Assembly: GCA_016858145.1 (NCBI GenBank)
Contig: JAEHOE010000092.1
Coordinates: forward strand, 186,001 to 250,000
Source: Edaphochlamys debaryana
Lineage: Eukaryota > Chlorophyta > Chlorophyceae > Chlamydomonadales
DNA: 64,000 nt
Reading direction: 5' to 3'
Each line of letters begins with the position of its first letter. Position 1 is the stretch's first letter. A program made the translations under genes and the position numbers. The notes below the pieces were generated by a model, which ran no database searches, had not been told where the DNA came from, and saw nothing but the letters and a program-made list of their open reading frames with translations. Positions 1 through 64,000 of this stretch are shown piece by piece.

Positions 1-220
1 CTGCAAGCTTCTCTCGGCGTCTCCCCCAGTGTCCGGAATCGGTCGCCTCAAAAGGTGTGGCTGTCTCTGAGGACACGGCCCTAATGCCCCTCCCACCGCC
101 TGCAGTCTCTTTCCCACGAAGCGCCTTCCCACAACGGACCGTATAGCGGTCGGGGAAGGCACGGCCTTGCAGCACCTTGGGGCGCGAGGGTGCTTATCCT
201 CCAACGCTTCGCTACCCCAC

Positions 221-659
221 CTGCAGCGCCCGCTGTATTAGAAAGACCGTGTCGTCGCCGCCTAGCTCCCGAGCTCCCTGGGGTTCAAGCGGGTGGGGGG
301 CGTGGGGGGTGGGGGGTGCAGGTTAACTTGGACAGAGGAAAGTTGGGAGTAGGAAACCACCCTTGGGGGTCACTCACACAAGTCCCAAGGGGGCTCAGGG
401 TACAGCCCCTTCGTCCACAAGCACGCACACCCCACAGCAACCTCACCGTATCGATGATGCGGTAGCTCAGCATAACTTGCGACTCAACGCTGTCGCCCTC
501 TCCGTCAGCGCCCGAGCTGAGGTTCGATGATGCGCCGACTGGCGCTGAGCCGGCGACGATGAGCCCGGTTCGGCTACTTGCTGCGCTAACTGCCTTTGAG
601 GCCGGTTGTGACTGAGCGACAGGCGCCTGTCCGCCCGAAGTGCTTGCCCCGCATCCCAT
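221..659 (-). CDS. 5' part of a putative N-myristoylated TIR-like protein (continues off the window)
   Basis: Two exons are visible on the minus strand, 659..447 and 277..221, joined in phase 0 with consensus donor (GTGAGG) and acceptor (CCCAG). I chose the ATG at 659 because the protein then begins MGCGASTS, a good N-myristoylation plus palmitoylation signal (Gly2, Cys3). A low-complexity Ser/Ala/Gly linker of about 50 residues follows, then VMLSYRIIDTG and GDDTVFLIQRALQ. This matches the opening of TIR-type folds (hydrophobic strand, SYR, D/T, then helix A). A donor after the CAG at 221 indicates more exons to the left, outside the window. I infer a membrane-anchored signalling or NAD-metabolising TIR-like protein. 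The catalytic region is not visible, so no activity can be assigned. Confidence 0.5.
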
Positions 660-1767
660 TTCTGAGTGTCCGCTTCCTGCGGAAAGCGAGGAGACGCGCG
701 CTGATGCACTGATCAAGTTGGTTTAATGCAAAGCCTATGCTTTGCGCGGGAATAACGCGTTGTGTGCGCGTCGAAGTGAGCACTTCCAGTCGTTAGGCGG
801 AGGCAGGGGCAGGGGCAGGGCCGCAGTCGCTACCTCGAGTTCACGGCCGAGCTGCTACCTAACGAGGAGTGAGCGACAGAGTGTTTGGGCTTGTACCCCG
901 GACGCATGACCACGAACCTGCTTTCGACCCCTACCCGCATCGCAGTCCGCCTCTCCCCTGCCTGCAGCCCCAATGCGTCAGCCCCCGCAGCACTCGCGTG
1001 TCAGGGAAGACTAGACCGGCACAAGTTTCAGTCGAGCGCTCGCTCCTTACACGCATGCACCCGCAGGTGAGCCCCACCCGACATATACACACGTCCGATG
1101 CGTCTTCGCGGCTCCAACGCAATGCACACAGCACTTCCGCCCGTCGTCCAGACCGGCATTGGCCGACGGCACCTCCCTCCACCGTCCCACCATGTATGGG
1201 CAGGGCCCGAAGGCAGTACCAGCCCAGGCCGCACCGCCTGGGACCCTCCCGTCCGTCCTCCACTCCAAGACCCTGTCCCGGCCCTGCCTCGTCCTCCCCA
1301 TTCGCCTGGTCGCGTCGCCTAGCTCTGTTGGCCTACCCACCTAATCCCATGTGCGCCCCTTCGCTTCCCTCAAGCCTGACAGTTGCGGCTTCGCAAAGAC
1401 GGGCCACCGTACGTAGCCCGCCCGCTTGCGCCGCACTCTCGCTGCGCGCACAACGCGCGCTCCCCCAAGCCCCACCGCTCCCCCCAAATACCCCGTCGGC
1501 TGCCTAGCATCCCCCAAGGCCTACCCCAGTCCGTCAAGATCCCGGTTCTCCCACGGTCGGTTTCCTCCGCCTCCGCAGGCTCCGCCCCTCGCGGCCGCCC
1601 CAGTCCATGCTTCGCGGCAGACGCGCCACCGCAGCGCTTAGGACCAGAGGACTGCGCCGCGCGGCGAGCCCCTCCGCACTCCTCCGCTCCCAAGCTCCCG
1701 AGCTGCCGCCTGACGCTCCACAGCGGGGCGAGGCGCTTTATCGGTAGCCCTCCTCCGGCGCAGCGCT
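660..1767. other. Intergenic region / 3' UTR of the V-ATPase gene
   Basis: No supported coding exon. This should hold the 3' UTR of the minus-strand V-ATPase A gene and the promoter of the TIR-like gene. Open frames here are GC-rich chance frames without splice-consistent coding character. Confidence 0.6.
1047..1051 (-). terminator. Candidate TGTAA poly(A) signal for V-ATPase A
   Basis: TTACA on the plus strand reads TGTAA on the minus strand, 717 bases past the subunit A stop codon. TGTAA is the usual poly(A) signal in volvocine algae. A five-base motif alone is weak evidence. Confidence 0.35.
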
Positions 1768-6478
<4,711 letters not shown>

Positions 6479-7389
6479 TTTCGTTGGGTGCCTACGAGGA
6501 GACAACGGCCTTCCGGTGTGGCCTGCGGAATTTTGGGAAGTTTGCACCCATGCAGTACCTCAATGCGGACCTTCTTTTTCAGCGACAGCCCCCGGCGCTG
6601 GGCTCAGGCAATAGAGCGCAAAACGTAAGGGCACACTGGGGCTGGTGGCCTGCTGGGGCTTTCCGGCATACACGACCACACACGCCTCGGGACCCCCGCG
6701 CGACCGGGGGACAGGTGGTGTCGGGGGAGCGGTGCCTCGAGCCTGTAACCTCGCTGGGCCCTGCTCCCGCGGAGCAGCTGCGGGCAACCGCTGGCTACCC
6801 AAGAGACAGAAGCAAGGGATGTATGGGCGAGGTGGCCGTACAGACAGTTACGCGTGCCATCCTGCTGAATTTGACCTTCCATCGACGCCATCGCCGCAGG
6901 TGGCAAGCACAGGTACTGCAGCATATGCTGCACCACACCATGCCATCAACCAGTTCCTTTGTGCGAGGAGGGAATGCCTGCTCTGGGGCCCCTCTTGAGC
7001 CCCTCCACGCCTCACGACGGAGTGGCTGTCATCGGCGGGCAGGTCGGGCGACCAGCGGCTGAGGGAATGTCCTCTTACACCTCATGTAGGGACACACGGT
7101 AGACCTGCCGGGCCTCCAAGTAACTTGTTACAGCTAGGGGTTGGCCCTTGCCTGTGGTGGGTATGGAGAGGTTGCCCCTTCACACGCGCAACTCCTTACT
7201 GACTTCCTTACTGCGCGCTCAGGCTACCATCCGGCGGTTGGCCCGGTGGCGCTGACTTCAAAGTCCCCTTACGCCCTAGCTCCCAGCTGGCTCTGCCCCT
7301 GAAGGCACGATCAACGTACGGCATCCCCGGGGCGTATTGAGGTCAGGCTGCCAGGCGACAGGCTGAGGTAGGTGCGTGACACGCCGTTA
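6479..7389. other. Intergenic region upstream of V-ATPase A
   Basis: Promoter side of the V-ATPase gene. No convincing coding exon, RNA gene or repeat was seen. A clear TATA-type element was not identified. Confidence 0.5.
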
Positions 7390-7433
7390 CTGCCGTGGGT
7401 TTAGGGGGTTTAAACCCTAAACCCTGCCGTGGG
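7390..7433. repeat. Telomere-like palindrome flanked by 10-bp direct repeats
   Basis: A core of TTTAGGG and CCCTAAA motifs in head-to-head orientation (7400-7423) is flanked on both sides by the same ten bases, CTGCCGTGGG (7390-7399 and 7424-7433). The motif is the plant-type telomere unit. The flanking repeats look like a target duplication made when telomeric sequence was captured at a break. Confidence 0.6.
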
Positions 7434-7740
7434 CCACTCCAGCCCGGGGGGGATGCGACTGAGCGATGGCGTGTGCGGCAGCATGGGTGCGGCCCCCTGT
7501 GCGGCAGCCCCCACGTCTTTAGGGGTCACGCTCCCTGCCGGCATCCTTCATGCGCCTTACATGTCAGGCTACCACTGACCCCGTCCCCGCAACTGGCCTA
7601 GGTGGGCCCAAACTGCTGGGGCTACTGTACACAACGGGGCCTAGTGCTGCGACTGGCGTCGCATTGTTGGCCGACGCCGAACTGCTGGGGCACACACCTC
7701 CGTCCAGGTAACTTCAGCCCATGCCCCCCGGGCCCCGGTA

Positions 7741-7920
7741 TCAGCTGTGCGCTGCGCTGCGGCGCCCCCGGATCTCCCGCAGGGCCCACACCAGGATGCC
7801 ATCTATCACCACAAGTACGGCACAGCACATGATCAGCGGCTTGAACAGTCTCTTTAGCTGTGCCGTACGCCTCCTCTCGACGTACAGCAGGATCCGCAGC
7901 CTCAGCTCGTTGTACCAGGC
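7741..7920 (-). pseudogene. Terminal exon of a membrane protein, copy 1 (gene remnant or unrecognised gene)
   Basis: An exon-like open frame of 59 residues begins after a CCCCCCAG acceptor and ends in TGA. It has a basic, amphipathic start (NELRLRILLYVERRR), then one hydrophobic span (PLIMCCAVLVVIDGILVWAL) that could cross a membrane, then a basic tail. A diverged copy lies at 9425-9620. No convincing upstream exons were found, so this may be the end of an unrecognised gene or a decayed fragment. Confidence 0.4.
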
Positions 7921-8076
7921 CTGGGGGGTAGGCACGTGTTGGTGAGGGAGGCACGGGCAGAGCTGTCAGCAGGGCTGCTCCTCGGGTTCAGGACAGCGGC
8001 AGGACCCTGGTGCTTGGCGAGGGAGGCACGGGCAGGGTCGTCAGGGCCACCCCCGCCCTGGTGGACAGCGGCGACC

Positions 8077-8130
8077 TGCCCTCCCCTGCCCTCCCCTGCC
8101 CTCCCCTGCCCTCCCCTGCCCTCCCCTGCC
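8077..8130. repeat. 10-bp minisatellite
   Basis: About five perfect head-to-tail copies of a ten-base unit, CTCCCCTGCC. A related array occurs at 9679-9780, at the equivalent place next to the second copy of the membrane-protein exon. Confidence 0.85.
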
Positions 8131-8456
8131 AGCGCAGCCTAGCCCCCTTCATCATCCAGCTTCGTCTGGCCAACCCCCGCCCGAACCATCCGCCCGGCAC
8201 CCCCAGACCTCCACACAGACCCCCGAAGCCCCCCTCGCTCACCGGGGGGGCTCCGGCGCGGGGGCTCCGACGCGGTGGTGGTGCGCCTCCATCCCTGCGG
8301 TGCCGCAGAGAACAGGCAGGGGGATTCAGCCGAGCCCTGCAGCCCAGCGGCGCCCAGCGCCTCCTAGCCTCGATGGCGCATGCGCCGTGCGGGCAGGCGG
8401 GGGAGAGAGCCTAGGCAGAGCCCCGATCACGCCAGCAGCAGGCGTACGCGGTCAAC

Positions 8457-8630
8457 CAGGACCCGGCGCGGTGGGCGGGAGCGCCAGCAGGTAGCTGGGG
8501 AGAGCGCACCGGGGCGTCGCGGCAGAGCCGATGTGGTTGGGGCGGTGCGATGCGTCGCAGGCGCCGCCCCCGCGCCCGGCTCCGAGCAGCAGCCGCTGGG
8601 GGGCCATCGCGGGCGGATGCAGGTGCGGGG
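8457..8630. repeat. 174-bp block duplicated at 10322-10495
   Basis: By eye this block is identical to 10322-10495, while its flanks are only loosely similar (shared patches such as TTCTGCCCAAC and GGGATGGAGGCA). It belongs to a roughly 2 kb tandem duplication that also includes the membrane-protein exon and minisatellite. All reading frames are open on one or other strand, so coding status cannot be decided by eye. Confidence 0.8.
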
Positions 8631-9424
8631 CGGTCTCTGCCTGCTTGTTAACGCGTTGTTCTGTTTTCGCGGCGGCTTTCTGCCCAACTGGTTCCCGCCC
8701 GATCGGAGGCAGGACCTGCCATGCGCTCCCCCAAGCTCCCCCGCACAGCCCCTAGGCTCCCCCTCGCTGCCGCCCCTCGCCCCTTCCCTGTCTTGCCGTT
8801 TCCCCGCCCCCCCCCCCCCCGCCCCTGCCTCTGTGCTGGCTCCCTCCAGTCGGCTGCCTCTTGGGATGGAGGCATGGGCCCCACCACCAGCCCTCATCAC
8901 CTGGGCCCCTTCTTGCCCTCTTGCATCACATGAGGCCCCAAACACGCACGCTCCCCTGCCCTCTTCGCGCTCCCCTCGCTCTGTGCCTTGCTATGGCTCC
9001 CTCATCGTGAACTCCCACACGGGCCGTGGGCCAAAGGGACGTCTGTCCATGGGACGGACCTCGCCGCGGCCCTCTGAGCGGTGGCACGGTCTGCTGGAGG
9101 CGGCGCTGGCCTGTTCTGTCGACCCCCGAAGTGGGTCATGAGGGGTCACCGCACCCCACAGGCTTTCAGCTGTCGCAGCAGCTCACGTGGAGCTTCAATT
9201 GTGCTCACTGTGCTCAATTGTGCTCATTCCAGGCCGTGAAGCGTCCGAGCGAGCCGCGTGCCCCACATCTATCTGCGTGCCATCCACCATTAGCCATGTG
9301 CATGGTCTCTCCCGCCTTCCCGTGTTCCTGCACGGCCCTCTGCCCATCTAACGGTACGGTACCCTTCATGGCGCATGGGCGCGGCGCATTACCCACGCTA
9401 CCAGCAGGACTTTGGTCGGTATGT

Positions 9425-9620
9425 TCAGCTGTGCTGTGCGCTGCGCCGCCCCCGCCGGATCTCCCACATGGCCCAGACCAGGATGCCATCTATCACCAAG
9501 AGTACGGCACTGCACACACGCAGGCATCTGATCCGCCGTTTCTCGTCTGAGCTGCTCCGTGCGGCTCCGCTCGATGTAGGTGATGAGCCGCAGCCGCAGC
9601 TGCACGTACAAGGCGGCCTG
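9425..9620 (-). pseudogene. Membrane-protein terminal exon, copy 2, frameshifted
   Basis: Diverged duplicate of the exon at 7741-7920. It starts after a CCCTCAG acceptor with ALYVQLRLRLITYIERSR. The hydrophobic half (LLVIDGILVWAMWEI) and the ending RRSAQHS are in a different frame from the first half, so an indel near 9530 separates the two. This reads as a pseudogene copy. Confidence 0.5.
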
Positions 9621-9678
9621 AGGGGGGAGCACGTGGTGGTTGGGGCAGGGGGGAAGGTCAGAACTGCTGCTCGGGTTA

Positions 9679-9780
9679 CAGCTGCCCTCCCCTACCCTCT
9701 CCTGCCCTCCCCTGCCCTCCCCTGCCCTCGCCTGCCCTCCCCTGCCCTCCCCTGCCCTCCCCCGCCCTCCACCCTGTCGC
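9679..9780. repeat. Degenerate 10-bp minisatellite
   Basis: Imperfect tandem copies of CCCTGCCCTC-type units, followed by related ACTACCCTCC-type units to about 9860. It is the counterpart of the array at 8077-8130. Confidence 0.75.
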
Positions 9781-10321
9781 AGCCCTCTCCCCTGCCCTCC
9801 CCTGCCCTCCACTACCCTCCACTACCCTCCACTACCCTCGACTATCCTCCACTGCTCGCCCCCCTACCTGTCGCAGCCCTCTCCCCTATCGCGTCGTCCA
9901 GCCCCGTCGTCTCCCCTGCCCTCTTCCCTGCCCTCGATGGGTGACAGAAGCGTATCGAATCCCCCTTCCTCCAGCTCGGTCTCCCCTCTTACGTGCCCCC
10001 CCCCAAGGCCCTCAACCATCCGCCTTCAATCGTTCATGTGCCCCTCCCCCCCACCCCCATACACAGAGTCCCCCCTCGCCCCCTTGCTCACCGGGGACCA
10101 GGCCTATTCCGTCCCGGTGGTGGTGCGGCCTCCCCCCTGCGGTGGTTCGCAAAGAACCGGAGGGGCATTCAGCATAGCTTTATTATCTGCGGTTTTAGTG
10201 GCGCGTAGAGGCTTCTAGCCTCGATGGCGCATGCACTGTGCGGGCGGGTGCGGGCAGGCCCAGGCCAGCAGGCGCAGGGCGTGGGCACACGGCAGGATGT
10301 TGCGCATACGCTATGGCAGGA

Positions 10322-10495
10322 CAGGACCCGGCGCGGTGGGCGGGAGCGCCAGCAGGTAGCTGGGGAGAGCGCACCGGGGCGTCGCGGCAGAGCCGATGTG
10401 GTTGGGGCGGTGCGATGCGTCGCAGGCGCCGCCCCCGCGCCCGGCTCCGAGCAGCAGCCGCTGGGGGGCCATCGCGGGCGGATGCAGGTGCGGGG
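10322..10495. repeat. Second copy of the 174-bp block
   Basis: Apparently identical to 8457-8630. Perfect identity beside strongly diverged flanks points to recent gene conversion or to selection on this block. Confidence 0.8.
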
Positions 10496-11639
10496 CAAGG
10501 CCGTCTCCTTGCTCTACTTCGCGGCTGGTTGTTGCTTCCTTTGAGCTTCGCGGCTCGCAAAGAAGAGTTTGCCGCGCGCGCCCGCGGCGTTCTGCCCAAC
10601 ACGTTCCCGCCCGATGGCTTGTCGTGCCTTTCGGGCACGAACCCCTCGCTCGCTCCCTCGCCCCCCCCTCGCCACGCCCTCCCGCTCCCTCTTCGCACTC
10701 CCTCTCCCCCTGCCTCTATCTGCGCCAGCGCCCTCCACCCGGATGCCTACTGGGATGGAGGCAGGACCTCCGCCAGGAAGCCCCGCAGAGGCTCACATGC
10801 TGCATGCCCGAGGGGGCACAACACGCATGGCGGCCGCGGTGTTGAGGCAGCGGCGGGCGCCCTCCTCCGCCACCCACACTTCAAGCGCTGGCCTGCAGTG
10901 CTCACTCCCTCAAGGGTCCACGCGCTTTGCCACCGCATGCTTGGTCAATGGACCTACCAGGGCTGGCGCCCCGAGAGGCACAGACCGGGGGGTCCAGGGG
11001 CCGCTCACCGCTGATGCGTGCTGGCGCCCTCCCACCAACACAGATACCGGTACACGGCCCGCTGTCCCTAGGCAATTACGCTGCAAGGGTTCACTCTGCA
11101 GCGCCCTTGCCATGTGGGCCTCGGTGCTGGAAGCACGCAGCAGCCATTGCTTGCCAGACAAGCCTCCCAGCGGGGGGCGGCCCTCACGGTCCGCTTTCCT
11201 GACCCTGTGCCCTAGATAGTATTTAGGCATTCCCGACCGCATTCCTCACGCGCTCACGGTATCTGCAAATAACTGCATAATCAGCAGGGTCGCAGATCTT
11301 GCCTCTGTAATCCGCAAGCGCCGCCCCGCCTACCAGCATGTCCAGCAAAGCGGGCGCGTCACATGCCTTGCTGCACGGGGCCACCCCTGCGGGCGCCGCA
11401 CTGTCCCCCCAGTGCTCCACACGCTCAGCCGCACGCAGTTCTGGTCCGCAGCAGCCTCGCCAGCATTCATGCTGCCACATCCTAACGCACCCTATTCCCC
11501 AACCGCAGTATCCTAGCCTCCGGAACTCTCTCAGCGCGACCCCCCTGGCCACGAGGCCAGGGCCCCAACCTGTGCCAAGCCTCCCTATTTATTGCTCAGC
11601 GCACACCACTAGGATAGCACTCCCTCCATGAACCCCGGT
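10496..11639. other. Intergenic region downstream of UTP20
   Basis: Contains the 3' side of the minus-strand UTP20 gene. No TGTAA on the minus strand was found close to the stop codon. No gene is supported here. Confidence 0.5.
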
Positions 11640-14600
11640 CTACGTCCGAGGCCGCTTGAAACCGCCCCGCCCCCCGCGGCCCCTTCCGCCCCTGCCACCA
11701 CCCGACCCCCTCTCCCGCTTCATCATCTCCATCTTCCGTTTCCGCCCCTCGGCCTTGCGCGCGCCGTGACGCAGCCGCGCCGCCGCCGCCGCCGCCGGAT
11801 CCAGCATCCCCCGTACGGCACTCTTCTTTCGGCGGTCCGTACGGCGGCCCTTCACGTGCTCGCGCGCGGCATTGTACGACGCCAGCAGCGTCTCGGCGCC
11901 CACCAGCGTACGGAGGTGACTCATCACCTCCTCCGCGAGCTGCCGTACGTCGTCCTCGACGACCGCGCCGGCGGCGGCCGGCGGCGCCGCCGCGGCCTCC
12001 GAGATGCGGTACAGCGGCCGCAGCAGTACGGGCAGGTACGGCGCTACGGCGGCGGCGCCCAGGGCGCTCGAGGCGGCGGCGATCCAGCGCAGTGCGGCGG
12101 CGCGCTGACGTGTCCGTGACCAGCGTGCGTCGTCCGCGAGGCGCGCCATGCGCCGCACGAGGCCGCGCAGGGTCAGACAGCGCGTCGCGACCTGGTCAGC
12201 CATGGAGGGGCCGCCCTCGCCGGCATCGTCGTCGCCGTCCCCATCCCCGTCCCCGCCCTCGCCGTCCGCTGCGCCCTCCTCCTCGGCCCCAGCGTGGCCG
12301 TTGGCCGTTGCACCCCCCTCCTCCTCCTCCTCCTCCTCCTCGTTCTCGCCTTCCTCGCCCTCGTCCACCTCCTCATCCTCATCGTCCCCGCCCCTGCCCG
12401 CCGCCGCAGAGCCGTTGGCGGCCGGCGCGGGCCCGCGGCTGCGCTTGCCGTCACGGCCCTGCTGCTCCGCCCCCGCCCCCGCCTGTGCCTCCGCGGGCGC
12501 CCCCCCCGCCGGCAGGTGCCGCACCAGGCTCACCAGGCACTTGACGGCCTGCGCGTGGGTTGGGAGGGAGGGGAGAGGCGGTTGGGAAGGAATTAGTTGG
12601 GAGGGAGTTGGAAGGAGTTGGGGAGGTTGGACGCGCTGTAGAGATATGGCATGCGGCAGCGAGAGAGGCCCCCGCGCAGCCGTCACTTGTGGCCCTGCAC
12701 TATGCGGACTGCCCCACCCTGACCCCAGGGTCAGCCCAAAGCCTCCCTCCACCCCCCACCCCCACCCCCACCCCCCCCACACGCACCTGCAGGCACGTCG
12801 CGTCGTCCGCCTCCTCGCACTCGAGCTGCAGCAGGAACGAGTACGCCAGCTGCCCAGCGCGTTCGCCCCCGCAGGGCCCCGCCCCATTCGCGCCGCCCTC
12901 TGCGCCGCCCGGAGCGGCCGCCGGGGCCCCCCCCAGCAGTCCGCCGGAGACGCGGGGGGCGGCCAGTCCGTACCCCACCAGCCTCGCCGCCGCCTTGCGC
13001 ACCCACACGTGGCGGTGCAGCAGAAGCCGTACGACGGCCTCCCAGATGGCGGGCGCGTACGGCGCGCCCGCGGCTGCCTCGGATGCAGATCCGGATCCGG
13101 GCCCAGGCCAGGCCAGCGCGGATCCAGATCCAGATCCGGATCCGGCCGCCACCTTCTCGAGCAGGATGAGGGAGTAGTAGGCCTCTTGCCATCCGGGGCA
13201 CGCGTCATCGGCGGCCGGGGACTCTCCGTCGGCAGCGGCGGCGGTTGGATCTTGGTCCTCAGACAGAGAGGCCTGAGGGCAACAGGGGCGGGAGGGGGGT
13301 TGGGGTTGGATCTGAGGGTGTGAGATCAAGGGCAACAGGGTCAGACAGGGATGGGGCTGGCTTCCGCAGAACATGTGTGATGCGTGTGCGGTGTGCGCTG
13401 GCAAAGGCTCAGAAGGAGCTTCGGTGTAGGAATAGATTTTCAGCACGTGTCACTCAGACGACGGTGAAATGTGGTTGAATCATCACAGCCGTGGGCGCGC
13501 ATATGAACGTGGGGGCAGTGTGTGTACGTGTAGGGTTGCTCATACGTCCGCAGGTTCGGTGGGGCTCAGATGGAGCTTGATAGAATAGGTTATCATCACG
13601 TCTCATTCAGACGACGGTGAAAATACTAGGCATCATCCCCGCCCCAGCAAGGTCCAGCAGAGTGCGCGTGCTTTCGTGCTCCCTGCCCCGTTTCGTAAAC
13701 TACACGTTTGCCGGCACCCTCAACCCACATCAGCTCTTCAGACACCCACGCCAATGTCAGCCCGCCGGCCCACCCCAACGCCCCAGTCCCAAACCCCGAA
13801 GCCCCAGTTGCCCCCTCCTCCCCCCCCCCCCCCCCACACCCAAAGCCCCAGTACCCCCCCCCCCCCCCCTCCCTCAGCCCCCCCCCCCAACACACACCTG
13901 GCGCTCCAGGATGCGCCGCAGCGCTGGCGCCACCTCGGCCAGGCGCCGGGTGAAGCGGGCGCCCTCCACCTGTCGGGAGGGAAGGGGGGGGAAAGGGGCG
14001 GCGAGGGGAGGGGGGCGAGGGGCGTCAGGGCATGAGAGGTCGTGCCCATCACTGCGGGACGAGTGTGGCTACGAGCCCAGGGCCACGAGCTCGGCCGCCG
14101 CCAGGAGCTCCGCAGAAGCAACAACCAAACCGTCAACAAACAACCGACCGGCCAACCGACAGCTCGCCAGGATTGCTGGACTCAGGCTGCCGACTACTGA
14201 GCGCCCAGACTTCTGACCGCCTTCCGAATCCACAACCACCTAGACACCATAAGCCAGCCGTACGTCGATTGCAACGACCAACCGTCAACAACCAAGCCAA
14301 CTACCAGCCGGCCAACCGACAACGGCGCCTCACCTCGGCCATGAGCCCCAGCGCCTGCGCCGCCGCCCGCCGCAGCGCCGCCGCCCCGCCGCCGCCCTCG
14401 CGCCCCATCCAGCCGCGGCAGTAGGCGGCGGCGCGGTCCAGGGGGGCGGGCTCGAGGCGGCCCAGGAGGGAGCGGAGGACCTGCGGGGGGGGGGGGAAGA
14501 GGAGGGGCGGGGTGAGGGGGAGGGGGTTGTTCGGTACCCGTGCCAATGGCGGGGAGTGGTGCGGCGTGCATGAGAGATTGTGCGGCGTACGGCACTGCAC

Positions 14601-17600
14601 CGCACCGCACCTGTGCGGCCGACGCCCGGGCCTTGGGCGCGGGGTCGTTGACCAGCCGCACCACCAGGGGCATCAGCAGCACGTCGGACTGGGCCTGGGG
14701 GGGTGGAGGGTGGAGGGGGGGGCGGTTAGAAGGAAAGGGCTGAGGGCTCGGGTTGAGGGGGAGGGTGGGTGATAAGGGTGGGGGGGCGCGGGTCGGGCGC
14801 GGGTTTGTGGGGAAGCATGCACAGGCACGCCTAGGTAGTGTGGTGGGGTCATCTTGAGGGCGCTCACGAGGCCCGAGCTGGCAGCGATCCACGGCTGGAA
14901 CCCGGGTTGGGCCCCGGTTGGGCCCCGGTTCGCCCCCATCCAGACCCCGGCTGGGCCCCGCCCACCTGCAGCACCTCGGCGGGGAACTTGGCCACCACCT
15001 GCCCCAGCATGTCCAGCACCTGACAGGGGGGGGGATGGGGATGGGGATGGGAAGCGGGATGAGACTTTTGTGGATCTCCCTAGTAGCATAATGGCGAGTG
15101 GCGTGTGGTGTTCTCAATGCGCCGGCAAGGCTCAGAAGGAGCTTCGGTGTAGGAATAGATTTTCAGCATGTCTTGATCAGACGACGGTGAAATGTGGTTG
15201 AATCATCACCGCCTTGCAAGCAAACGCGGACGTGTGCGGGCATTGCAAGTGCAGCGGTCGTGGAGTGAGTTGTGTGTGGGAAGGTTCGGTGGGGCTCAGA
15301 TGGAGCTTGATAGAGTAGGTTATCATCACGTCTCATTCAGACGACGGTGAAAATACTAGGCATCATCCCCGCCCCACCACGTCCTCCGTGCCGGTTATGT
15401 GCGCATGACTGCCCAGTCTCCTCCCCTCCCCTCCCCCCTCCCCGCTCCCAAACCGCGCTAGCGTCCGCAACAAAAGGTGAGCGCAGAGAATGCACGTGCG
15501 GTGTGCGCTGGCAAAGGCTCAGAAGGAGCTTCGGTGTAGGAATAGATTTTCAGCACGTGTCACTCAGACGACGGTGAAATGTGGTTGAATCATCACCGCC
15601 TTGCGAGCAACATGGGTAGCCGGTACACAGCGTAGGGTGCGTGAGGACACAGGTATGCGCCGGTGCCGGTGGTATAGCAGGTATGAGTTGCAGGGGGCAG
15701 CTCGCGTGGAGAGGCAAGTGTACGATGCGTGTGTGGGGCGCCGGAAATGGCTCAGAAGGAGCTTCGGTGTAGGAAATGTTTTCAGCACGTGTCACTCAGA
15801 CGACGGTGAAATGTGGTTGAATCATCACAGCCGTGGGCGCGCATATGAACGTGGGGGCAGTGTGTGTACGTGTAGGGTTGCTCATATGTCCGCAGGTTCG
15901 GTGGGGCTCAGATGGAGCTTGATAGAGTAGGTTATCATCACGTCTCATTCAGACGACGGTGAAAATACTAGGCATCATCCCCGCCCACCGTTGCGCTGCA
16001 CGCACGTGCCAATGCCGTTGAGCGCCCCATGCATTCCGCCCCAAACCTTCCCTTCACACCCCTGCCCTCGCCCCAGAGTGCGCACCCATCGCCAACCCAA
16101 CCACCCAACCACTCAACCGTTCCGCCCCAACCGCCCCAACCGTTCCGCCCCAACCGCCAACCGACCTGGAGGCGCCCGCTCTCGTACTCGTACTCGAGGT
16201 TGGCGAGCAGGAAGCCCAGGTGCTGCTGCAGCCGCGCGGGGCCCAGCGGGAAGTCGAGCAGGAACTGGAGGAGCGCGGCGGAGCAGGAGGAGCGGACGGC
16301 CGAGGACTGGGAGCGGACCTGACAGGGGGGGAGGGGGGAGAGGGGGGAAGGGGACGCAATGGGGGGAGGGAGGGGGGGATCAGGTGAGGGTGGATGAGCG
16401 CAAGTGATGGACTCGGGTGGATAGCAAGCGAGGGTGGATGAGGATGAGCGAAGGCAGCATGCCGCGTGCCATGACATGGGCCTCGTGCCGTAGTAAGAGG
16501 CGGCGGCGCAGGCGGATGTCGTACGTGTCGTACGTGTCGTACTCACCATGATCTGCTGCACCCGGTCCATGACGTCGTACACCTCGGGCACCACCACCCG
16601 CCGCCCCAGCAGCGCCCGCAGCAGCGCAAAGGCGGTGGGGGCTGGGGGGGGGGGGTGGAGGTTGGAGACGGGGTTGGGAGGGGTTATGCGGTGTCAGCAG
16701 TGGTACATGGCGTCAACACAATCCACAATCCAAAAACCGCCATCCCCGCTCCATGCGACTATATTCCACTGTACCCGCCTAACCCTTCCCCCTCCCCCCT
16801 TCCCCTCCTCACCCGCGCCCGCCTCCCCCAGGTCCTCGAAGGCCCAGCCCAGCAGGAATCGCAGCATGGCGGTGGTGGGGCGGTAGGCGGGGCAGTCGCG
16901 GAGGAGGGCGGCAAGCAGCCGGAAACACTCCTGAAAGGGGGTGACGGTTGGTGACGGTTGGGGGTGCGGGAGCATGGGTCAGGTGGGCGGGGGCAAGGGG
17001 GCCAAGGGTAAGGGGCTGCTGGGAATCACAATCACACTCTCCCCAACCCCTCGACACCCCCCCTACCCCCCACCCTTACCCCCCCTACCTGTGCGATGGG
17101 GTGTTGCACGTTGGGCACCTTCCGCAGCAGCGCCCCCACCGCCTTACCCGCCTCGGGGGCGGCGGAGGCCAGGCCCGGCAGGGGCAGGGGCACCACGGCC
17201 GAGAGGGTCTTGAGGGCGAGGGTCACGCAGCCGGCGTGGCGGCTGGGGTGGGGGGGAGAGGGGTGGGGGGGAGGGGTGAGGGAGTGGTAAGTGCGTGGTC
17301 AAGTGCTGTGGGGAAGGGGCCGGCTCTACCCCACATGGCAGCTTAGGCAGGGACCCTGGCCCCTCCCTCCCCGACTCCACCCACCTCCGCCGCCCACCCC
17401 ATCCTACCCTACCCCTCCGTGTTCCCCCTCCTCTCACCTCCTCAGCGATCGAACCAATACCGGAAGCGCCGGGTCCAGAAGTCCCAACAGCCCCCCCCCC
17501 TCTTCGACCCTCCCAACCTTCCTCCCCTCGCTTGAAACCCCCCTCCAGGCTCACCTCCTCAGTGACCGAACCAGCAGCGGAAGCGCCGGGTCGAGAAGGG

Positions 17601-20600
17601 CCAAGAGCTCGGGGGACCTCCCCGCCAGCACGCCCCTCCGCACGCTCGCCAGCAGCAACGTAAGGCAGAACTCGAGGACCAGCGTCTCGTGGAGGGTGGC
17701 GCGGCCGGCGGCGCCGTCGCCGGCGGCGGCGGCGGCGGCCCTGGCGGCGGCGGCGGCCCCGGGGCTGAGCCCGGCGGCGACGGCGGAGCGCGCGGGTCCC
17801 ACGGCGGCCTTGGCGGCGGCCCGTGCAGCCTCCTCACGGGTGAGGCATCCCTCCATCACCCCCACCACCAACTCCATGACCTGACAGGGGGGGGGGGGGA
17901 TGGGACAGGGGGAGAGGGATCAGGGGAAAGGTTTCGAAGCAAACGCTGAAGGGTCGGCAGCCCTTCGCTCATTCCGCCCCTTCCCCACCTGCCGACCCCT
18001 GGCCATAGCGGGGCCCCCGCCCCCCGCCTCCCGTTCTCCCCCCGCCCCCCCCCCATCCCCCCCCCGCCCGACGCCCCCCGCACGCCCGCACCTGCTTCGG
18101 CCCCGCCGTGGGGTTGGTCCTCAGCCCCCTCGCCGCGAACTGCAGCAGCCGCACCAGCTTAGCGCGGACCGAGGGCTGACCGGCCTGGTGGAGCCTGGGG
18201 GGGGGGTAGGGGGGGAGGGGAGGGGGGGGGGTTGATTGGGGCGGGGTGGTTTGGCCCGAGGGTGAGCAGCAGGGGGCACGCACCCGGGGTGGGCAACGGC
18301 TCAGCCAGGACTCGACAGCTCCCCCCCTTCCACCTCGCACGAGTCCCCCTCTCCCCTTCTCCCCCCCCCCACCGGTCCGTGACGGAGGACAAGAGCATGC
18401 GGGCGTGGGTGCGCAGCGTGACACCCTGGGGAGGGGTGGGGGGGAGGTGCTTTCAGGTCTTGAACGGGTAGGGGCCAGCGCCTAGCGGTACCGCAGCAAA
18501 ACCGGCTGGAGATTGCAGCACATCCACCCGCAAGCACGGTGGTAGGCTGAGCCATTCGGGCCCTCTCAGACCCCTCATCCCCGCGTTCCTTGGGCAGCAA
18601 GTGACTGGTCTCCAATGCGGGCGGGCGCTATGCCGAGCTACATCACACCTCCAGGGTCTCGCCGGGCTTCCTACTTGCTACGAATTCCTGGTTGCCTAAC
18701 GCAAGCCAATGCTGACACCTTCCCCACCTCCAGCTTCCCCACTCCCTCTTCACCCCCCCCCCCCCCCCACCTGTGCCAGCAGCTGGTAGGCCCCACCCAC
18801 TGGCGATGCCAGACATGCTGACGAGGCCCCCTCCCTCTCCACCATTCCCCCCCCTCCTCCCCTCCCTCCAACCCCCCCCCCCCCACACACACACCTGTGC
18901 CAGCAGCTGGTAGGCCTCGTAGGCCCGGCAGCGCTTGGCCTCCTTGTACTGGCCCGCGAAGGCGCCCACCTCCTTGGCCTCGGCGACCTGTCAGGGGGGG
19001 GGGGAGGGAGGGGGGGGGGGTTGGGCGGTTGGAGGGAGGACGAGGGGGCAGGGAGGACGTGTGGTCACAAGCAACGTCGTTTGCTCGCGCTCATGCCACC
19101 CTTGCCCGCGTGCTCCCGCCACCCCTTCCAGGGATGTTGCAGCCAGCTCAGAACCCCTGGAGTTCATGCTAGATCCGGATCTCACGTGGCCGAACAGATC
19201 CGCCTCCACCAGCGGCAGGCACATCTCCAGGCAGTCATCCAGCACGCCCACGGGCCCAGCGGGGTCCTCCTGGGGCCCAGCGGGCGGCTCTTCGTCTTCC
19301 TCGTCGTAACCCTCCTTGGCCGCCGCCGGGTCCTCCGCCGGCTCCGCCATTGCCGCCGCTGCAGCCGCCGCCGCAGACTCTCCCGCCGCCACCTGGGGTG
19401 AGCGCGGATGGATGGAGCGAGGGGTGAGGTCAGGGATAGAATATCGTGAAGTCTATTCGCCTTGATGCGAAGACTTGACGTGAAGACTAGTAGGAGCCTC
19501 AGGCCTCGAACTAGGACCACCGGTGTCAAGATTGCTGATTGGTGGATTCATGGTTGATGAGATACAGCAAACATCCAAAGAGTACGGCATGGGCCAGGTG
19601 GGCGCCGTACCTTGAGTACGGCCTCGAGTACGGCGTGCAGCGTGTAGCCGATCACGTGAGCCGTGAAGCCGCGGTCGGGCAGCGAGGCGCGCAGCACGTG
19701 GCAGCAGTACGGCATGTACGACGGGCCGAGCTCGGCCATCATGGACACCAGTACGGTGCGTGCGTCATCGCGGATTCGCTGCAGTCGGGCCTTGAGCAGA
19801 TTGGTCACACCCTGCGTGGATGGGGGGGGGATGGGAGGTGGGAGGCAAGGAGGGAGGTGGGAGGCATGGAGGGAGGTGGGAGGCATGGATACCCCTGATA
19901 CGCGCTCGCCCCTGTAGGCACATGACGCGCCCCACCCGCCGCCTCATCAAGGGCCACTCCCCACCTGCAGCGCCCTTGGCAGCTCCGCCCGCTCCGCCGC
20001 CGGCGGCAGCAGCCGCAGCAGCTTCACCAGCGCCAGCGCCACGGGCGCCCGCACCGCCTGGTCCGCCTCGCCGCCCTCGCCCCGCTTCGTCTCCACAAGC
20101 ATCTCGTGCAGGGCGGGCAGGATGCGCTTCAGCAGCACGCGCTGCACCTCGGCGGCCTCGGCGGCGGGGTCGTGAACGTAGGCGGGGGCGGGGGCGAGGC
20201 TGGGGTCCTCGAGGTCCAGGGCTTCCGCCTCGGCCTCCTCGGCTTCGGCATCCTCGGCCTCGGGCTCGGCGTTGGCTGCAGGCTCGGCGGCTGCAGCGGT
20301 GCCGGCCGCGGCGTCCGTGGCATCGGCGGGGGCAGCAGGAGCGGCAGCCGCTGCGCCCTCCGCTGCGGCCTCGCCGCGGCTGCGCTTCACACCCGCTGCC
20401 GCCGCCGGTGCGGGTGCGACCGCCGCCGCCACGGGCGCCGCCGCCGCCGGCGGCGCCGGCGCGAATTCGTCGTCCTCGGTCGGCAGAGGGAAGTGGAACG
20501 AGTCGATGATGGCGCACACGGACCGTACGAGCGGCTTGGCGGGCCGCTTACGCATGAGCCGTACGAATTGGTTGAGCAGTTGCTCGTACTGCGGCCAGCG

Positions 20601-21193
20601 CAGCACGCCCGCCACGGCGCCCAGCGCGCCAACCGCCGCGTCGGTTACGTTGGCCTCCTTGTCCTTGTCGCTCTGCTTCTTGTCGTGGGCCCGGCCCTGG
20701 TCGGGCCCGCCCAGGCCCGCAGCCTCCTCCACGAATTGCTGTACGGCAGGAAGACGAAGGGGCGCGGGCGCGGGTTAGAGAGGAGCATTGGGGCAAGCGC
20801 CAATCGCAAGCATGAGTTCACGCCCATCTCTCCTCTTTTCCACGCCCCGTGGTGGAACAGGTTTAGCAGCCGGCTCCCTCTTTAAGGCTCTCCTCAGTCC
20901 TCCTCCCCTCAACTCCTCGACCCCCGCCCCAGTGTGGAACAGGTGTAGCAGCCGGCTCCCTCTTCAGGCACACGCCTCCAACCCCCACCCCCCCTCCCCC
21001 ACGCACCTGCAGAAGGGGCACCACCACATCAATCAGCGCCCGCCCGCCGCAGGGGCCGCCAGCGGTGCCGGCGTCGGCCTCGCCAGCGGCAGCGGTGGCG
21101 GCAGGCACGATGGCGGCGCCGCCAGCTCCTGCTGCCGCCGCCGCCGCCTGGTCTCGGAGGACCTTGGACAGCTTGTTGAGGGCGCGGGTGCGC
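11640..21193 (-). CDS. UTP20: UTP20 exons 25-42 (C-terminal third)
   Basis: Exons: 21193-21007, 20738-19965, 19811-19611, 19392-19186, 18987-18895, 18425-18373, 18194-18092, 17880-17555, 17242-17089, 16930-16813, 16641-16547, 16318-16166, 15019-14966, 14694-14611, 14480-14334, 13969-13898, 13272-12787, 12548-11640. Exon 27 (LGPSYMPYCCHVLR, HVIGYTLHAVLE) and exon 36 (LLDFPLG, EYEYESGRL) are diagnostic of UTP20. The last exon has an Asp/Glu-rich tract (about residues 3345-3375), a helical segment ending VGAETLLASYNAAREHVKGRR, and a Lys/Arg- and RGG-rich tail, typical of nucleolar RNA-binding proteins. Stop TAG at 11642-11640. Confidence 0.9.
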
Positions 21194-24100
21194 CTGGGTG
21201 GGTGGGAGGGAGGGGGGGGCAGGAAACGGAGGACGGTTGAGGGAGATAGAGAAGGGGGAGGAGCGAGGCATGATCGCGGCCGGCGTGGGAGATGTGAGGT
21301 GGGGGGGGGAGATCAGGGAGGGCGAGCACGGAAGGAGCAGCGGGTGCCAGCAGAGCAGAGCAGGGCGGCACGCATAGTGCAGGTTGTAGAGGTCATGTAT
21401 TGAGTATCGAGGCGGCATCAGAGATTTTGATTTTCATTTGTGTAGCGGATCATTCCCCGCATGTCACGGTATTGTTTGCATCATTGCCGGTCAGAACTCG
21501 CTGGGAAGTGTGTGGCTGTTGTGCGGAGCACATGCTGGATGCGGATAGTACAGACGTGCCGTACGGGCGAGCATCGAACTGTCAACCAAATCAACAGAAA
21601 TAGTACGGCAGGTTGAGAGTGTGGTACCGGCCAACCGCCAACACAGAGACAGGCACAGCCTCCAGATGCCAGGGTCGCTCCCCAAGCCAGCCGCACCCCG
21701 GCCTGTACCCCTCGGCCCCAAGTCCCAGGTCGATTCCAACCGGCCCCCTGCACAGCTCAAGACCCTAACCTCCCTCGGACGTTTGTAATCCACGCTGGCC
21801 TCCTGCTGAGCTGACGTGCTGACTCTTTCCCCTCATGGGAGAGCCGGCAGCTCGTGTGCCCGCTGGCCTTCAAACACACGACCCCCCCGCACACACACCC
21901 TACCCACACACCTCTACCCACCCCCCACCCCCCCTCCCCACACAAGGCTCCGCATCTGAAGCCGGCCGGCTAATCACCGCGCCTAAGACTCCCAGGCTCA
22001 TGCGAGCAGCCCAACCCTACCCACCCTCCTACCCCCCTACCCCCACCTGTGGCTCTGCAGGTGCGCCACGTTGGCAAAGAAGTCCGTCTCGGGGTCGTCG
22101 GACAGCAGGGGGAGCAGGTCGGGGAACCTGGGGGGTGGGGGGGTGGGGGGGAGAAGAGTGTGGTGGCAGGATAAGGGAGCGCAGGCGGGGAAGGGGGGAA
22201 GGTACGTTCTGGTGCTTAAGCCCAGGGTGTGGGTGTGTGGGCAGCAGAGGGGGGCCTTTGGGGCCCCGACCGCAGCCCCCGCAGTAGCGCCAGCCCTCAC
22301 CCGCACCCCTGCCCGTAACCCTGCCCCCAGCACCCCTCCTTCTCCGCGTCTACCCCCCCCAATGCCCCCCCTTACGTCCCCTCCAATCCTCCCCCCCCAC
22401 CTCTTGGGTAGGGCCACCACCAGTGCCCTCAGCAGGGCCAGGTGCTCCTGCCGTACGGCCAGGGTGGGGGATCCCAGCTGCGACTTGAGCTGGGGGTACA
22501 GCACTCGGCCCGCCAGCCGCAGCAGGCCGTCGGATCCGCCGTCCGCCGCATCCCCGGATTCGGGTCCAGATACAGATACAGATCCGGATTCGGCCAGGCG
22601 CGCCTCGGCCTCGCCCAGGGCCACCACGAGCGCCTCGAGCGCAGCCGCTGACGCTTGGCGCAGGGACAGATCGGATCCGGATCTCAGATCATGGAGCGCC
22701 GCCAACAGCAGTGGCAGGGCTTGGAGCCGGCCCATGCCGGCCCATGCGCCGCCGGATGGGGATCCAGATCCTGATTCGGGCGCCGCCGCGTCTGACTCTG
22801 CGGTTACGGTTACCAGTTCGTACGATCCGGACGTGAGCCTGCCGTACGCCGCCAGGCGGCGGTCGTAGTCCACGTCATCCAGGGAGGTTGGGTTCCAGGC
22901 CGTGAGGTCGGCCAGGAGCTGAGGGTACGGCAGGGTACGGCAGGAGTCAGTACGGGACAGGCCGGTAGGGTTCAGGGCGTCGGGAAACAGGGCGGGGCAC
23001 GAAGGCCAATGCTTACTCATATCGCACAAAGGCGGAGGGACATTTCCCTTCAACTGCACCGAAGAGCCCTTCGCAAGGGACCATCACAGACGCCGTTGTC
23101 CCTGCTCCTCCCCCTCCCCTTCCCTCTGCTCTCCTCCCCTCCCTCCTCCCCCCCCACACACACCTGGGCTGTGGGCCGCATGCGGGGGATGAGTCTCGCC
23201 ACGGAGGCGTATGCGGCCGCCAGCGCCGCGCGGGGCTCGCGGGTGGTGAGGCGGATGGCCCACAAGGACATGGCCTCGCAGTACCTGGGGTGAGGTTGGA
23301 GAGGGGGTTGGGGTTGGGGGGGTAGGACGGAGGAGGACGGGGGTGGGGTGGGTGGGATGGGGAAGAGCTTGGGGATGGGGACACGAGAGAGAGGTGGGCA
23401 TTGTTGCGGGGGGCAGCTCTCGTAGGGCGGCAAGCGCACGATGCGTGTGTGGGGCGCCCGAAACGGCTCAGAAGGAGCTTCGGTGTAGGAAATGTTTTCA
23501 GCATGTCTTAATCAGACGACGGTGAAATGTGGTTGAATCATCACAGCCGTGGGCGCGCATATGAACGTGGGGGCAGTGTGTGTACGTGTAGGGTTGCTCA
23601 TACGGGTCCTGGTTCGATGGGGCTCAGATGGAGCTTGATAGAGTAGGTTATCATCACGTCTCATTCAGACGACGGTGAAATTACTAGGCATCATCCCCGC
23701 CCACCGTTGCGCTGCACGCACGTGCCTGATGTGCGATGCCCAACCCCCACTGAGCCCTTGCCAGTACCGTTCCACGTCCCACCCTCCTCCTAGCAGCGGT
23801 CCCTCTCTCAATCCCCTTACCTGCTTCCCCATCGGCCCCCTGCCCCAGACCTCTCACCCCTCGATCTCCACTCTGTTTCCCCTTTCTCACCGCTCTCAAT
23901 CCCTCTCCCCTGCTTCCGCTTGGCCCTCTCCCCCCTCCCCCCTCTCTCCCCTCCCCCCCGCCCACCTCTCCTCTGCTGCGTCCGGCCAGCTCCATAGGGC
24001 AGCTCAAGCAGGGTCCCTGGCCCTTCCCCCCCCAAACTCCTCCTCCCCTTCTCCCCCAAGCCCCACCCACCTCTCCACCGCTGCGTCCGGCAGGTCCCCC

Positions 24101-27100
24101 GGTGCCAGCCGCCCCCAAAGCGCTGCCAGTGCACACAGCGCACGGCTCACGCCCGACTCATCCAGCCGCCCGCCCTTGGCGCCCGCCCGCTGTTTGGCGC
24201 TACGGGCACCTGCGGGGTTGGGGGAAAGAGGGGAAGGAGGGGGAGAAGAAGGCGGGAAAGAGCGGGTTAGGGGCTTGGCATGGAGGCTGGGGCTTGAGTT
24301 AGATTGTCGCAGGGAGGCTGGAGGGGAGGAAGAAGGTTTGGAGGGAAGGGGCGCCGACTTTCCGGGAGCGGCGAGCGCAGGGTGTGGGTGCGGTGTGCGC
24401 CGGCAAGGCTCAGAAGGAGCTTCGGTGTAGGAATACGTTTTCAGCACGTGTCACTCAGACGACGGTGAAATGTGGTTGAATCATCACCGCCTTGCGAGCA
24501 ATATGGGTAGCCGGTACACAGCGTCGGGTGCGTGAGGACAGAGGTATGCGCCGGTGCCGGTGGTATAGCAGGTGCGTGTTGCAGGGGGCAGCTCGCGTGG
24601 AGCGGCAAGTGTACGATGCGTGTGTGGGGCGCCGGAAACGGCTCAGAACGAGCTTCGGTGTAGATAATGTTTTCAGCATGTCTTAATCAGACGACGGTGA
24701 AATGTGGTTGAATCATCACAGCCGTGGGCGCGCATATGCATGTGGGGGCAGTGTGTGTACGTGTAGGGTTGCTCATACGGGTACTGGTTTGGTGGGGCTC
24801 AGATGGAGCTTGATAGAGTAGGTTCTCATCACGTCTCATTCAGACGACGGTGAAATTACTAGGCATCATCCCCGCCCCACCACGTCCTCCGTGCCGGTAT
24901 GTGCGCATGACTGCCCGTTCTCCTCCCCCCCGGCTCCCAAACCGCGCCCCCTTCTCCCCCCCCGCCCCCCCGCTCCCTCCGCAAGCCACTACGGTAGCGC
25001 CGCCTGTCCGCACACGCGCAACCCTCATCCCTCCCTCTACCGGTAGTGTATCGAAGCAGTTGGGCTCAGATGGAACTTGATAGAGAATGGTTTTCGTCAC
25101 GTCTCGGAAAACGTTTCACAATCATCCCTGCCCAACTGCGTTCGGATGCTGTGTGCAGGCACTTAGGCTCGCACCCCACCTCAGACCACAGCCAGCCCAT
25201 CTTCTCCCCCCATCTTTTACCCTTCTCCTCCCCCCCCGTATTCCCTCCCCCCTTTGCCTCCCCTCTCTTGCCTCCCCCCTCTTCTTCCCCCCTCTTGCCT
25301 CCCCCCCCCTTACCTGCTTGCGACAGCAGCGCCACCAGCCCCTCCGCCAGGCTCGCCGCCAGCCCCGGGTCCCCCACGTACGCCCCCAGCCGCTCCAGCA
25401 CCGCCAGCTCGCGGTGCGCGGAGGAGCCGGCGGCGCGGCGGCGACCCGCAGCCTGGGGGCAGAGGGGGGTGGGGGAGGAAAGAGTGGGAGCGGCATCGGA
25501 GGTGGGAGAGTTGCGGGAAAGAAAGGAGCGGGGAGGATTTTGCAGACTACTCCGCAGCCATGGTCAGTCTATATCAAAGCCGGCGTATGTCCACCCGGGC
25601 TCTCTCCGCCCCCAATCCCCATCCCCAGACCCCAAACCCTCCCCCAACCCATGCCCCATCTCACCCGCCCCCTCCCGCCCGGCCCCGGCGCCGCCCAGGC
25701 CTCCGCGATGGCGCTGTTGAGCGCCGTGAGCAGTGGGCCCAGCCCCGGCAGCAGCACGCGGCGGAGCAGGGCCTCGCCGCAGCCCAGCAGAGCGTCGAGC
25801 ACGTCCAGGACGGTGGCGCTGGAGGGGGGGGCGGTTGGCGCAGACAGTTGGAGCGGTTAGGGCGCGGTTGGCGGGTAGAGAGGAGGAGGAGGACGAAGAG
25901 GAGCACCAAAGGCAGTAGGAGCACTACAGACCCCCTGAGCATCCGCAATGCTATGGCTAAACCTCCCACCCCGGTCCCGTCAAGGAAACGATCCGCGTAG
26001 GCCCGAGCCCAGCCCCCATGCCGTACTCACCGCACGATCTCCGTACACCTGCCCGACCCCAGCATCGCCACCGTCGCCCGCATCAGCGCACTGCCCAGCC
26101 CCCGCTGCCGCCACGCCTCCTTCCCCCCTTCGTCCCCCTCGGATGCGCCGTCCAACTCCATAGCATCCGCCCCCATCGCCAAGGCGGGCGGGGGCGGCGG
26201 CGCGCCGCCCGCCGCCATTGCGGCGGCGGCCGCCGCGCGCGCGGCGGCGGCGGTGGCGGCGGCGGCCGCGGCGGCGGCGCCGGCGGGGCGCAGCAGCGGC
26301 AGGGTGGCGTCGGGGACGGTGGGGAGGTCGCCCAGGAGGCGGGCCAGGCCGGGGCTGAGGGAGAGCGACAGTACGCACTCCAGGAGCGGCGGCTCCCTGG
26401 GGGGGGGGGCAGGGGTCGGGGTCATGGGGGGCGTCAGGGGCGAGGGGACAGCACCAGAGTGTCACACAAGCTCAAGCCTCTTGCAGGGGCGGGGGCAGGG
26501 CCGAGAAGGAGGCAGCGGAGGTGAGCGGGTCACATATTCTCAAGCCTCTCGCTGTTGTTTTGGGCTTTACACCCATGATAAACCCCCTCCCCATCCTCCC
26601 TCCTCACTTGCTGGCCGCCGCCTCCAGCGCCATCCGCGGCAGCAGCGGCTCCACCGCCCCCAGGAACACGCCCCAGCCGGCGTTGAAGTCGGCCGAGGGG
26701 GAGGCGGGGAAGCGCAGCCACACCTGAGCGCGACAGGGGCGGGGGGGAAGGGGATACGGCGGGGGATAGGGGAGGTGTTTGTTGCTGAGCGGGAGCGCGC
26801 CGACGCCAGGGAAACCTTGTATGGAGAGGTACATACCGCCGCGTTAACCAAATGGGGGAGGGGGGTGTTTGAAACTGTGCGGGAAAAGGTGCATGCCAAG
26901 CGTGACCAAGTCGTGCGTCGACCCCTCCCTACCCGCACACTCCACCCCCACCCCGGGTCCCGGCTAACCCCACCCGCGCCCACCCGCTCTCACCTGTGCC
27001 AGCAGCCGCAGTGAGCCCGTGCGGACCTCCCGGCTCCGGTCCCAGGGACTGCCGCCAACAGCAGCCTTGCCGCCCTCCTCCTCCTCCTCCTCATCGTCAT

Positions 27101-27771
27101 CCGCCTCCTTCCCGTTCGCCTCCTCCGCCTCCTCCGGCACGGCCTCCACCTCCCCCAGGCCGTTGATCGTCCCAACCGCCGCCGCCGTACCAACCGCTGC
27201 CGTACCAACCGCCCCGATGCCCTCCGTCGCTGACGCCAGCAGGCGCAGGGCGATGGCCAGCAGGGGGGGCAGGAAGGGCTCCACGGCGTGGCCCAGATGG
27301 GAGAGGAGGTCCTCAACTGGGAGGCGGGGAGGCGAAGGAAGGGGTGGGGGGGGGGGGGGTTCTGTTGAGCGTCCAGGCAGCCCACACCGCCCCACTCTCC
27401 TCCCCAACGTGCAAGCCCCAACGCCAAAGCTCCCTCCTTCAGCCCGCCCCTTCCCGGTATGTACCTCTTGAAGCTTCGTTTCCCTGGCGTAGGCTACTTC
27501 GCCCTCCCTATTCCCCCCCCCCTCATTCAGCCCTCACATGCATTCAGGAAGCCGACCTTCCGCCTCGGCGGCAGCGCCGCCAGCGCCCGCCCGTCCACCG
27601 CCGCCAGCCACCAGGCCAGGCCGCGGCCCAGCAGGGGGGCCGACCACCAGGGGGGCGGAAGCAGGCGGAAGCTGTCCAGCGAGGCGGCCGAGGCCTCGGC
27701 GGCGGCGCCGCGGCCGGGCTCCACCAGCGAAGCCTCGACCTGGTCGGGGGGGGGGGTTGGGGGTTTGGGGG

Positions 27772-27802
<31 letters not shown>

Positions 27803-30800
27803 TTGAGGGTTTGGGAGTAGGCCAAGGGAGGCTGGCCTCTGGCAGACGGTTGCCAGGGGGGTGAGGGAACTGTGGATTGGGGCTCGGGTAACGAGCCGAG
27901 CAAGACAGTTTAAAGCAACAGCGCTCAAGCAGCCGCCTGCACCACCACCCTCACCTCTGGCGGGGGCCTCTGGAAGGCTGCCGCCATGGGCTCCAGCAGC
28001 AGCTCCAGCAGGGGGCGCAGCTCGGGGGGGCGCAGGTGGGCCAGGAAGTTGAGGATGGCTGGGAAGGCGAGAGGGGGAGAGTGAGGGGGGCGGGGGGTTG
28101 AAAGTCAGCACCTTAGCACGGTGAACGTGACATGTGAAATGCCTCGCACACCCGCCCGAGGCTCACCCCCCCACCACCACACCCCACCACCCCACCACCG
28201 AGGACCGTTGCCCTGCAAAGCCCCGCCACGTCCCCAGCTCGGCCCCCACGTATGCCCCAAGTAAGCCGCACTCCAAATACCTCCCCAGCGTCGAGCCTCA
28301 CGCACCCTCCTGACCTGCCCTCCCCTACCCTCTCCCCTCCCCCGTCACCTCCCCCCACCCAAACAAACACCCACCACCACCACCACCACCCCTCACCTGC
28401 CCTCGCCGACCCCGGCGCGCCCCTGCCCCCCAGCCGCCCGCTCCGCTTCCGCATCTTGGGGAACAGCACCCGGATCAGCAGGGGGACGAGGCCGGGCCGG
28501 GCCTCCTCGCCCACCCCCCCGTCGGCGCCGGGTGCCAGGGGGAACACCGCCATCTCCTCCTGAGGGGGAGGGGGGGGGGGTAGAGGCATGGGGGGGGGGG
28601 AGGAGTAAGAGGTCGTTCCAGCCAACGTGCGTCGCGGCCCCCCCCCCACCCCATCCCCTGCATAACCCTACGCCTGCGCGCATGTTGGTTCATCACATCC
28701 CGCAACCCACCCCACCACCCTCCCCCCATCCACACGCTTCCCCCCACCCCCCCACCCCCAGTGTTGCGTCGTCCGCCAACCCTGCCATGCCAACCGCCTA
28801 CCCAGCCCCCCTTCGCACTGCACCATACCACCCACCCTCAGCGCTACGTCGTCCGCCAAGCGTCCTACCCTCCCGCGCACCCCCAGACTCCCCAACCCAC
28901 ATGTGCACCCCCCCCCCCCAGCACCCCCCTTCAAGACCCACCCTCAGCGTCGCGTCGTCCGCCAGCTTGTTGAGGCGGTCGCTCATCTCGGCGGGGAGCC
29001 AGCGGAAGCGGTAGGGGCGCAGGCAGCGGAGCGCGGCCATCTGGGGGCGGAGGAGGAGGGCAGGGGAGGGGTGAGGAGGCGTGGAGGGGGGGGGGCGTAT
29101 GCGGGGCTGCGGTGGAGCGTGGGGCGGCCGTCTTCTAGAAGGCCTTCAGTGAACCTTCCTGAGACCTCTCTGCGCCCCCACCCCACCCCTATGCGGGAGC
29201 CCGTCCGGCGAAGGTACCGGTAACTGGCGACCGCCCACTACACGTCCTCTGCCCCCTCCCTCCCCCCCCCCCAACCCACCTGCACGGGTCCCTCCGGCTC
29301 CAGCAGGTGTGTGGCCACCGCCCGCTGCAGCTCCTCCGCCCTCGCCAGCCCCCGCACCCCCCGCAGACCCCCCAGCAGCTTGAGCCAGTCCAGAAGCCCC
29401 GCGCGCCACGTGCGCCCGCCGATGCGGGACAGCACGCTCACGGATGCAGATCCAGATCCAGATCCAGATCCGGGGATGGCGGTGGGTTTGGCGGCTGGCG
29501 GCTCGGACGGTGGGGCTTGGGCTTGGGCCGGGGCGGGGGTGGAAGGGGCGGCCGCGGCGGCCTTCTTGCCCTTTTTACCGGGGGTGGCGGCGGCGGCGGA
29601 GCTGGAGGCTCCGGCGTTGGACGCCCGACGGTCCGCCATGGCCACATCCTCCGCCGCCGCCGCCGCCGGCGCTGCCGCCGCCGCCGCCACTGCCGCCGCC
29701 GCATCCACCTTGCCGCCCTTTTTGGCCTTCTTCCGAGGCCGCCCCGCCTCCTCCTCGTCCCCGCCGTCCGCCTTGGCTCTCTCCTCTGGCTTTGCAGCCG
29801 CCGCCACCGTCGCCGCCTCGGCAGCGGCGCGCGCCGCCGCCACGGCCGCCTCGACGTCGCCCTCGCCGTCGTCAAAGTGTGACCCGCGGGCGGCCGTGTA
29901 CTCCAGAAAGAGTGGCGCCCAGTCACGTGACCGCGCCTCGATCACGGCGTACGGCGCGCCCGCCATGGCGCGGAGCACGTGACTAAGGCGGTTCTGCGGG
30001 TCCGTCAGGCCGCCGACGGTGCGGGGCGCGCCGGCGCTGGCGGCCTTGTCGTACCTGTGCACGGGACGAGCATGAAGAAAGGAAAGAGGTTGGAGCGGTT
30101 CGAGACTTGGAATCGTTGGCCGGGACAAAGGGATCGATGGTCTCGCGGTTCAGGAGGAGCGAGAGCGACGTGAGGAGAGATAGGCTGAAGAAGTCAATCT
30201 ACGGCCCGACCATGTCGTACAGCGCCGTACCTGTCGTACAGGGACTCGATGACGGACGCGTCCTGCTCGGGCGGGATCTCGTGGACCACGGGGGCCGCGG
30301 TGATGGCGGCGGAGGCGGCGGAGGCGCTGCAGCGGGCAGTGGAGGGGAGGGGGGACAGAGGGCATCGAATTCAACAAAAGAGTCAGCACGCGCGTAGTAA
30401 TGGGGATCACGATACCGTCAGCAGAAGCACCGTTATACCATACACCACACTCTCCGAACCAGGCAGCTTGGCCCCCTCCCCCTGGCAGCGCTCGCGCTCC
30501 CAGCACCCCCGCCCCCCGTCCCCCATCCCCACTGCTCTCCCCCCTCCCCCTCCCCGCCCGCCCGTTTGCAGCCCCGCACCTGCGGTGGCGGCTCGGGTGG
30601 CGCCCGCCGCGGTCCTCCCTGCCCCCGCTGTTGGCGGCGGCCGCGGCGGGGAAGTCGCCCGTGAGCAGCTGGCACTGGCAGGCGGAGAGGAAGGCGAAGA
30701 CAATGGGCCAGGTCTCCTGGGGGGAGGGGGGGGGGAGGGTGTTTGTTGCCGAGCAGGGAGGGAAGCATAGCTTGCAAAGAGGGGGTGGGGGAGGGAGTGC

Positions 30801-33800
30801 GGCGGGGGAGAAAGTCAGGAGACTGGTCGGGACTGTTAAACAGGGCTCCAACCGTGACGTCCACCCCTTTGCACCCCTAACCTGGCCCCCCTAACCAGGT
30901 CACTCCCGCCACCCCACACACAGATACACCGGACGGCTCTTCGCTGCGCCCACGGACTCCCCGGCTCACACGAGCAGCCCTTCCCACAACCTCCACACAC
31001 CCGTTCCACCCTTCCCACAACCTCCACACACCCTTTCCACCCTTCCCACACCCTTCCCACACCCTTCCCACACCCTTCCCACCCTTCCCACACCCTTTAC
31101 ACACCCTTTCCACCCTTCCCACACCCTTTACACACCCTTTCCACCCTTCCCACACCCTTCCCACACCCTTTACACCCTTCCCACACCCTTTACACACCCT
31201 TTCCACCCTTTACACACCCTTTCCACCCTTCCCACACCCTTTACACACCCTTTACACCCTTCCCACACCCTTCCCACACCCTTTACACCCTTCCCACACC
31301 CTTTACACACCCTTTCCACCCTTCCCACGCCCTTTACACACCCTTTACACCCTTCCCACACCCTTCCCACACCCTTTACACCCTTCCCACACCCTTCCCA
31401 CACCCTTTACACCCTTCCCACACCCTTCCCACACCCTTTACACCCTTCCCACACCCTTTACACACCCTTCACCCACCTGCGCCCTGAACTGCAGGCCGTG
31501 TGCCAGGGCCTCCGAGGCGGGCGCCCACAGCGGGCTGAAGCGCACGCACAGCACGCCCAGCATGCCGTGGGCAAAGGCGGGGACCAGGCAGCTCGGGATC
31601 CTGGGCGGGTGGGGAAGCGATGGAGTGGATGGGGGTCAGTTGGTGGGTGGGGAGTGGGCATCGAGCGCTTGTGGGAAAAGGCTAGTCGAGCATTGGTCAG
31701 AGGCTCGGCAGGTGGAGGCGCCGCCAAGAGGCAGCGGAGCAGATTAGGGACGAGGCACTCCCGGTTTGTCTTTGCAACATCAGACTGACTGGACAGGGCT
31801 GGGAGTCGCTCGCCCACGCCAACTACCGTACAGTGTCGCCGTACAGTACCGCACCTGCCGTACTCCATGTACGTCTTGAGCCGCCCCATGGCCACCGACC
31901 ACTTGCGCCCGCTCTCAATGGTGGGCGGCTTCGCGTTAATGCCGTACAGCACCTCGATCAGGTCACACTTCGGCCCGGCGGCGCCCGCCGGCACCAACGC
32001 CGCCGCCGCCGCCGCCGCCGCGGCTTGGTCACTCTTCGCGCCGCCCTTTCCTGCCTTTCCGCCCTTGCCCGACGCGGCGGCGGTTGGCGGCGGCGGTTGG
32101 TGCAGCGCCGCGATGGGGTCCCTGGGGTCGGGCCCCAGGGCCTCCAGGTGGGGCTGGTCGAAGCAGCACAGCAGGCGCAGCACGGCAGCACGCAACGCCT
32201 GCGACTCGGCGCTCAGCAGGGGCGCCAGCACGGCCACCACCTCGCTCAGCCGCGCCACGGACAGCAGCGCGCGGGCCGACTCGGCGGCGGCGCCGCCGCT
32301 GGCGGCGGCCGTCAGGCCCGCCCGCACCGCCTTGAGTAACGACCCGGCGGCGCGGATGCTGGCGTAATCAGCGCCGCCGCTGACGCTGGCGCCGCCGCTG
32401 CCGCCGGCGGCGGCGGCGGCTGCCGCCGCCGCCTGCTGGTCCAGGACCCACTGCAGCGACGCCTCCGCCGCGTCGACCAGAGATCTGGACAGCCCCGCCG
32501 CCGCTGGCACCGCCGCCGCCGCCGCCGGCTGGGACTTCAGAAGCTCCGCCAGCTGCTCCGTAGCCTCCGCACGGAGCAACAGCAGTCCGCCAAGCCGAGG
32601 CGGCGGCGGCGCCGCCGCCGCCGTCGGCACCTGCCGCAGCGCCTCCGTCGCCGCCGCCAGTACGGACTCGCAGGCCTCGATGGCCTGCGGTACGTTCTCA
32701 CACGCGTACGGCAGAAGTCCAACCGCTGCCCACGCGCCCGCGATGCCCTTCGCCTCGTCGTACGCACGTGCGTCCTCGGCATCGGCGGCCGCCCGCCAGG
32801 CCGCCGCCAGTTGCCGTACGTGCGCCGCCAGCCGTACGCCGCCGGGCTGGGCGGTCATGAGCAGGGGCAGCGCCGACCGCGCGGATCCAGATCCAGATTC
32901 GGGGGGTTGGATCAAGGCGCACAGATCCCGGAGCAACAGCAGCGCCGCCCCGGCGTAGTCCGCCTGCCCACAAGCTCCCGCTCCCGCCGCGGCCGCCGCC
33001 GCCGTAACGCCCGCAACCGATCCTGCTGACGTGGACGGCGGCGGCACCATGAGGATCCGACCCAGGCATCCCATCATGGGGGCCCCAAAGATCCGCGCAA
33101 TATCTGCGTTACTGGGATACACCATGAGCGATTTGACAAAGGGCAGGACCTCCGAGGCCGGGGGTCGGCCGAAGGCGGGGGCCCAAGCCGCGGGGCACTT
33201 GCTCAGCGCCGCCGGGCCCTCGCTCGCGCCCGCCTGGCGAACGTGGCTGTGGATGATGGATCGCGCCAGATCCAGTACGGCGTACGACAGGGACACGTGG
33301 ACGAGATCCGCCGCCTCGCCGTCGGGGCTCTCCTCTCCGTTTTGGTGGTGGGAATGGCCCCCATCGGAGGAGGAGCCGGGACTGGGGTGGCCCGCTTCGG
33401 CAACCGACCCTGGCGACGCAACTCCCGGCTGTTGGGATCCTGCCGTACCCGCCGTACGGCCGGCGGTTGGGATCCAGACGGCGGGCTGCATGAGCCGCGC
33501 CATGAGGTCGAACAGCGGCGCGTAGTCATCCACGCGAGATCCGCGAAAGTACGACACGGACTGCGCGAGCAGCAGCAGGATCCGGCCCAGGCTGCGCCCG
33601 GCGGCCGCCGCCTCCGCCGACAGAACCCCGGATCCAGATCCAGATCCCGCCGCGCTGGATTCGAAGGAGCGGAGGCGCGAGGTCGTCTCTCCCAGGAGAG
33701 CCGACCAAAGCTCCCCGCCCCTGCCCCTACGGAGGTGGTCCAACAGCCGATCCAACGTCACACGTGCCACGGCGGCGGCCCGCGCGCGCAGCTGCTCCCG

Positions 33801-36254
33801 ACTCGGCGGCTGCGCCGCCACCACCGCCACCGCCGCCGCCGGCGGTTGCCCTGCCTCGGCCTCCGCCGCCTCGGCCCCCGCCGCCGCCGGCTGCTGCCTG
33901 GCGGCGGCGGCGGCAGCTGCAGCGGCGGCGGCGGGCGTGAGCTCCTCGGGTGCGATGAGGTCCTCCCGCAGCAGCAGCCCCAGCACGGCGGGGGCGCGCG
34001 AGTGCAGTCCGTGCTTGACGCCCAGCACCGCCTCGGCCAGGAGCAGGCCTGCAGCGGTGGAGGGGGGCGGCAAAAGAGGGATGAGGGAAGGCAGAGCTCA
34101 TGGCCGTTTTAGGGCCAGAGGTGGAGACAGCGGGCAATGGCGAATGGCAGGATGCTGTGTGGGGCGGAGGCGCCAGGCCTAGATGGCAAGGCTGCTCCCA
34201 CATGCGGATGGGAAGGCTGCTCCCGCCTGCCTCCAACTGCTGGCCCCCCCATCTCACCCGTCGCGTCCGTCCGCTCCGGGGAGGGCCGTGCCGCCTGCTC
34301 CGCCAGGGCCGCCCGCACACCCGCCCGCAGCGCCGGGGTGGATGGGGCGGAGCGGAGCAGGAAGCCAGCGGCCTGGGGGAGAGAGGAGGCAGGGGCGTAT
34401 CTCAATGCCGAGATCGGTTCGGGCTCTCTGGCTGCCGCTTCTTCTCCCCGTCCGCTCTCCAATTCGTACGCAAATCGCCCGCTTCCCCCTCCCCTCCCCC
34501 CTTCCCCCTCCCAACCCCAACCCCAACCCCTCACCTGCGCGGCGAACTGGCGCACGTGGTCGCCCGAATCGAACCAATGTACCCCCTGATTGCCGTACGC
34601 GGCTTACTCATCCGCACCTACCGGCACCGCTTCATCTCCCTCCCCCTCCTAGATCCGCCCCCCCTCCCCCCCTCACCTGCGCCGCGAACTGCCGCACGTG
34701 GTCGCTCGAGTGGTGCCTCAGGGGGGCAGTGGCGCGCAGGGCCGCGGGCAGGTCGGCGGCCAGCAGCCGCACCAGGTGCTTGAAGACGAGGGAGACGCAG
34801 GTGAAGATGGACTCAATGGTCTGGGGGGGGAGGGGGTGTTTGAAGCTGATAAGCGGGAGAGCATCGAATCGTTAGAGGTGGAGGTGGAGGGTGGAGGGGG
34901 CTGTTGGACAGGGCAAGAGAAGGGCTTCCCCTCCTTCCCCTGAGCCTCCCAGCCCTGCCCCTCCGCTCTCTCCAGCTCCCTCCCCTTGCCACTTGCCGCT
35001 CTCGCCTCTCCTACGGCTCGCCTCCCCTCCCAGGGTCACCTCCTTCGCCCAAGCCACACCCTGCCTGATGTTGCCCCCGCACGCCTCCCCTCCCCCCCCT
35101 CCCTCACCTCCGGCTCCCGCTCCGCCCCTCCGTCCAGCAGTGCCACCAGGCGCCGTACGAGGCGGGGCAGGATGGGAAGGAACTCGGCCTGGGGGGGTGA
35201 GGTGGAGGGCGAAGTGGAGGGAGAAGTGCGGGGGGGGGGCAGGGAGAGGGGTCGGCAGGGTGGGCTGCAGCGGTGTAGACGGGTGGCTCCTCCGGGGCCG
35301 GACCCTCCTGCAAAGCTGCCCTGGCCCTGCCACTCCCCAGCCGGCCCACTCAACGCCCCTGCTCTGTGCGGTTCCTGTCCCTCTCCGGTCCCTCCACCAA
35401 CCTCCACTGCACTGTCCGCTCAACCCGCATACCCGCAGGTGTGGCCCTCGCGACTGTTTCCTTTCGCGACCTGCACACCCCCTCACCCTACCAGGCTACC
35501 ACAAACCATCCACCCCACCCCTACCCCCCTTCCCCACCTGCAGGTCCCTCGCAAAGGCCGCCACCAGGTCCAGCAGCGCCGGCAGCGACAGCCTCGCCGC
35601 CGGCTCCAGCGCCCCCAGCAGGATGGCCTCCACCGTCCCGCGGTGCAGCAGCAGCAGCGGCAGCGACTGGCACAGGTTCTGCACCTCGGCGGCGGCCTGA
35701 GGGGGGGGGGAAGAGGATGGGGTAAAGGTGGGGAGGAGGAGGGGGCAGGTGGGGAGGAGGAGGGGGCAGGAGAGGCGGGAGACGGGGGACCAACAACAGG
35801 GGGGCAAGTGTTTGATACCGCCCCAGGGCCCCAGAACTGGTCTCGTTACCTGCAGGAAGTGCGACGCGCTGTTGAGCTCTCGCCAGTGAGCGAGGCCATC
35901 GGACAGCCAGGAGCCGCCGCTGGGCTCGGCCTTGGTCTGGACGAGGCTGCGGTAGACATCGACCTCGACCTGGCAGGGGGGATGGGATGTCGGCGAACGA
36001 CATGCTCAACACGCGTGTGGCACGGCGGTGCCACCCCAGCGCCCGTATCCCGGACCGGTCGGGGCCATGGTTACTATAGGGCCTGAAACGGGGGCTCGAG
36101 CGGTGCGGGGGACGCGAGGAGCGCGACAACCGGCGGCCCGGCGGCGGCCAATGCGCACCTCTGCGACACGCTCCGCGAAAGTCTTGAAGCGGAATCGCTT
36201 CACCCTAGGCGCCTTCGGCACGTCGGGAAGCCAGTCCTCCTCCGAATCCGACAT
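11640..36254 (-). CDS. UTP20: UTP20, giant HEAT-repeat protein of the SSU processome (whole gene, 42 exons)
   Basis: UTP20 (DRIM in animals) is a nucleolar scaffold of the small-subunit processome, the U3 snoRNP complex that processes 18S pre-rRNA. The model has 42 exons totalling 10,782 nt (3593 residues), in frame across all 41 junctions. It is longer than human UTP20 (about 2800 residues) because of Ala/Gly-rich and acidic inserts. Recognisable family blocks, in order: FKTFAERVAE, LAHWRELNSASHF, SSDHVRQFAAQAAGFLLR, LLPLLSDDPETDFFANV, LGPSYMPYCCHVLR, LLDFPLG with NLEYEYESGRL, and the basic C-terminal tail with RKRKMEMMKRERG. The first exon MSDSEEDW carries acidic CK2-like sites. Five introns host box C/D snoRNA genes. 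Exons are listed in the three sub-entries that follow. Confidence 0.93.
13402..13493 (-). ncRNA. Box C/D snoRNA, family A, copy A1 (UTP20 intron 40)
   Basis: Read on the minus strand: box C GTGATGA (13486-13480), D' CTGA, C' GTGCTGA after a 7-base spacer, and box D CTGA (13412-13409). The two guide segments are about 22 and 27 nt. The terminal stem is weaker here (ACGGC opposite GCCTT, one mismatch) than in other copies. Same strand as the host gene, so it can be released from the spliced intron. Confidence 0.8.
13558..13646 (-). ncRNA. Box C/D snoRNA, family B, copy B1 (UTP20 intron 40)
   Basis: Box C ATGATGC (13636-13630), D' CTGA (13610-13607), perfect C' GTGATGA (13599-13593), D CTGA (13569-13566). 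Stem TGGGGC with GCCCCA closes it outside a GGGG spacer. The segment before D' shares TTTCACCGTCGT with family A; the segment before D differs. Confidence 0.85.
15125..15217 (-). ncRNA. Box C/D snoRNA, family A, copy A2 (UTP20 intron 36)
   Basis: Perfect 7-bp terminal stem GCAAGGC:GCCTTGC (15217-15211 with 15131-15125). Box C GTGATGA (15209-15203) and D CTGA (15135-15132). C' is ATGCTGA and D' is CTGA. Confidence 0.88.
15288..15378 (-). ncRNA. Box C/D snoRNA, family B, copy B2 (UTP20 intron 36)
   Basis: Perfect 8-bp terminal stem GGTGGGGC:GCCCCACC. Box C ATGATGC (15366-15360), C' GTGATGA, D' and D both CTGA (D at 15299-15296). Confidence 0.88.
15511..15604 (-). ncRNA. Box C/D snoRNA, family A, copy A3 (UTP20 intron 36)
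   Basis: Box C GTGATGA (15596-15590), D CTGA (15522-15519), C' GTGCTGA, D' CTGA. Stem AAGGC:GCCTT, extended to GC:GC across a one-base bulge. Confidence 0.87.
15744..15836 (-). ncRNA. Box C/D snoRNA, family A, copy A4 (UTP20 intron 36)
   Basis: Box C GTGATGA (15828-15822) and D CTGA (15755-15752), with C' and D' intact. Stem ACGGC opposite GCCAT has one mismatch. The linker before it (15600-15740) is nearly the same as 24490-24630, so the A3-A4 and A6-A7 pairs come from one segmental duplication. Confidence 0.83.
15900..15990 (-). ncRNA. Box C/D snoRNA, family B, copy B3 (UTP20 intron 36)
   Basis: Box C ATGATGC (15978-15972), C' GTGATGA, D' CTGA, D CTGA (15911-15908). Terminal stem GGTGGGC with GCCCCACC has one unpaired base. 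Confidence 0.85.
17433..17598 (-). repeat. Duplicated donor-side exon edge, UTP20 exon 32
   Basis: About 48 bases spanning the 3' end of exon 32 and its GT donor (17550-17598) recur with about 85% identity at 17433-17481, inside the following intron. Confidence 0.85.
18769..18919 (-). repeat. Duplicated donor-side exon edge, UTP20 exon 29
   Basis: A 25-base string covering the end of exon 29 and its donor (from 18893) is repeated exactly at 18769-18793 in the downstream intron. Confidence 0.9.
20852..20966. repeat. Direct repeat inside UTP20 intron 25
   Basis: Two copies of a 32-base segment (20852-20884 and 20934-20966, sharing GTGGAACAGG and AGCAGCCGGCTCCCTCTT) lie in the intron between exons 25 and 26. 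Neither touches an exon. Confidence 0.85.
21413..21489 (-). ncRNA. Box C/D snoRNA, singleton (UTP20 intron 24)
   Basis: A 77-nt element closed by a perfect 5-bp stem CGGCA:TGCCG (21489-21485 with 21417-21413) directly flanking box C ATGATGC (21484-21478) and box D CTGA (21421-21418). A C'-like ATGATCC lies inside; D' is unclear. The segment before D (AAAATCAAAATCT) is complementary to GATTTTGATTTT. Its AT-rich guide stands out from the GC-rich intron. It is unrelated to families A and B. Confidence 0.72.
22047..31600 (-). CDS. UTP20: UTP20 exons 8-24 (middle)
   Basis: Exons: 31600-31477, 30716-30580, 30326-30231, 30054-29280, 29040-28942, 28559-28397, 28058-27955, 27739-27538, 27316-26994, 26723-26608, 26396-26031, 25818-25665, 25452-25314, 24209-24071, 23284-23164, 22918-22401, 22127-22047. 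Exon 11 has a lysine-rich nuclear-signal-like run (RKKAKKGGK). Across the exon 13/14 junction, RVLFPKMRKRSGR and SARAAILNFL correspond to the conserved RVLYG...ARRAAILRFL block of UTP20. Exon 24 holds the signature DDPETDFFANVAHLQSHR. Alternating Gly-Ser runs in exons 11 and 23 come from GGATCN hexamers. Confidence 0.9.
23461..23552 (-). ncRNA. Box C/D snoRNA, family A, copy A5 (UTP20 intron 21)
   Basis: Perfect 5-bp stem ACGGC:GCCGT, a paired change relative to AAGGC:GCCTT in copies A2, A3 and A6. Box C GTGATGA (23544-23538), C' ATGCTGA, D CTGA (23471-23468). Confidence 0.88.
23615..23706 (-). ncRNA. Box C/D snoRNA, family B, copy B4 (UTP20 intron 21)
   Basis: Box C ATGATGC (23694-23688), D' CTGA, C' GTGATGA, D CTGA (23627-23624). 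Stem CGGTGGG with CCCCATCG uses a G-U pair. Confidence 0.85.
23961..24092 (-). repeat. Duplicated donor-side exon edge, UTP20 exon 21
   Basis: The end of exon 21 with its donor (24066-24092) recurs at 23961-23986 (shared CCCACCTCTCC and CTGCGTCCGGC) in the next intron. Confidence 0.8.
24403..24495 (-). ncRNA. Box C/D snoRNA, family A, copy A6 (UTP20 intron 20)
   Basis: Perfect 7-bp stem GCAAGGC:GCCTTGC. Box C GTGATGA (24487-24481), C' GTGCTGA, D' CTGA, D CTGA (24413-24410). Confidence 0.88.
24635..24727 (-). ncRNA. Box C/D snoRNA, family A, copy A7 (UTP20 intron 20)
   Basis: Perfect stem ACGGC:GCCGT. Box C GTGATGA (24719-24713), C' ATGCTGA, D CTGA (24646-24643). The D guide differs from the other A copies by single-base changes next to the box (GCTCGTT instead of GCTCCTT). 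Confidence 0.85.
24791..24881 (-). ncRNA. Box C/D snoRNA, family B, copy B5 (UTP20 intron 20)
   Basis: Perfect 8-bp stem GGTGGGGC:GCCCCACC with GGGG spacer. Box C ATGATGC (24869-24863), C' GTGATGA, D' CTGA, D CTGA (24802-24799). Confidence 0.88.
25056..25149 (-). ncRNA. Diverged box C/D snoRNA, family B, copy B6 (UTP20 intron 20)
   Basis: Perfect 10-bp terminal stem GCAGTTGGGC:GCCCAACTGC, with primary sequence different from other B copies but the same architecture (stem, 4-base spacer AGGG, box C). Box C is ATGATTG, C' GTGACGA, and D CTGA (25069-25066). D' is degenerate (CCGA), so only the D guide may work. Confidence 0.75.
28751..28972 (-). repeat. Triplicated donor-side exon edge, UTP20 exon 12
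   Basis: The end of exon 12 plus donor (28937-28966) appears again at 28831-28859 and at 28751-28779, sharing CGTCGTCCGCCA. Confidence 0.85.
30985..31475 (-). repeat. Minisatellite in UTP20 intron 7/8 region
   Basis: About 490 bases of short tandem units built from CACCCTTCCCA and CACCCTTTACA, ending just before exon 8. It gives long minus-strand open frames of repeating Gly-Lys-Gly-Val-Gly-Arg-Val-Trp-Glu type, which are artefacts. The number and order of units look prone to length polymorphism. Confidence 0.9.
31855..36254 (-). CDS. UTP20: UTP20 exons 1-7 (N-terminal third)
   Basis: Exons: 36254-36159, 35969-35850, 35696-35538, 35188-35108, 34820-34677, 34372-34258, 34048-31855. Exons 2-6 carry the conserved N-terminal DRIM region. 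The stretch from FTCVSLVFKHLVRLLA to HVRQFAAQAAGFLLR matches the LYKYLWRL...IRNFAAESFTFLMR region of animal UTP20. Exon 7 is unusually large (2194 nt, about 730 residues). It mixes helical HEAT-like segments (FDLMARLMQPAVW, LPFVKSLMVYPS) with alanine runs and ends in WSVAMGRLKTYMEYGR. Phase is kept throughout. Confidence 0.9.
34530..34715 (-). repeat. Duplicated donor-side exon edge, UTP20 exon 5
   Basis: About 42 bases spanning the donor of exon 5 (34673-34715) recur with about 86% identity at 34530-34571. Confidence 0.85.
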
Positions 36255-36475
36255 TCTTGCGAGAGGATGGCCCTAGCGGCTGACACACAGCAGGCTAGGC
36301 GACATTCCTATCGGTAAACAAAGTATCGCGTTTGCGATTGCAGGCGATGAAAGTACCAAAGTGTGTCGTCAGGCGACGACCTGCATGGGCCGAGCCGGCC
36401 CATCGCCAGTAGGCGCGCTGCTTGGGTTCGCAGCTTACATACCAGCAATGTAGTCTATACATACACACCACAAAC
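36255..36475. promoter_or_regulatory. Shared 221-bp divergent promoter region
   Basis: UTP20 starts at 36254 on the minus strand and the next gene at 36476 on the plus strand, so both promoters and 5' UTRs must fit in 221 bases or overlap. GC content is lower than in the neighbouring DNA. No specific factor site is claimed. Confidence 0.6.
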
Positions 36476-38054
36476 ATGCCTGCAACGTTTAAAGTCGCGA
36501 ATAGCATCACGCTGCCCGTGCCCCTGGAACTGGCCGTGGAGCTGCTGGCGACCGCGGAGCACTTGGAGCGCGTGATACGGGCCTCCCCAGTCACCCTCGA
36601 GGTGACTTACAAAGGGGGGTCTTTGGGTGTGTGCCTATGCTGGAAGTCTAAGGGCGGAAGACGACGGAGGGGAAGCTGGCGGGACGCGGGGCAAACACGT
36701 CCGTGCGTGCACGAACCCTGGCCTCAGAGCGACCTTCCCATCGACCTCCCGCTGCATAGACGCGCCGTGCCTGAGCCGCTGCTGTGTGCCACTCTCAGGC
36801 TGCGTACTCCCCCGCTCCAAGCACGCCCCCGCCCCCGCCTTCCCTCACCCCCGCGTCCCTTCCCTTCAGCTCGGCGCCACCTGGCCTCGCGCCCATGTCC
36901 CTTCCTCTACCCTGCTCCTCCCGCCTTTCCCCCTCACAACCGCTTTCCTTCCTTCTCGCCGCCCAGGTCGGCCCCATCAGCACGGACGCAGAGGGCTGGA
37001 CGTGCGTGGAGTTCACCGAGTGCTCCTCCTGGCTTTGTGGGCTGGTGAGGACAGGCTCGGGTAGGGTCTGTAGATCCGGTAGATTCAGGACCTTATGTCC
37101 AGGATCCTGGATCCCATCCCAATCCTCTCTTGCGCCGAGTGCTCCACGTGGCTGTGTGGGCTGGTGAGGACGGGCTCTTGTGTGTTAAGCAACGAGGAAA
37201 CCGGAAGCAAGCAGAAAGCCCGGCGAGACCCCGAAGGCACGAGGCGCAAACTGCTCCCGACATACTGGAATGGGCTCTCGTGTGTGTGGGGAGGGAGGGG
37301 GCAGCAGGGCCCACAGCGTGACGGCTGGACGCTGGGTGGGTCAGACCTGGCACCACCTGGAGTAGGCTTTTGGACTCTGGCAAGTCACTGATGGCCCCAC
37401 CCGGAGATCTCTCCACCTGTGTTCCCATGCGAGCCTTCCCTCTCCCAGCTTTGAGGCAACCCCACAACAATGGCACGGACCCCTCCCTCCCCTTCTGCTG
37501 CCCCTTCACCGCAGGTCAAGATCCCCGTGCCGCTCCCAGGCCTCCCGCTGTGCCATTGCGCTCCCTGGCTAGGGAAAGCAGGCCCTCACACGCCTCCTCC
37601 CAAGCCCTTTCCTTACCTTACCCTTACCTCTCCCGTGCAGGTCAAGATCCCCGTGCCGCTCCAGGCGCGGCAGCGGTACGACCCCCAGCAGCGCCGCCTC
37701 ACCTACCTCTCCACCGCCAACAAGGGCATGGTCACCATCACCAAGACCCGCACCTTCCGCCCCGCTGGGGCGGACCAGCCCGCTCCTAGTGCCGGCGAGG
37801 CCAGCGAGACACGCGGCGCGGCTGAGGCCGGCGCGGGCGCGGGGTCAGCAACGGGTTCCCAAGGCGGCGGCGGAAGCGGCGGTCCCCCTGGCGGGGGCGG
37901 CGAGGGGGGCGCCAGCGGCATTGGCAGCGGCGCCACGCTGGTTGATGAGGAGATCAGCGGCACGTGCCCGCTGCTGCTGCTGCCCATCGTCAACGCAGAG
38001 GCCAGCCGGGCGCACAGGATCCACATGCAGGGCTTCCTGCGCATGTGCGACTGA
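36476..38054 (+). CDS. Small protein of unknown function
   Basis: Three exons: 36476-36601, 36967-37044, 37641-38054, phase 0 at each junction, 205 residues. The start has good context (AAACATGCC). Residues 1-42 (FKVANSITLPVPLELAVELL, then EHLERVI) and the block after a Gly-rich insert (CPLLLLPIVNAEASRAHRIH) look like a compact folded domain. The pattern of an amphipathic helix followed by strands ending EFTE and VKIPVP recalls START/SRPBCC-type lipid-binding proteins, but this is only a guess. A Gly/Ala/Ser-rich linker of about 60 residues interrupts the third exon. The single intron between exons 2 and 3 contains copies of both of its own exon edges. Confidence 0.7.
37022..37177 (+). repeat. 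Duplicated donor-side exon edge, exon 2 of the 36476 gene
   Basis: The exon 2 end with its GTGAGGAC donor (37021-37060) recurs at 37139-37177 with about 88% identity. Confidence 0.85.
37512..37666 (+). repeat. Duplicated acceptor-side exon edge, exon 3 of the 36476 gene
   Basis: The acceptor and first bases of exon 3 (37638-37666) are preceded by a near-identical copy at 37512-37540, differing by one inserted C that would shift the frame if that copy were used. Confidence 0.88.
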
Positions 38055-39463
38055 CGCTGCACAGACTGTACCGGTATGCCGGCGCGTTTCTTGACGGAAG
38101 AGGCCACCGGTGTGCAGGCACGAGGCACCGCTTCATGCTTGCGTGTCACTTGCGCATTCACGAGGAAGCCCTGGGGTGCCGGCGCCTCTTTCGAAGCGGT
38201 TGTAGCTAGCGGTGTGCGAAGGAGCCCGGAATGCCGCTTGAAGTGAGCGCTGAACGGAAGGAACCGCTGGTGCCCCACGTTCTGACGGTGCACTGCAAGG
38301 CAGCCGGGTTAAGGCTGATATTGTATGAGTTGCAAGTACGTGCGAGCGGGGGTGGGTATGTCGTTAAACGCCATGCTGAGGCCAGGGCACTGAACGCAAT
38401 GCCAAGGAACGTTCTGGGGGTTTGGCCATAAAAAAGCCCCGTTTGTCGGGGTCACAGACCGGGCTTCAAGTGCTCGGGCGGCGCCTGAGCAGCCATGGGC
38501 TTCAACTGGGCTTCAAGTGGGCTGGCTGCACCAGGCCGACTTCGGCGGCCGTGGATTTGGGACATGTGTCTGGCCTCGTGTTTTTGGCGAGTGTGGGGTT
38601 CATTCATCTGGCAGTTGACGCTTACTACTGACGGGCCAAACGATTGGGAAGGCTAGGGCCAGAAGTTGTAGCCAGCTCGCAATGGGTGCGTTTGGGTGCG
38701 GGGAGCGGGAAGGGCACGGGCAGTCCTCCGCCGGCGATGGCAGGCGGGAAGCCGGGAGGAGGCGAGAGGCGGGGCGAAGGAGCCCGTTGCAGGGAGGTAC
38801 GGCAGATGTTTAAGGCAAGGCCCGCTGGCTCCTCCCGTCTCCTCCCCAGCCCGCGCCCGCTGCTCTGGCTTTGACCTCGTGCATTACTTGATAGCGGTTC
38901 TGTGTGATTAGGGAGGGGGCTTCCCAGCTCTGCTGCTTGCGCGCCGCGGCGGCGACCGCGGGCAGGCTTCCGCGGAACAGGCAGCTAGGTGAGGCCTGGT
39001 AGAGCGCCCTTGGGCACCACTTGGTCCTGCTTTGGGTGTGCCTTACCATGTCATGCGACTTTGTATGCAAGCTGTTGTTTGCAGATGACCGCCCAAAGCA
39101 AAAGAAGCACTCTGGGCATGGGCACTCTGGGCATGTCAAGGGCGACGTCCGATATAGCCAGGCGCCCTGATTCACCCCAGTGCATAAAGCTTAAGGTCTA
39201 GTATCCATAGAACTGGCAGGGAGCGTGTGGCGCTTGCTGGCCGGACCCGGCCTTCGTGTCAAGTGCCGGCGGTCGTGTCGCAACGGGTGCGGAGTGGACT
39301 GGGGACGCCCTGGGAGCCCCCGACCACAGCCTCTTCACATACACAGACACTATACAAGCACTAGGTGCTCATTCCACAAAACGGTCCAAGCTCGCTGCAC
39401 TCGTAGCAGACCCGCGACGTGTGCACATCACCAAAGCCTCACGACCAAAGCGACACCACAAAC
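38055..39463. other. Intergenic region
   Basis: 3' UTR of the 36476 gene and promoter of the 39464 gene. No TGTAA was found near the upstream stop. No coding exon is supported. Confidence 0.5.
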
Positions 39464-41446
39464 ATGGCTCCAAACTTATCTCTGCAAGTCGAAGGCTCTC
39501 ACGCCCTGCCGCGTGAGGGCTCGGCCTGCGGGCTTCAGCAGGGGCTCGCGCATGCGCATGTCGGTGGCGCGACCACCGGCACGAGCCACAGCTTCACGCA
39601 CTCCACCGAGCCTGGCTTCAAGCCCGTTTACAACCTCAACAAGATGCAACAGCGCACGTCTTCGCCCGAGGGGTCGCTAGCGCCACCTTCCATGGACGCC
39701 CTCGTCGCGCAATGCCCAGCCCCGCGGTCTGCGTCGGGCTCCCCTGCGCTCTTTCTCGCCCCGAGGACTCCCGGGGCCCCATCTCACGCACCCGGCGCTG
39801 CTAGCGCCGCGCTCTTCGGTGCTCCTCGTGTGCGCCGCGCCTCCTTGCCCGCGGATGCCTCCTCAGTGAGTCCCCATGCGCTGATGCTACAGCCCGTGCG
39901 GGTGGGAAATCAGCGGCCCTGCTGCTCCGCAGTCTGGGCTCGAACATCGCTGACACTCCCACACGCCTCCTGCCCCTGCCCACAGGTTTTCTCAACCCCG
40001 GCGGCCCCGGCCATCCCTTGTCACAGCCCCGGCGCTGGCGGCCCCACCACGCCCGACCGCCCAGCCGACCGGCCCCGCCTCCCTGCGAGCCCCGCCTCGC
40101 CCCGCCTCCTCAGCTTCGGCCTCGCTTCGTCGCCCCGCCCGTCCCGACCGGCTTACGGACGAGGGACGAGCTCCGGCTGCCTCCTGCCCCCGCCCCCGGT
40201 GGAGATCTCGGCGACGGCCGTAGCCCAACCGGCCTCCAGCCCTCACCCCTCGGCAGCCCAGGCCCCTTCCTCCGCTGGCACGCCCCCCAGTGCCAGCTCC
40301 CAGCAGCCCTGCCGCCGGGACCTCCAGCCCCAGCCGAGCCTTCCCATCGTCGCTGAAGACGGCGTGCCCCTCCTGGAGAGCCTGACGTCCAGCCTCTCGG
40401 TCTTCGGCCCCGCCGCGGCCGCCGCGGCCGCCGCGGCCCTCGCCGTCCCGCCTGCGAGCTCCAGTACCAGTACCGCCGCCGCCAGCGCCGTCGCCGCCTC
40501 TCCAGCCTCTGCCGTCACCGTCACTCCCAAGCCCGCCGCTCACCGCTCGGCGGCAGCGGAGGCCAGCCGCTTCGGCATCCGAGGGGTGCTCTGCCCCCGC
40601 CCGAGCCTGGACCTCGTGTCCAGCCCCGATGTCCCTCAAGTGGCGGACCTCTCCTCAAGCCTGTCTGTCTTCGGCCCCGCCGCCGCCGCCGCCGCTGCTG
40701 CCACCGCCGTTGCGGTCGCTGCGCAGAGCGCACGTCCCGCCATCGCCACCGCCCGCGCAACCTCCCGCCGCTCAGCCGCTGAGGAGGCCAGCCCCTTCGG
40801 CATCCGGGGCGTGGTGTGCAACCGCCCGAGCCTGCCTCTTGTGACCGGCCCGAGCACCCCCCACGCGGACAGCCTTCCCTGCAGCCTATCTGCGTTTGGC
40901 CCCGCCGCCGCCGCTGCCGCAGCCGCCGTGCCGGCCCTGAGCTCCAGCTCCGCCGCCGCCACTGCCGCCGCCGCGACCGCCGCGCTCGCCGCCCAGCGCA
41001 GCACGCTGCCCGGCTGCCTGGCGCTGCCGTCCCTCGCCGCCGCCGACTGCTGCCGCCTTGCCGCCCTCGCCGCCGACTCCTCCCGGGCCCTGCTCAGCCG
41101 CCTTGACCCCACCACCAACGCCACCTGCACCACCGCCGCGGCCAGCGCCGGTTACGGGCCAGCTGCTACCAGCAGCAGCTCAGCCGAAGGGTCCTCCGCC
41201 AGCTGCTGCTCCGGCTCCGGCTCTGGCGGTAGTATCGACTGCTGCGGCAGTGTCTGCAGCTGCCGCCGCTCTCTGCTGGGCAGCTGTGGGGGCAGCTGTG
41301 GGGGCGGCAGCAGCGGCGGCAGCTTTTGGGTAACGGAGCGGGAGGCGGAGGAGGCGGGGTACGGGGGGGTGCTGCCGGGGGGCTGCGGCCTGGGGCTGGT
41401 GGTCGCGTGGCTGGCGGCGGCGGAGGCGGCGTGCGGGAGGGGGTGA
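39464..41446 (+). CDS. Low-complexity protein with three SLSVFGP-polyalanine modules
   Basis: I chose the ATG at 39464 for its strong algal start context (CACAAACATGGCT) rather than the upstream in-frame start. A 120-base in-frame intron (39866-39985, GTGAGT to CCCACAG) is likely, giving 620 residues; unspliced it would be 660. No known domain is recognised. The protein is Ser/Ala/Pro-rich with an RRASLP phosphosite-like motif. Three degenerate modules (near 40381, 40647 and 40871) each have SL-x-x-SLS-[VA]-FGP followed by eight or more alanines. Two carry an upstream FGIRGV with a nearby RPSL. The C-terminus is rich in Cys, Gly and Ser. Regularly spaced short motifs in disordered sequence suggest a binding scaffold, but function is unknown. 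Confidence 0.65.
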   Translation: MAPNLSLQVEGSHALPREGSACGLQQGLAHAHVGGATTGTSHSFTHSTEPGFKPVYNLNKMQQRTSSPEGSLAPPSMDALVAQCPAPRSASGSPALFLAPRTPGAPSHAPGAASAALFGAPRVRRASLPADASSVSPHALMLQPVRVGNQRPCCSAVWARTSLTLPHASCPCPQVFSTPAAPAIPCHSPGAGGPTTPDRPADRPRLPASPASPRLLSFGLASSPRPSRPAYGRGTSSGCLLPPPPVEISATAVAQPASSPHPSAAQAPSSAGTPPSASSQQPCRRDLQPQPSLPIVAEDGVPLLESLTSSLSVFGPAAAAAAAAALAVPPASSSTSTAAASAVAASPASAVTVTPKPAAHRSAAAEASRFGIRGVLCPRPSLDLVSSPDVPQVADLSSSLSVFGPAAAAAAAATAVAVAAQSARPAIATARATSRRSAAEEASPFGIRGVVCNRPSLPLVTGPSTPHADSLPCSLSAFGPAAAAAAAAVPALSSSSAAATAAAATAALAAQRSTLPGCLALPSLAAADCCRLAALAADSSRALLSRLDPTTNATCTTAAASAGYGPAATSSSSAEGSSASCCSGSGSGGSIDCCGSVCSCRRSLLGSCGGSCGGGSSGGSFWVTEREAEEAGYGGVLPGGCGLGLVVAWLAAAEAACGRG

Positions 41447-42655
41447 CGGTCCTGTAGGAGGGGAAGGGTGAGCTAGAGTTGGACTGCTTGATGAAGGAAA
41501 GGACGGGGGATGAACGTTGCAGGGCAACAAAGGCCGAGCGTTGCTTGGCGCTAGCAGGTTTCCCGCGTTGCCGCCATGCGTGAGGAAGGCGTCTGCATGG
41601 GGCCGTAACAGTAAGGGCGAACGAGAAGGGCGGGGGCGCTAGGACGGTGAGCAACCCCTACATGCGCCGCCTCAACTGGGGCGGCTGTCCACCAATGTCG
41701 TCGGGGGATGGGAAGTGCATATGTCGAACGGTTATGAGCGAGGACGGTTGATGGGCGAGGAGGTTGTTGTGCGGGACGCGCTTGGGCGCACTTGTAGTTT
41801 GCAGAGCCCCGGCCTGGGGCCGGCATGGCGGATGGGCAGATACGCACGACTGGACGGGCTCACCCCTGTAATGTGAATGCAAGTCTGCGTAACGGCATCC
41901 TGATTTTCACAAACAGTTGCCCCAGGGGTGCCCTGCAGCAATGCACGGGTTGTTTTGGTGCTCGACGGGCCGGGGGCGCGCTCTGCCCTGCCCTGTTCAG
42001 GGTGCACGTGCAAGCTGTGCCCTGCTGTGTCAGCCAGGCCAACAGCAGGCGGCACGGCAGGTCTCAGGCGTCAAGGTTATGGTAACCTCAGCGGTTGGCG
42101 GCCAATGCGGCAGACTTTGGCACGTCCCGGCACACTAATGACCTTGGCCTGGCCTGCCCCGGGGGCTGGGCTGTTTGAGTGACATGCCCAGCAGGGTTCC
42201 GTTCACCTGTATGCTTACTTGGATATGGGTGCCGTGGCTCGGTGGCATGTGCCGAGGCTGGGCGCTGGGTTCAGCCTTGCCCGGTTTGAAGGCAGAGCCG
42301 CACCTCCGCCGTGTACATGCCGTGCGTGCGTGCCAGCATGCTCAGTTGGTAGCCAGGCGGGCCACTGCGCGCCAGTCTTTCCTCAGCGGGGGCCTGCACT
42401 CCCGGGACTGTCTGCAGCACACGGCGATGTGTGCCGCGGTTGGGCTCACCGGGGCACGTCGAGAGCCGCCTGACAACCCGCCTGACCCCGGCCACGCGGC
42501 CCCGCCTAAGACGACGACCCGTACGGCCGGCGTTCCAACCGAGTCAGCCGTCCACTCTCCTTCCACACCCCAGGGATACGCCCAAAGGAATACAACTTAT
42601 AGGGCCTATTAACTGAGCTTACGCGCAACGCGAGGCGGTGTTCTATGCGGGTGCA
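41447..42655. other. Intergenic region
   Basis: 3' UTR of the preceding gene, then the presumed promoter and 5' UTR of the TRP-like channel gene. No gene is supported here. Confidence 0.5.
41867..41871 (+). terminator. Candidate TGTAA poly(A) signal
   Basis: TGTAA lies 421 bases past the stop at 41446, a normal 3' UTR length for volvocine genes. Confidence 0.5.
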
Positions 42656-45600
42656 ATGCGGCCCACCTCCCCACGTATCGCGGATAGTTCCGTCGCTAGA
42701 GCTTCATTAGACAGCGCTTTGATGCTGAAAGCCAAAACGACACCTAGCATAGATGGCTGGACTTACCCCGAAGGCGGCAACATGTCCAAGCCCGGCAACC
42801 GCGGCTCGGGAGTCATCTCGATGGCTTCGAGCGAAGCCGTAATTAGACCAGCGACACCCGGTCTGGGGAATGTCGAAACTGGACTCGTCGACCTCGTGGT
42901 CTCCGCCGGAGAGGGACTGGGGAGCTTGGAGCGCAGCCAGGTCAAAGTCTTCAGCTACATGAAGCCGCGCGAACGCTTGTGGAACGACAAGAACGTTCCA
43001 TCGGGCGACGTCGGAGACCAGCTGAGCAGGCTGGTGGGAGGACCGCCAAGCCCAATTTTCGGGTTCACAGCGTTCGGTGGGTACGCGCCCGCGTGACCTG
43101 AGCCCGACTGGAACGTGGATGTGACCAGCGTTCACAAGATCTCTTCCGGGTCGCTGGGATGTGCACTCGAGCCTCGAGGGAACACAGGCCGTTGGGACGC
43201 GTCGCTCCCAGCCCGTCCCGCGTCCGCGGGCTGCGCCCTCCGACTCCCCCAGGTCCGCGGGAGCCCCGCGCGGGCCCCTGCCCCCCTCCCCCTCCCCTCC
43301 CCTCCCCTGTTCAACCCTTACCAAACCCTTCCCCGCGTGCACGCAACCCCCCGCCGCCTCCGCCTCCACCCCGCCCCCTACCCAACCCTGCCCCTTTCAC
43401 AGGCGCGCACTACGCCAGCACCCAGGCCGACTACATCACCGCCACCTTCACGGAGCGCGCGGACGTGTTCGTGCTGCTCAGCTGCGACGTGCTGGCGCCT
43501 GCGTGGCTCATCGAGGGCTTCACGCTCATCGGAGCGGTCACCACTTCGGTGAGCAACCCCCCCCCCCCCCCCCCCAGCTTCAAACCCCCCCCCCCCTCCC
43601 CCCCCCCCCCCCCCACGACTCCCAGGCTCATGCGAGCAGCCCTTCACACCCGCCTCCCTCGTGAAGGCCAGAGAAGGCCAGAAGACGGGCAGGCTTATTA
43701 CTTCCTCCGCCGCCCCAAACCCTTCCTTCCTGTGCCCTGCCTCACCCGTCCCCACCCCGCAACCCCCGAACTCTTCCCCCCACGCCCGTCCGCACGTCCG
43801 CAGGGCGAGCGCAATTCGCGGTGGACCAGCTACGACGCGCCCGGGCACTACAAGCAGGGGCTGCTGGCGCTGGCGCGGACGGGCGCGGGCTTCAGCTGCT
43901 GCGGCTTCGACCTCAAGGTCGGGTGGGGGGGGGCAGAGGGGCGGCGGGTGTGTGGGGTGCGGGGTGAGCGCGGGCCTGGGGCAGGGAGGGCATAGAGGGT
44001 GGAAAGAGCGTGCCGGGCGCTTGACAAACCTGGTCATCCTTCCCCCCTCCCCTTCTCTCCTCCTCTTCACGCCCTCCCTGCCACCAGGTCGGCGCCGACG
44101 GTGACGTCAGCGCCGAGTCGGACCCCGTGGGCGGCGGCGCCGGCGAGAACGCGGCGCTGCCCGCCACCGCTGAGCGGCTGAGCGTGTGGAAGCGCAAGGC
44201 GGCGTGCGACCCGGGCACCGCCTGCCCCTTTGGCGGCACCGAGGGGGTGCTCCCGGAGGATACCACCTACCTCTTTGCGTGGCGCCTGCTGGGGCCGGCG
44301 CCGGCGGGGGTGGCGGGGCACAAGGCGCTGCAGGTGGGGGGAGGTGGTGAGGGGGGGGGGGGGGGCGAAGGGCGGGGGCAGGGGAGGAGGGCGTGTGAAG
44401 GGCTGCTCGCATGAGGGCGTGTGTGGTTCGCCGACGCGTCAGCCGGGGGAGTGTGGTGGGGGGAAGCGTGGCGGGGCACAAGGCGCTGCAGGTGGTGGGT
44501 GCGGTGGCGGAGGTAGTGGGGATGAAGGAAAGGGAGCGGGGGCAAGCACTCGAGTGCAAAAGCCATGCAAGACCCGAGCTTGTTCATCTCCAACCACCCT
44601 CTTCATCCCCATTCTCCCTCCCCCCACCCCCACCCCCACCCCCTAGCCCACGGAGCTCCGCGGTGCTGACCGCCACACGCTGCTGCGCTCCATCGCGAGG
44701 GCCGCGGGCGGGGGGCTGCACCAGCTGCAGGTGGCGGTGTATCGGCACAGGTGGGGGCGGGGGTGGGGGGTACTGGGGTGCGGGTGGGGGGAATGAGAAG
44801 TGGATGGGCAGGTGCGGACCGCGGGCGGTGCTAGAAAAGGGCTTTAACGTGTGCTTCAGCGTGTGTCTTCTGCCGCGGACCATAATAACTCCCTAGTTTG
44901 ACGGCCCGACGCGCGCAGGGAGGCTGCCGAGGCGCAGGGCTGGTCGGAGCCGTCCTACCGCTCCTCCGCCACCGGCCGCCCCCTGACCGCATACAGCGGC
45001 CTGCGCGAGGCGGCATGGCTGGTGGAGCAGGTGGGGAGGGGGGCGTCGGGTGTGTGTGGCGGTGGGGGCGGTGGATGTGTGAAGGTCGTGTTCAAGGATT
45101 GCCTGGCAGGGAGGGAACTTGGCGCAGAGGAGGCGGGGATGAGGGTAAGGGTGTAAACGGCGTGCTGCGACAGGTGCTGGTAGACTCAGGGTTGGGACAT
45201 GCTTTGTGCACTGCCTCTGTCGTACCGCCTCTCAACCCCTCGCCCCCTTCCCCCCCCCTATTGCTTGTTGGGTAAGGGCGCTGAGCTGGCACCCCAGCTG
45301 GGCCGACTGCTGCTGCTGCGCTGTACGGACCACACGCTGTCGTACAGCGGCTACGTGGACGAGGTGCACTTTGTGCTGTCGTACGTCGTACGGACGCGCA
45401 ACCCGCTGGCCACGTGCCTGGCCTGGGCGGCAGAGCTGCGTGCGGCGGCGGGGAAGGACCCCCTTCACAGCCTCAAGTGGCGGTGGGAAGGGGGGAGGAG
45501 CTGGGGGAAAGCGGAAGGGGGGCGGAGGCTGGTGGGGCGGGCGTGGCCCTGCCTGGCGGCTGGACCCGCTCCCCAGCGCCAAAACCACTTCCAGGGCCCT

Positions 45601-48600
45601 GAAGATGCTCCTCCCTCCCTCCCCCCCCTCACCTCCCTGTCAGGACCATGGCCGACCAGCTGTGTGAGGCGGCCGTGCTGCTGCTGGAGCCCGCGGCCCG
45701 CTTCGTCACCTCCTCCTGGACCCGGCCCCTGCCCGACACGGCCGCCGGCCTGCGCGCCGCGCTGGACCCCCCCGGCGACCCCACCTCGGTCAACGACGCC
45801 TCCCCCCTGCAGCTGGCCATGGACCTGGAGCACGTGCCCTTCCTCGAGGCGCCCAGGTGCGCGTGACTAATTGTCGTACGTGCCGGTGGTTGGTTTTGGT
45901 TGATGGGGGTTGAGTCAGGCATGGGTTGTGGGGACCCTAGCCCCCTTGTCGGTGCTTGCCTCTTCCAGCCCTCTCCCCCCCACACACTCTTCAACCCCCC
46001 CCCTTCCCCTTCCTCCCCCCCTCCCCCCGCTTATGAGCTTCAAACACCCCCCCTCCCCCCCCTCCCCCTCCCCTTACCCAACAGCGTGGAGCGCATGATG
46101 CGCGACCGCTGGATGGGCATCGGCACCAGCCGCTGGATCGGGTCCGACACGGGCACGTCGTACGGCCGGGACAGCCGCGAGTCGGACGCGACGCTGGGCC
46201 CGCTGGTGCGTGCGGCGGTCAGCGCATCGCGGCTGCTGGACAGTGCCTCTTTCAACACGCCCTGCGGCCGATGGCTGGTGCGCCTGGCGTTCGAGGTGCT
46301 GTTCCTGTACGTCTTCCACTGCGTGCAGCTGGCGGACGGTGGGGCCCTGGGGCTGGGGCTTGGGGTGGATGAAGAGGGGGTGGGGGTGGCCAGGCTGGAC
46401 AGGGAGGGAGGGAGGTGGGCAGTAACGCATGGGGCAGTGCGGGGGTGCGTGTGTTCCTCTGCGTGCAGCTGGCGGACGGTGATTCGCATTGCCAATCGGG
46501 ACTTGGTGGAGGTGACAGCGGAAGTGACAGGACAGGGGACTGGGGGTACTGACCGGGGACCGGGGGCACCCGCACATTCTCCAACTCTCTCGCTCTCCCC
46601 CGTCGCCCTCTCCCCCACCCCCAGACGAGTCCATACTGACGTGGCAGCAGATCATGTTCCTCATCTACCTGGGCAGCTGGGCCATCGAGTACGGCCAGGC
46701 AAGCGCGGATCTGGTTGCTGGGGGGGGCGGAGCTTGGCATGCCGATCCCTGCCCCACCACACCCGCCTTCCCTTACCCCCCTTTCCTGCCTCCCTCCCCG
46801 GAACAATCCGCAGGAGTTCTTCTTCCTCCACAATGCACGGCTGGGGTCGTACTTCGCTGACGCCTTCAACGTGCTCGACCTCATAACGTGGCTGGTGGGG
46901 GGGGGGGGGGCGAGGGAGGGCGGGGCGTTAGGTAGGTTGCCTTCCCACCCCTGGCAGGGTGGCGCTGAGCGCGGGGGGCCAGCGATGAAGGGGCGTGGAG
47001 CGGGCTGCTCCCAAACTTTGTTCCATCTTGACCACCGTCCTCGACCCCCCCCCCCCCACCCCACACACACAGGTCCTAGCCACTTCCACGGGGCTCTACA
47101 TCGCCGTGGCCCAGGGCGTGGGTGTGGTCGTGGGGCCGTCGGTGAGTGGGTGCGGAGGGGTGGGGGTGGGGGGCGAAGGGGCGCACCAAAGAGACATAGA
47201 TGCCCGAACCCTTCCCCTGGCCCCTTGCTCCCGTCTTTCCGACTGCTTCCTCATCCCATTGGTGCTCCTCACGCGCGTACACACTGCATGCTTACCTCTC
47301 TGCCCTCGCCTCCCCCCCCCCTCTCAGGGGGTGCTGGTGGCCAAGGACATCTTCACCAACATGTCGGCCGTGTTCGTGTGGGCCCGGCTGCTGCAGTACG
47401 CCGTACCGCTGTACGACAGCATCGGCAGCATGCTCATGGCCGTGGGGCGCATGGTGGTGGAGGTGGGCCTTGAGGATGGGGGGGGAGAGGGGAGAGGAGG
47501 GATAGAGGGCCTTGGGGGAGGGCGGGCGTGCTTGAGGGAGATAGCGCATGCAAGCAGCTCAGAGGGGTTGGGGGTGGTTGGCACCGCCGGCGCACCGCGC
47601 TTAGGGTCCAAGCGAGGTATCCCCTTCCACCCCCTTGCTCCTGTGCCCCTCCATCCCCCCTCCCCCCCCCCCAGGTCCTCAAGTTCGCCGTACTGTGCGC
47701 CATGCTGCTCACCGGCGTCACATTCGCGCTGTACGGCATGTTCAGGTGCGCACCCAACTGCCGTACATGCGCATGCCAGTGGCTACCGTACTCGGGCGTC
47801 TTATCGGGCCGACTTCAAGCCCGCTCTCCTTCAAACCGGCCCCCTCACCCGGTACACCCCACCCCACCCCCGCGGCCCCTCGAACAGGAACCGTTCCGTA
47901 CCCGAGCTGGCGTCCTTCCCCAACGTCATGCTGTGGCTCTTCCGTACGTTCGTCGGCGAGACCATGTTTGACCTGTACACCGAGGAGGAGGAAACCGCGT
48001 ACAACCTGTACGGCAACATCGTAACCCTACTGTACACCTTCATGGCCGCCATCGTACTGGCCAACCTGCTCATCGCCATCATGGTCGCGCACTTCCAGCC
48101 CGACAAGGTGCGAAATACAATTATGGACTTCCGAGGGAGCAAGGCAGAACGGGCAGGCGTTCTAACAAGGAGGGACATCAAGGGTTGTTCGCTGGGTTGT
48201 GCTCTTTCCCCTCTCTCCTTCTACCGCCTTCCCTCTACACAAATCCCCCCCCTTAACCCCCTCCCCCTCCCCCACCCCCCCACCCCCCCACCCCCTCCCC
48301 AGGCCCGCGGCCGCTCCGTGCTCCAGTTCGGCCGCGCGCTCAAGCGCTACGAGTTCCTGGTGGAGCACAGCCTGCTGTGCGCGCCCTTCACGCCGCTGCT
48401 GGTGGGGGCGGGCAGCAAGGGCAAGGACTTGGTTGCCGAAAGCGCGCTGACAGGGTTGCCAAAGTTGTCTTCCCGCTCTAATCTCTAAACCTCTCGCCCC
48501 CCGCCCCCCCCCCCCCCTTGCCCTGCCCACAGGTGATCCTGCAGACCCTGCTCCCCAGCGGCAAGCGCCAGGGCTCCTCCCTGCCCACCGGCAGCGACGC

Positions 48601-50926
48601 CGTGCCCTACCTGGTCTTCCTGGCGGTCTTCTACGCGCCCGTGAGCGCCTTCGTCATCGCGGCGCAGGCGGTGGTGGTGGGCCTGGTGCTGGGGGGCGCA
48701 GGTGGGTGGGTGGGGGCCTGACAGGGGGGGGAGGGGGAGGGGGGGGAGGGGGAGGGGGAGGGGGGGAAGGGGGAGGGGGAGGGGGGAAGGGGGAGGGGGG
48801 AGGGGGGGAAGGGGGAGGGGGGGAAGGGCAGGGGGGGCGGAGGGGAAGAGGGAAGGTGGTGGTGGGCCTGGTGCTGGCGGGTGCAGGTGGGTGCGGAGAA
48901 GGGGAGAAGGGAGGGGAAGGGAGGGGGCGAGGAGGGAGGAGAGGGAGAGAAGGAGGGGAGGGCGGTTGGGATGATAGTGATGATGTAGTGGCGGCGTTCA
49001 GCTGCGCATAGCCATCCCACTTGGAGGAGGAGAAGGGCTAAGTCAAGTCCAGCCTCAACGCCCCCGCCCTCCTCACCTTCACTCCAAAACCCCCCTCCCC
49101 CTGTCCTCCCCCCCCCCCAGGCATCAAGCTACTCCTGGTGGCCTTTGAGGACGCTCACGCCGCCACACGTGAGCCCCTGTACGACCTGTACGACGGCCGG
49201 GGGGCGCTGCCGCAGCGGCCCACCACCACCGCCATCTGGCACGGACTCAGGCTGGCGACCATGACCGGTGGGGCAGGGGATGGGGGGGTGGGAGGGCGGG
49301 TGCAGAGGGGGGAAGGTTTCTTCGGGGCGAGGACTCAGCTCGAGCTTATATGCAGGACCTGCGAACGGTGCGGGACTGTGCTAGGAGCAAGGCGATATCA
49401 GGCACTAGGCACCTACTCCCCAAGCGCCCGCAAGTCCATTGCTGAGAACCAATCTGCCCCTCTGCACGGCTCCTTATCACCGCTGCCAGCTCCCCTCCCC
49501 CACCGCGTCACGAGTCCCTGAAACCCTCGTTCCCCGCCTCCCTCCGCGTCCCCCCGCAGCCTTTGCGCTGCTGATCCTCCCCTTTGGCGCCTGCGCGCTG
49601 GTGGTGGCGGTGGCGGTGCCCGCGGCGCTGTTCGGCGCGTACCGGGGGGCGGTGGGGCTCCTGACGGTGGCGACCGAGGCGCTGTGGGTGCTGCGCGGCT
49701 GGGCCACGGTGAGACGGGGGTCCAGGGGTGGCGCGGGGGGCGGGGGGAAGGGGGCTCAGAGGCGATAGGGTGAGGGTAGAGGCGAAAGGAGCCCAGTGGA
49801 TCATGGTCTGTGCGCCCTGCCCTGTGTCGTTACCCATGCCGGCCTCGTTCCTGTCAGACATGCATCCCTGACCCCCCCGCCCCCTCTGCCCCCCCCCCCC
49901 CCCCCGCAGTGCTACTGCCTCCGCAAGCGCATCATAGGGCCGCAGCCCTCGGACTGGGTCTTCGTGCGCCAGGCGGAGGTGCTGTCCACCCCCACAGGCC
50001 GCCAGGTGGGGGGCGGGAAGCGGGATGAGGCGGGGCGGCGTGGGCTGCCCGGGTCCCGGGTACCCCCTATCCCGCCCGTTCCAAGCCGCTGTCTGCCCAT
50101 CTGCCCTCCTCAACCCCCTAGCTCCATTCAACCCCCTTGCATCCCTCTTGAAACCTTTTGTAAACCCCCAACAGCTGCTGGTCCCCGCCGAGGACGTGGT
50201 AAAGGCGCTGGTCAAGGTGGGGTTCCTGGAGGAGGTGGTGGAGCTGGCGGCGCGGGGCCCCCTCAGCCGCGCGGGCGTGCGCGCCTGGCTGGCGGCCACT
50301 GGGAGGCTGCAGAGCCCCGCCACGGCGGAGGGCAGCCTGCGCGTGGAGCAGAGCGCACGGGTGAGGGGGGGTGGGGAGGGGAGGGGAGGGGAGGGGAGGG
50401 AGGGGAGGGGGGGGAGGGGAGGGGAGGGGAGGGGAGGGGAGGGGAGGGGAGGGAGGGGAGGGGAGGGGAGGGGAGGGGAGGGGAGGGGAGGGGAGGGGAG
50501 GGGAGGGGAGGGGAGGGGAGGGGAGGGGAGGGGAGGGGAGGGGAGGGGAGGGGAGGGGAGGGGAGGGGAGGGGAGGGGAGGGGGGGGGAGGGGAGGGGGG
50601 GGGGGGGGGGGGGGGGGGAGGGGGGGGGGGGGGAGGGGGGGGGAGGGGAGGGGGGGGGAGGAGGGCTGTGAGGTCCAGCGGAGCGGTGCAGGGCTAAGGC
50701 TGAGGGCTGGATGGGAGGCGAGGAGAGGGCAGCGGGAGGCGGAAGGACGCCTTGGCTTGGCAAGGGCCGGCTGGTCATCGGAGGGGAGGGGCGCTTGAGA
50801 GAGGGCACCGGTGGAGCGTGAGCTCATGTACTGTTGATGTAGTTAATGACTAAGCTTTCCCGCCCTTCCTCCCCACCCCCTCTGCTGCAGGCCCCCCACC
50901 GGGCCCCCGAGGTCGCAACCATGTGA
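42656..50926 (+). CDS. TRP-like cation channel
   Basis: 22 exons: 42656-43076, 43403-43548, 43804-43917, 44088-44333, 44647-44750, 44919-45030, 45277-45482, 45644-45856, 46085-46338, 46625-46698, 46814-46894, 47073-47141, 47328-47462, 47675-47745, 47888-48107, 48303-48401, 48533-48701, 49121-49267, 49560-49708, 49910-50005, 50175-50360, 50891-50926; in frame, about 1115 residues. The S1-S6 core runs from WLVRLAFEVLFLYVFH to a pore segment MLWLFRTFVGETMFDLY and S6 TLLYTFMAAIVLANLLIAIM, the NLLIA[IM]M hallmark of TRP/ion-transport channels. A pre-S1 SPLQLAMDLEHVPFLE and MMRDRWMG resembles the linker of TRPM-like and protist TRPs. Two further hydrophobic stretches follow S6. The start is uncertain: 42722 and 42781 are other in-frame ATGs, and an upstream exon is possible. 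Likely a plasma or ciliary membrane channel, by analogy with algal TRPs. Confidence 0.88.
44312..44497 (+). repeat. Duplicated donor-side exon edge, TRP exon 4
   Basis: A 28-base string covering the exon 4 end and donor (44312-44339) recurs exactly at 44468-44495 in the next intron (GGCACAAGGCGCTGCAGGTG). Confidence 0.92.
46319..46481 (+). repeat. Duplicated donor-side exon edge, TRP exon 9
   Basis: The exon 9 end and donor (46319-46341) recur exactly over about 22 bases at 46459-46481 (GTGCAGCTGGCGGACGGTG). Confidence 0.9.
48669..48895 (+). repeat. Duplicated donor-side exon edge, TRP exon 17
   Basis: About 40 bases around the exon 17 donor (48669-48712) recur at 48855-48894 with two mismatches. 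Between the copies lies a G/A-rich tract of GGGGGAG-type units (48722-48842). Confidence 0.9.
50362..50660 (+). repeat. GGGGA pentanucleotide tract in the last TRP intron
   Basis: About 300 bases of almost pure purine, mostly head-to-tail GGGGA, degenerating into long G runs. Its placement just after exon 21 and its strong G-quadruplex and triplex potential may affect transcription or splicing. Long reading frames through it are artefacts. Confidence 0.93.
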
Positions 50927-53022
50927 GGAGCGGTGCGGGGCGTGTGCCGCCGAAAGGAGGCGTGAAAATCGTGATTGATACACAGAAAGCTCGGATATCT
51001 GAAAGCCTGGCGGACTTCCTGCCTGACGCGAGGATAAGATGACACGTGACTCCTTGGACGAAGCGCGGTGCAGTACGTGCCGTTGCCTGACGCGGGTGGA
51101 CCTGAAACGATGAGCAATGCGGGTGCAAGGATGGGGGATCCCGGGGGTCGGTGGCTAAGGGGAGGTCCTGTGCGGCCTTCATAAAGCAGGGAAATGGAAG
51201 GGATGAAGCGTGAGTGGAGCCGTATGCGGCCCCTGTCGGAGGGGGTCAAATGCTCCGAAACTCTTCATGTGTGGGCTGCAAGACTTCATACCTCTTATTC
51301 ATGCCCCCAACGGTGCTCGGTGGAAGGGGGGGTTAAGTTTGGTTGGATCGGTGAGGGGGCAACGTTTATTCGCAACTCAATGGGGGGCCAGTTATAAGGG
51401 GTGAAAGGTCAAGGGGAACGTGTGCGCTCGTATATACTGATGAAAGCTTCTTTCAGAGGCTCCTCGATAAGGGTTGTTGCTATCCCTGGCTAGATTGTGC
51501 GGCGAGTGAATGGCCAAGGGCATAAAGAGAACGCCGGCGTGGGGCCTGCATGCTCCTGCCCGCCGTGCGGTAATGCTCCCGCCTTGGTTGCGGCTGAGCG
51601 GTTGGGCTGTGTGCCAGACTTTATCCTGGCTCGCTGGTTTTCAGCGGCGTTACGGGCTTCTGCGTAGTGTCACGTGCATTTCGGCACTAATAGCGCGTTG
51701 CACTCTAGCCTTTCTTCTACGACTGTCCTAAGGGCTCGCCAAGAGGGCGCTCAACGCGAACCTCGATTACTGGCATTTCACGATCCCTACCTGCCTGCGT
51801 TCTTCTGTTTCCTTGCTTCGTTCATGCCCTTAACTACTCCATCGCGCATCCTCCACCTCCTGCCAACTGCTGGGGCCTGGGGGTCTGTCTCTTTCATCCC
51901 AAGGCGCCGCGATGGCGCCACACTCGAATGAAGCTGCGCTGGAGTTGGGCTTCGTCCCACACTATTGGCACACGGTTTTGCTAGTATACACGCACGTGTC
52001 AGTACGGCGGTACGGGCGTACGGCCTAGTGCGCTGCACTGTGTGTGGGCCTGAAGGGCACGCACCATTGTAACCTATGAAGCCTTTGTGTCATGGCACCT
52101 TGTTGCACTGTGGGGCACACCCGGTTGCACATTGCCTCACCCAGCGGCTCGGCCCTAGGCCCAGCAGGTGTTCGTATCAAGGCCTCATGTCATGGCTCTG
52201 AAGGCTTTAATGGGCAAACAGGATTGGGCCACGGATAGACGGGGGGCATGCAGTTTCCCCTGCACAAACTGATGACTCAGCATGAAGGGCCGACCTTGAG
52301 CCCCAGCACGTACGTGAAAGGAGACTCCCCCGGGACAACAAGACATGCCATAGCACACGGCTTGGGGTATTTCGGGCAACGTGCGGAATCGGCGAGGGGC
52401 AGCTTCTGCTATCGTCCGGGGCATGCGGGCCGCACAGCGCAGGCTCGCTCACATCCCCTCCCCTCCCCTCCTCTCTCTCTCTCGTCCCCTCCGCCCAGCG
52501 CGGCACACGGGAAGTGAGCTCGGGTCCGTGTTGCCGTGCGCAGACCTACTGACTATGGAGCAGCGTTGCTATCTCCCGTTGGCCAGAGTGCCAAAAGCAG
52601 GGCTGCACTTTGCAGCCACCGGCAGCCCTGAAAGCGACGGCGCAGTTCCCCGGCCGGCCCAGTTAGCCGTTCACCAACTGCTGATCTCTTAGGTTCCCTG
52701 CGCTTGGCTGCAACCAGTCCCCACGCCGAGGCTTCTGCACAGCAACCGGGCTGGGCATCCTGGCCGGGACCCTGCGGAACGCTGCGAGTTCCCGCACTTC
52801 AGCCCCCAGGACAGCCCAAAGACTGATGGCGCGGACAGCACTCTCACCCCCAATCTTGCTAAGAAGGAGGGTGGCAAGGGGGGGGGGGGGGAAAGGAGAC
52901 ACGGCAATTAAGGGGGGGGGGGGCATACATACACATGTAGCAAACACTCTCCGACTGCGCCACAAGAAGCCGCAACACGTCGCCCAACGTCGCAACGCTC
53001 CTCGTTTACGCTCCACACATAT
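50927..53022. other. Intergenic region
   Basis: 3' flank of the TRP gene and promoter of the first MYND gene. A TGTAA at 52068-52072 is a possible but distant poly(A) signal for TRP (1.1 kb). No gene is supported. Confidence 0.5.
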
Positions 53023-55358
53023 ATGCAGACTACCAAATGGCCTGGTCACGGATTCAACGCCAGAGGCTTGAAGTATAGCGTGGAGTTGAGCCCATGGAAC
53101 GGCATTGATAAAATCCCCAGCGCCAAGCGCAACGGCTTTGAGCAAGACTATGCTCGCGCCAAGGCTATTCTTGAGGGCTGCATGGATCTTCCCTGCAGCA
53201 CGCTTGAGCAGTCGGCAAGGCTCGGTCGCCAGCTGGCCTTCGTGCATTACCTGGTGTTCCCATACTACACGGCCCCGCCCGCCATGAACGTCAAGACGTG
53301 GGAGGTGAGGGCGCGGGGTTGTGGTCAGGGGCGGAGCGGGACAGCGGTCGCGAGGAGCTGACGGCCTTGGTCCCGTGCTCCCCCCCCCTTCTCTGGCCCA
53401 CACCCCGTCTGGCCCACACCCCGCCCCAGGCCGCCAGCCACGTGGAGCGGTTCACGGCGATGCACGTTTTCTGGCGCGACCCGGAGACGCAGCGGGAGGT
53501 CAGCTTCGAGGAGGCCTCTCGCAGATCCACGGAAGAGCTTCAGATGGCCGTGGTGACAATGGGCAATGCCGACGAGGCGGTGTTCCAGGCCCTGACTGCG
53601 GACGAGTTTGTGGTGGCATTGGTGGGCCTGTCCGTCTTCACGACGCTGCGGCACGCCGCGTCCACCTACAACCTGGCGGTAGCCCTGTGGAGCCTTCCTA
53701 CCGTCCGTGAGCGCATCCGCACGGAGTTGCTGCCCCAGCTGGCTGCACGAGACGTGGGGGAGGAGTGGCACATGGACGCGACGCAGTGGGAGGCGGTGTG
53801 GCTCCGCCGCCTGGTGCCCGCCCTGCTGGGAATCGCCGATGGAAAGGTGCCCGCCACCTCGCCTACGGTGCTGCATGTGCGTGCGTGCGACGGTGCGGGT
53901 GCAGGCCGCCCCATGGGTAGACAGCGCCTGCACTGCGTGCCCGTCAATCCTTAGGACACGCCTGCTTTGCGCCGTCCTGCGTGCCTCACCGTCATTGCTG
54001 GCATGTAGCAGACACCTGCTGCAGTTTGATGTTGGCGTTCGTGCCGGGGCGTGTGCTGCTGTAGCCTCTAATGATCCCCACCTTCACCCCCCTTCCCCCA
54101 CAACACAGGGCCGCGCGATGGCACAGGAAGCGGCCCAGCGGTTGGCAGAGCTGGAGCCCACCCGCCCCCTGAGCCAGCTGCCCCTGGCGCTGGTGGCGGA
54201 CGACAAGCAGCTGCCGCGCCTCATGTACAGGCAAGCCTGGGCACGCGGGGTAGGGGGGTCCGGGGGGGAAGGGGTTGGACGAGCGGGCGCGCACGGGAGC
54301 ACTACCCCGCCTGTTGGGCGCCTACGTGTCAGCTTACCGCGCCTCACCCCTGCTCGGCACTTGTGCTCCGCAGGGCTGCCACGGCCGCTCTGCGCCTGGG
54401 CCAGGAGCACGGCAACGATCTGGCCGTGGTGTTGGGCGGCTGGCTGGCCGCCTCCAGCGCAGTTGCGGGGGGCCTGGCAGGGGCAGCGCGGGCGGCCTTC
54501 ACGATGGGCGAGCTGAGGCGGCTGGCGGAGCAGGCCACCGCCGCCCAGAAGCGGCTCAAGCGCTGGTACATGCACGTCATACTGCCCCTTGCGGTGAGGC
54601 GCTGGGGTGGGGCCGGCAGCTCGGAGCAGTGAGCCTGGGCCGGTCCGCCGGCCCACTCCACGCCTGCGTGCCTACCTGCCTTCCTGCTGGGCTCGCCTTC
54701 CTGCTGGGCTCGCCTGTCTGCCCAGCAGATGGCCAGCCAAGCTGGTGAGTTTGTGTGGACGGCGCTGCTGACCTGCCTCCCGCACTCTGCTCCCAATGCA
54801 GGCGACCATCCACAGCGAGTTCATCCAGGAAGTGCTGGAGTCCTTCAAGGACCTGCAAGACCTGCAGCCCGTGCCCCCCTTCTCCGTCAACCGGTGAGCC
54901 ATTACCTGGGCGTTCCGTGTTGTGTGCGCCGCCTCGCCAGCCGTCCACCATGTGGGGGCGTGACTGAAGGGCCTGCCTGCTGTGCACCCCCTCATCAGGG
55001 TCCCACTCCCTCATGTGATTTGTGTGGCACGCTCCACACGCATGGCACCCCCGCCAGGCCCTGCCTGCACCATGGCTTGCACACCTCCTCCACCCCCACC
55101 CCACCACCTACCCACCCTTCCCGCATGGCGATCAGGGTTAACGAGCAGCCGGTCTTTACAGAGCCCGTCTGTGACGGCTGCGGCAAGCGCGTGGCGGCCT
55201 ACAAGCGGTGCGGGCAGTGCCGTCAGCGGCTCTACTGTGGACAGACGTGCCAGGCGGCGGACTGGAAGGCGGGGCTCAAGCTGAGCTGCAAGGAGATGGC
55301 GGCGGCGGCAGCAGCGGGGGCGGCAGCTGGAGCGGGGGCGGCCGGGTCTGGATCCTGA
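53023..55358 (+). CDS. MYND-type zinc-finger protein, tandem copy A
   Basis: Six exons: 53023-53304, 53430-53876, 54109-54230, 54374-54593, 54802-54893, 55136-55358; 461 residues, in frame. The N-terminal 380 residues form an alpha-helical region without a recognised domain (LGRQLAFVHYLVFPYY, DEFVVALVGLS, AARDVGEEWHMDATQWEAVWLRR). The C-terminus has a MYND zinc finger, a protein-interaction domain: CDGCGK, CGQC, YCGQTC, then WKAGLKLSC. The usual histidine ligand before the last cysteine is leucine here. The intron after exon 3 uses a GC donor (AG|GCAAGC), required by phase. A TGTAA at 55881-55885 could end the transcript. Partner and function are unknown. Confidence 0.85.
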
Positions 55359-55930
55359 TCGGGATGGGCAGCAAATGAAGCCGGGGCCGGTAGGGCCGGC
55401 TCAGGGGCGGGCTGAGCTGCGTGCGTGTGGGGGTGCTTTTGGACCAGAGGTGGGGACTGGGGTACTTGGACCAGGGTTGGGGCCCGGGGTACTTGAACCA
55501 GGGGTCCAGGGCCCCGGAAGCCGGGGGCCCATGGACGCTTGTGGAGTCTGTGCATGCGGGGATGGTGGCGCACATGTTGTGAATGCCTGCGGTGTGGAGA
55601 GAGGCAGACAAGCCATCCTGTCTCTATTGGCACCTGGAAAGCCTGAGTGCTTTGGGCCCGAGTTCCATCAACAATAGTGGAGAGTTCCGCCCCTTTGGCC
55701 CGCCGCTGGGGTTCTGCCAGCGTGGGTGTCGGCGAGCTGGGATTGCCCATGCGTGTCCGGCCCGGCATGAGCCCCTGTGCAAGACGAAATGGGCCTCCCC
55801 CAACGCTCACCCGCACACATGTAGGACCAAAGCGCTCTGCTCTAGACGCTCCCCTCCAGCCCCGAAGGAGAGTGCGACTCTGTAAGTCCAACACGTCGGA
55901 GCCGCCAACGCGTCTTGACACGATCGCAAT
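55359..55930. other. Short spacer between the MYND copies
   Basis: Holds the 3' UTR of copy A and the promoter of copy B. It contains degenerate repeats of a GTACTTGGACCAGGGTTGGG-like unit (about 55445-55515), with similar sequence after copy B (58540-58690). TGTAA at 55881 lies only 46 bases before the copy B start, so 3' and 5' elements probably overlap. Confidence 0.55.
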
Positions 55931-58470
55931 ATGGCCACTAGTCCCGGAATAGACTCGAGAGGTCTGAAATTTAGCATGGAGCTGAGCCCATGGACCGGCA
56001 TTGACAAAATCCCCAGCGCCGAGCGCAACGGATTTGAGCGAGACTTTGCTTGCGCCAAGGCAGTTCTGGAAGGCTGCATGAAGCTACCCTGCAGCACGCT
56101 GGAGCAGGCGGCAAGGCTCGGTCGGCAGCTGGCCTTCGTGCATTACCTGGTGTTCCCATACTACACGGCCCCTCCCGCCATGAACGTCAAGACGTGGGAA
56201 GTGAGGAGGGCGCGGGTTTGACGGCCGAATCGAATGGCTGCGGGACAGCAGTTTGGGGGACGACAGCCGCGGCTGTCTTCTCTGTGGGCCATATTGTCTT
56301 GCCCACAGCTGACGGCCTACGCCGCTCTCTTGCCCCATTCTGGCTCCTCTCTGGGCCATGTCATCTAACGATCCAGCTTACCCACAGACGAGGGCCCCCC
56401 CTGACCCGGCTCCACTCTTGCCACTCTCGCCCCGCTCTGGCCCACATCCCTCCTCAGGCCGCCCGGCACGTGGAGCGGCTCACCGCGATGCGCTTCTCCT
56501 GGCGCGACCCGGCCTCGCAGCGGGAGCTCAGTGCCAAGGAGGCGACTCGCAGGCCCGCCGAGCAGGTTCAGATGGCCGCAATAACGCTCGCGAATGCCGA
56601 CCGCGCGCTGTTCCGAGCCATGAGCGCGGACGAGTTTGTGGTCGCGCTAGTGGGCCTGTCCTGCTGTCAGACGCTGGGACATCTGGTGTCGACCTATAAC
56701 CTGGCCGTGGCACTATGGTGCGACCCCACCATCCGCGAGCGCATCCGCACGGAGTTGCTGCCCCAGCTGGCTGCACGGGACGTGGGCAAGGAGTGGCACA
56801 TGGACGCGACGCAGTGGGAGGCGGTGTGGCTCCGGCGCGTGGCGCCCGCCCTGCTGGGCGTCACCGGCGCAGGCATACCCCCCACCTCGTCGTTGGTAGT
56901 GCAGGCACGTTCGCTCGTTCGGTGTGCATGCATCCTGGCCAGTGGCTGCCTCCCCTAAATACCGCTTCTCCCCTTGCTATTCCTGGCGCTTGTCCAGCTT
57001 CCCCCGCCCTTCCACCCCGTCACCCAAATGCAGGGCCGCGCGATGGCACAGGAGGCGGCTCAGCGGCTGGCGGAGCTGGAGCCCACCCGTCCCCTGAGCC
57101 AGCTGCCCCTCGCAGAGGTGGCCGACAGCAACCAGCTGCCGCGTCTCACGTACAGGCAGGCCTGGGCTCGGGGCGAGGGGGAGGGGGGTAACGGGGGGAA
57201 AGATGGGGCGCGCCTTGGCCAACTTTGTCGACATGTCGGCAGTGTTGCGCCAAGTCGCGCCCCACGCCCAAAGCGCGTGTCTTTCCCTTTCGTGTTATCT
57301 GAGACTGTGAGGTGCTGCAGGAAAGGAGTTTCCATTAACTTTTGCACAGGCTGTTGCGCACCGACTTCAGTTAAACCTTAGCCTCGAGAGGTAGTCCATT
57401 CTCCCGTGTTTGACCCCCCTTGTCCCACTGGCTTTGCAGCGCTGCCATGGCCGCGCTGCGGCTCGGCCAGGAGCACGGTAACGACATAGCCGTGGCGGTG
57501 GGCGGCTGGCTGGTCGCCTCGAGCGCGCTGGCGGGGGCCCTGGCGGGCGCAGCGCGGGCGGCCTTCACAATGGGCGAGCTGAGGCGGCTGGCGGAGCAGG
57601 CCACCGCCGCCCAGAAGCGGCTCAAGCGCTGGTACATGCGCTGCCCGCTCAGGTAGGGTGCCTGGGGGGCCGGGGCTGGGGACAACGGGTCGGGTCATGG
57701 GCTGCGGGCCATGGCCGGCGGCCAACAGGGGACCCCAGGCAGGGCAATAGGCCCTGGCCATATGGCCTTCTGTCATCTAGTCGTCGCCTCCTTCCCGCGC
57801 GCTTGACGCGTCGCCTACCGGTCCCTACCTGCCCGCCCGCCGGCTGTTCGCCTCGCCTAGAGACCCGCACGCTTACGCTTACATGCTTCCGGTGCAGGCC
57901 GCCGCCCACAGGGAGTTCATCCAGGGCGTGCTGCAGAACTTCAAGGACCTGAACGACCTGCAGCCCGTGCCCCCCTTCTCCGTCAACCGGTGAGCCATTA
58001 CCTGGGCGTTCCGTGTTGCGTGTGCGCCGCCTCACCAGCCGTCCACCGTGTGGGGGCGTGACTGAAGGGCCTGCCTGCCTGCTGTGCACCCCCTCATCAG
58101 GGTCGCACTCCTGCCTTTGCCAGCTCGCATCCCCGATCTGCTCCTTCGGCTTGTGCAGCGCCACGCGTGGGGGTGCGGCTGGATGGCCCGCCTGTTGTGC
58201 TGTTGCCTGAGCCGTTGCCACCCACCCACCCCGAACAGGTATGAGGGCAATCCCGCGGAGGCCGCGGCCTCGGAGCCGGTCTGCGACGGCTGCGGCAAAC
58301 ACGTCGCGGCCTACAAGCGGTGCGGGCAGTGCCGCCAGCGGCTGTACTGCGGACAGGCCTGCCAGGCGGCGGACTGGAAGGCGGGGCACAAGCTGAGCTG
58401 CAAGGAGATGGCGGCGGCGGCAGCGGCAGAGGCGGCGGCGGGAGCGGCGGGGTCTGGGTCTGGATCCTGA
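55931..58470 (+). CDS. MYND-type zinc-finger protein, tandem copy B (probable frameshift)
   Basis: Paralogue of copy A with the same six-exon plan: 55931-56200, 56458-56904 (or to 56895), 57034-57155, 57440-57652, 57898-57989, 58239-58470. The MYND finger is complete at the sequence level (CDGCGK, CGQC, YCGQAC, AGHKLSC, with the His that copy A lacks). Exon 4 is 7 bases shorter at its 3' end than in copy A, so joining its only plausible donor (AG|GTAGGG) to exon 5 shifts the frame and meets a stop within exon 5. Reading on through the donor stops at once (TAG at 57654). Unless an unseen splice is used, the product ends before the zinc finger. The exon 3 donor is GC, as in copy A; exon 2 may also use GC. 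Confidence 0.75.
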
Positions 58471-60857
58471 TTGGGATTGGGGGGCGGGGCGGGCCGGTAG
58501 GGCAGGCTCGGCGGCAGACTCAGCTGCGTGCCTGCCAGGGCGCATGTGGACCAAGGGTGGGGAATGGGGCGCTTGAGGAGCAGGGCCCAGGGACCGGGTG
58601 CGTTTGTGAAGCAGGGTGGGCCAGGGACTCTGAGCATTTGTGGAGCAGGGCCCAGGGACTACAGGGACCCAGGCGGAGAGGCGCATTGGAGCAGGGCCAA
58701 GACCCGAGGCGCTGGTGGCTGGGGCGGGGATATGCATGTGGTACGAGCGTGGGCGGTTGGAGACCGGAAACGCCGGATCGCGAAGACGGGCTGAGAACCC
58801 GTTGTTGTCCTGGCACCCTTGCTGTTTGTTGGTGCGACGTGCTTTAGGGATTCTGTTTCGCAGCCCTAAGTCCCATCGTCAGGGGGGAAGGGTTGGCAAC
58901 TCGTCGGATGGGCATTGTGGGCTGCCTGTGGGGGGATGCTCTGGCCAACTTGATGCGCCACGGTTCTGCACAATAGAGTACGGCATGCCAAAGGGGCTCT
59001 GGGGTGGGCAGGTAGCTCCCTGTAGAACCGTCATGTACGGTATGTTGTTGGTGAGGAGGCCACCGCCACCGCAGTGCGGGGGGGCGCAAGCAGGTCCATG
59101 CCCCCCGCAAGGGGCCAGCCGCGGGGCGGGAGCGGCGCTGTTGGCTTGCAACACATGTTTTGTAGATAGACTGGAGGCTGACGCGCTCCTTTGAGCATAA
59201 TTGAAGGCTTGCCTGCGTGGAAGTAGCTCTACCCTGCGTATAGGCTCTGGGCGGGGCAGGTAGCCCTGTCATGTACAGTATGTTGGTGATGCGGTGCCTG
59301 GAGGCTCCGCAAGGAGCCCGTCGCAGGGAGCCGCCGTACTGGTGTGCTTGCCAATCGCTGTTGTGTAGCCTTTATTCGTGTGCCGCGGGGCTTGGTGTGG
59401 GAGCGGGCAATGCAGTGCAGTTGGGAGGAAAGACGGAACGCTGCAAGCGGCCTATTGCACAGTACTAGGTTCTGCTGATTTATGGATTGGTTTCTGTGCT
59501 GAGAAGTCTGAGCTTGTCATACAGCGTGAGGGTGGAACTAACGCTGTGTGCCTCCTGGCTTGCCACGCACTGGGCTTGCCGCTTGGCCTGTACCCCCGGT
59601 TGGCTGATGTATGCTTGTTGTTGTTATTACACGGACAAGGGCATCAGCGGTGAACTCCCATACGGGCCGTGGGCCAAAGGGAGCGTGGGGAGCGTGGGGG
59701 CAACGCGCGAGCTGGGGGCCCTGTTTGGAGGCACGCGCGGTCTTTTTGGCAAGGCCTGGAGGTGCTTGGATGATGAGTGGCCTTGTCCCTGTTGGAACTC
59801 TTGGAAGCCCGTCCTTGTCGCGCCTGTAAGCCGCTCTCCGCTTATAAGCAAAGCGAACTAGCCGCATACGGCCGGGTCTCACAGCCCACCATAAGCAACG
59901 GCTCCCTTGTGTGTGTGGCTCGTTTGCTCGGGGGGAGTTTGTTTGGAGTCGTGAGCGCCATTAAAGTTGCTGGGAGCAGCCGGTGGCATCCTGAAGGCCG
60001 TCAGCGGGCACAGGCGTGGGCGTGCGGCCGTCGGTCATGCCGTACGCACTTTCAGGCACCGGCGGTGTAAACCTTTCGCTCGAAGTCCACAAAGGTTAGC
60101 TGTAGCTGACAGCCACATCTGGAAGTCCGGTCGGATGGGCCGGATCCCACTACTGGAACCGCTCTTAAGCGGCACTGCAGGCTAGGGTCCCGGGGTCCCG
60201 CGGACACCTCAACTCGCACTGCATTTCGCTTTACACACTGGGGTTAAGGCGATGTGCAACACGGGGGTGCGACACACCCTGTAATCCCATGCCGCCCCCG
60301 CTCGCCCCTGCCCCCGCTCGGCTTCACGGATAGCAACACCCGTTACAGCCTCAGCCCCAACCAGCCCTACTTCAAGTGCGGCCCCCACTGCTCACCTGAA
60401 CCACACACGCTGCTTTCTTGGCTGCGGCACAGCCAGCATTACTTTCCCCCGGCGCACGCTTTGCTTGCAGATCAACGTATCACCACGAAACAACTTCTAT
60501 ACCGCCAGAGCCTTGCCTCGTTCATTCTGACATTTGGTGCCGCGCCCAGCTCTGACCCTTACGGACAAGGCAAACCGACCCATGCCCACCAACGACTGCA
60601 CCCCTCGTCACGGCAGACACCGTCTCACCCTTCTCGCCGGCGCTGCACGAACCCGCCCGCGCCTCTCCCTGTAGGTCCTCCGGCGGCTGCCCCCGACCAT
60701 GAATCTATTCCCCAACAAGCCGGCCATGCATCTCCCAGATGAAAGGCCACAATACCATAAGGCCACGCAAGACCTGTTCACCGTGCCCCTCGTCTGGTCC
60801 CGTCGGCTTCGGGTTGCCCTCTCCTGCCGACACATGTACGGCACATACAGCAGACAC
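58471..60857. other. Convergent intergenic region
   Basis: Lies between the 3' ends of MYND copy B and the nitrite reductase gene. Repetitive G-rich motifs sit at 58540-58700. A roughly 30-base segment at 59650-59682 (GTGAACTCCCATACGGGCCG and following) also occurs near 9008. No gene is supported. Confidence 0.5.
60343..60347 (-). terminator. Candidate TGTAA poly(A) signal for the nitrite reductase gene
   Basis: Minus-strand TGTAA 511 bases beyond the stop at 60858. Confidence 0.45.
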
Positions 60858-63800
60858 CTAGTTGTGCAGCTTGCAGCCGGGGCAGTTGACGGGGGGGTCG
60901 GCTGAGTCATAGATGTCGCGCCGGCGGTCGGGGCCCTTCGGCCGCACCTGCAAACAAAGTACCGGAGTCGTACACGTTAGCATTGGTCAGCGACGGGTTC
61001 CTATGTAGCGCTAGAACTCCGCCCAAGGAAGCGGTGGCGAACCCGGGCCCTGCTAGCACCCCGCTTGAGGCTTCGCTGACACGACAGCCCACAGGCAAGC
61101 GCCCTCTATCCGCGGGACCCCCCCCCCCCCCCCAGCACGCCCTCGCCCTGCCCCCATCACGCCATCGCGCACCGTACAGCACCGTACAGCACCGTACAGC
61201 ACAGCACCGCGCGTCATAGCACCACACGGCCACACAGCACGGCACTATTCACGACGCAAACGCACCTTGAGGAACCCCACCGCGCCCTTCTCCATCCTGA
61301 AGATGGAGTGGTCGAGCAGCGTCAGGTTGCCGGCCACCGGCAGGTCCAGCTCAACCACCGTGGCGCCGCCTGTCGGACACGGGGGTGGTTGGGGGTGGTT
61401 GGCCGGTGCGTTGGGCAGTTGGGAGTCGGGTAGGTGGTTCGCTACTTGGATTTATGCTGATCTGTTTGCCAGCGTCACAAGCAACCCAACATGGGTGGTT
61501 TGGCTGTTGCGTACCCGTACCCCCCCTACCCCCACCCACCCGCCGGCACCAGGGTGGTCTGGATGCTGCGGCCGGGGGGGCTGCGCAGGTCCCCCTCGCG
61601 GTAGACCTGGGGGGGCGGAGGGAGGGGGGGAAAGCGGGGGAAGCGGGGAAGGCGGGGTAGGGAGAGGGGGGGTTGAGGGCTGGCGAAAGAGCACGGTCAG
61701 AGCAGATGGGGGCCCCATCATGGGGCAGCGCCGGATTACAATGCATGCGCAGCTCGGCACCCTTCCCGCCTCTAGTGACGGCCCTGCCCCTTTCCCCCAC
61801 TTTCCGCTCACTTTCCGCTCACCTTGTCGAACACTGCCAACATCCCCCTTCCCACCCTCACCTCTACCCGCCCCCGCCTCTTCCCACGCCCCCGCCTCTT
61901 CCCGCCCGGCCTCTTCCCACGCCCCCTCCCTCCTCGCTCCCACCTTGTCGAAGATGCCCCCGATTACGTGGAAGGAGGAGATGAGGTTGGGGCCCGCGTT
62001 GCCAAAGTAGATGCGCACTCGCTCGCCCTAGTGGGGTGGGGCAGCGTGTCGGGGGGGAGGATGAGGAAAGGGACGGGAGTGAGGGAGTGTGGGTGGGAGC
62101 CGGGGGGAAAACAATACGCACGCATAGGGGCGGACCGTAACTTCGGAACATAGGTTGGTGTAAGAGTGCATGGGGCTGTTTTGGGTGCGCAGGTGGGCAG
62201 GTGGGCAGGAGATGGGGTTGGGGCCCGTGTGACATGTGGCTCGCTGCGGCTGTGCCGCCCCGCCCTCCGCGCCTTGGCAACTAGTTCACGTCTACCTCTT
62301 CCCCTTTCGCCCCAGCCCTCCCACCTTCCCTGCCTTTGTTCCCACCCGCCGGGCGGCGCCCCCCCTTTCCCCCAACCCCGCAACCCCACCTGCTCCGCGA
62401 CGAGCGGCGACCGCTCCGTGAGCGACCCCTCCGCGCCGTTGAACACCACCAGGCGGGGGGACTCGGCAAGGCCGTCGGTGTACGAGTACTCGAGCATGCC
62501 CTTAGTCTGGGAGGGGTGCGGTGGGGTAGGGGGGAGGGGGGAAAGGTGTGGGGGGTAGGTAAGGGAGGGGGGAGAGGGGAGGAGGGGGGAGCCAGGAGGA
62601 GGTGCGCGCATAGAGGGGAGGTGGGAAGAGGTGGATGCGCGCATGCCCTCGCTCAGGCCGGGGCGGGACAAAGGGAGAGGAATGAATCAAGGGGCATCCG
62701 GTCCTCGTGCTGCACGTCTCATCAGCGCTCACCTCGCTTTCGACTCCGTAGATCTCGCTCTGCATCACGTAGAACTCCCTGGGGAGGCAGCGGGCAGGTA
62801 ACACACATACATATAATTCGAACTTGACTTCACTTGACTGCTCTTCCGGTCCCCGGTCCCATGTCCCATGTCCAAGGTTCCCATGCCTGTCGTTCGCCCC
62901 CTGTCCCCCCCCTCCCCCCACCTGTCCACGTGCGGCAGGCCCTCCGCGGGCTCCACCAGGACCAGGCCGTACCTGGGGGGAGCGGGTGGGGGGGTGAAGG
63001 GAGAGGTGTGCGGGAAAGGGTTAGGGATAGGGCTTAGAAGCACATGCCGTTGGCCACGTACCCAGCACCACTAGTACGGCATAGATTGCAACCAACGTAA
63101 CCGCCACACACACCCCAACCCCCAGCGCACGCACATGCCGTTGGCCATGTGGGTGGGCACGGGGGCCGCTGCGCAGTGGTAGATGAAGAGCCCGGGGTGG
63201 AGCAGGCGGAAGGTGGCCACCTGGTGGGTGGGGGCGGGGGGTGGGGGCGTGGGGGGTGGGAGGGGGCAAGGACGACCCGGGGCCGGGGTAAGCGTGGTGG
63301 CGTGGGCCGGAGCAGGCGGAAGGTGGCCACCTGGTGGGGGGGGGGGGGGGGGTGGGGGCGTGGGGGGTGGGAGGGGGCAAGGACGACCCGGGGCCGGGGT
63401 AAGCGTGGTGGCGTGGGCCGGAGCAGGCGGAAGGTGGCCACCTGGTGGGGGGGGGGGCGGGGGGGTGGGGGCGTGGGGGGGGATAGAGGGAGGAGGGCAT
63501 GGGGGAGGCGTGCACGGGGCGGGAGGAAGGTGGGCAGGCATGCAGGCTGGCCAAGCAGGACGTCGGGGATGAGGGTTGCCGATGCCTCAACAGCACCGGC
63601 ACAGTGGTTAGTATTTGCCGTGGGCGAATTGGGTCTCCAAGTAACCAACTAGAGGTTGGCAAACTAGAAGGTAGAAGAACCCCCCGTCGGGGGTCTCTGT
63701 TTATAGTGCCTAGGCTAGGATCTGTCGTCCCCCCGTCACTCCTTCCAACCCCACTCTCCGCGCTAGCTGCCACCCCCACCCCCACCATCTCGCCCTACCT

Positions 63801-63895
63801 TGGTCTCCCCCTCCTCCGCGAACAGCAGCGGCGCGCCGCCCCCCGGGCCCGTGACGCAGTGGAGGTCGATGTTGTGGCCCACACCGTCCCGGTCT
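60858..63895 (-). CDS. nirK: Copper-containing nitrite reductase (NirK type), 3' part
   Basis: Multicopper enzyme that reduces nitrite to nitric oxide. Nine exons are visible: 63895-63799, 63220-63135, 62972-62922, 62778-62733, 62506-62390, 62027-61944, 61606-61540, 61369-61266, 60947-60858, in frame; 5' exons lie beyond 64000. Copper ligands are recognisable in order: HNIDLH (type 1 His, Asp, type 2 His), FIYHC with THMANGM (type 2 His; type 1 Cys, His, Met), [14 protein letters not shown] (catalytic His) and DHSIFR (type 2 His). VPAGGATVVE and GAVGFLKV are further family blocks. The Cys-to-His spacing is 8 (CAAAPVPTH), the short-loop variant, not the 9 of classical bacterial NirK. The tail ends in a CPGC motif. 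The targeting signal is not visible. Confidence 0.9.
63201..63450 (-). repeat. Triplicated acceptor-side exon edge, nitrite reductase
   Basis: A unit of about 110 bases containing the acceptor and first 20 or so bases of the exon at 63220 recurs upstream (in the gene sense) at 63311 and 63422. All three copies have AGCAGGCGGAAGGTGGCCAC followed by CTGGTGGG. Confidence 0.93.
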
Positions 63896-64000
63896 CTGGG
63901 GTGGGGGTGGGGTGTGGTGGTGGGGGTTGGGGTTGGGGTGTAGGGAAGGAGGGGGCGTCGGGGAAGAGGAGGAGGACAGGAGGGTAGGGAGCGGGTGGGG

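What the first reader, a model, noticed from the sequence alone, without database searches (positions are those of the whole stretch)
13402..25149. UTP20 introns host a multi-copy cluster of box C/D snoRNAs
Seven family A and six family B elements of about 90 nt sit in four introns of UTP20, all in the host orientation. Each has C, D', C' and D boxes with 7-base D'-C' spacers and guide segments of about 19-27 nt. Terminal stems covary between copies: GCAAGGC:GCCTTGC versus ACGGC:GCCGT in family A, and GGTGGGGC:GCCCCACC versus GCAGTTGGGC:GCCCAACTGC in family B. Intronic snoRNA clusters are known in green algae. A set this amplified inside a U3-processome gene would link expression of a processome scaffold to its guide RNAs.
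Basis: partly seen in the sequence, partly recalled or inferred. Interest (0 to 1): 0.9.

Follow-up and report, generated by a model that had tools for sequence, protein, structure and literature searches.

The report
Intronic C/D snoRNA array in UTP20
A green alga carries thirteen copies of two related guide-RNA genes in four introns of one ribosome-assembly gene; they look like guides for one spot of the large ribosomal RNA, and such intron clusters are already a known habit of green algae.

Summary
Thirteen box C/D snoRNA-like elements (7 A, 6 B) lie on the minus strand in four GT-AG introns of a UTP20 gene on the same strand. The best named UTP20 match is from Astrephomene, a chlamydomonadalean green alga. 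Twelve of 13 have D' and C' boxes 7 nt apart; B6 lacks D'. Stem covariation holds only in part: A1 and A4 keep 3 bp. An architecture scan found 10 of the 13 and nothing else in 64 kb.

The likely target is new here. The D' guide shared by A and B1-B5 pairs over 12-13 bp with 25S rRNA, and A's D guide pairs over 11 bp (9 in A7) with the abutting stretch, giving sites 11 nt apart at one hairpin tip. These are large-subunit guides, not guides of UTP20's own small-subunit processome. No copy was found elsewhere in the genome, and many cores are conserved where flanks are not: local duplication of probably functional genes. Clustered snoRNA genes are known from Chlamydomonas, so this is a new member of a known kind. 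Expression and methylation are untested.

The parts
13273..13897 (-). UTP20 intron I1 (625 nt, GT-AG) with A1 and B1
   Evidence: GT-AG ends, flanking exons in one open frame
15020..16165 (-). UTP20 intron I2 (1146 nt, GT-AG) with A2, B2, A3, A4, B3
   Evidence: the protein alignment to 7mq8 runs through this junction
23285..24070 (-). UTP20 intron I3 (786 nt, GT-AG) with A5, B4; of two similar donor sites the one that gives an open frame
24210..25313 (-). UTP20 intron I4 (1104 nt, GT-AG) with A6, A7, B5, B6
13409..13486 (-). A1, C box to D box; terminal stem 3 bp; A4-like upstream flank joined to A3-like downstream flank
15132..15209 (-). A2, C to D, 7-bp stem GCAAGGC:GCCTTGC
15519..15596 (-). 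A3, C to D, 5-bp stem
15752..15828 (-). A4, C to D; stem only 3 bp
23468..23544 (-). A5, C to D, 5-bp stem ACGGC:GCCGT
24410..24487 (-). A6, C to D, 7-bp stem
24643..24719 (-). A7, C to D, 5-bp stem; D guide weakened to 9 bp
13566..13637 (-). B1, C (GATGAT) to D, 6-bp stem
15296..15367 (-). B2, C to D, 9-bp stem
15908..15979 (-). B3, C to D, 4-bp stem in the fixed register
23624..23695 (-). B4, C to D, 4-bp stem in the fixed register
24799..24870 (-). B5, C to D, 9-bp stem
25066..25126 (-). B6, diverged copy: D' box and D' guide lost, D guide nearly kept, 10-bp stem with different letters
11727..11954 (-). UTP20_C match (in open frame 11643-13325), downstream of I1 in the transcript
   Evidence: PF23099 E 3.7e-6, 26.9 bits, just under the 27-bit cut-off
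22808..22921 (-). UTP20_N match (in open frame 22040-23083), downstream of I3 in the transcript
   Evidence: PF07539 E 3.1e-8, 32.9 bits, cut-off 27.6

Best explanation
This is an array of intron-encoded box C/D snoRNA genes that grew by local duplication and transfer between introns of one host gene. UTP20 pre-mRNA is spliced, the introns are processed, and each C/D core is trimmed to an RNA of roughly 75-95 nt (inferred). Families A and B (B6 excepted) share one D' guide that pairs with 25S rRNA and would direct 2'-O-methylation of a C in GCGA[C]GGUGAAAU (complementarity shown, methylation inferred). Family A's D guide pairs with the abutting stretch and would direct methylation of the A in UGGG[A]GCUUCGG, 11 nt upstream, so one A molecule can pair on both sides of the tip of one 25S hairpin. 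Family B has another D guide whose target is unassigned. Several copies keep all parts; A1, A4, A7 and B6 show partial decay or divergence.
For: Architecture found only here in the window and never in 40 Markov sequences. Host introns by open frame and UTP20 similarity. D' guide plus box, 16 nt, identical in 12 of 13 elements and found nowhere else in 142 Mb at up to one mismatch. Pairing with the genome's own 25S fragment: D' 12 WC + 1 GU in A, B4, B5 (11 + 1 in B1-B3); D of A 10 WC + 1 GU in A1-A6, 9 WC in A7; none of 364 mock CTGA guides from the window exceeds 8.5 against the same 93 nt, where the real ones score 9.0-12.5. The fragment matches LSU_rRNA_eukarya at E 7.5e-17. Cores stay alike where flanks are unrelated: A2/A3 core 94%, flanks 26% and 12%; B2/B3 core 100%, flanks 44% and 59%. 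All 18 weak C/D-family matches of Rfam that lie on the array's strand fall on these elements, 10 of 13 of them (each with E 0.65 or worse). Arabidopsis has six snoRNAs whose two guides hit sites 11-18 nt apart (PMC8053127, section 13 read).
Against: No RNA data. No Rfam family at gathering score in the window. A1 and A4 have 3-bp stems. Family B's D guide has at best 7 bp in the 25S fragment. Only 93 nt of this 25S region and 2.5 kb of other rDNA could be tested; the fragment is a displaced single copy on contig C23, may differ from working rRNA, and was not listed in a gathering-level scan of its 9.5-kb surroundings. The region was chosen by recall, so the shuffle counts are not unbiased. Core conservation could partly reflect gene conversion.
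Confidence: 0.87

Rival explanations
1. Mostly dead copies: one or two working snoRNA genes, the rest duplicated intron sequence on the way to decay.
For: A1 and A4 have 3-bp stems, B6 lost its D' guide, A7 has a mismatch in its D guide; several modules are 93-95% alike including flanks, so they may be young.
Against: Cores are 87-100% alike among A1-A7 and 96-100% among B1-B5, also in pairs with unrelated flanks.
Confidence: 0.25
2. A mobile (retroposed or transposon-like) snoRNA element that inserted repeatedly.
For: Similar modules of about 260-510 nt sit in four different introns with exons between them.
Against: The matches found all lie in this one locus and are all in host orientation. 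A-tails and target-site duplications were not tested.
Confidence: 0.05
3. Chance or low-complexity repeats in GC-rich introns rather than RNA genes.
For: The introns are rich in simple G/C runs, and most of the 20 repeat families shown are such runs.
Against: 0 in 40 Markov sequences and no other hit in 64 kb; guides pair with 25S rRNA next to the right boxes.
Confidence: 0.01

Closest known systems
Chlamydomonas reinhardtii snoRNA gene clusters (Chen et al. 2008, Genetics 179:21; not held)
   Same: Several related snoRNA genes together in a green alga. PMC7671301 (passages) says the genes there are mainly in polycistronic clusters, usually producing multiple isoforms; the title of the survey says 'intronic gene clusters' (reference list). 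That most clusters are local tandem duplicates is recalled.
   Different: Host gene, sequence family and spread over four introns could not be compared; whether the C. reinhardtii UTP20 gene holds snoRNAs is unknown here.
Arabidopsis dual-antisense C/D snoRNAs SnoR19, SnoR22, U24, U36, SnoR44, SnoR29 (PMC8053127, section 13 read)
   Same: D and D' guides of one RNA pair with two rRNA sites separated by 11-18 nt; family A's predicted sites are 11 nt apart.
   Different: By recalled yeast and plant numbering, not computed, the two sites here are not among the plant 25S sites tabulated in PMC11542601 (section 6 read).
Rfam snoZ221_snoR21b (RF00300) and SNORD33 (RF00133)
   Same: Best weak snoRNA-family matches, on the right strand and span.
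   Different: 19.1-24.3 bits against cut-offs of 44; no evidence of common descent.

Membership tests
Box C/D snoRNA | C box RUGAUGA and D box CUGA at the ends | tested here: met
   D exact in 13 of 13; C exact in 7 of 7 A, one deviation in 6 of 6 B
Box C/D snoRNA | Short terminal stem bringing C and D together | tested here: inconclusive
   4 bp or more uninterrupted in 11 of 13; A1 and A4 have 3 bp
Box C/D snoRNA | Internal D' and C' boxes with short spacer | tested here: met
   12 of 13 with a 7-nt spacer; not in B6
Box C/D snoRNA | Guide of at least about 9 bp next to D or D' with position 5 opposite the modified nucleotide | tested here: met
   D' 12-13 bp in A1-A7 and B1-B5; A's D guide 11 bp (9 in A7); B's D guide not met on 25S (7 bp); B6's D guide 9 bp only with spacer rDNA
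Box C/D snoRNA | Stable ~70-100 nt RNA bound by fibrillarin | not testable with these tools
   no RNA data
Intronic homologous snoRNA cluster as in Chlamydomonas | Several related snoRNA genes inside introns of one protein gene, same orientation | tested here: met
   13 elements in 4 introns, all minus strand
Known Rfam snoRNA family | Gathering score | tested here: not met
   none in the window
UTP20 host gene | UTP20 domains and similarity | tested here: met
   PF07539 over its cut-off; PF20416 (21 of 27 bits) and PF23099 (26.9 of 27) below theirs; 7mq8 E 1.3e-19; Astrephomene 78% identity over 42% of query. Against: one open frame alone found no UTP20 chain and the I3/I4 fragment no Pfam family

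The most novel reading that the evidence does not exclude
Family A RNA is a bipartite clamp as well as a methylation guide: its two guides cover 23 contiguous nucleotides on both sides of one 25S hairpin tip, so it could hold that hairpin open during large-subunit assembly. Its high copy number in a ribosome-assembly gene would then supply it at near-stoichiometric dose, and family B would be a branch that kept the shared D' guide and retargeted the D guide.
Probability: 0.15. Interest if true: 0.55.

Novelty: new member of a known kind. Interest (0 to 1): 0.33.

Why it matters
It gives a chlamydomonadalean example of snoRNA copy growth across several introns of one host, with a copy that looks recombinant (A1), a diverged copy that lost one guide (B6), and two families sharing one guide but not the other. 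That is a compact record of how guide RNAs duplicate, recombine and change target. The predicted 25S sites are directly testable by RiboMeth-seq.

Tried and rejected
Rfam at gathering score gave nothing in the window. Of the 44 permissive matches in 13000-25600, 22 are miRNA models, 19 C/D snoRNA families (18 on the elements, one elsewhere on the plus strand) and 3 others. Covariance models R1 and R2 were built but cannot be run on this genome and were not used. A genome-wide pattern for perfect C, D' and C' boxes gave 7 matches against 11 for the reversed control, so it gives no baseline for other clusters; how unusual 13 copies are in this genome is therefore unknown. SNORD14 gave two sub-cut-off matches. 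A 24-nt conserved 25S motif found nothing at up to 2 mismatches. Viral contigs and one scan of genome contigs held no match to the 25S patterns. Solved-structure searches with single open frames 22040-23083 and 31461-34097 found no UTP20 chain.

Family B's D guide was tried on both rDNA pieces: B1-B5 reach at most 7.0 on the 25S fragment and 6.5 on contig C287; B6's version reaches 8.5 (9 bp) on C287 at 1647, which lies in the spacer between 5.8S and 25S. An 8-bp match to the recalled motif UUGAGCUUGAC is possible but rests on memory. The Chlamydomonas survey is not held. A paper search for snoRNA + UTP20 + intron listed 9 papers; none of the titles or abstract openings shown describes UTP20 as a snoRNA host (listing only). 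Other paper listings and term look-ups in PMC9483110 and PMC8351944 gave nothing on these sites.

Bias to note: the 25S fragment was found with a pattern chosen from recalled 25S sequence after seeing the guides, so the shuffle counts (4 and 17 of 20000) must be widened to a whole-rRNA search space, by my estimate about 60-fold. The gap letters CGACG were not in the pattern and still match the D' guide.
Full report
What is there. The window is part of contig C92 of a 142-Mb assembly. On its minus strand lies a UTP20 gene. In ten open frames scanned, UTP20_N passes its cut-off in one (and is weak, E 0.0076, in another), UTP20 scores 21 of 27 bits and UTP20_C 26.9 of 27. Hand-read exons, six around I1 and I2 and three around I3 and I4, join in one open frame each; the first has a single stop at the far end of its last stretch, whose low end I set arbitrarily at 12700. 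The first spliced product matches UTP20 chain 7mq8 (human, by recall) at E 1.3e-19 and three other UTP20 chains at 2.4e-14 to 3.4e-14; the second, 133 aa, matched no Pfam family. Of 10 proteins found, the best is from Astrephomene gubernaculifera, 78% identity over 42% of the query, a species of the order Chlamydomonadales. The source is therefore most likely a related green alga.

The elements. DNA searches of the whole genome with one A and one B element return 7 A and 6 B places, all in this locus. B6 finds itself and three B copies. The 16-nt D' guide plus box is present 12 times, all here, none elsewhere at up to one mismatch. The tool scores only the best candidates, so diverged relatives elsewhere are not excluded. 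In transcript order the basic module is B then A. I2 and I4 share 511 nt at 92.8%, I2 and I3 324 nt at 93.5%, I1 and I2 266 nt at 95.5%. A1 joins an A4-like upstream flank (98% over 60 nt; 32% to A3) to an A3-like downstream flank (90% over 30 nt; 57% to A4), as expected from unequal recombination between A4 and A3.

More than chance. A scan for C box, D', C', D and a stem of at least 4 bp found 10 of the 13 elements, nothing else on either strand of the 64 kb, and nothing in 40 first-order Markov sequences. It missed A1 and A4 (short stems) and B6 (no D' box). The weak Rfam snoRNA matches fall on the same 10 elements. Conservation is confined to the cores in many pairs: A2/A3 94% core with 26% and 12% flanks; A3/A5 91% with 38% and 13%; B2/B3 100% with 44% and 59%. 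In other pairs one or both flanks are also 90-99% alike and say nothing about selection.

Stems. A2 and A6 pair over 7 bp with one set of letters, A5 and A7 over 5 bp with another, and B6 over 10 bp with letters that differ from B2 and B5 (9 bp). A1 and A4 keep 3 bp; A3 has 5, B1 6, B3 and B4 4 in the fixed register.

Target. The genome holds one displaced 25S rRNA fragment on contig C23. Searched alone it matches LSU_rRNA_eukarya 2435-2571 with 70 bits, E 7.5e-17, well aligned over 2435-2525, although a gathering-level scan of the surrounding 9.5 kb had listed nothing. Against it the D' guide forms 13 bp (12 WC, 1 GU) in A1-A7, B4 and B5, and 12 bp in B1-B3, putting the C of GCGACGGUGAAAU at position 5. 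Family A's D guide forms 11 bp (10 WC, 1 GU) in A1-A6 and 9 in A7, putting the A of UGGGAGCUUCGG at position 5. The two duplexes share one G, together cover 23 nt, and the two nucleotides are 11 nt apart. In the family's structure line this stretch is the tip of one hairpin: the D target on its 5' side and loop, the D' target on its 3' side. Of 364 mock guides (every other CTGA in the window) the best reached 8.5 against observed 12.5 and 10.5; shuffled guides reached the observed scores 4 and 17 times in 20000. Since I picked the region by recall, widen those by about 60-fold for a whole-rRNA search; the adjacency of the two matches is a further, uncounted coincidence. Family B's D guide scores 7.0, reached by 1565 of 20000 shuffles: no target assigned. 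Its letters are nevertheless nearly kept in B6, which has lost the D' guide.

Reading. In Arabidopsis most guide-target pairings are 10-14 bp, and six snoRNAs use both guides on sites 11-18 nt apart (PMC8053127, section 13). Family A fits that pattern. The targets lie in the large-subunit rRNA, so the proposed link of the UTP20 scaffold to 'its' guide RNAs does not follow; an important fraction of mammalian snoRNAs, and many intronic ones of Ostreococcus, sit in genes for ribosome biogenesis (PMC7671301, passages).

Novelty. Chlamydomonas snoRNA genes are mainly in clusters, usually with multiple isoforms (PMC7671301, passages); the original survey is not held, and I recall its finding that most clusters are intronic and made of local tandem duplicates. 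This is therefore a new member of a known kind, spread over four introns of one gene; whether 13 copies is more than usual in this genome was not settled. A plant survey reports that land-plant snoRNAs, with few exceptions, have no identifiable homologues in green algae (PMC5122169, passages), which fits the lack of Rfam hits.

Noticed in passing
L016 6600-6692 (G000:C23:754599-754691): A displaced ~93-nt fragment of 25S rRNA, single copy in the assembly, next to a long inverted repeat seen in the printed sequence; it may be carried by a mobile element.
   Followed up: partly
L014 1-2500 (G000:C287): A 2.5-kb contig holds the 18S 3' part, 5.8S and the start of 25S; letters in stretches that I recall as conserved look odd, so it may be a degenerate or error-rich rDNA copy. 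The rest of 25S was not found with the motifs tried.
   Followed up: partly
window 23966-24000 and 24071-24105: Two similar exon-edge stretches (ACCTCTCC...GCTGCGTCCGGC) about 105 nt apart near the 5' splice site of intron I3; only the outer one gives an open frame. Possible alternative 5' splice site or duplicated exon edge.
   Followed up: partly
G000:C48:154675-154800 and C44:120135-120260: Two U14 (SNORD14)-like loci, 56.3 and 51.3 bits, below the family cut-off of 64.
   Followed up: no
   Followed up: no
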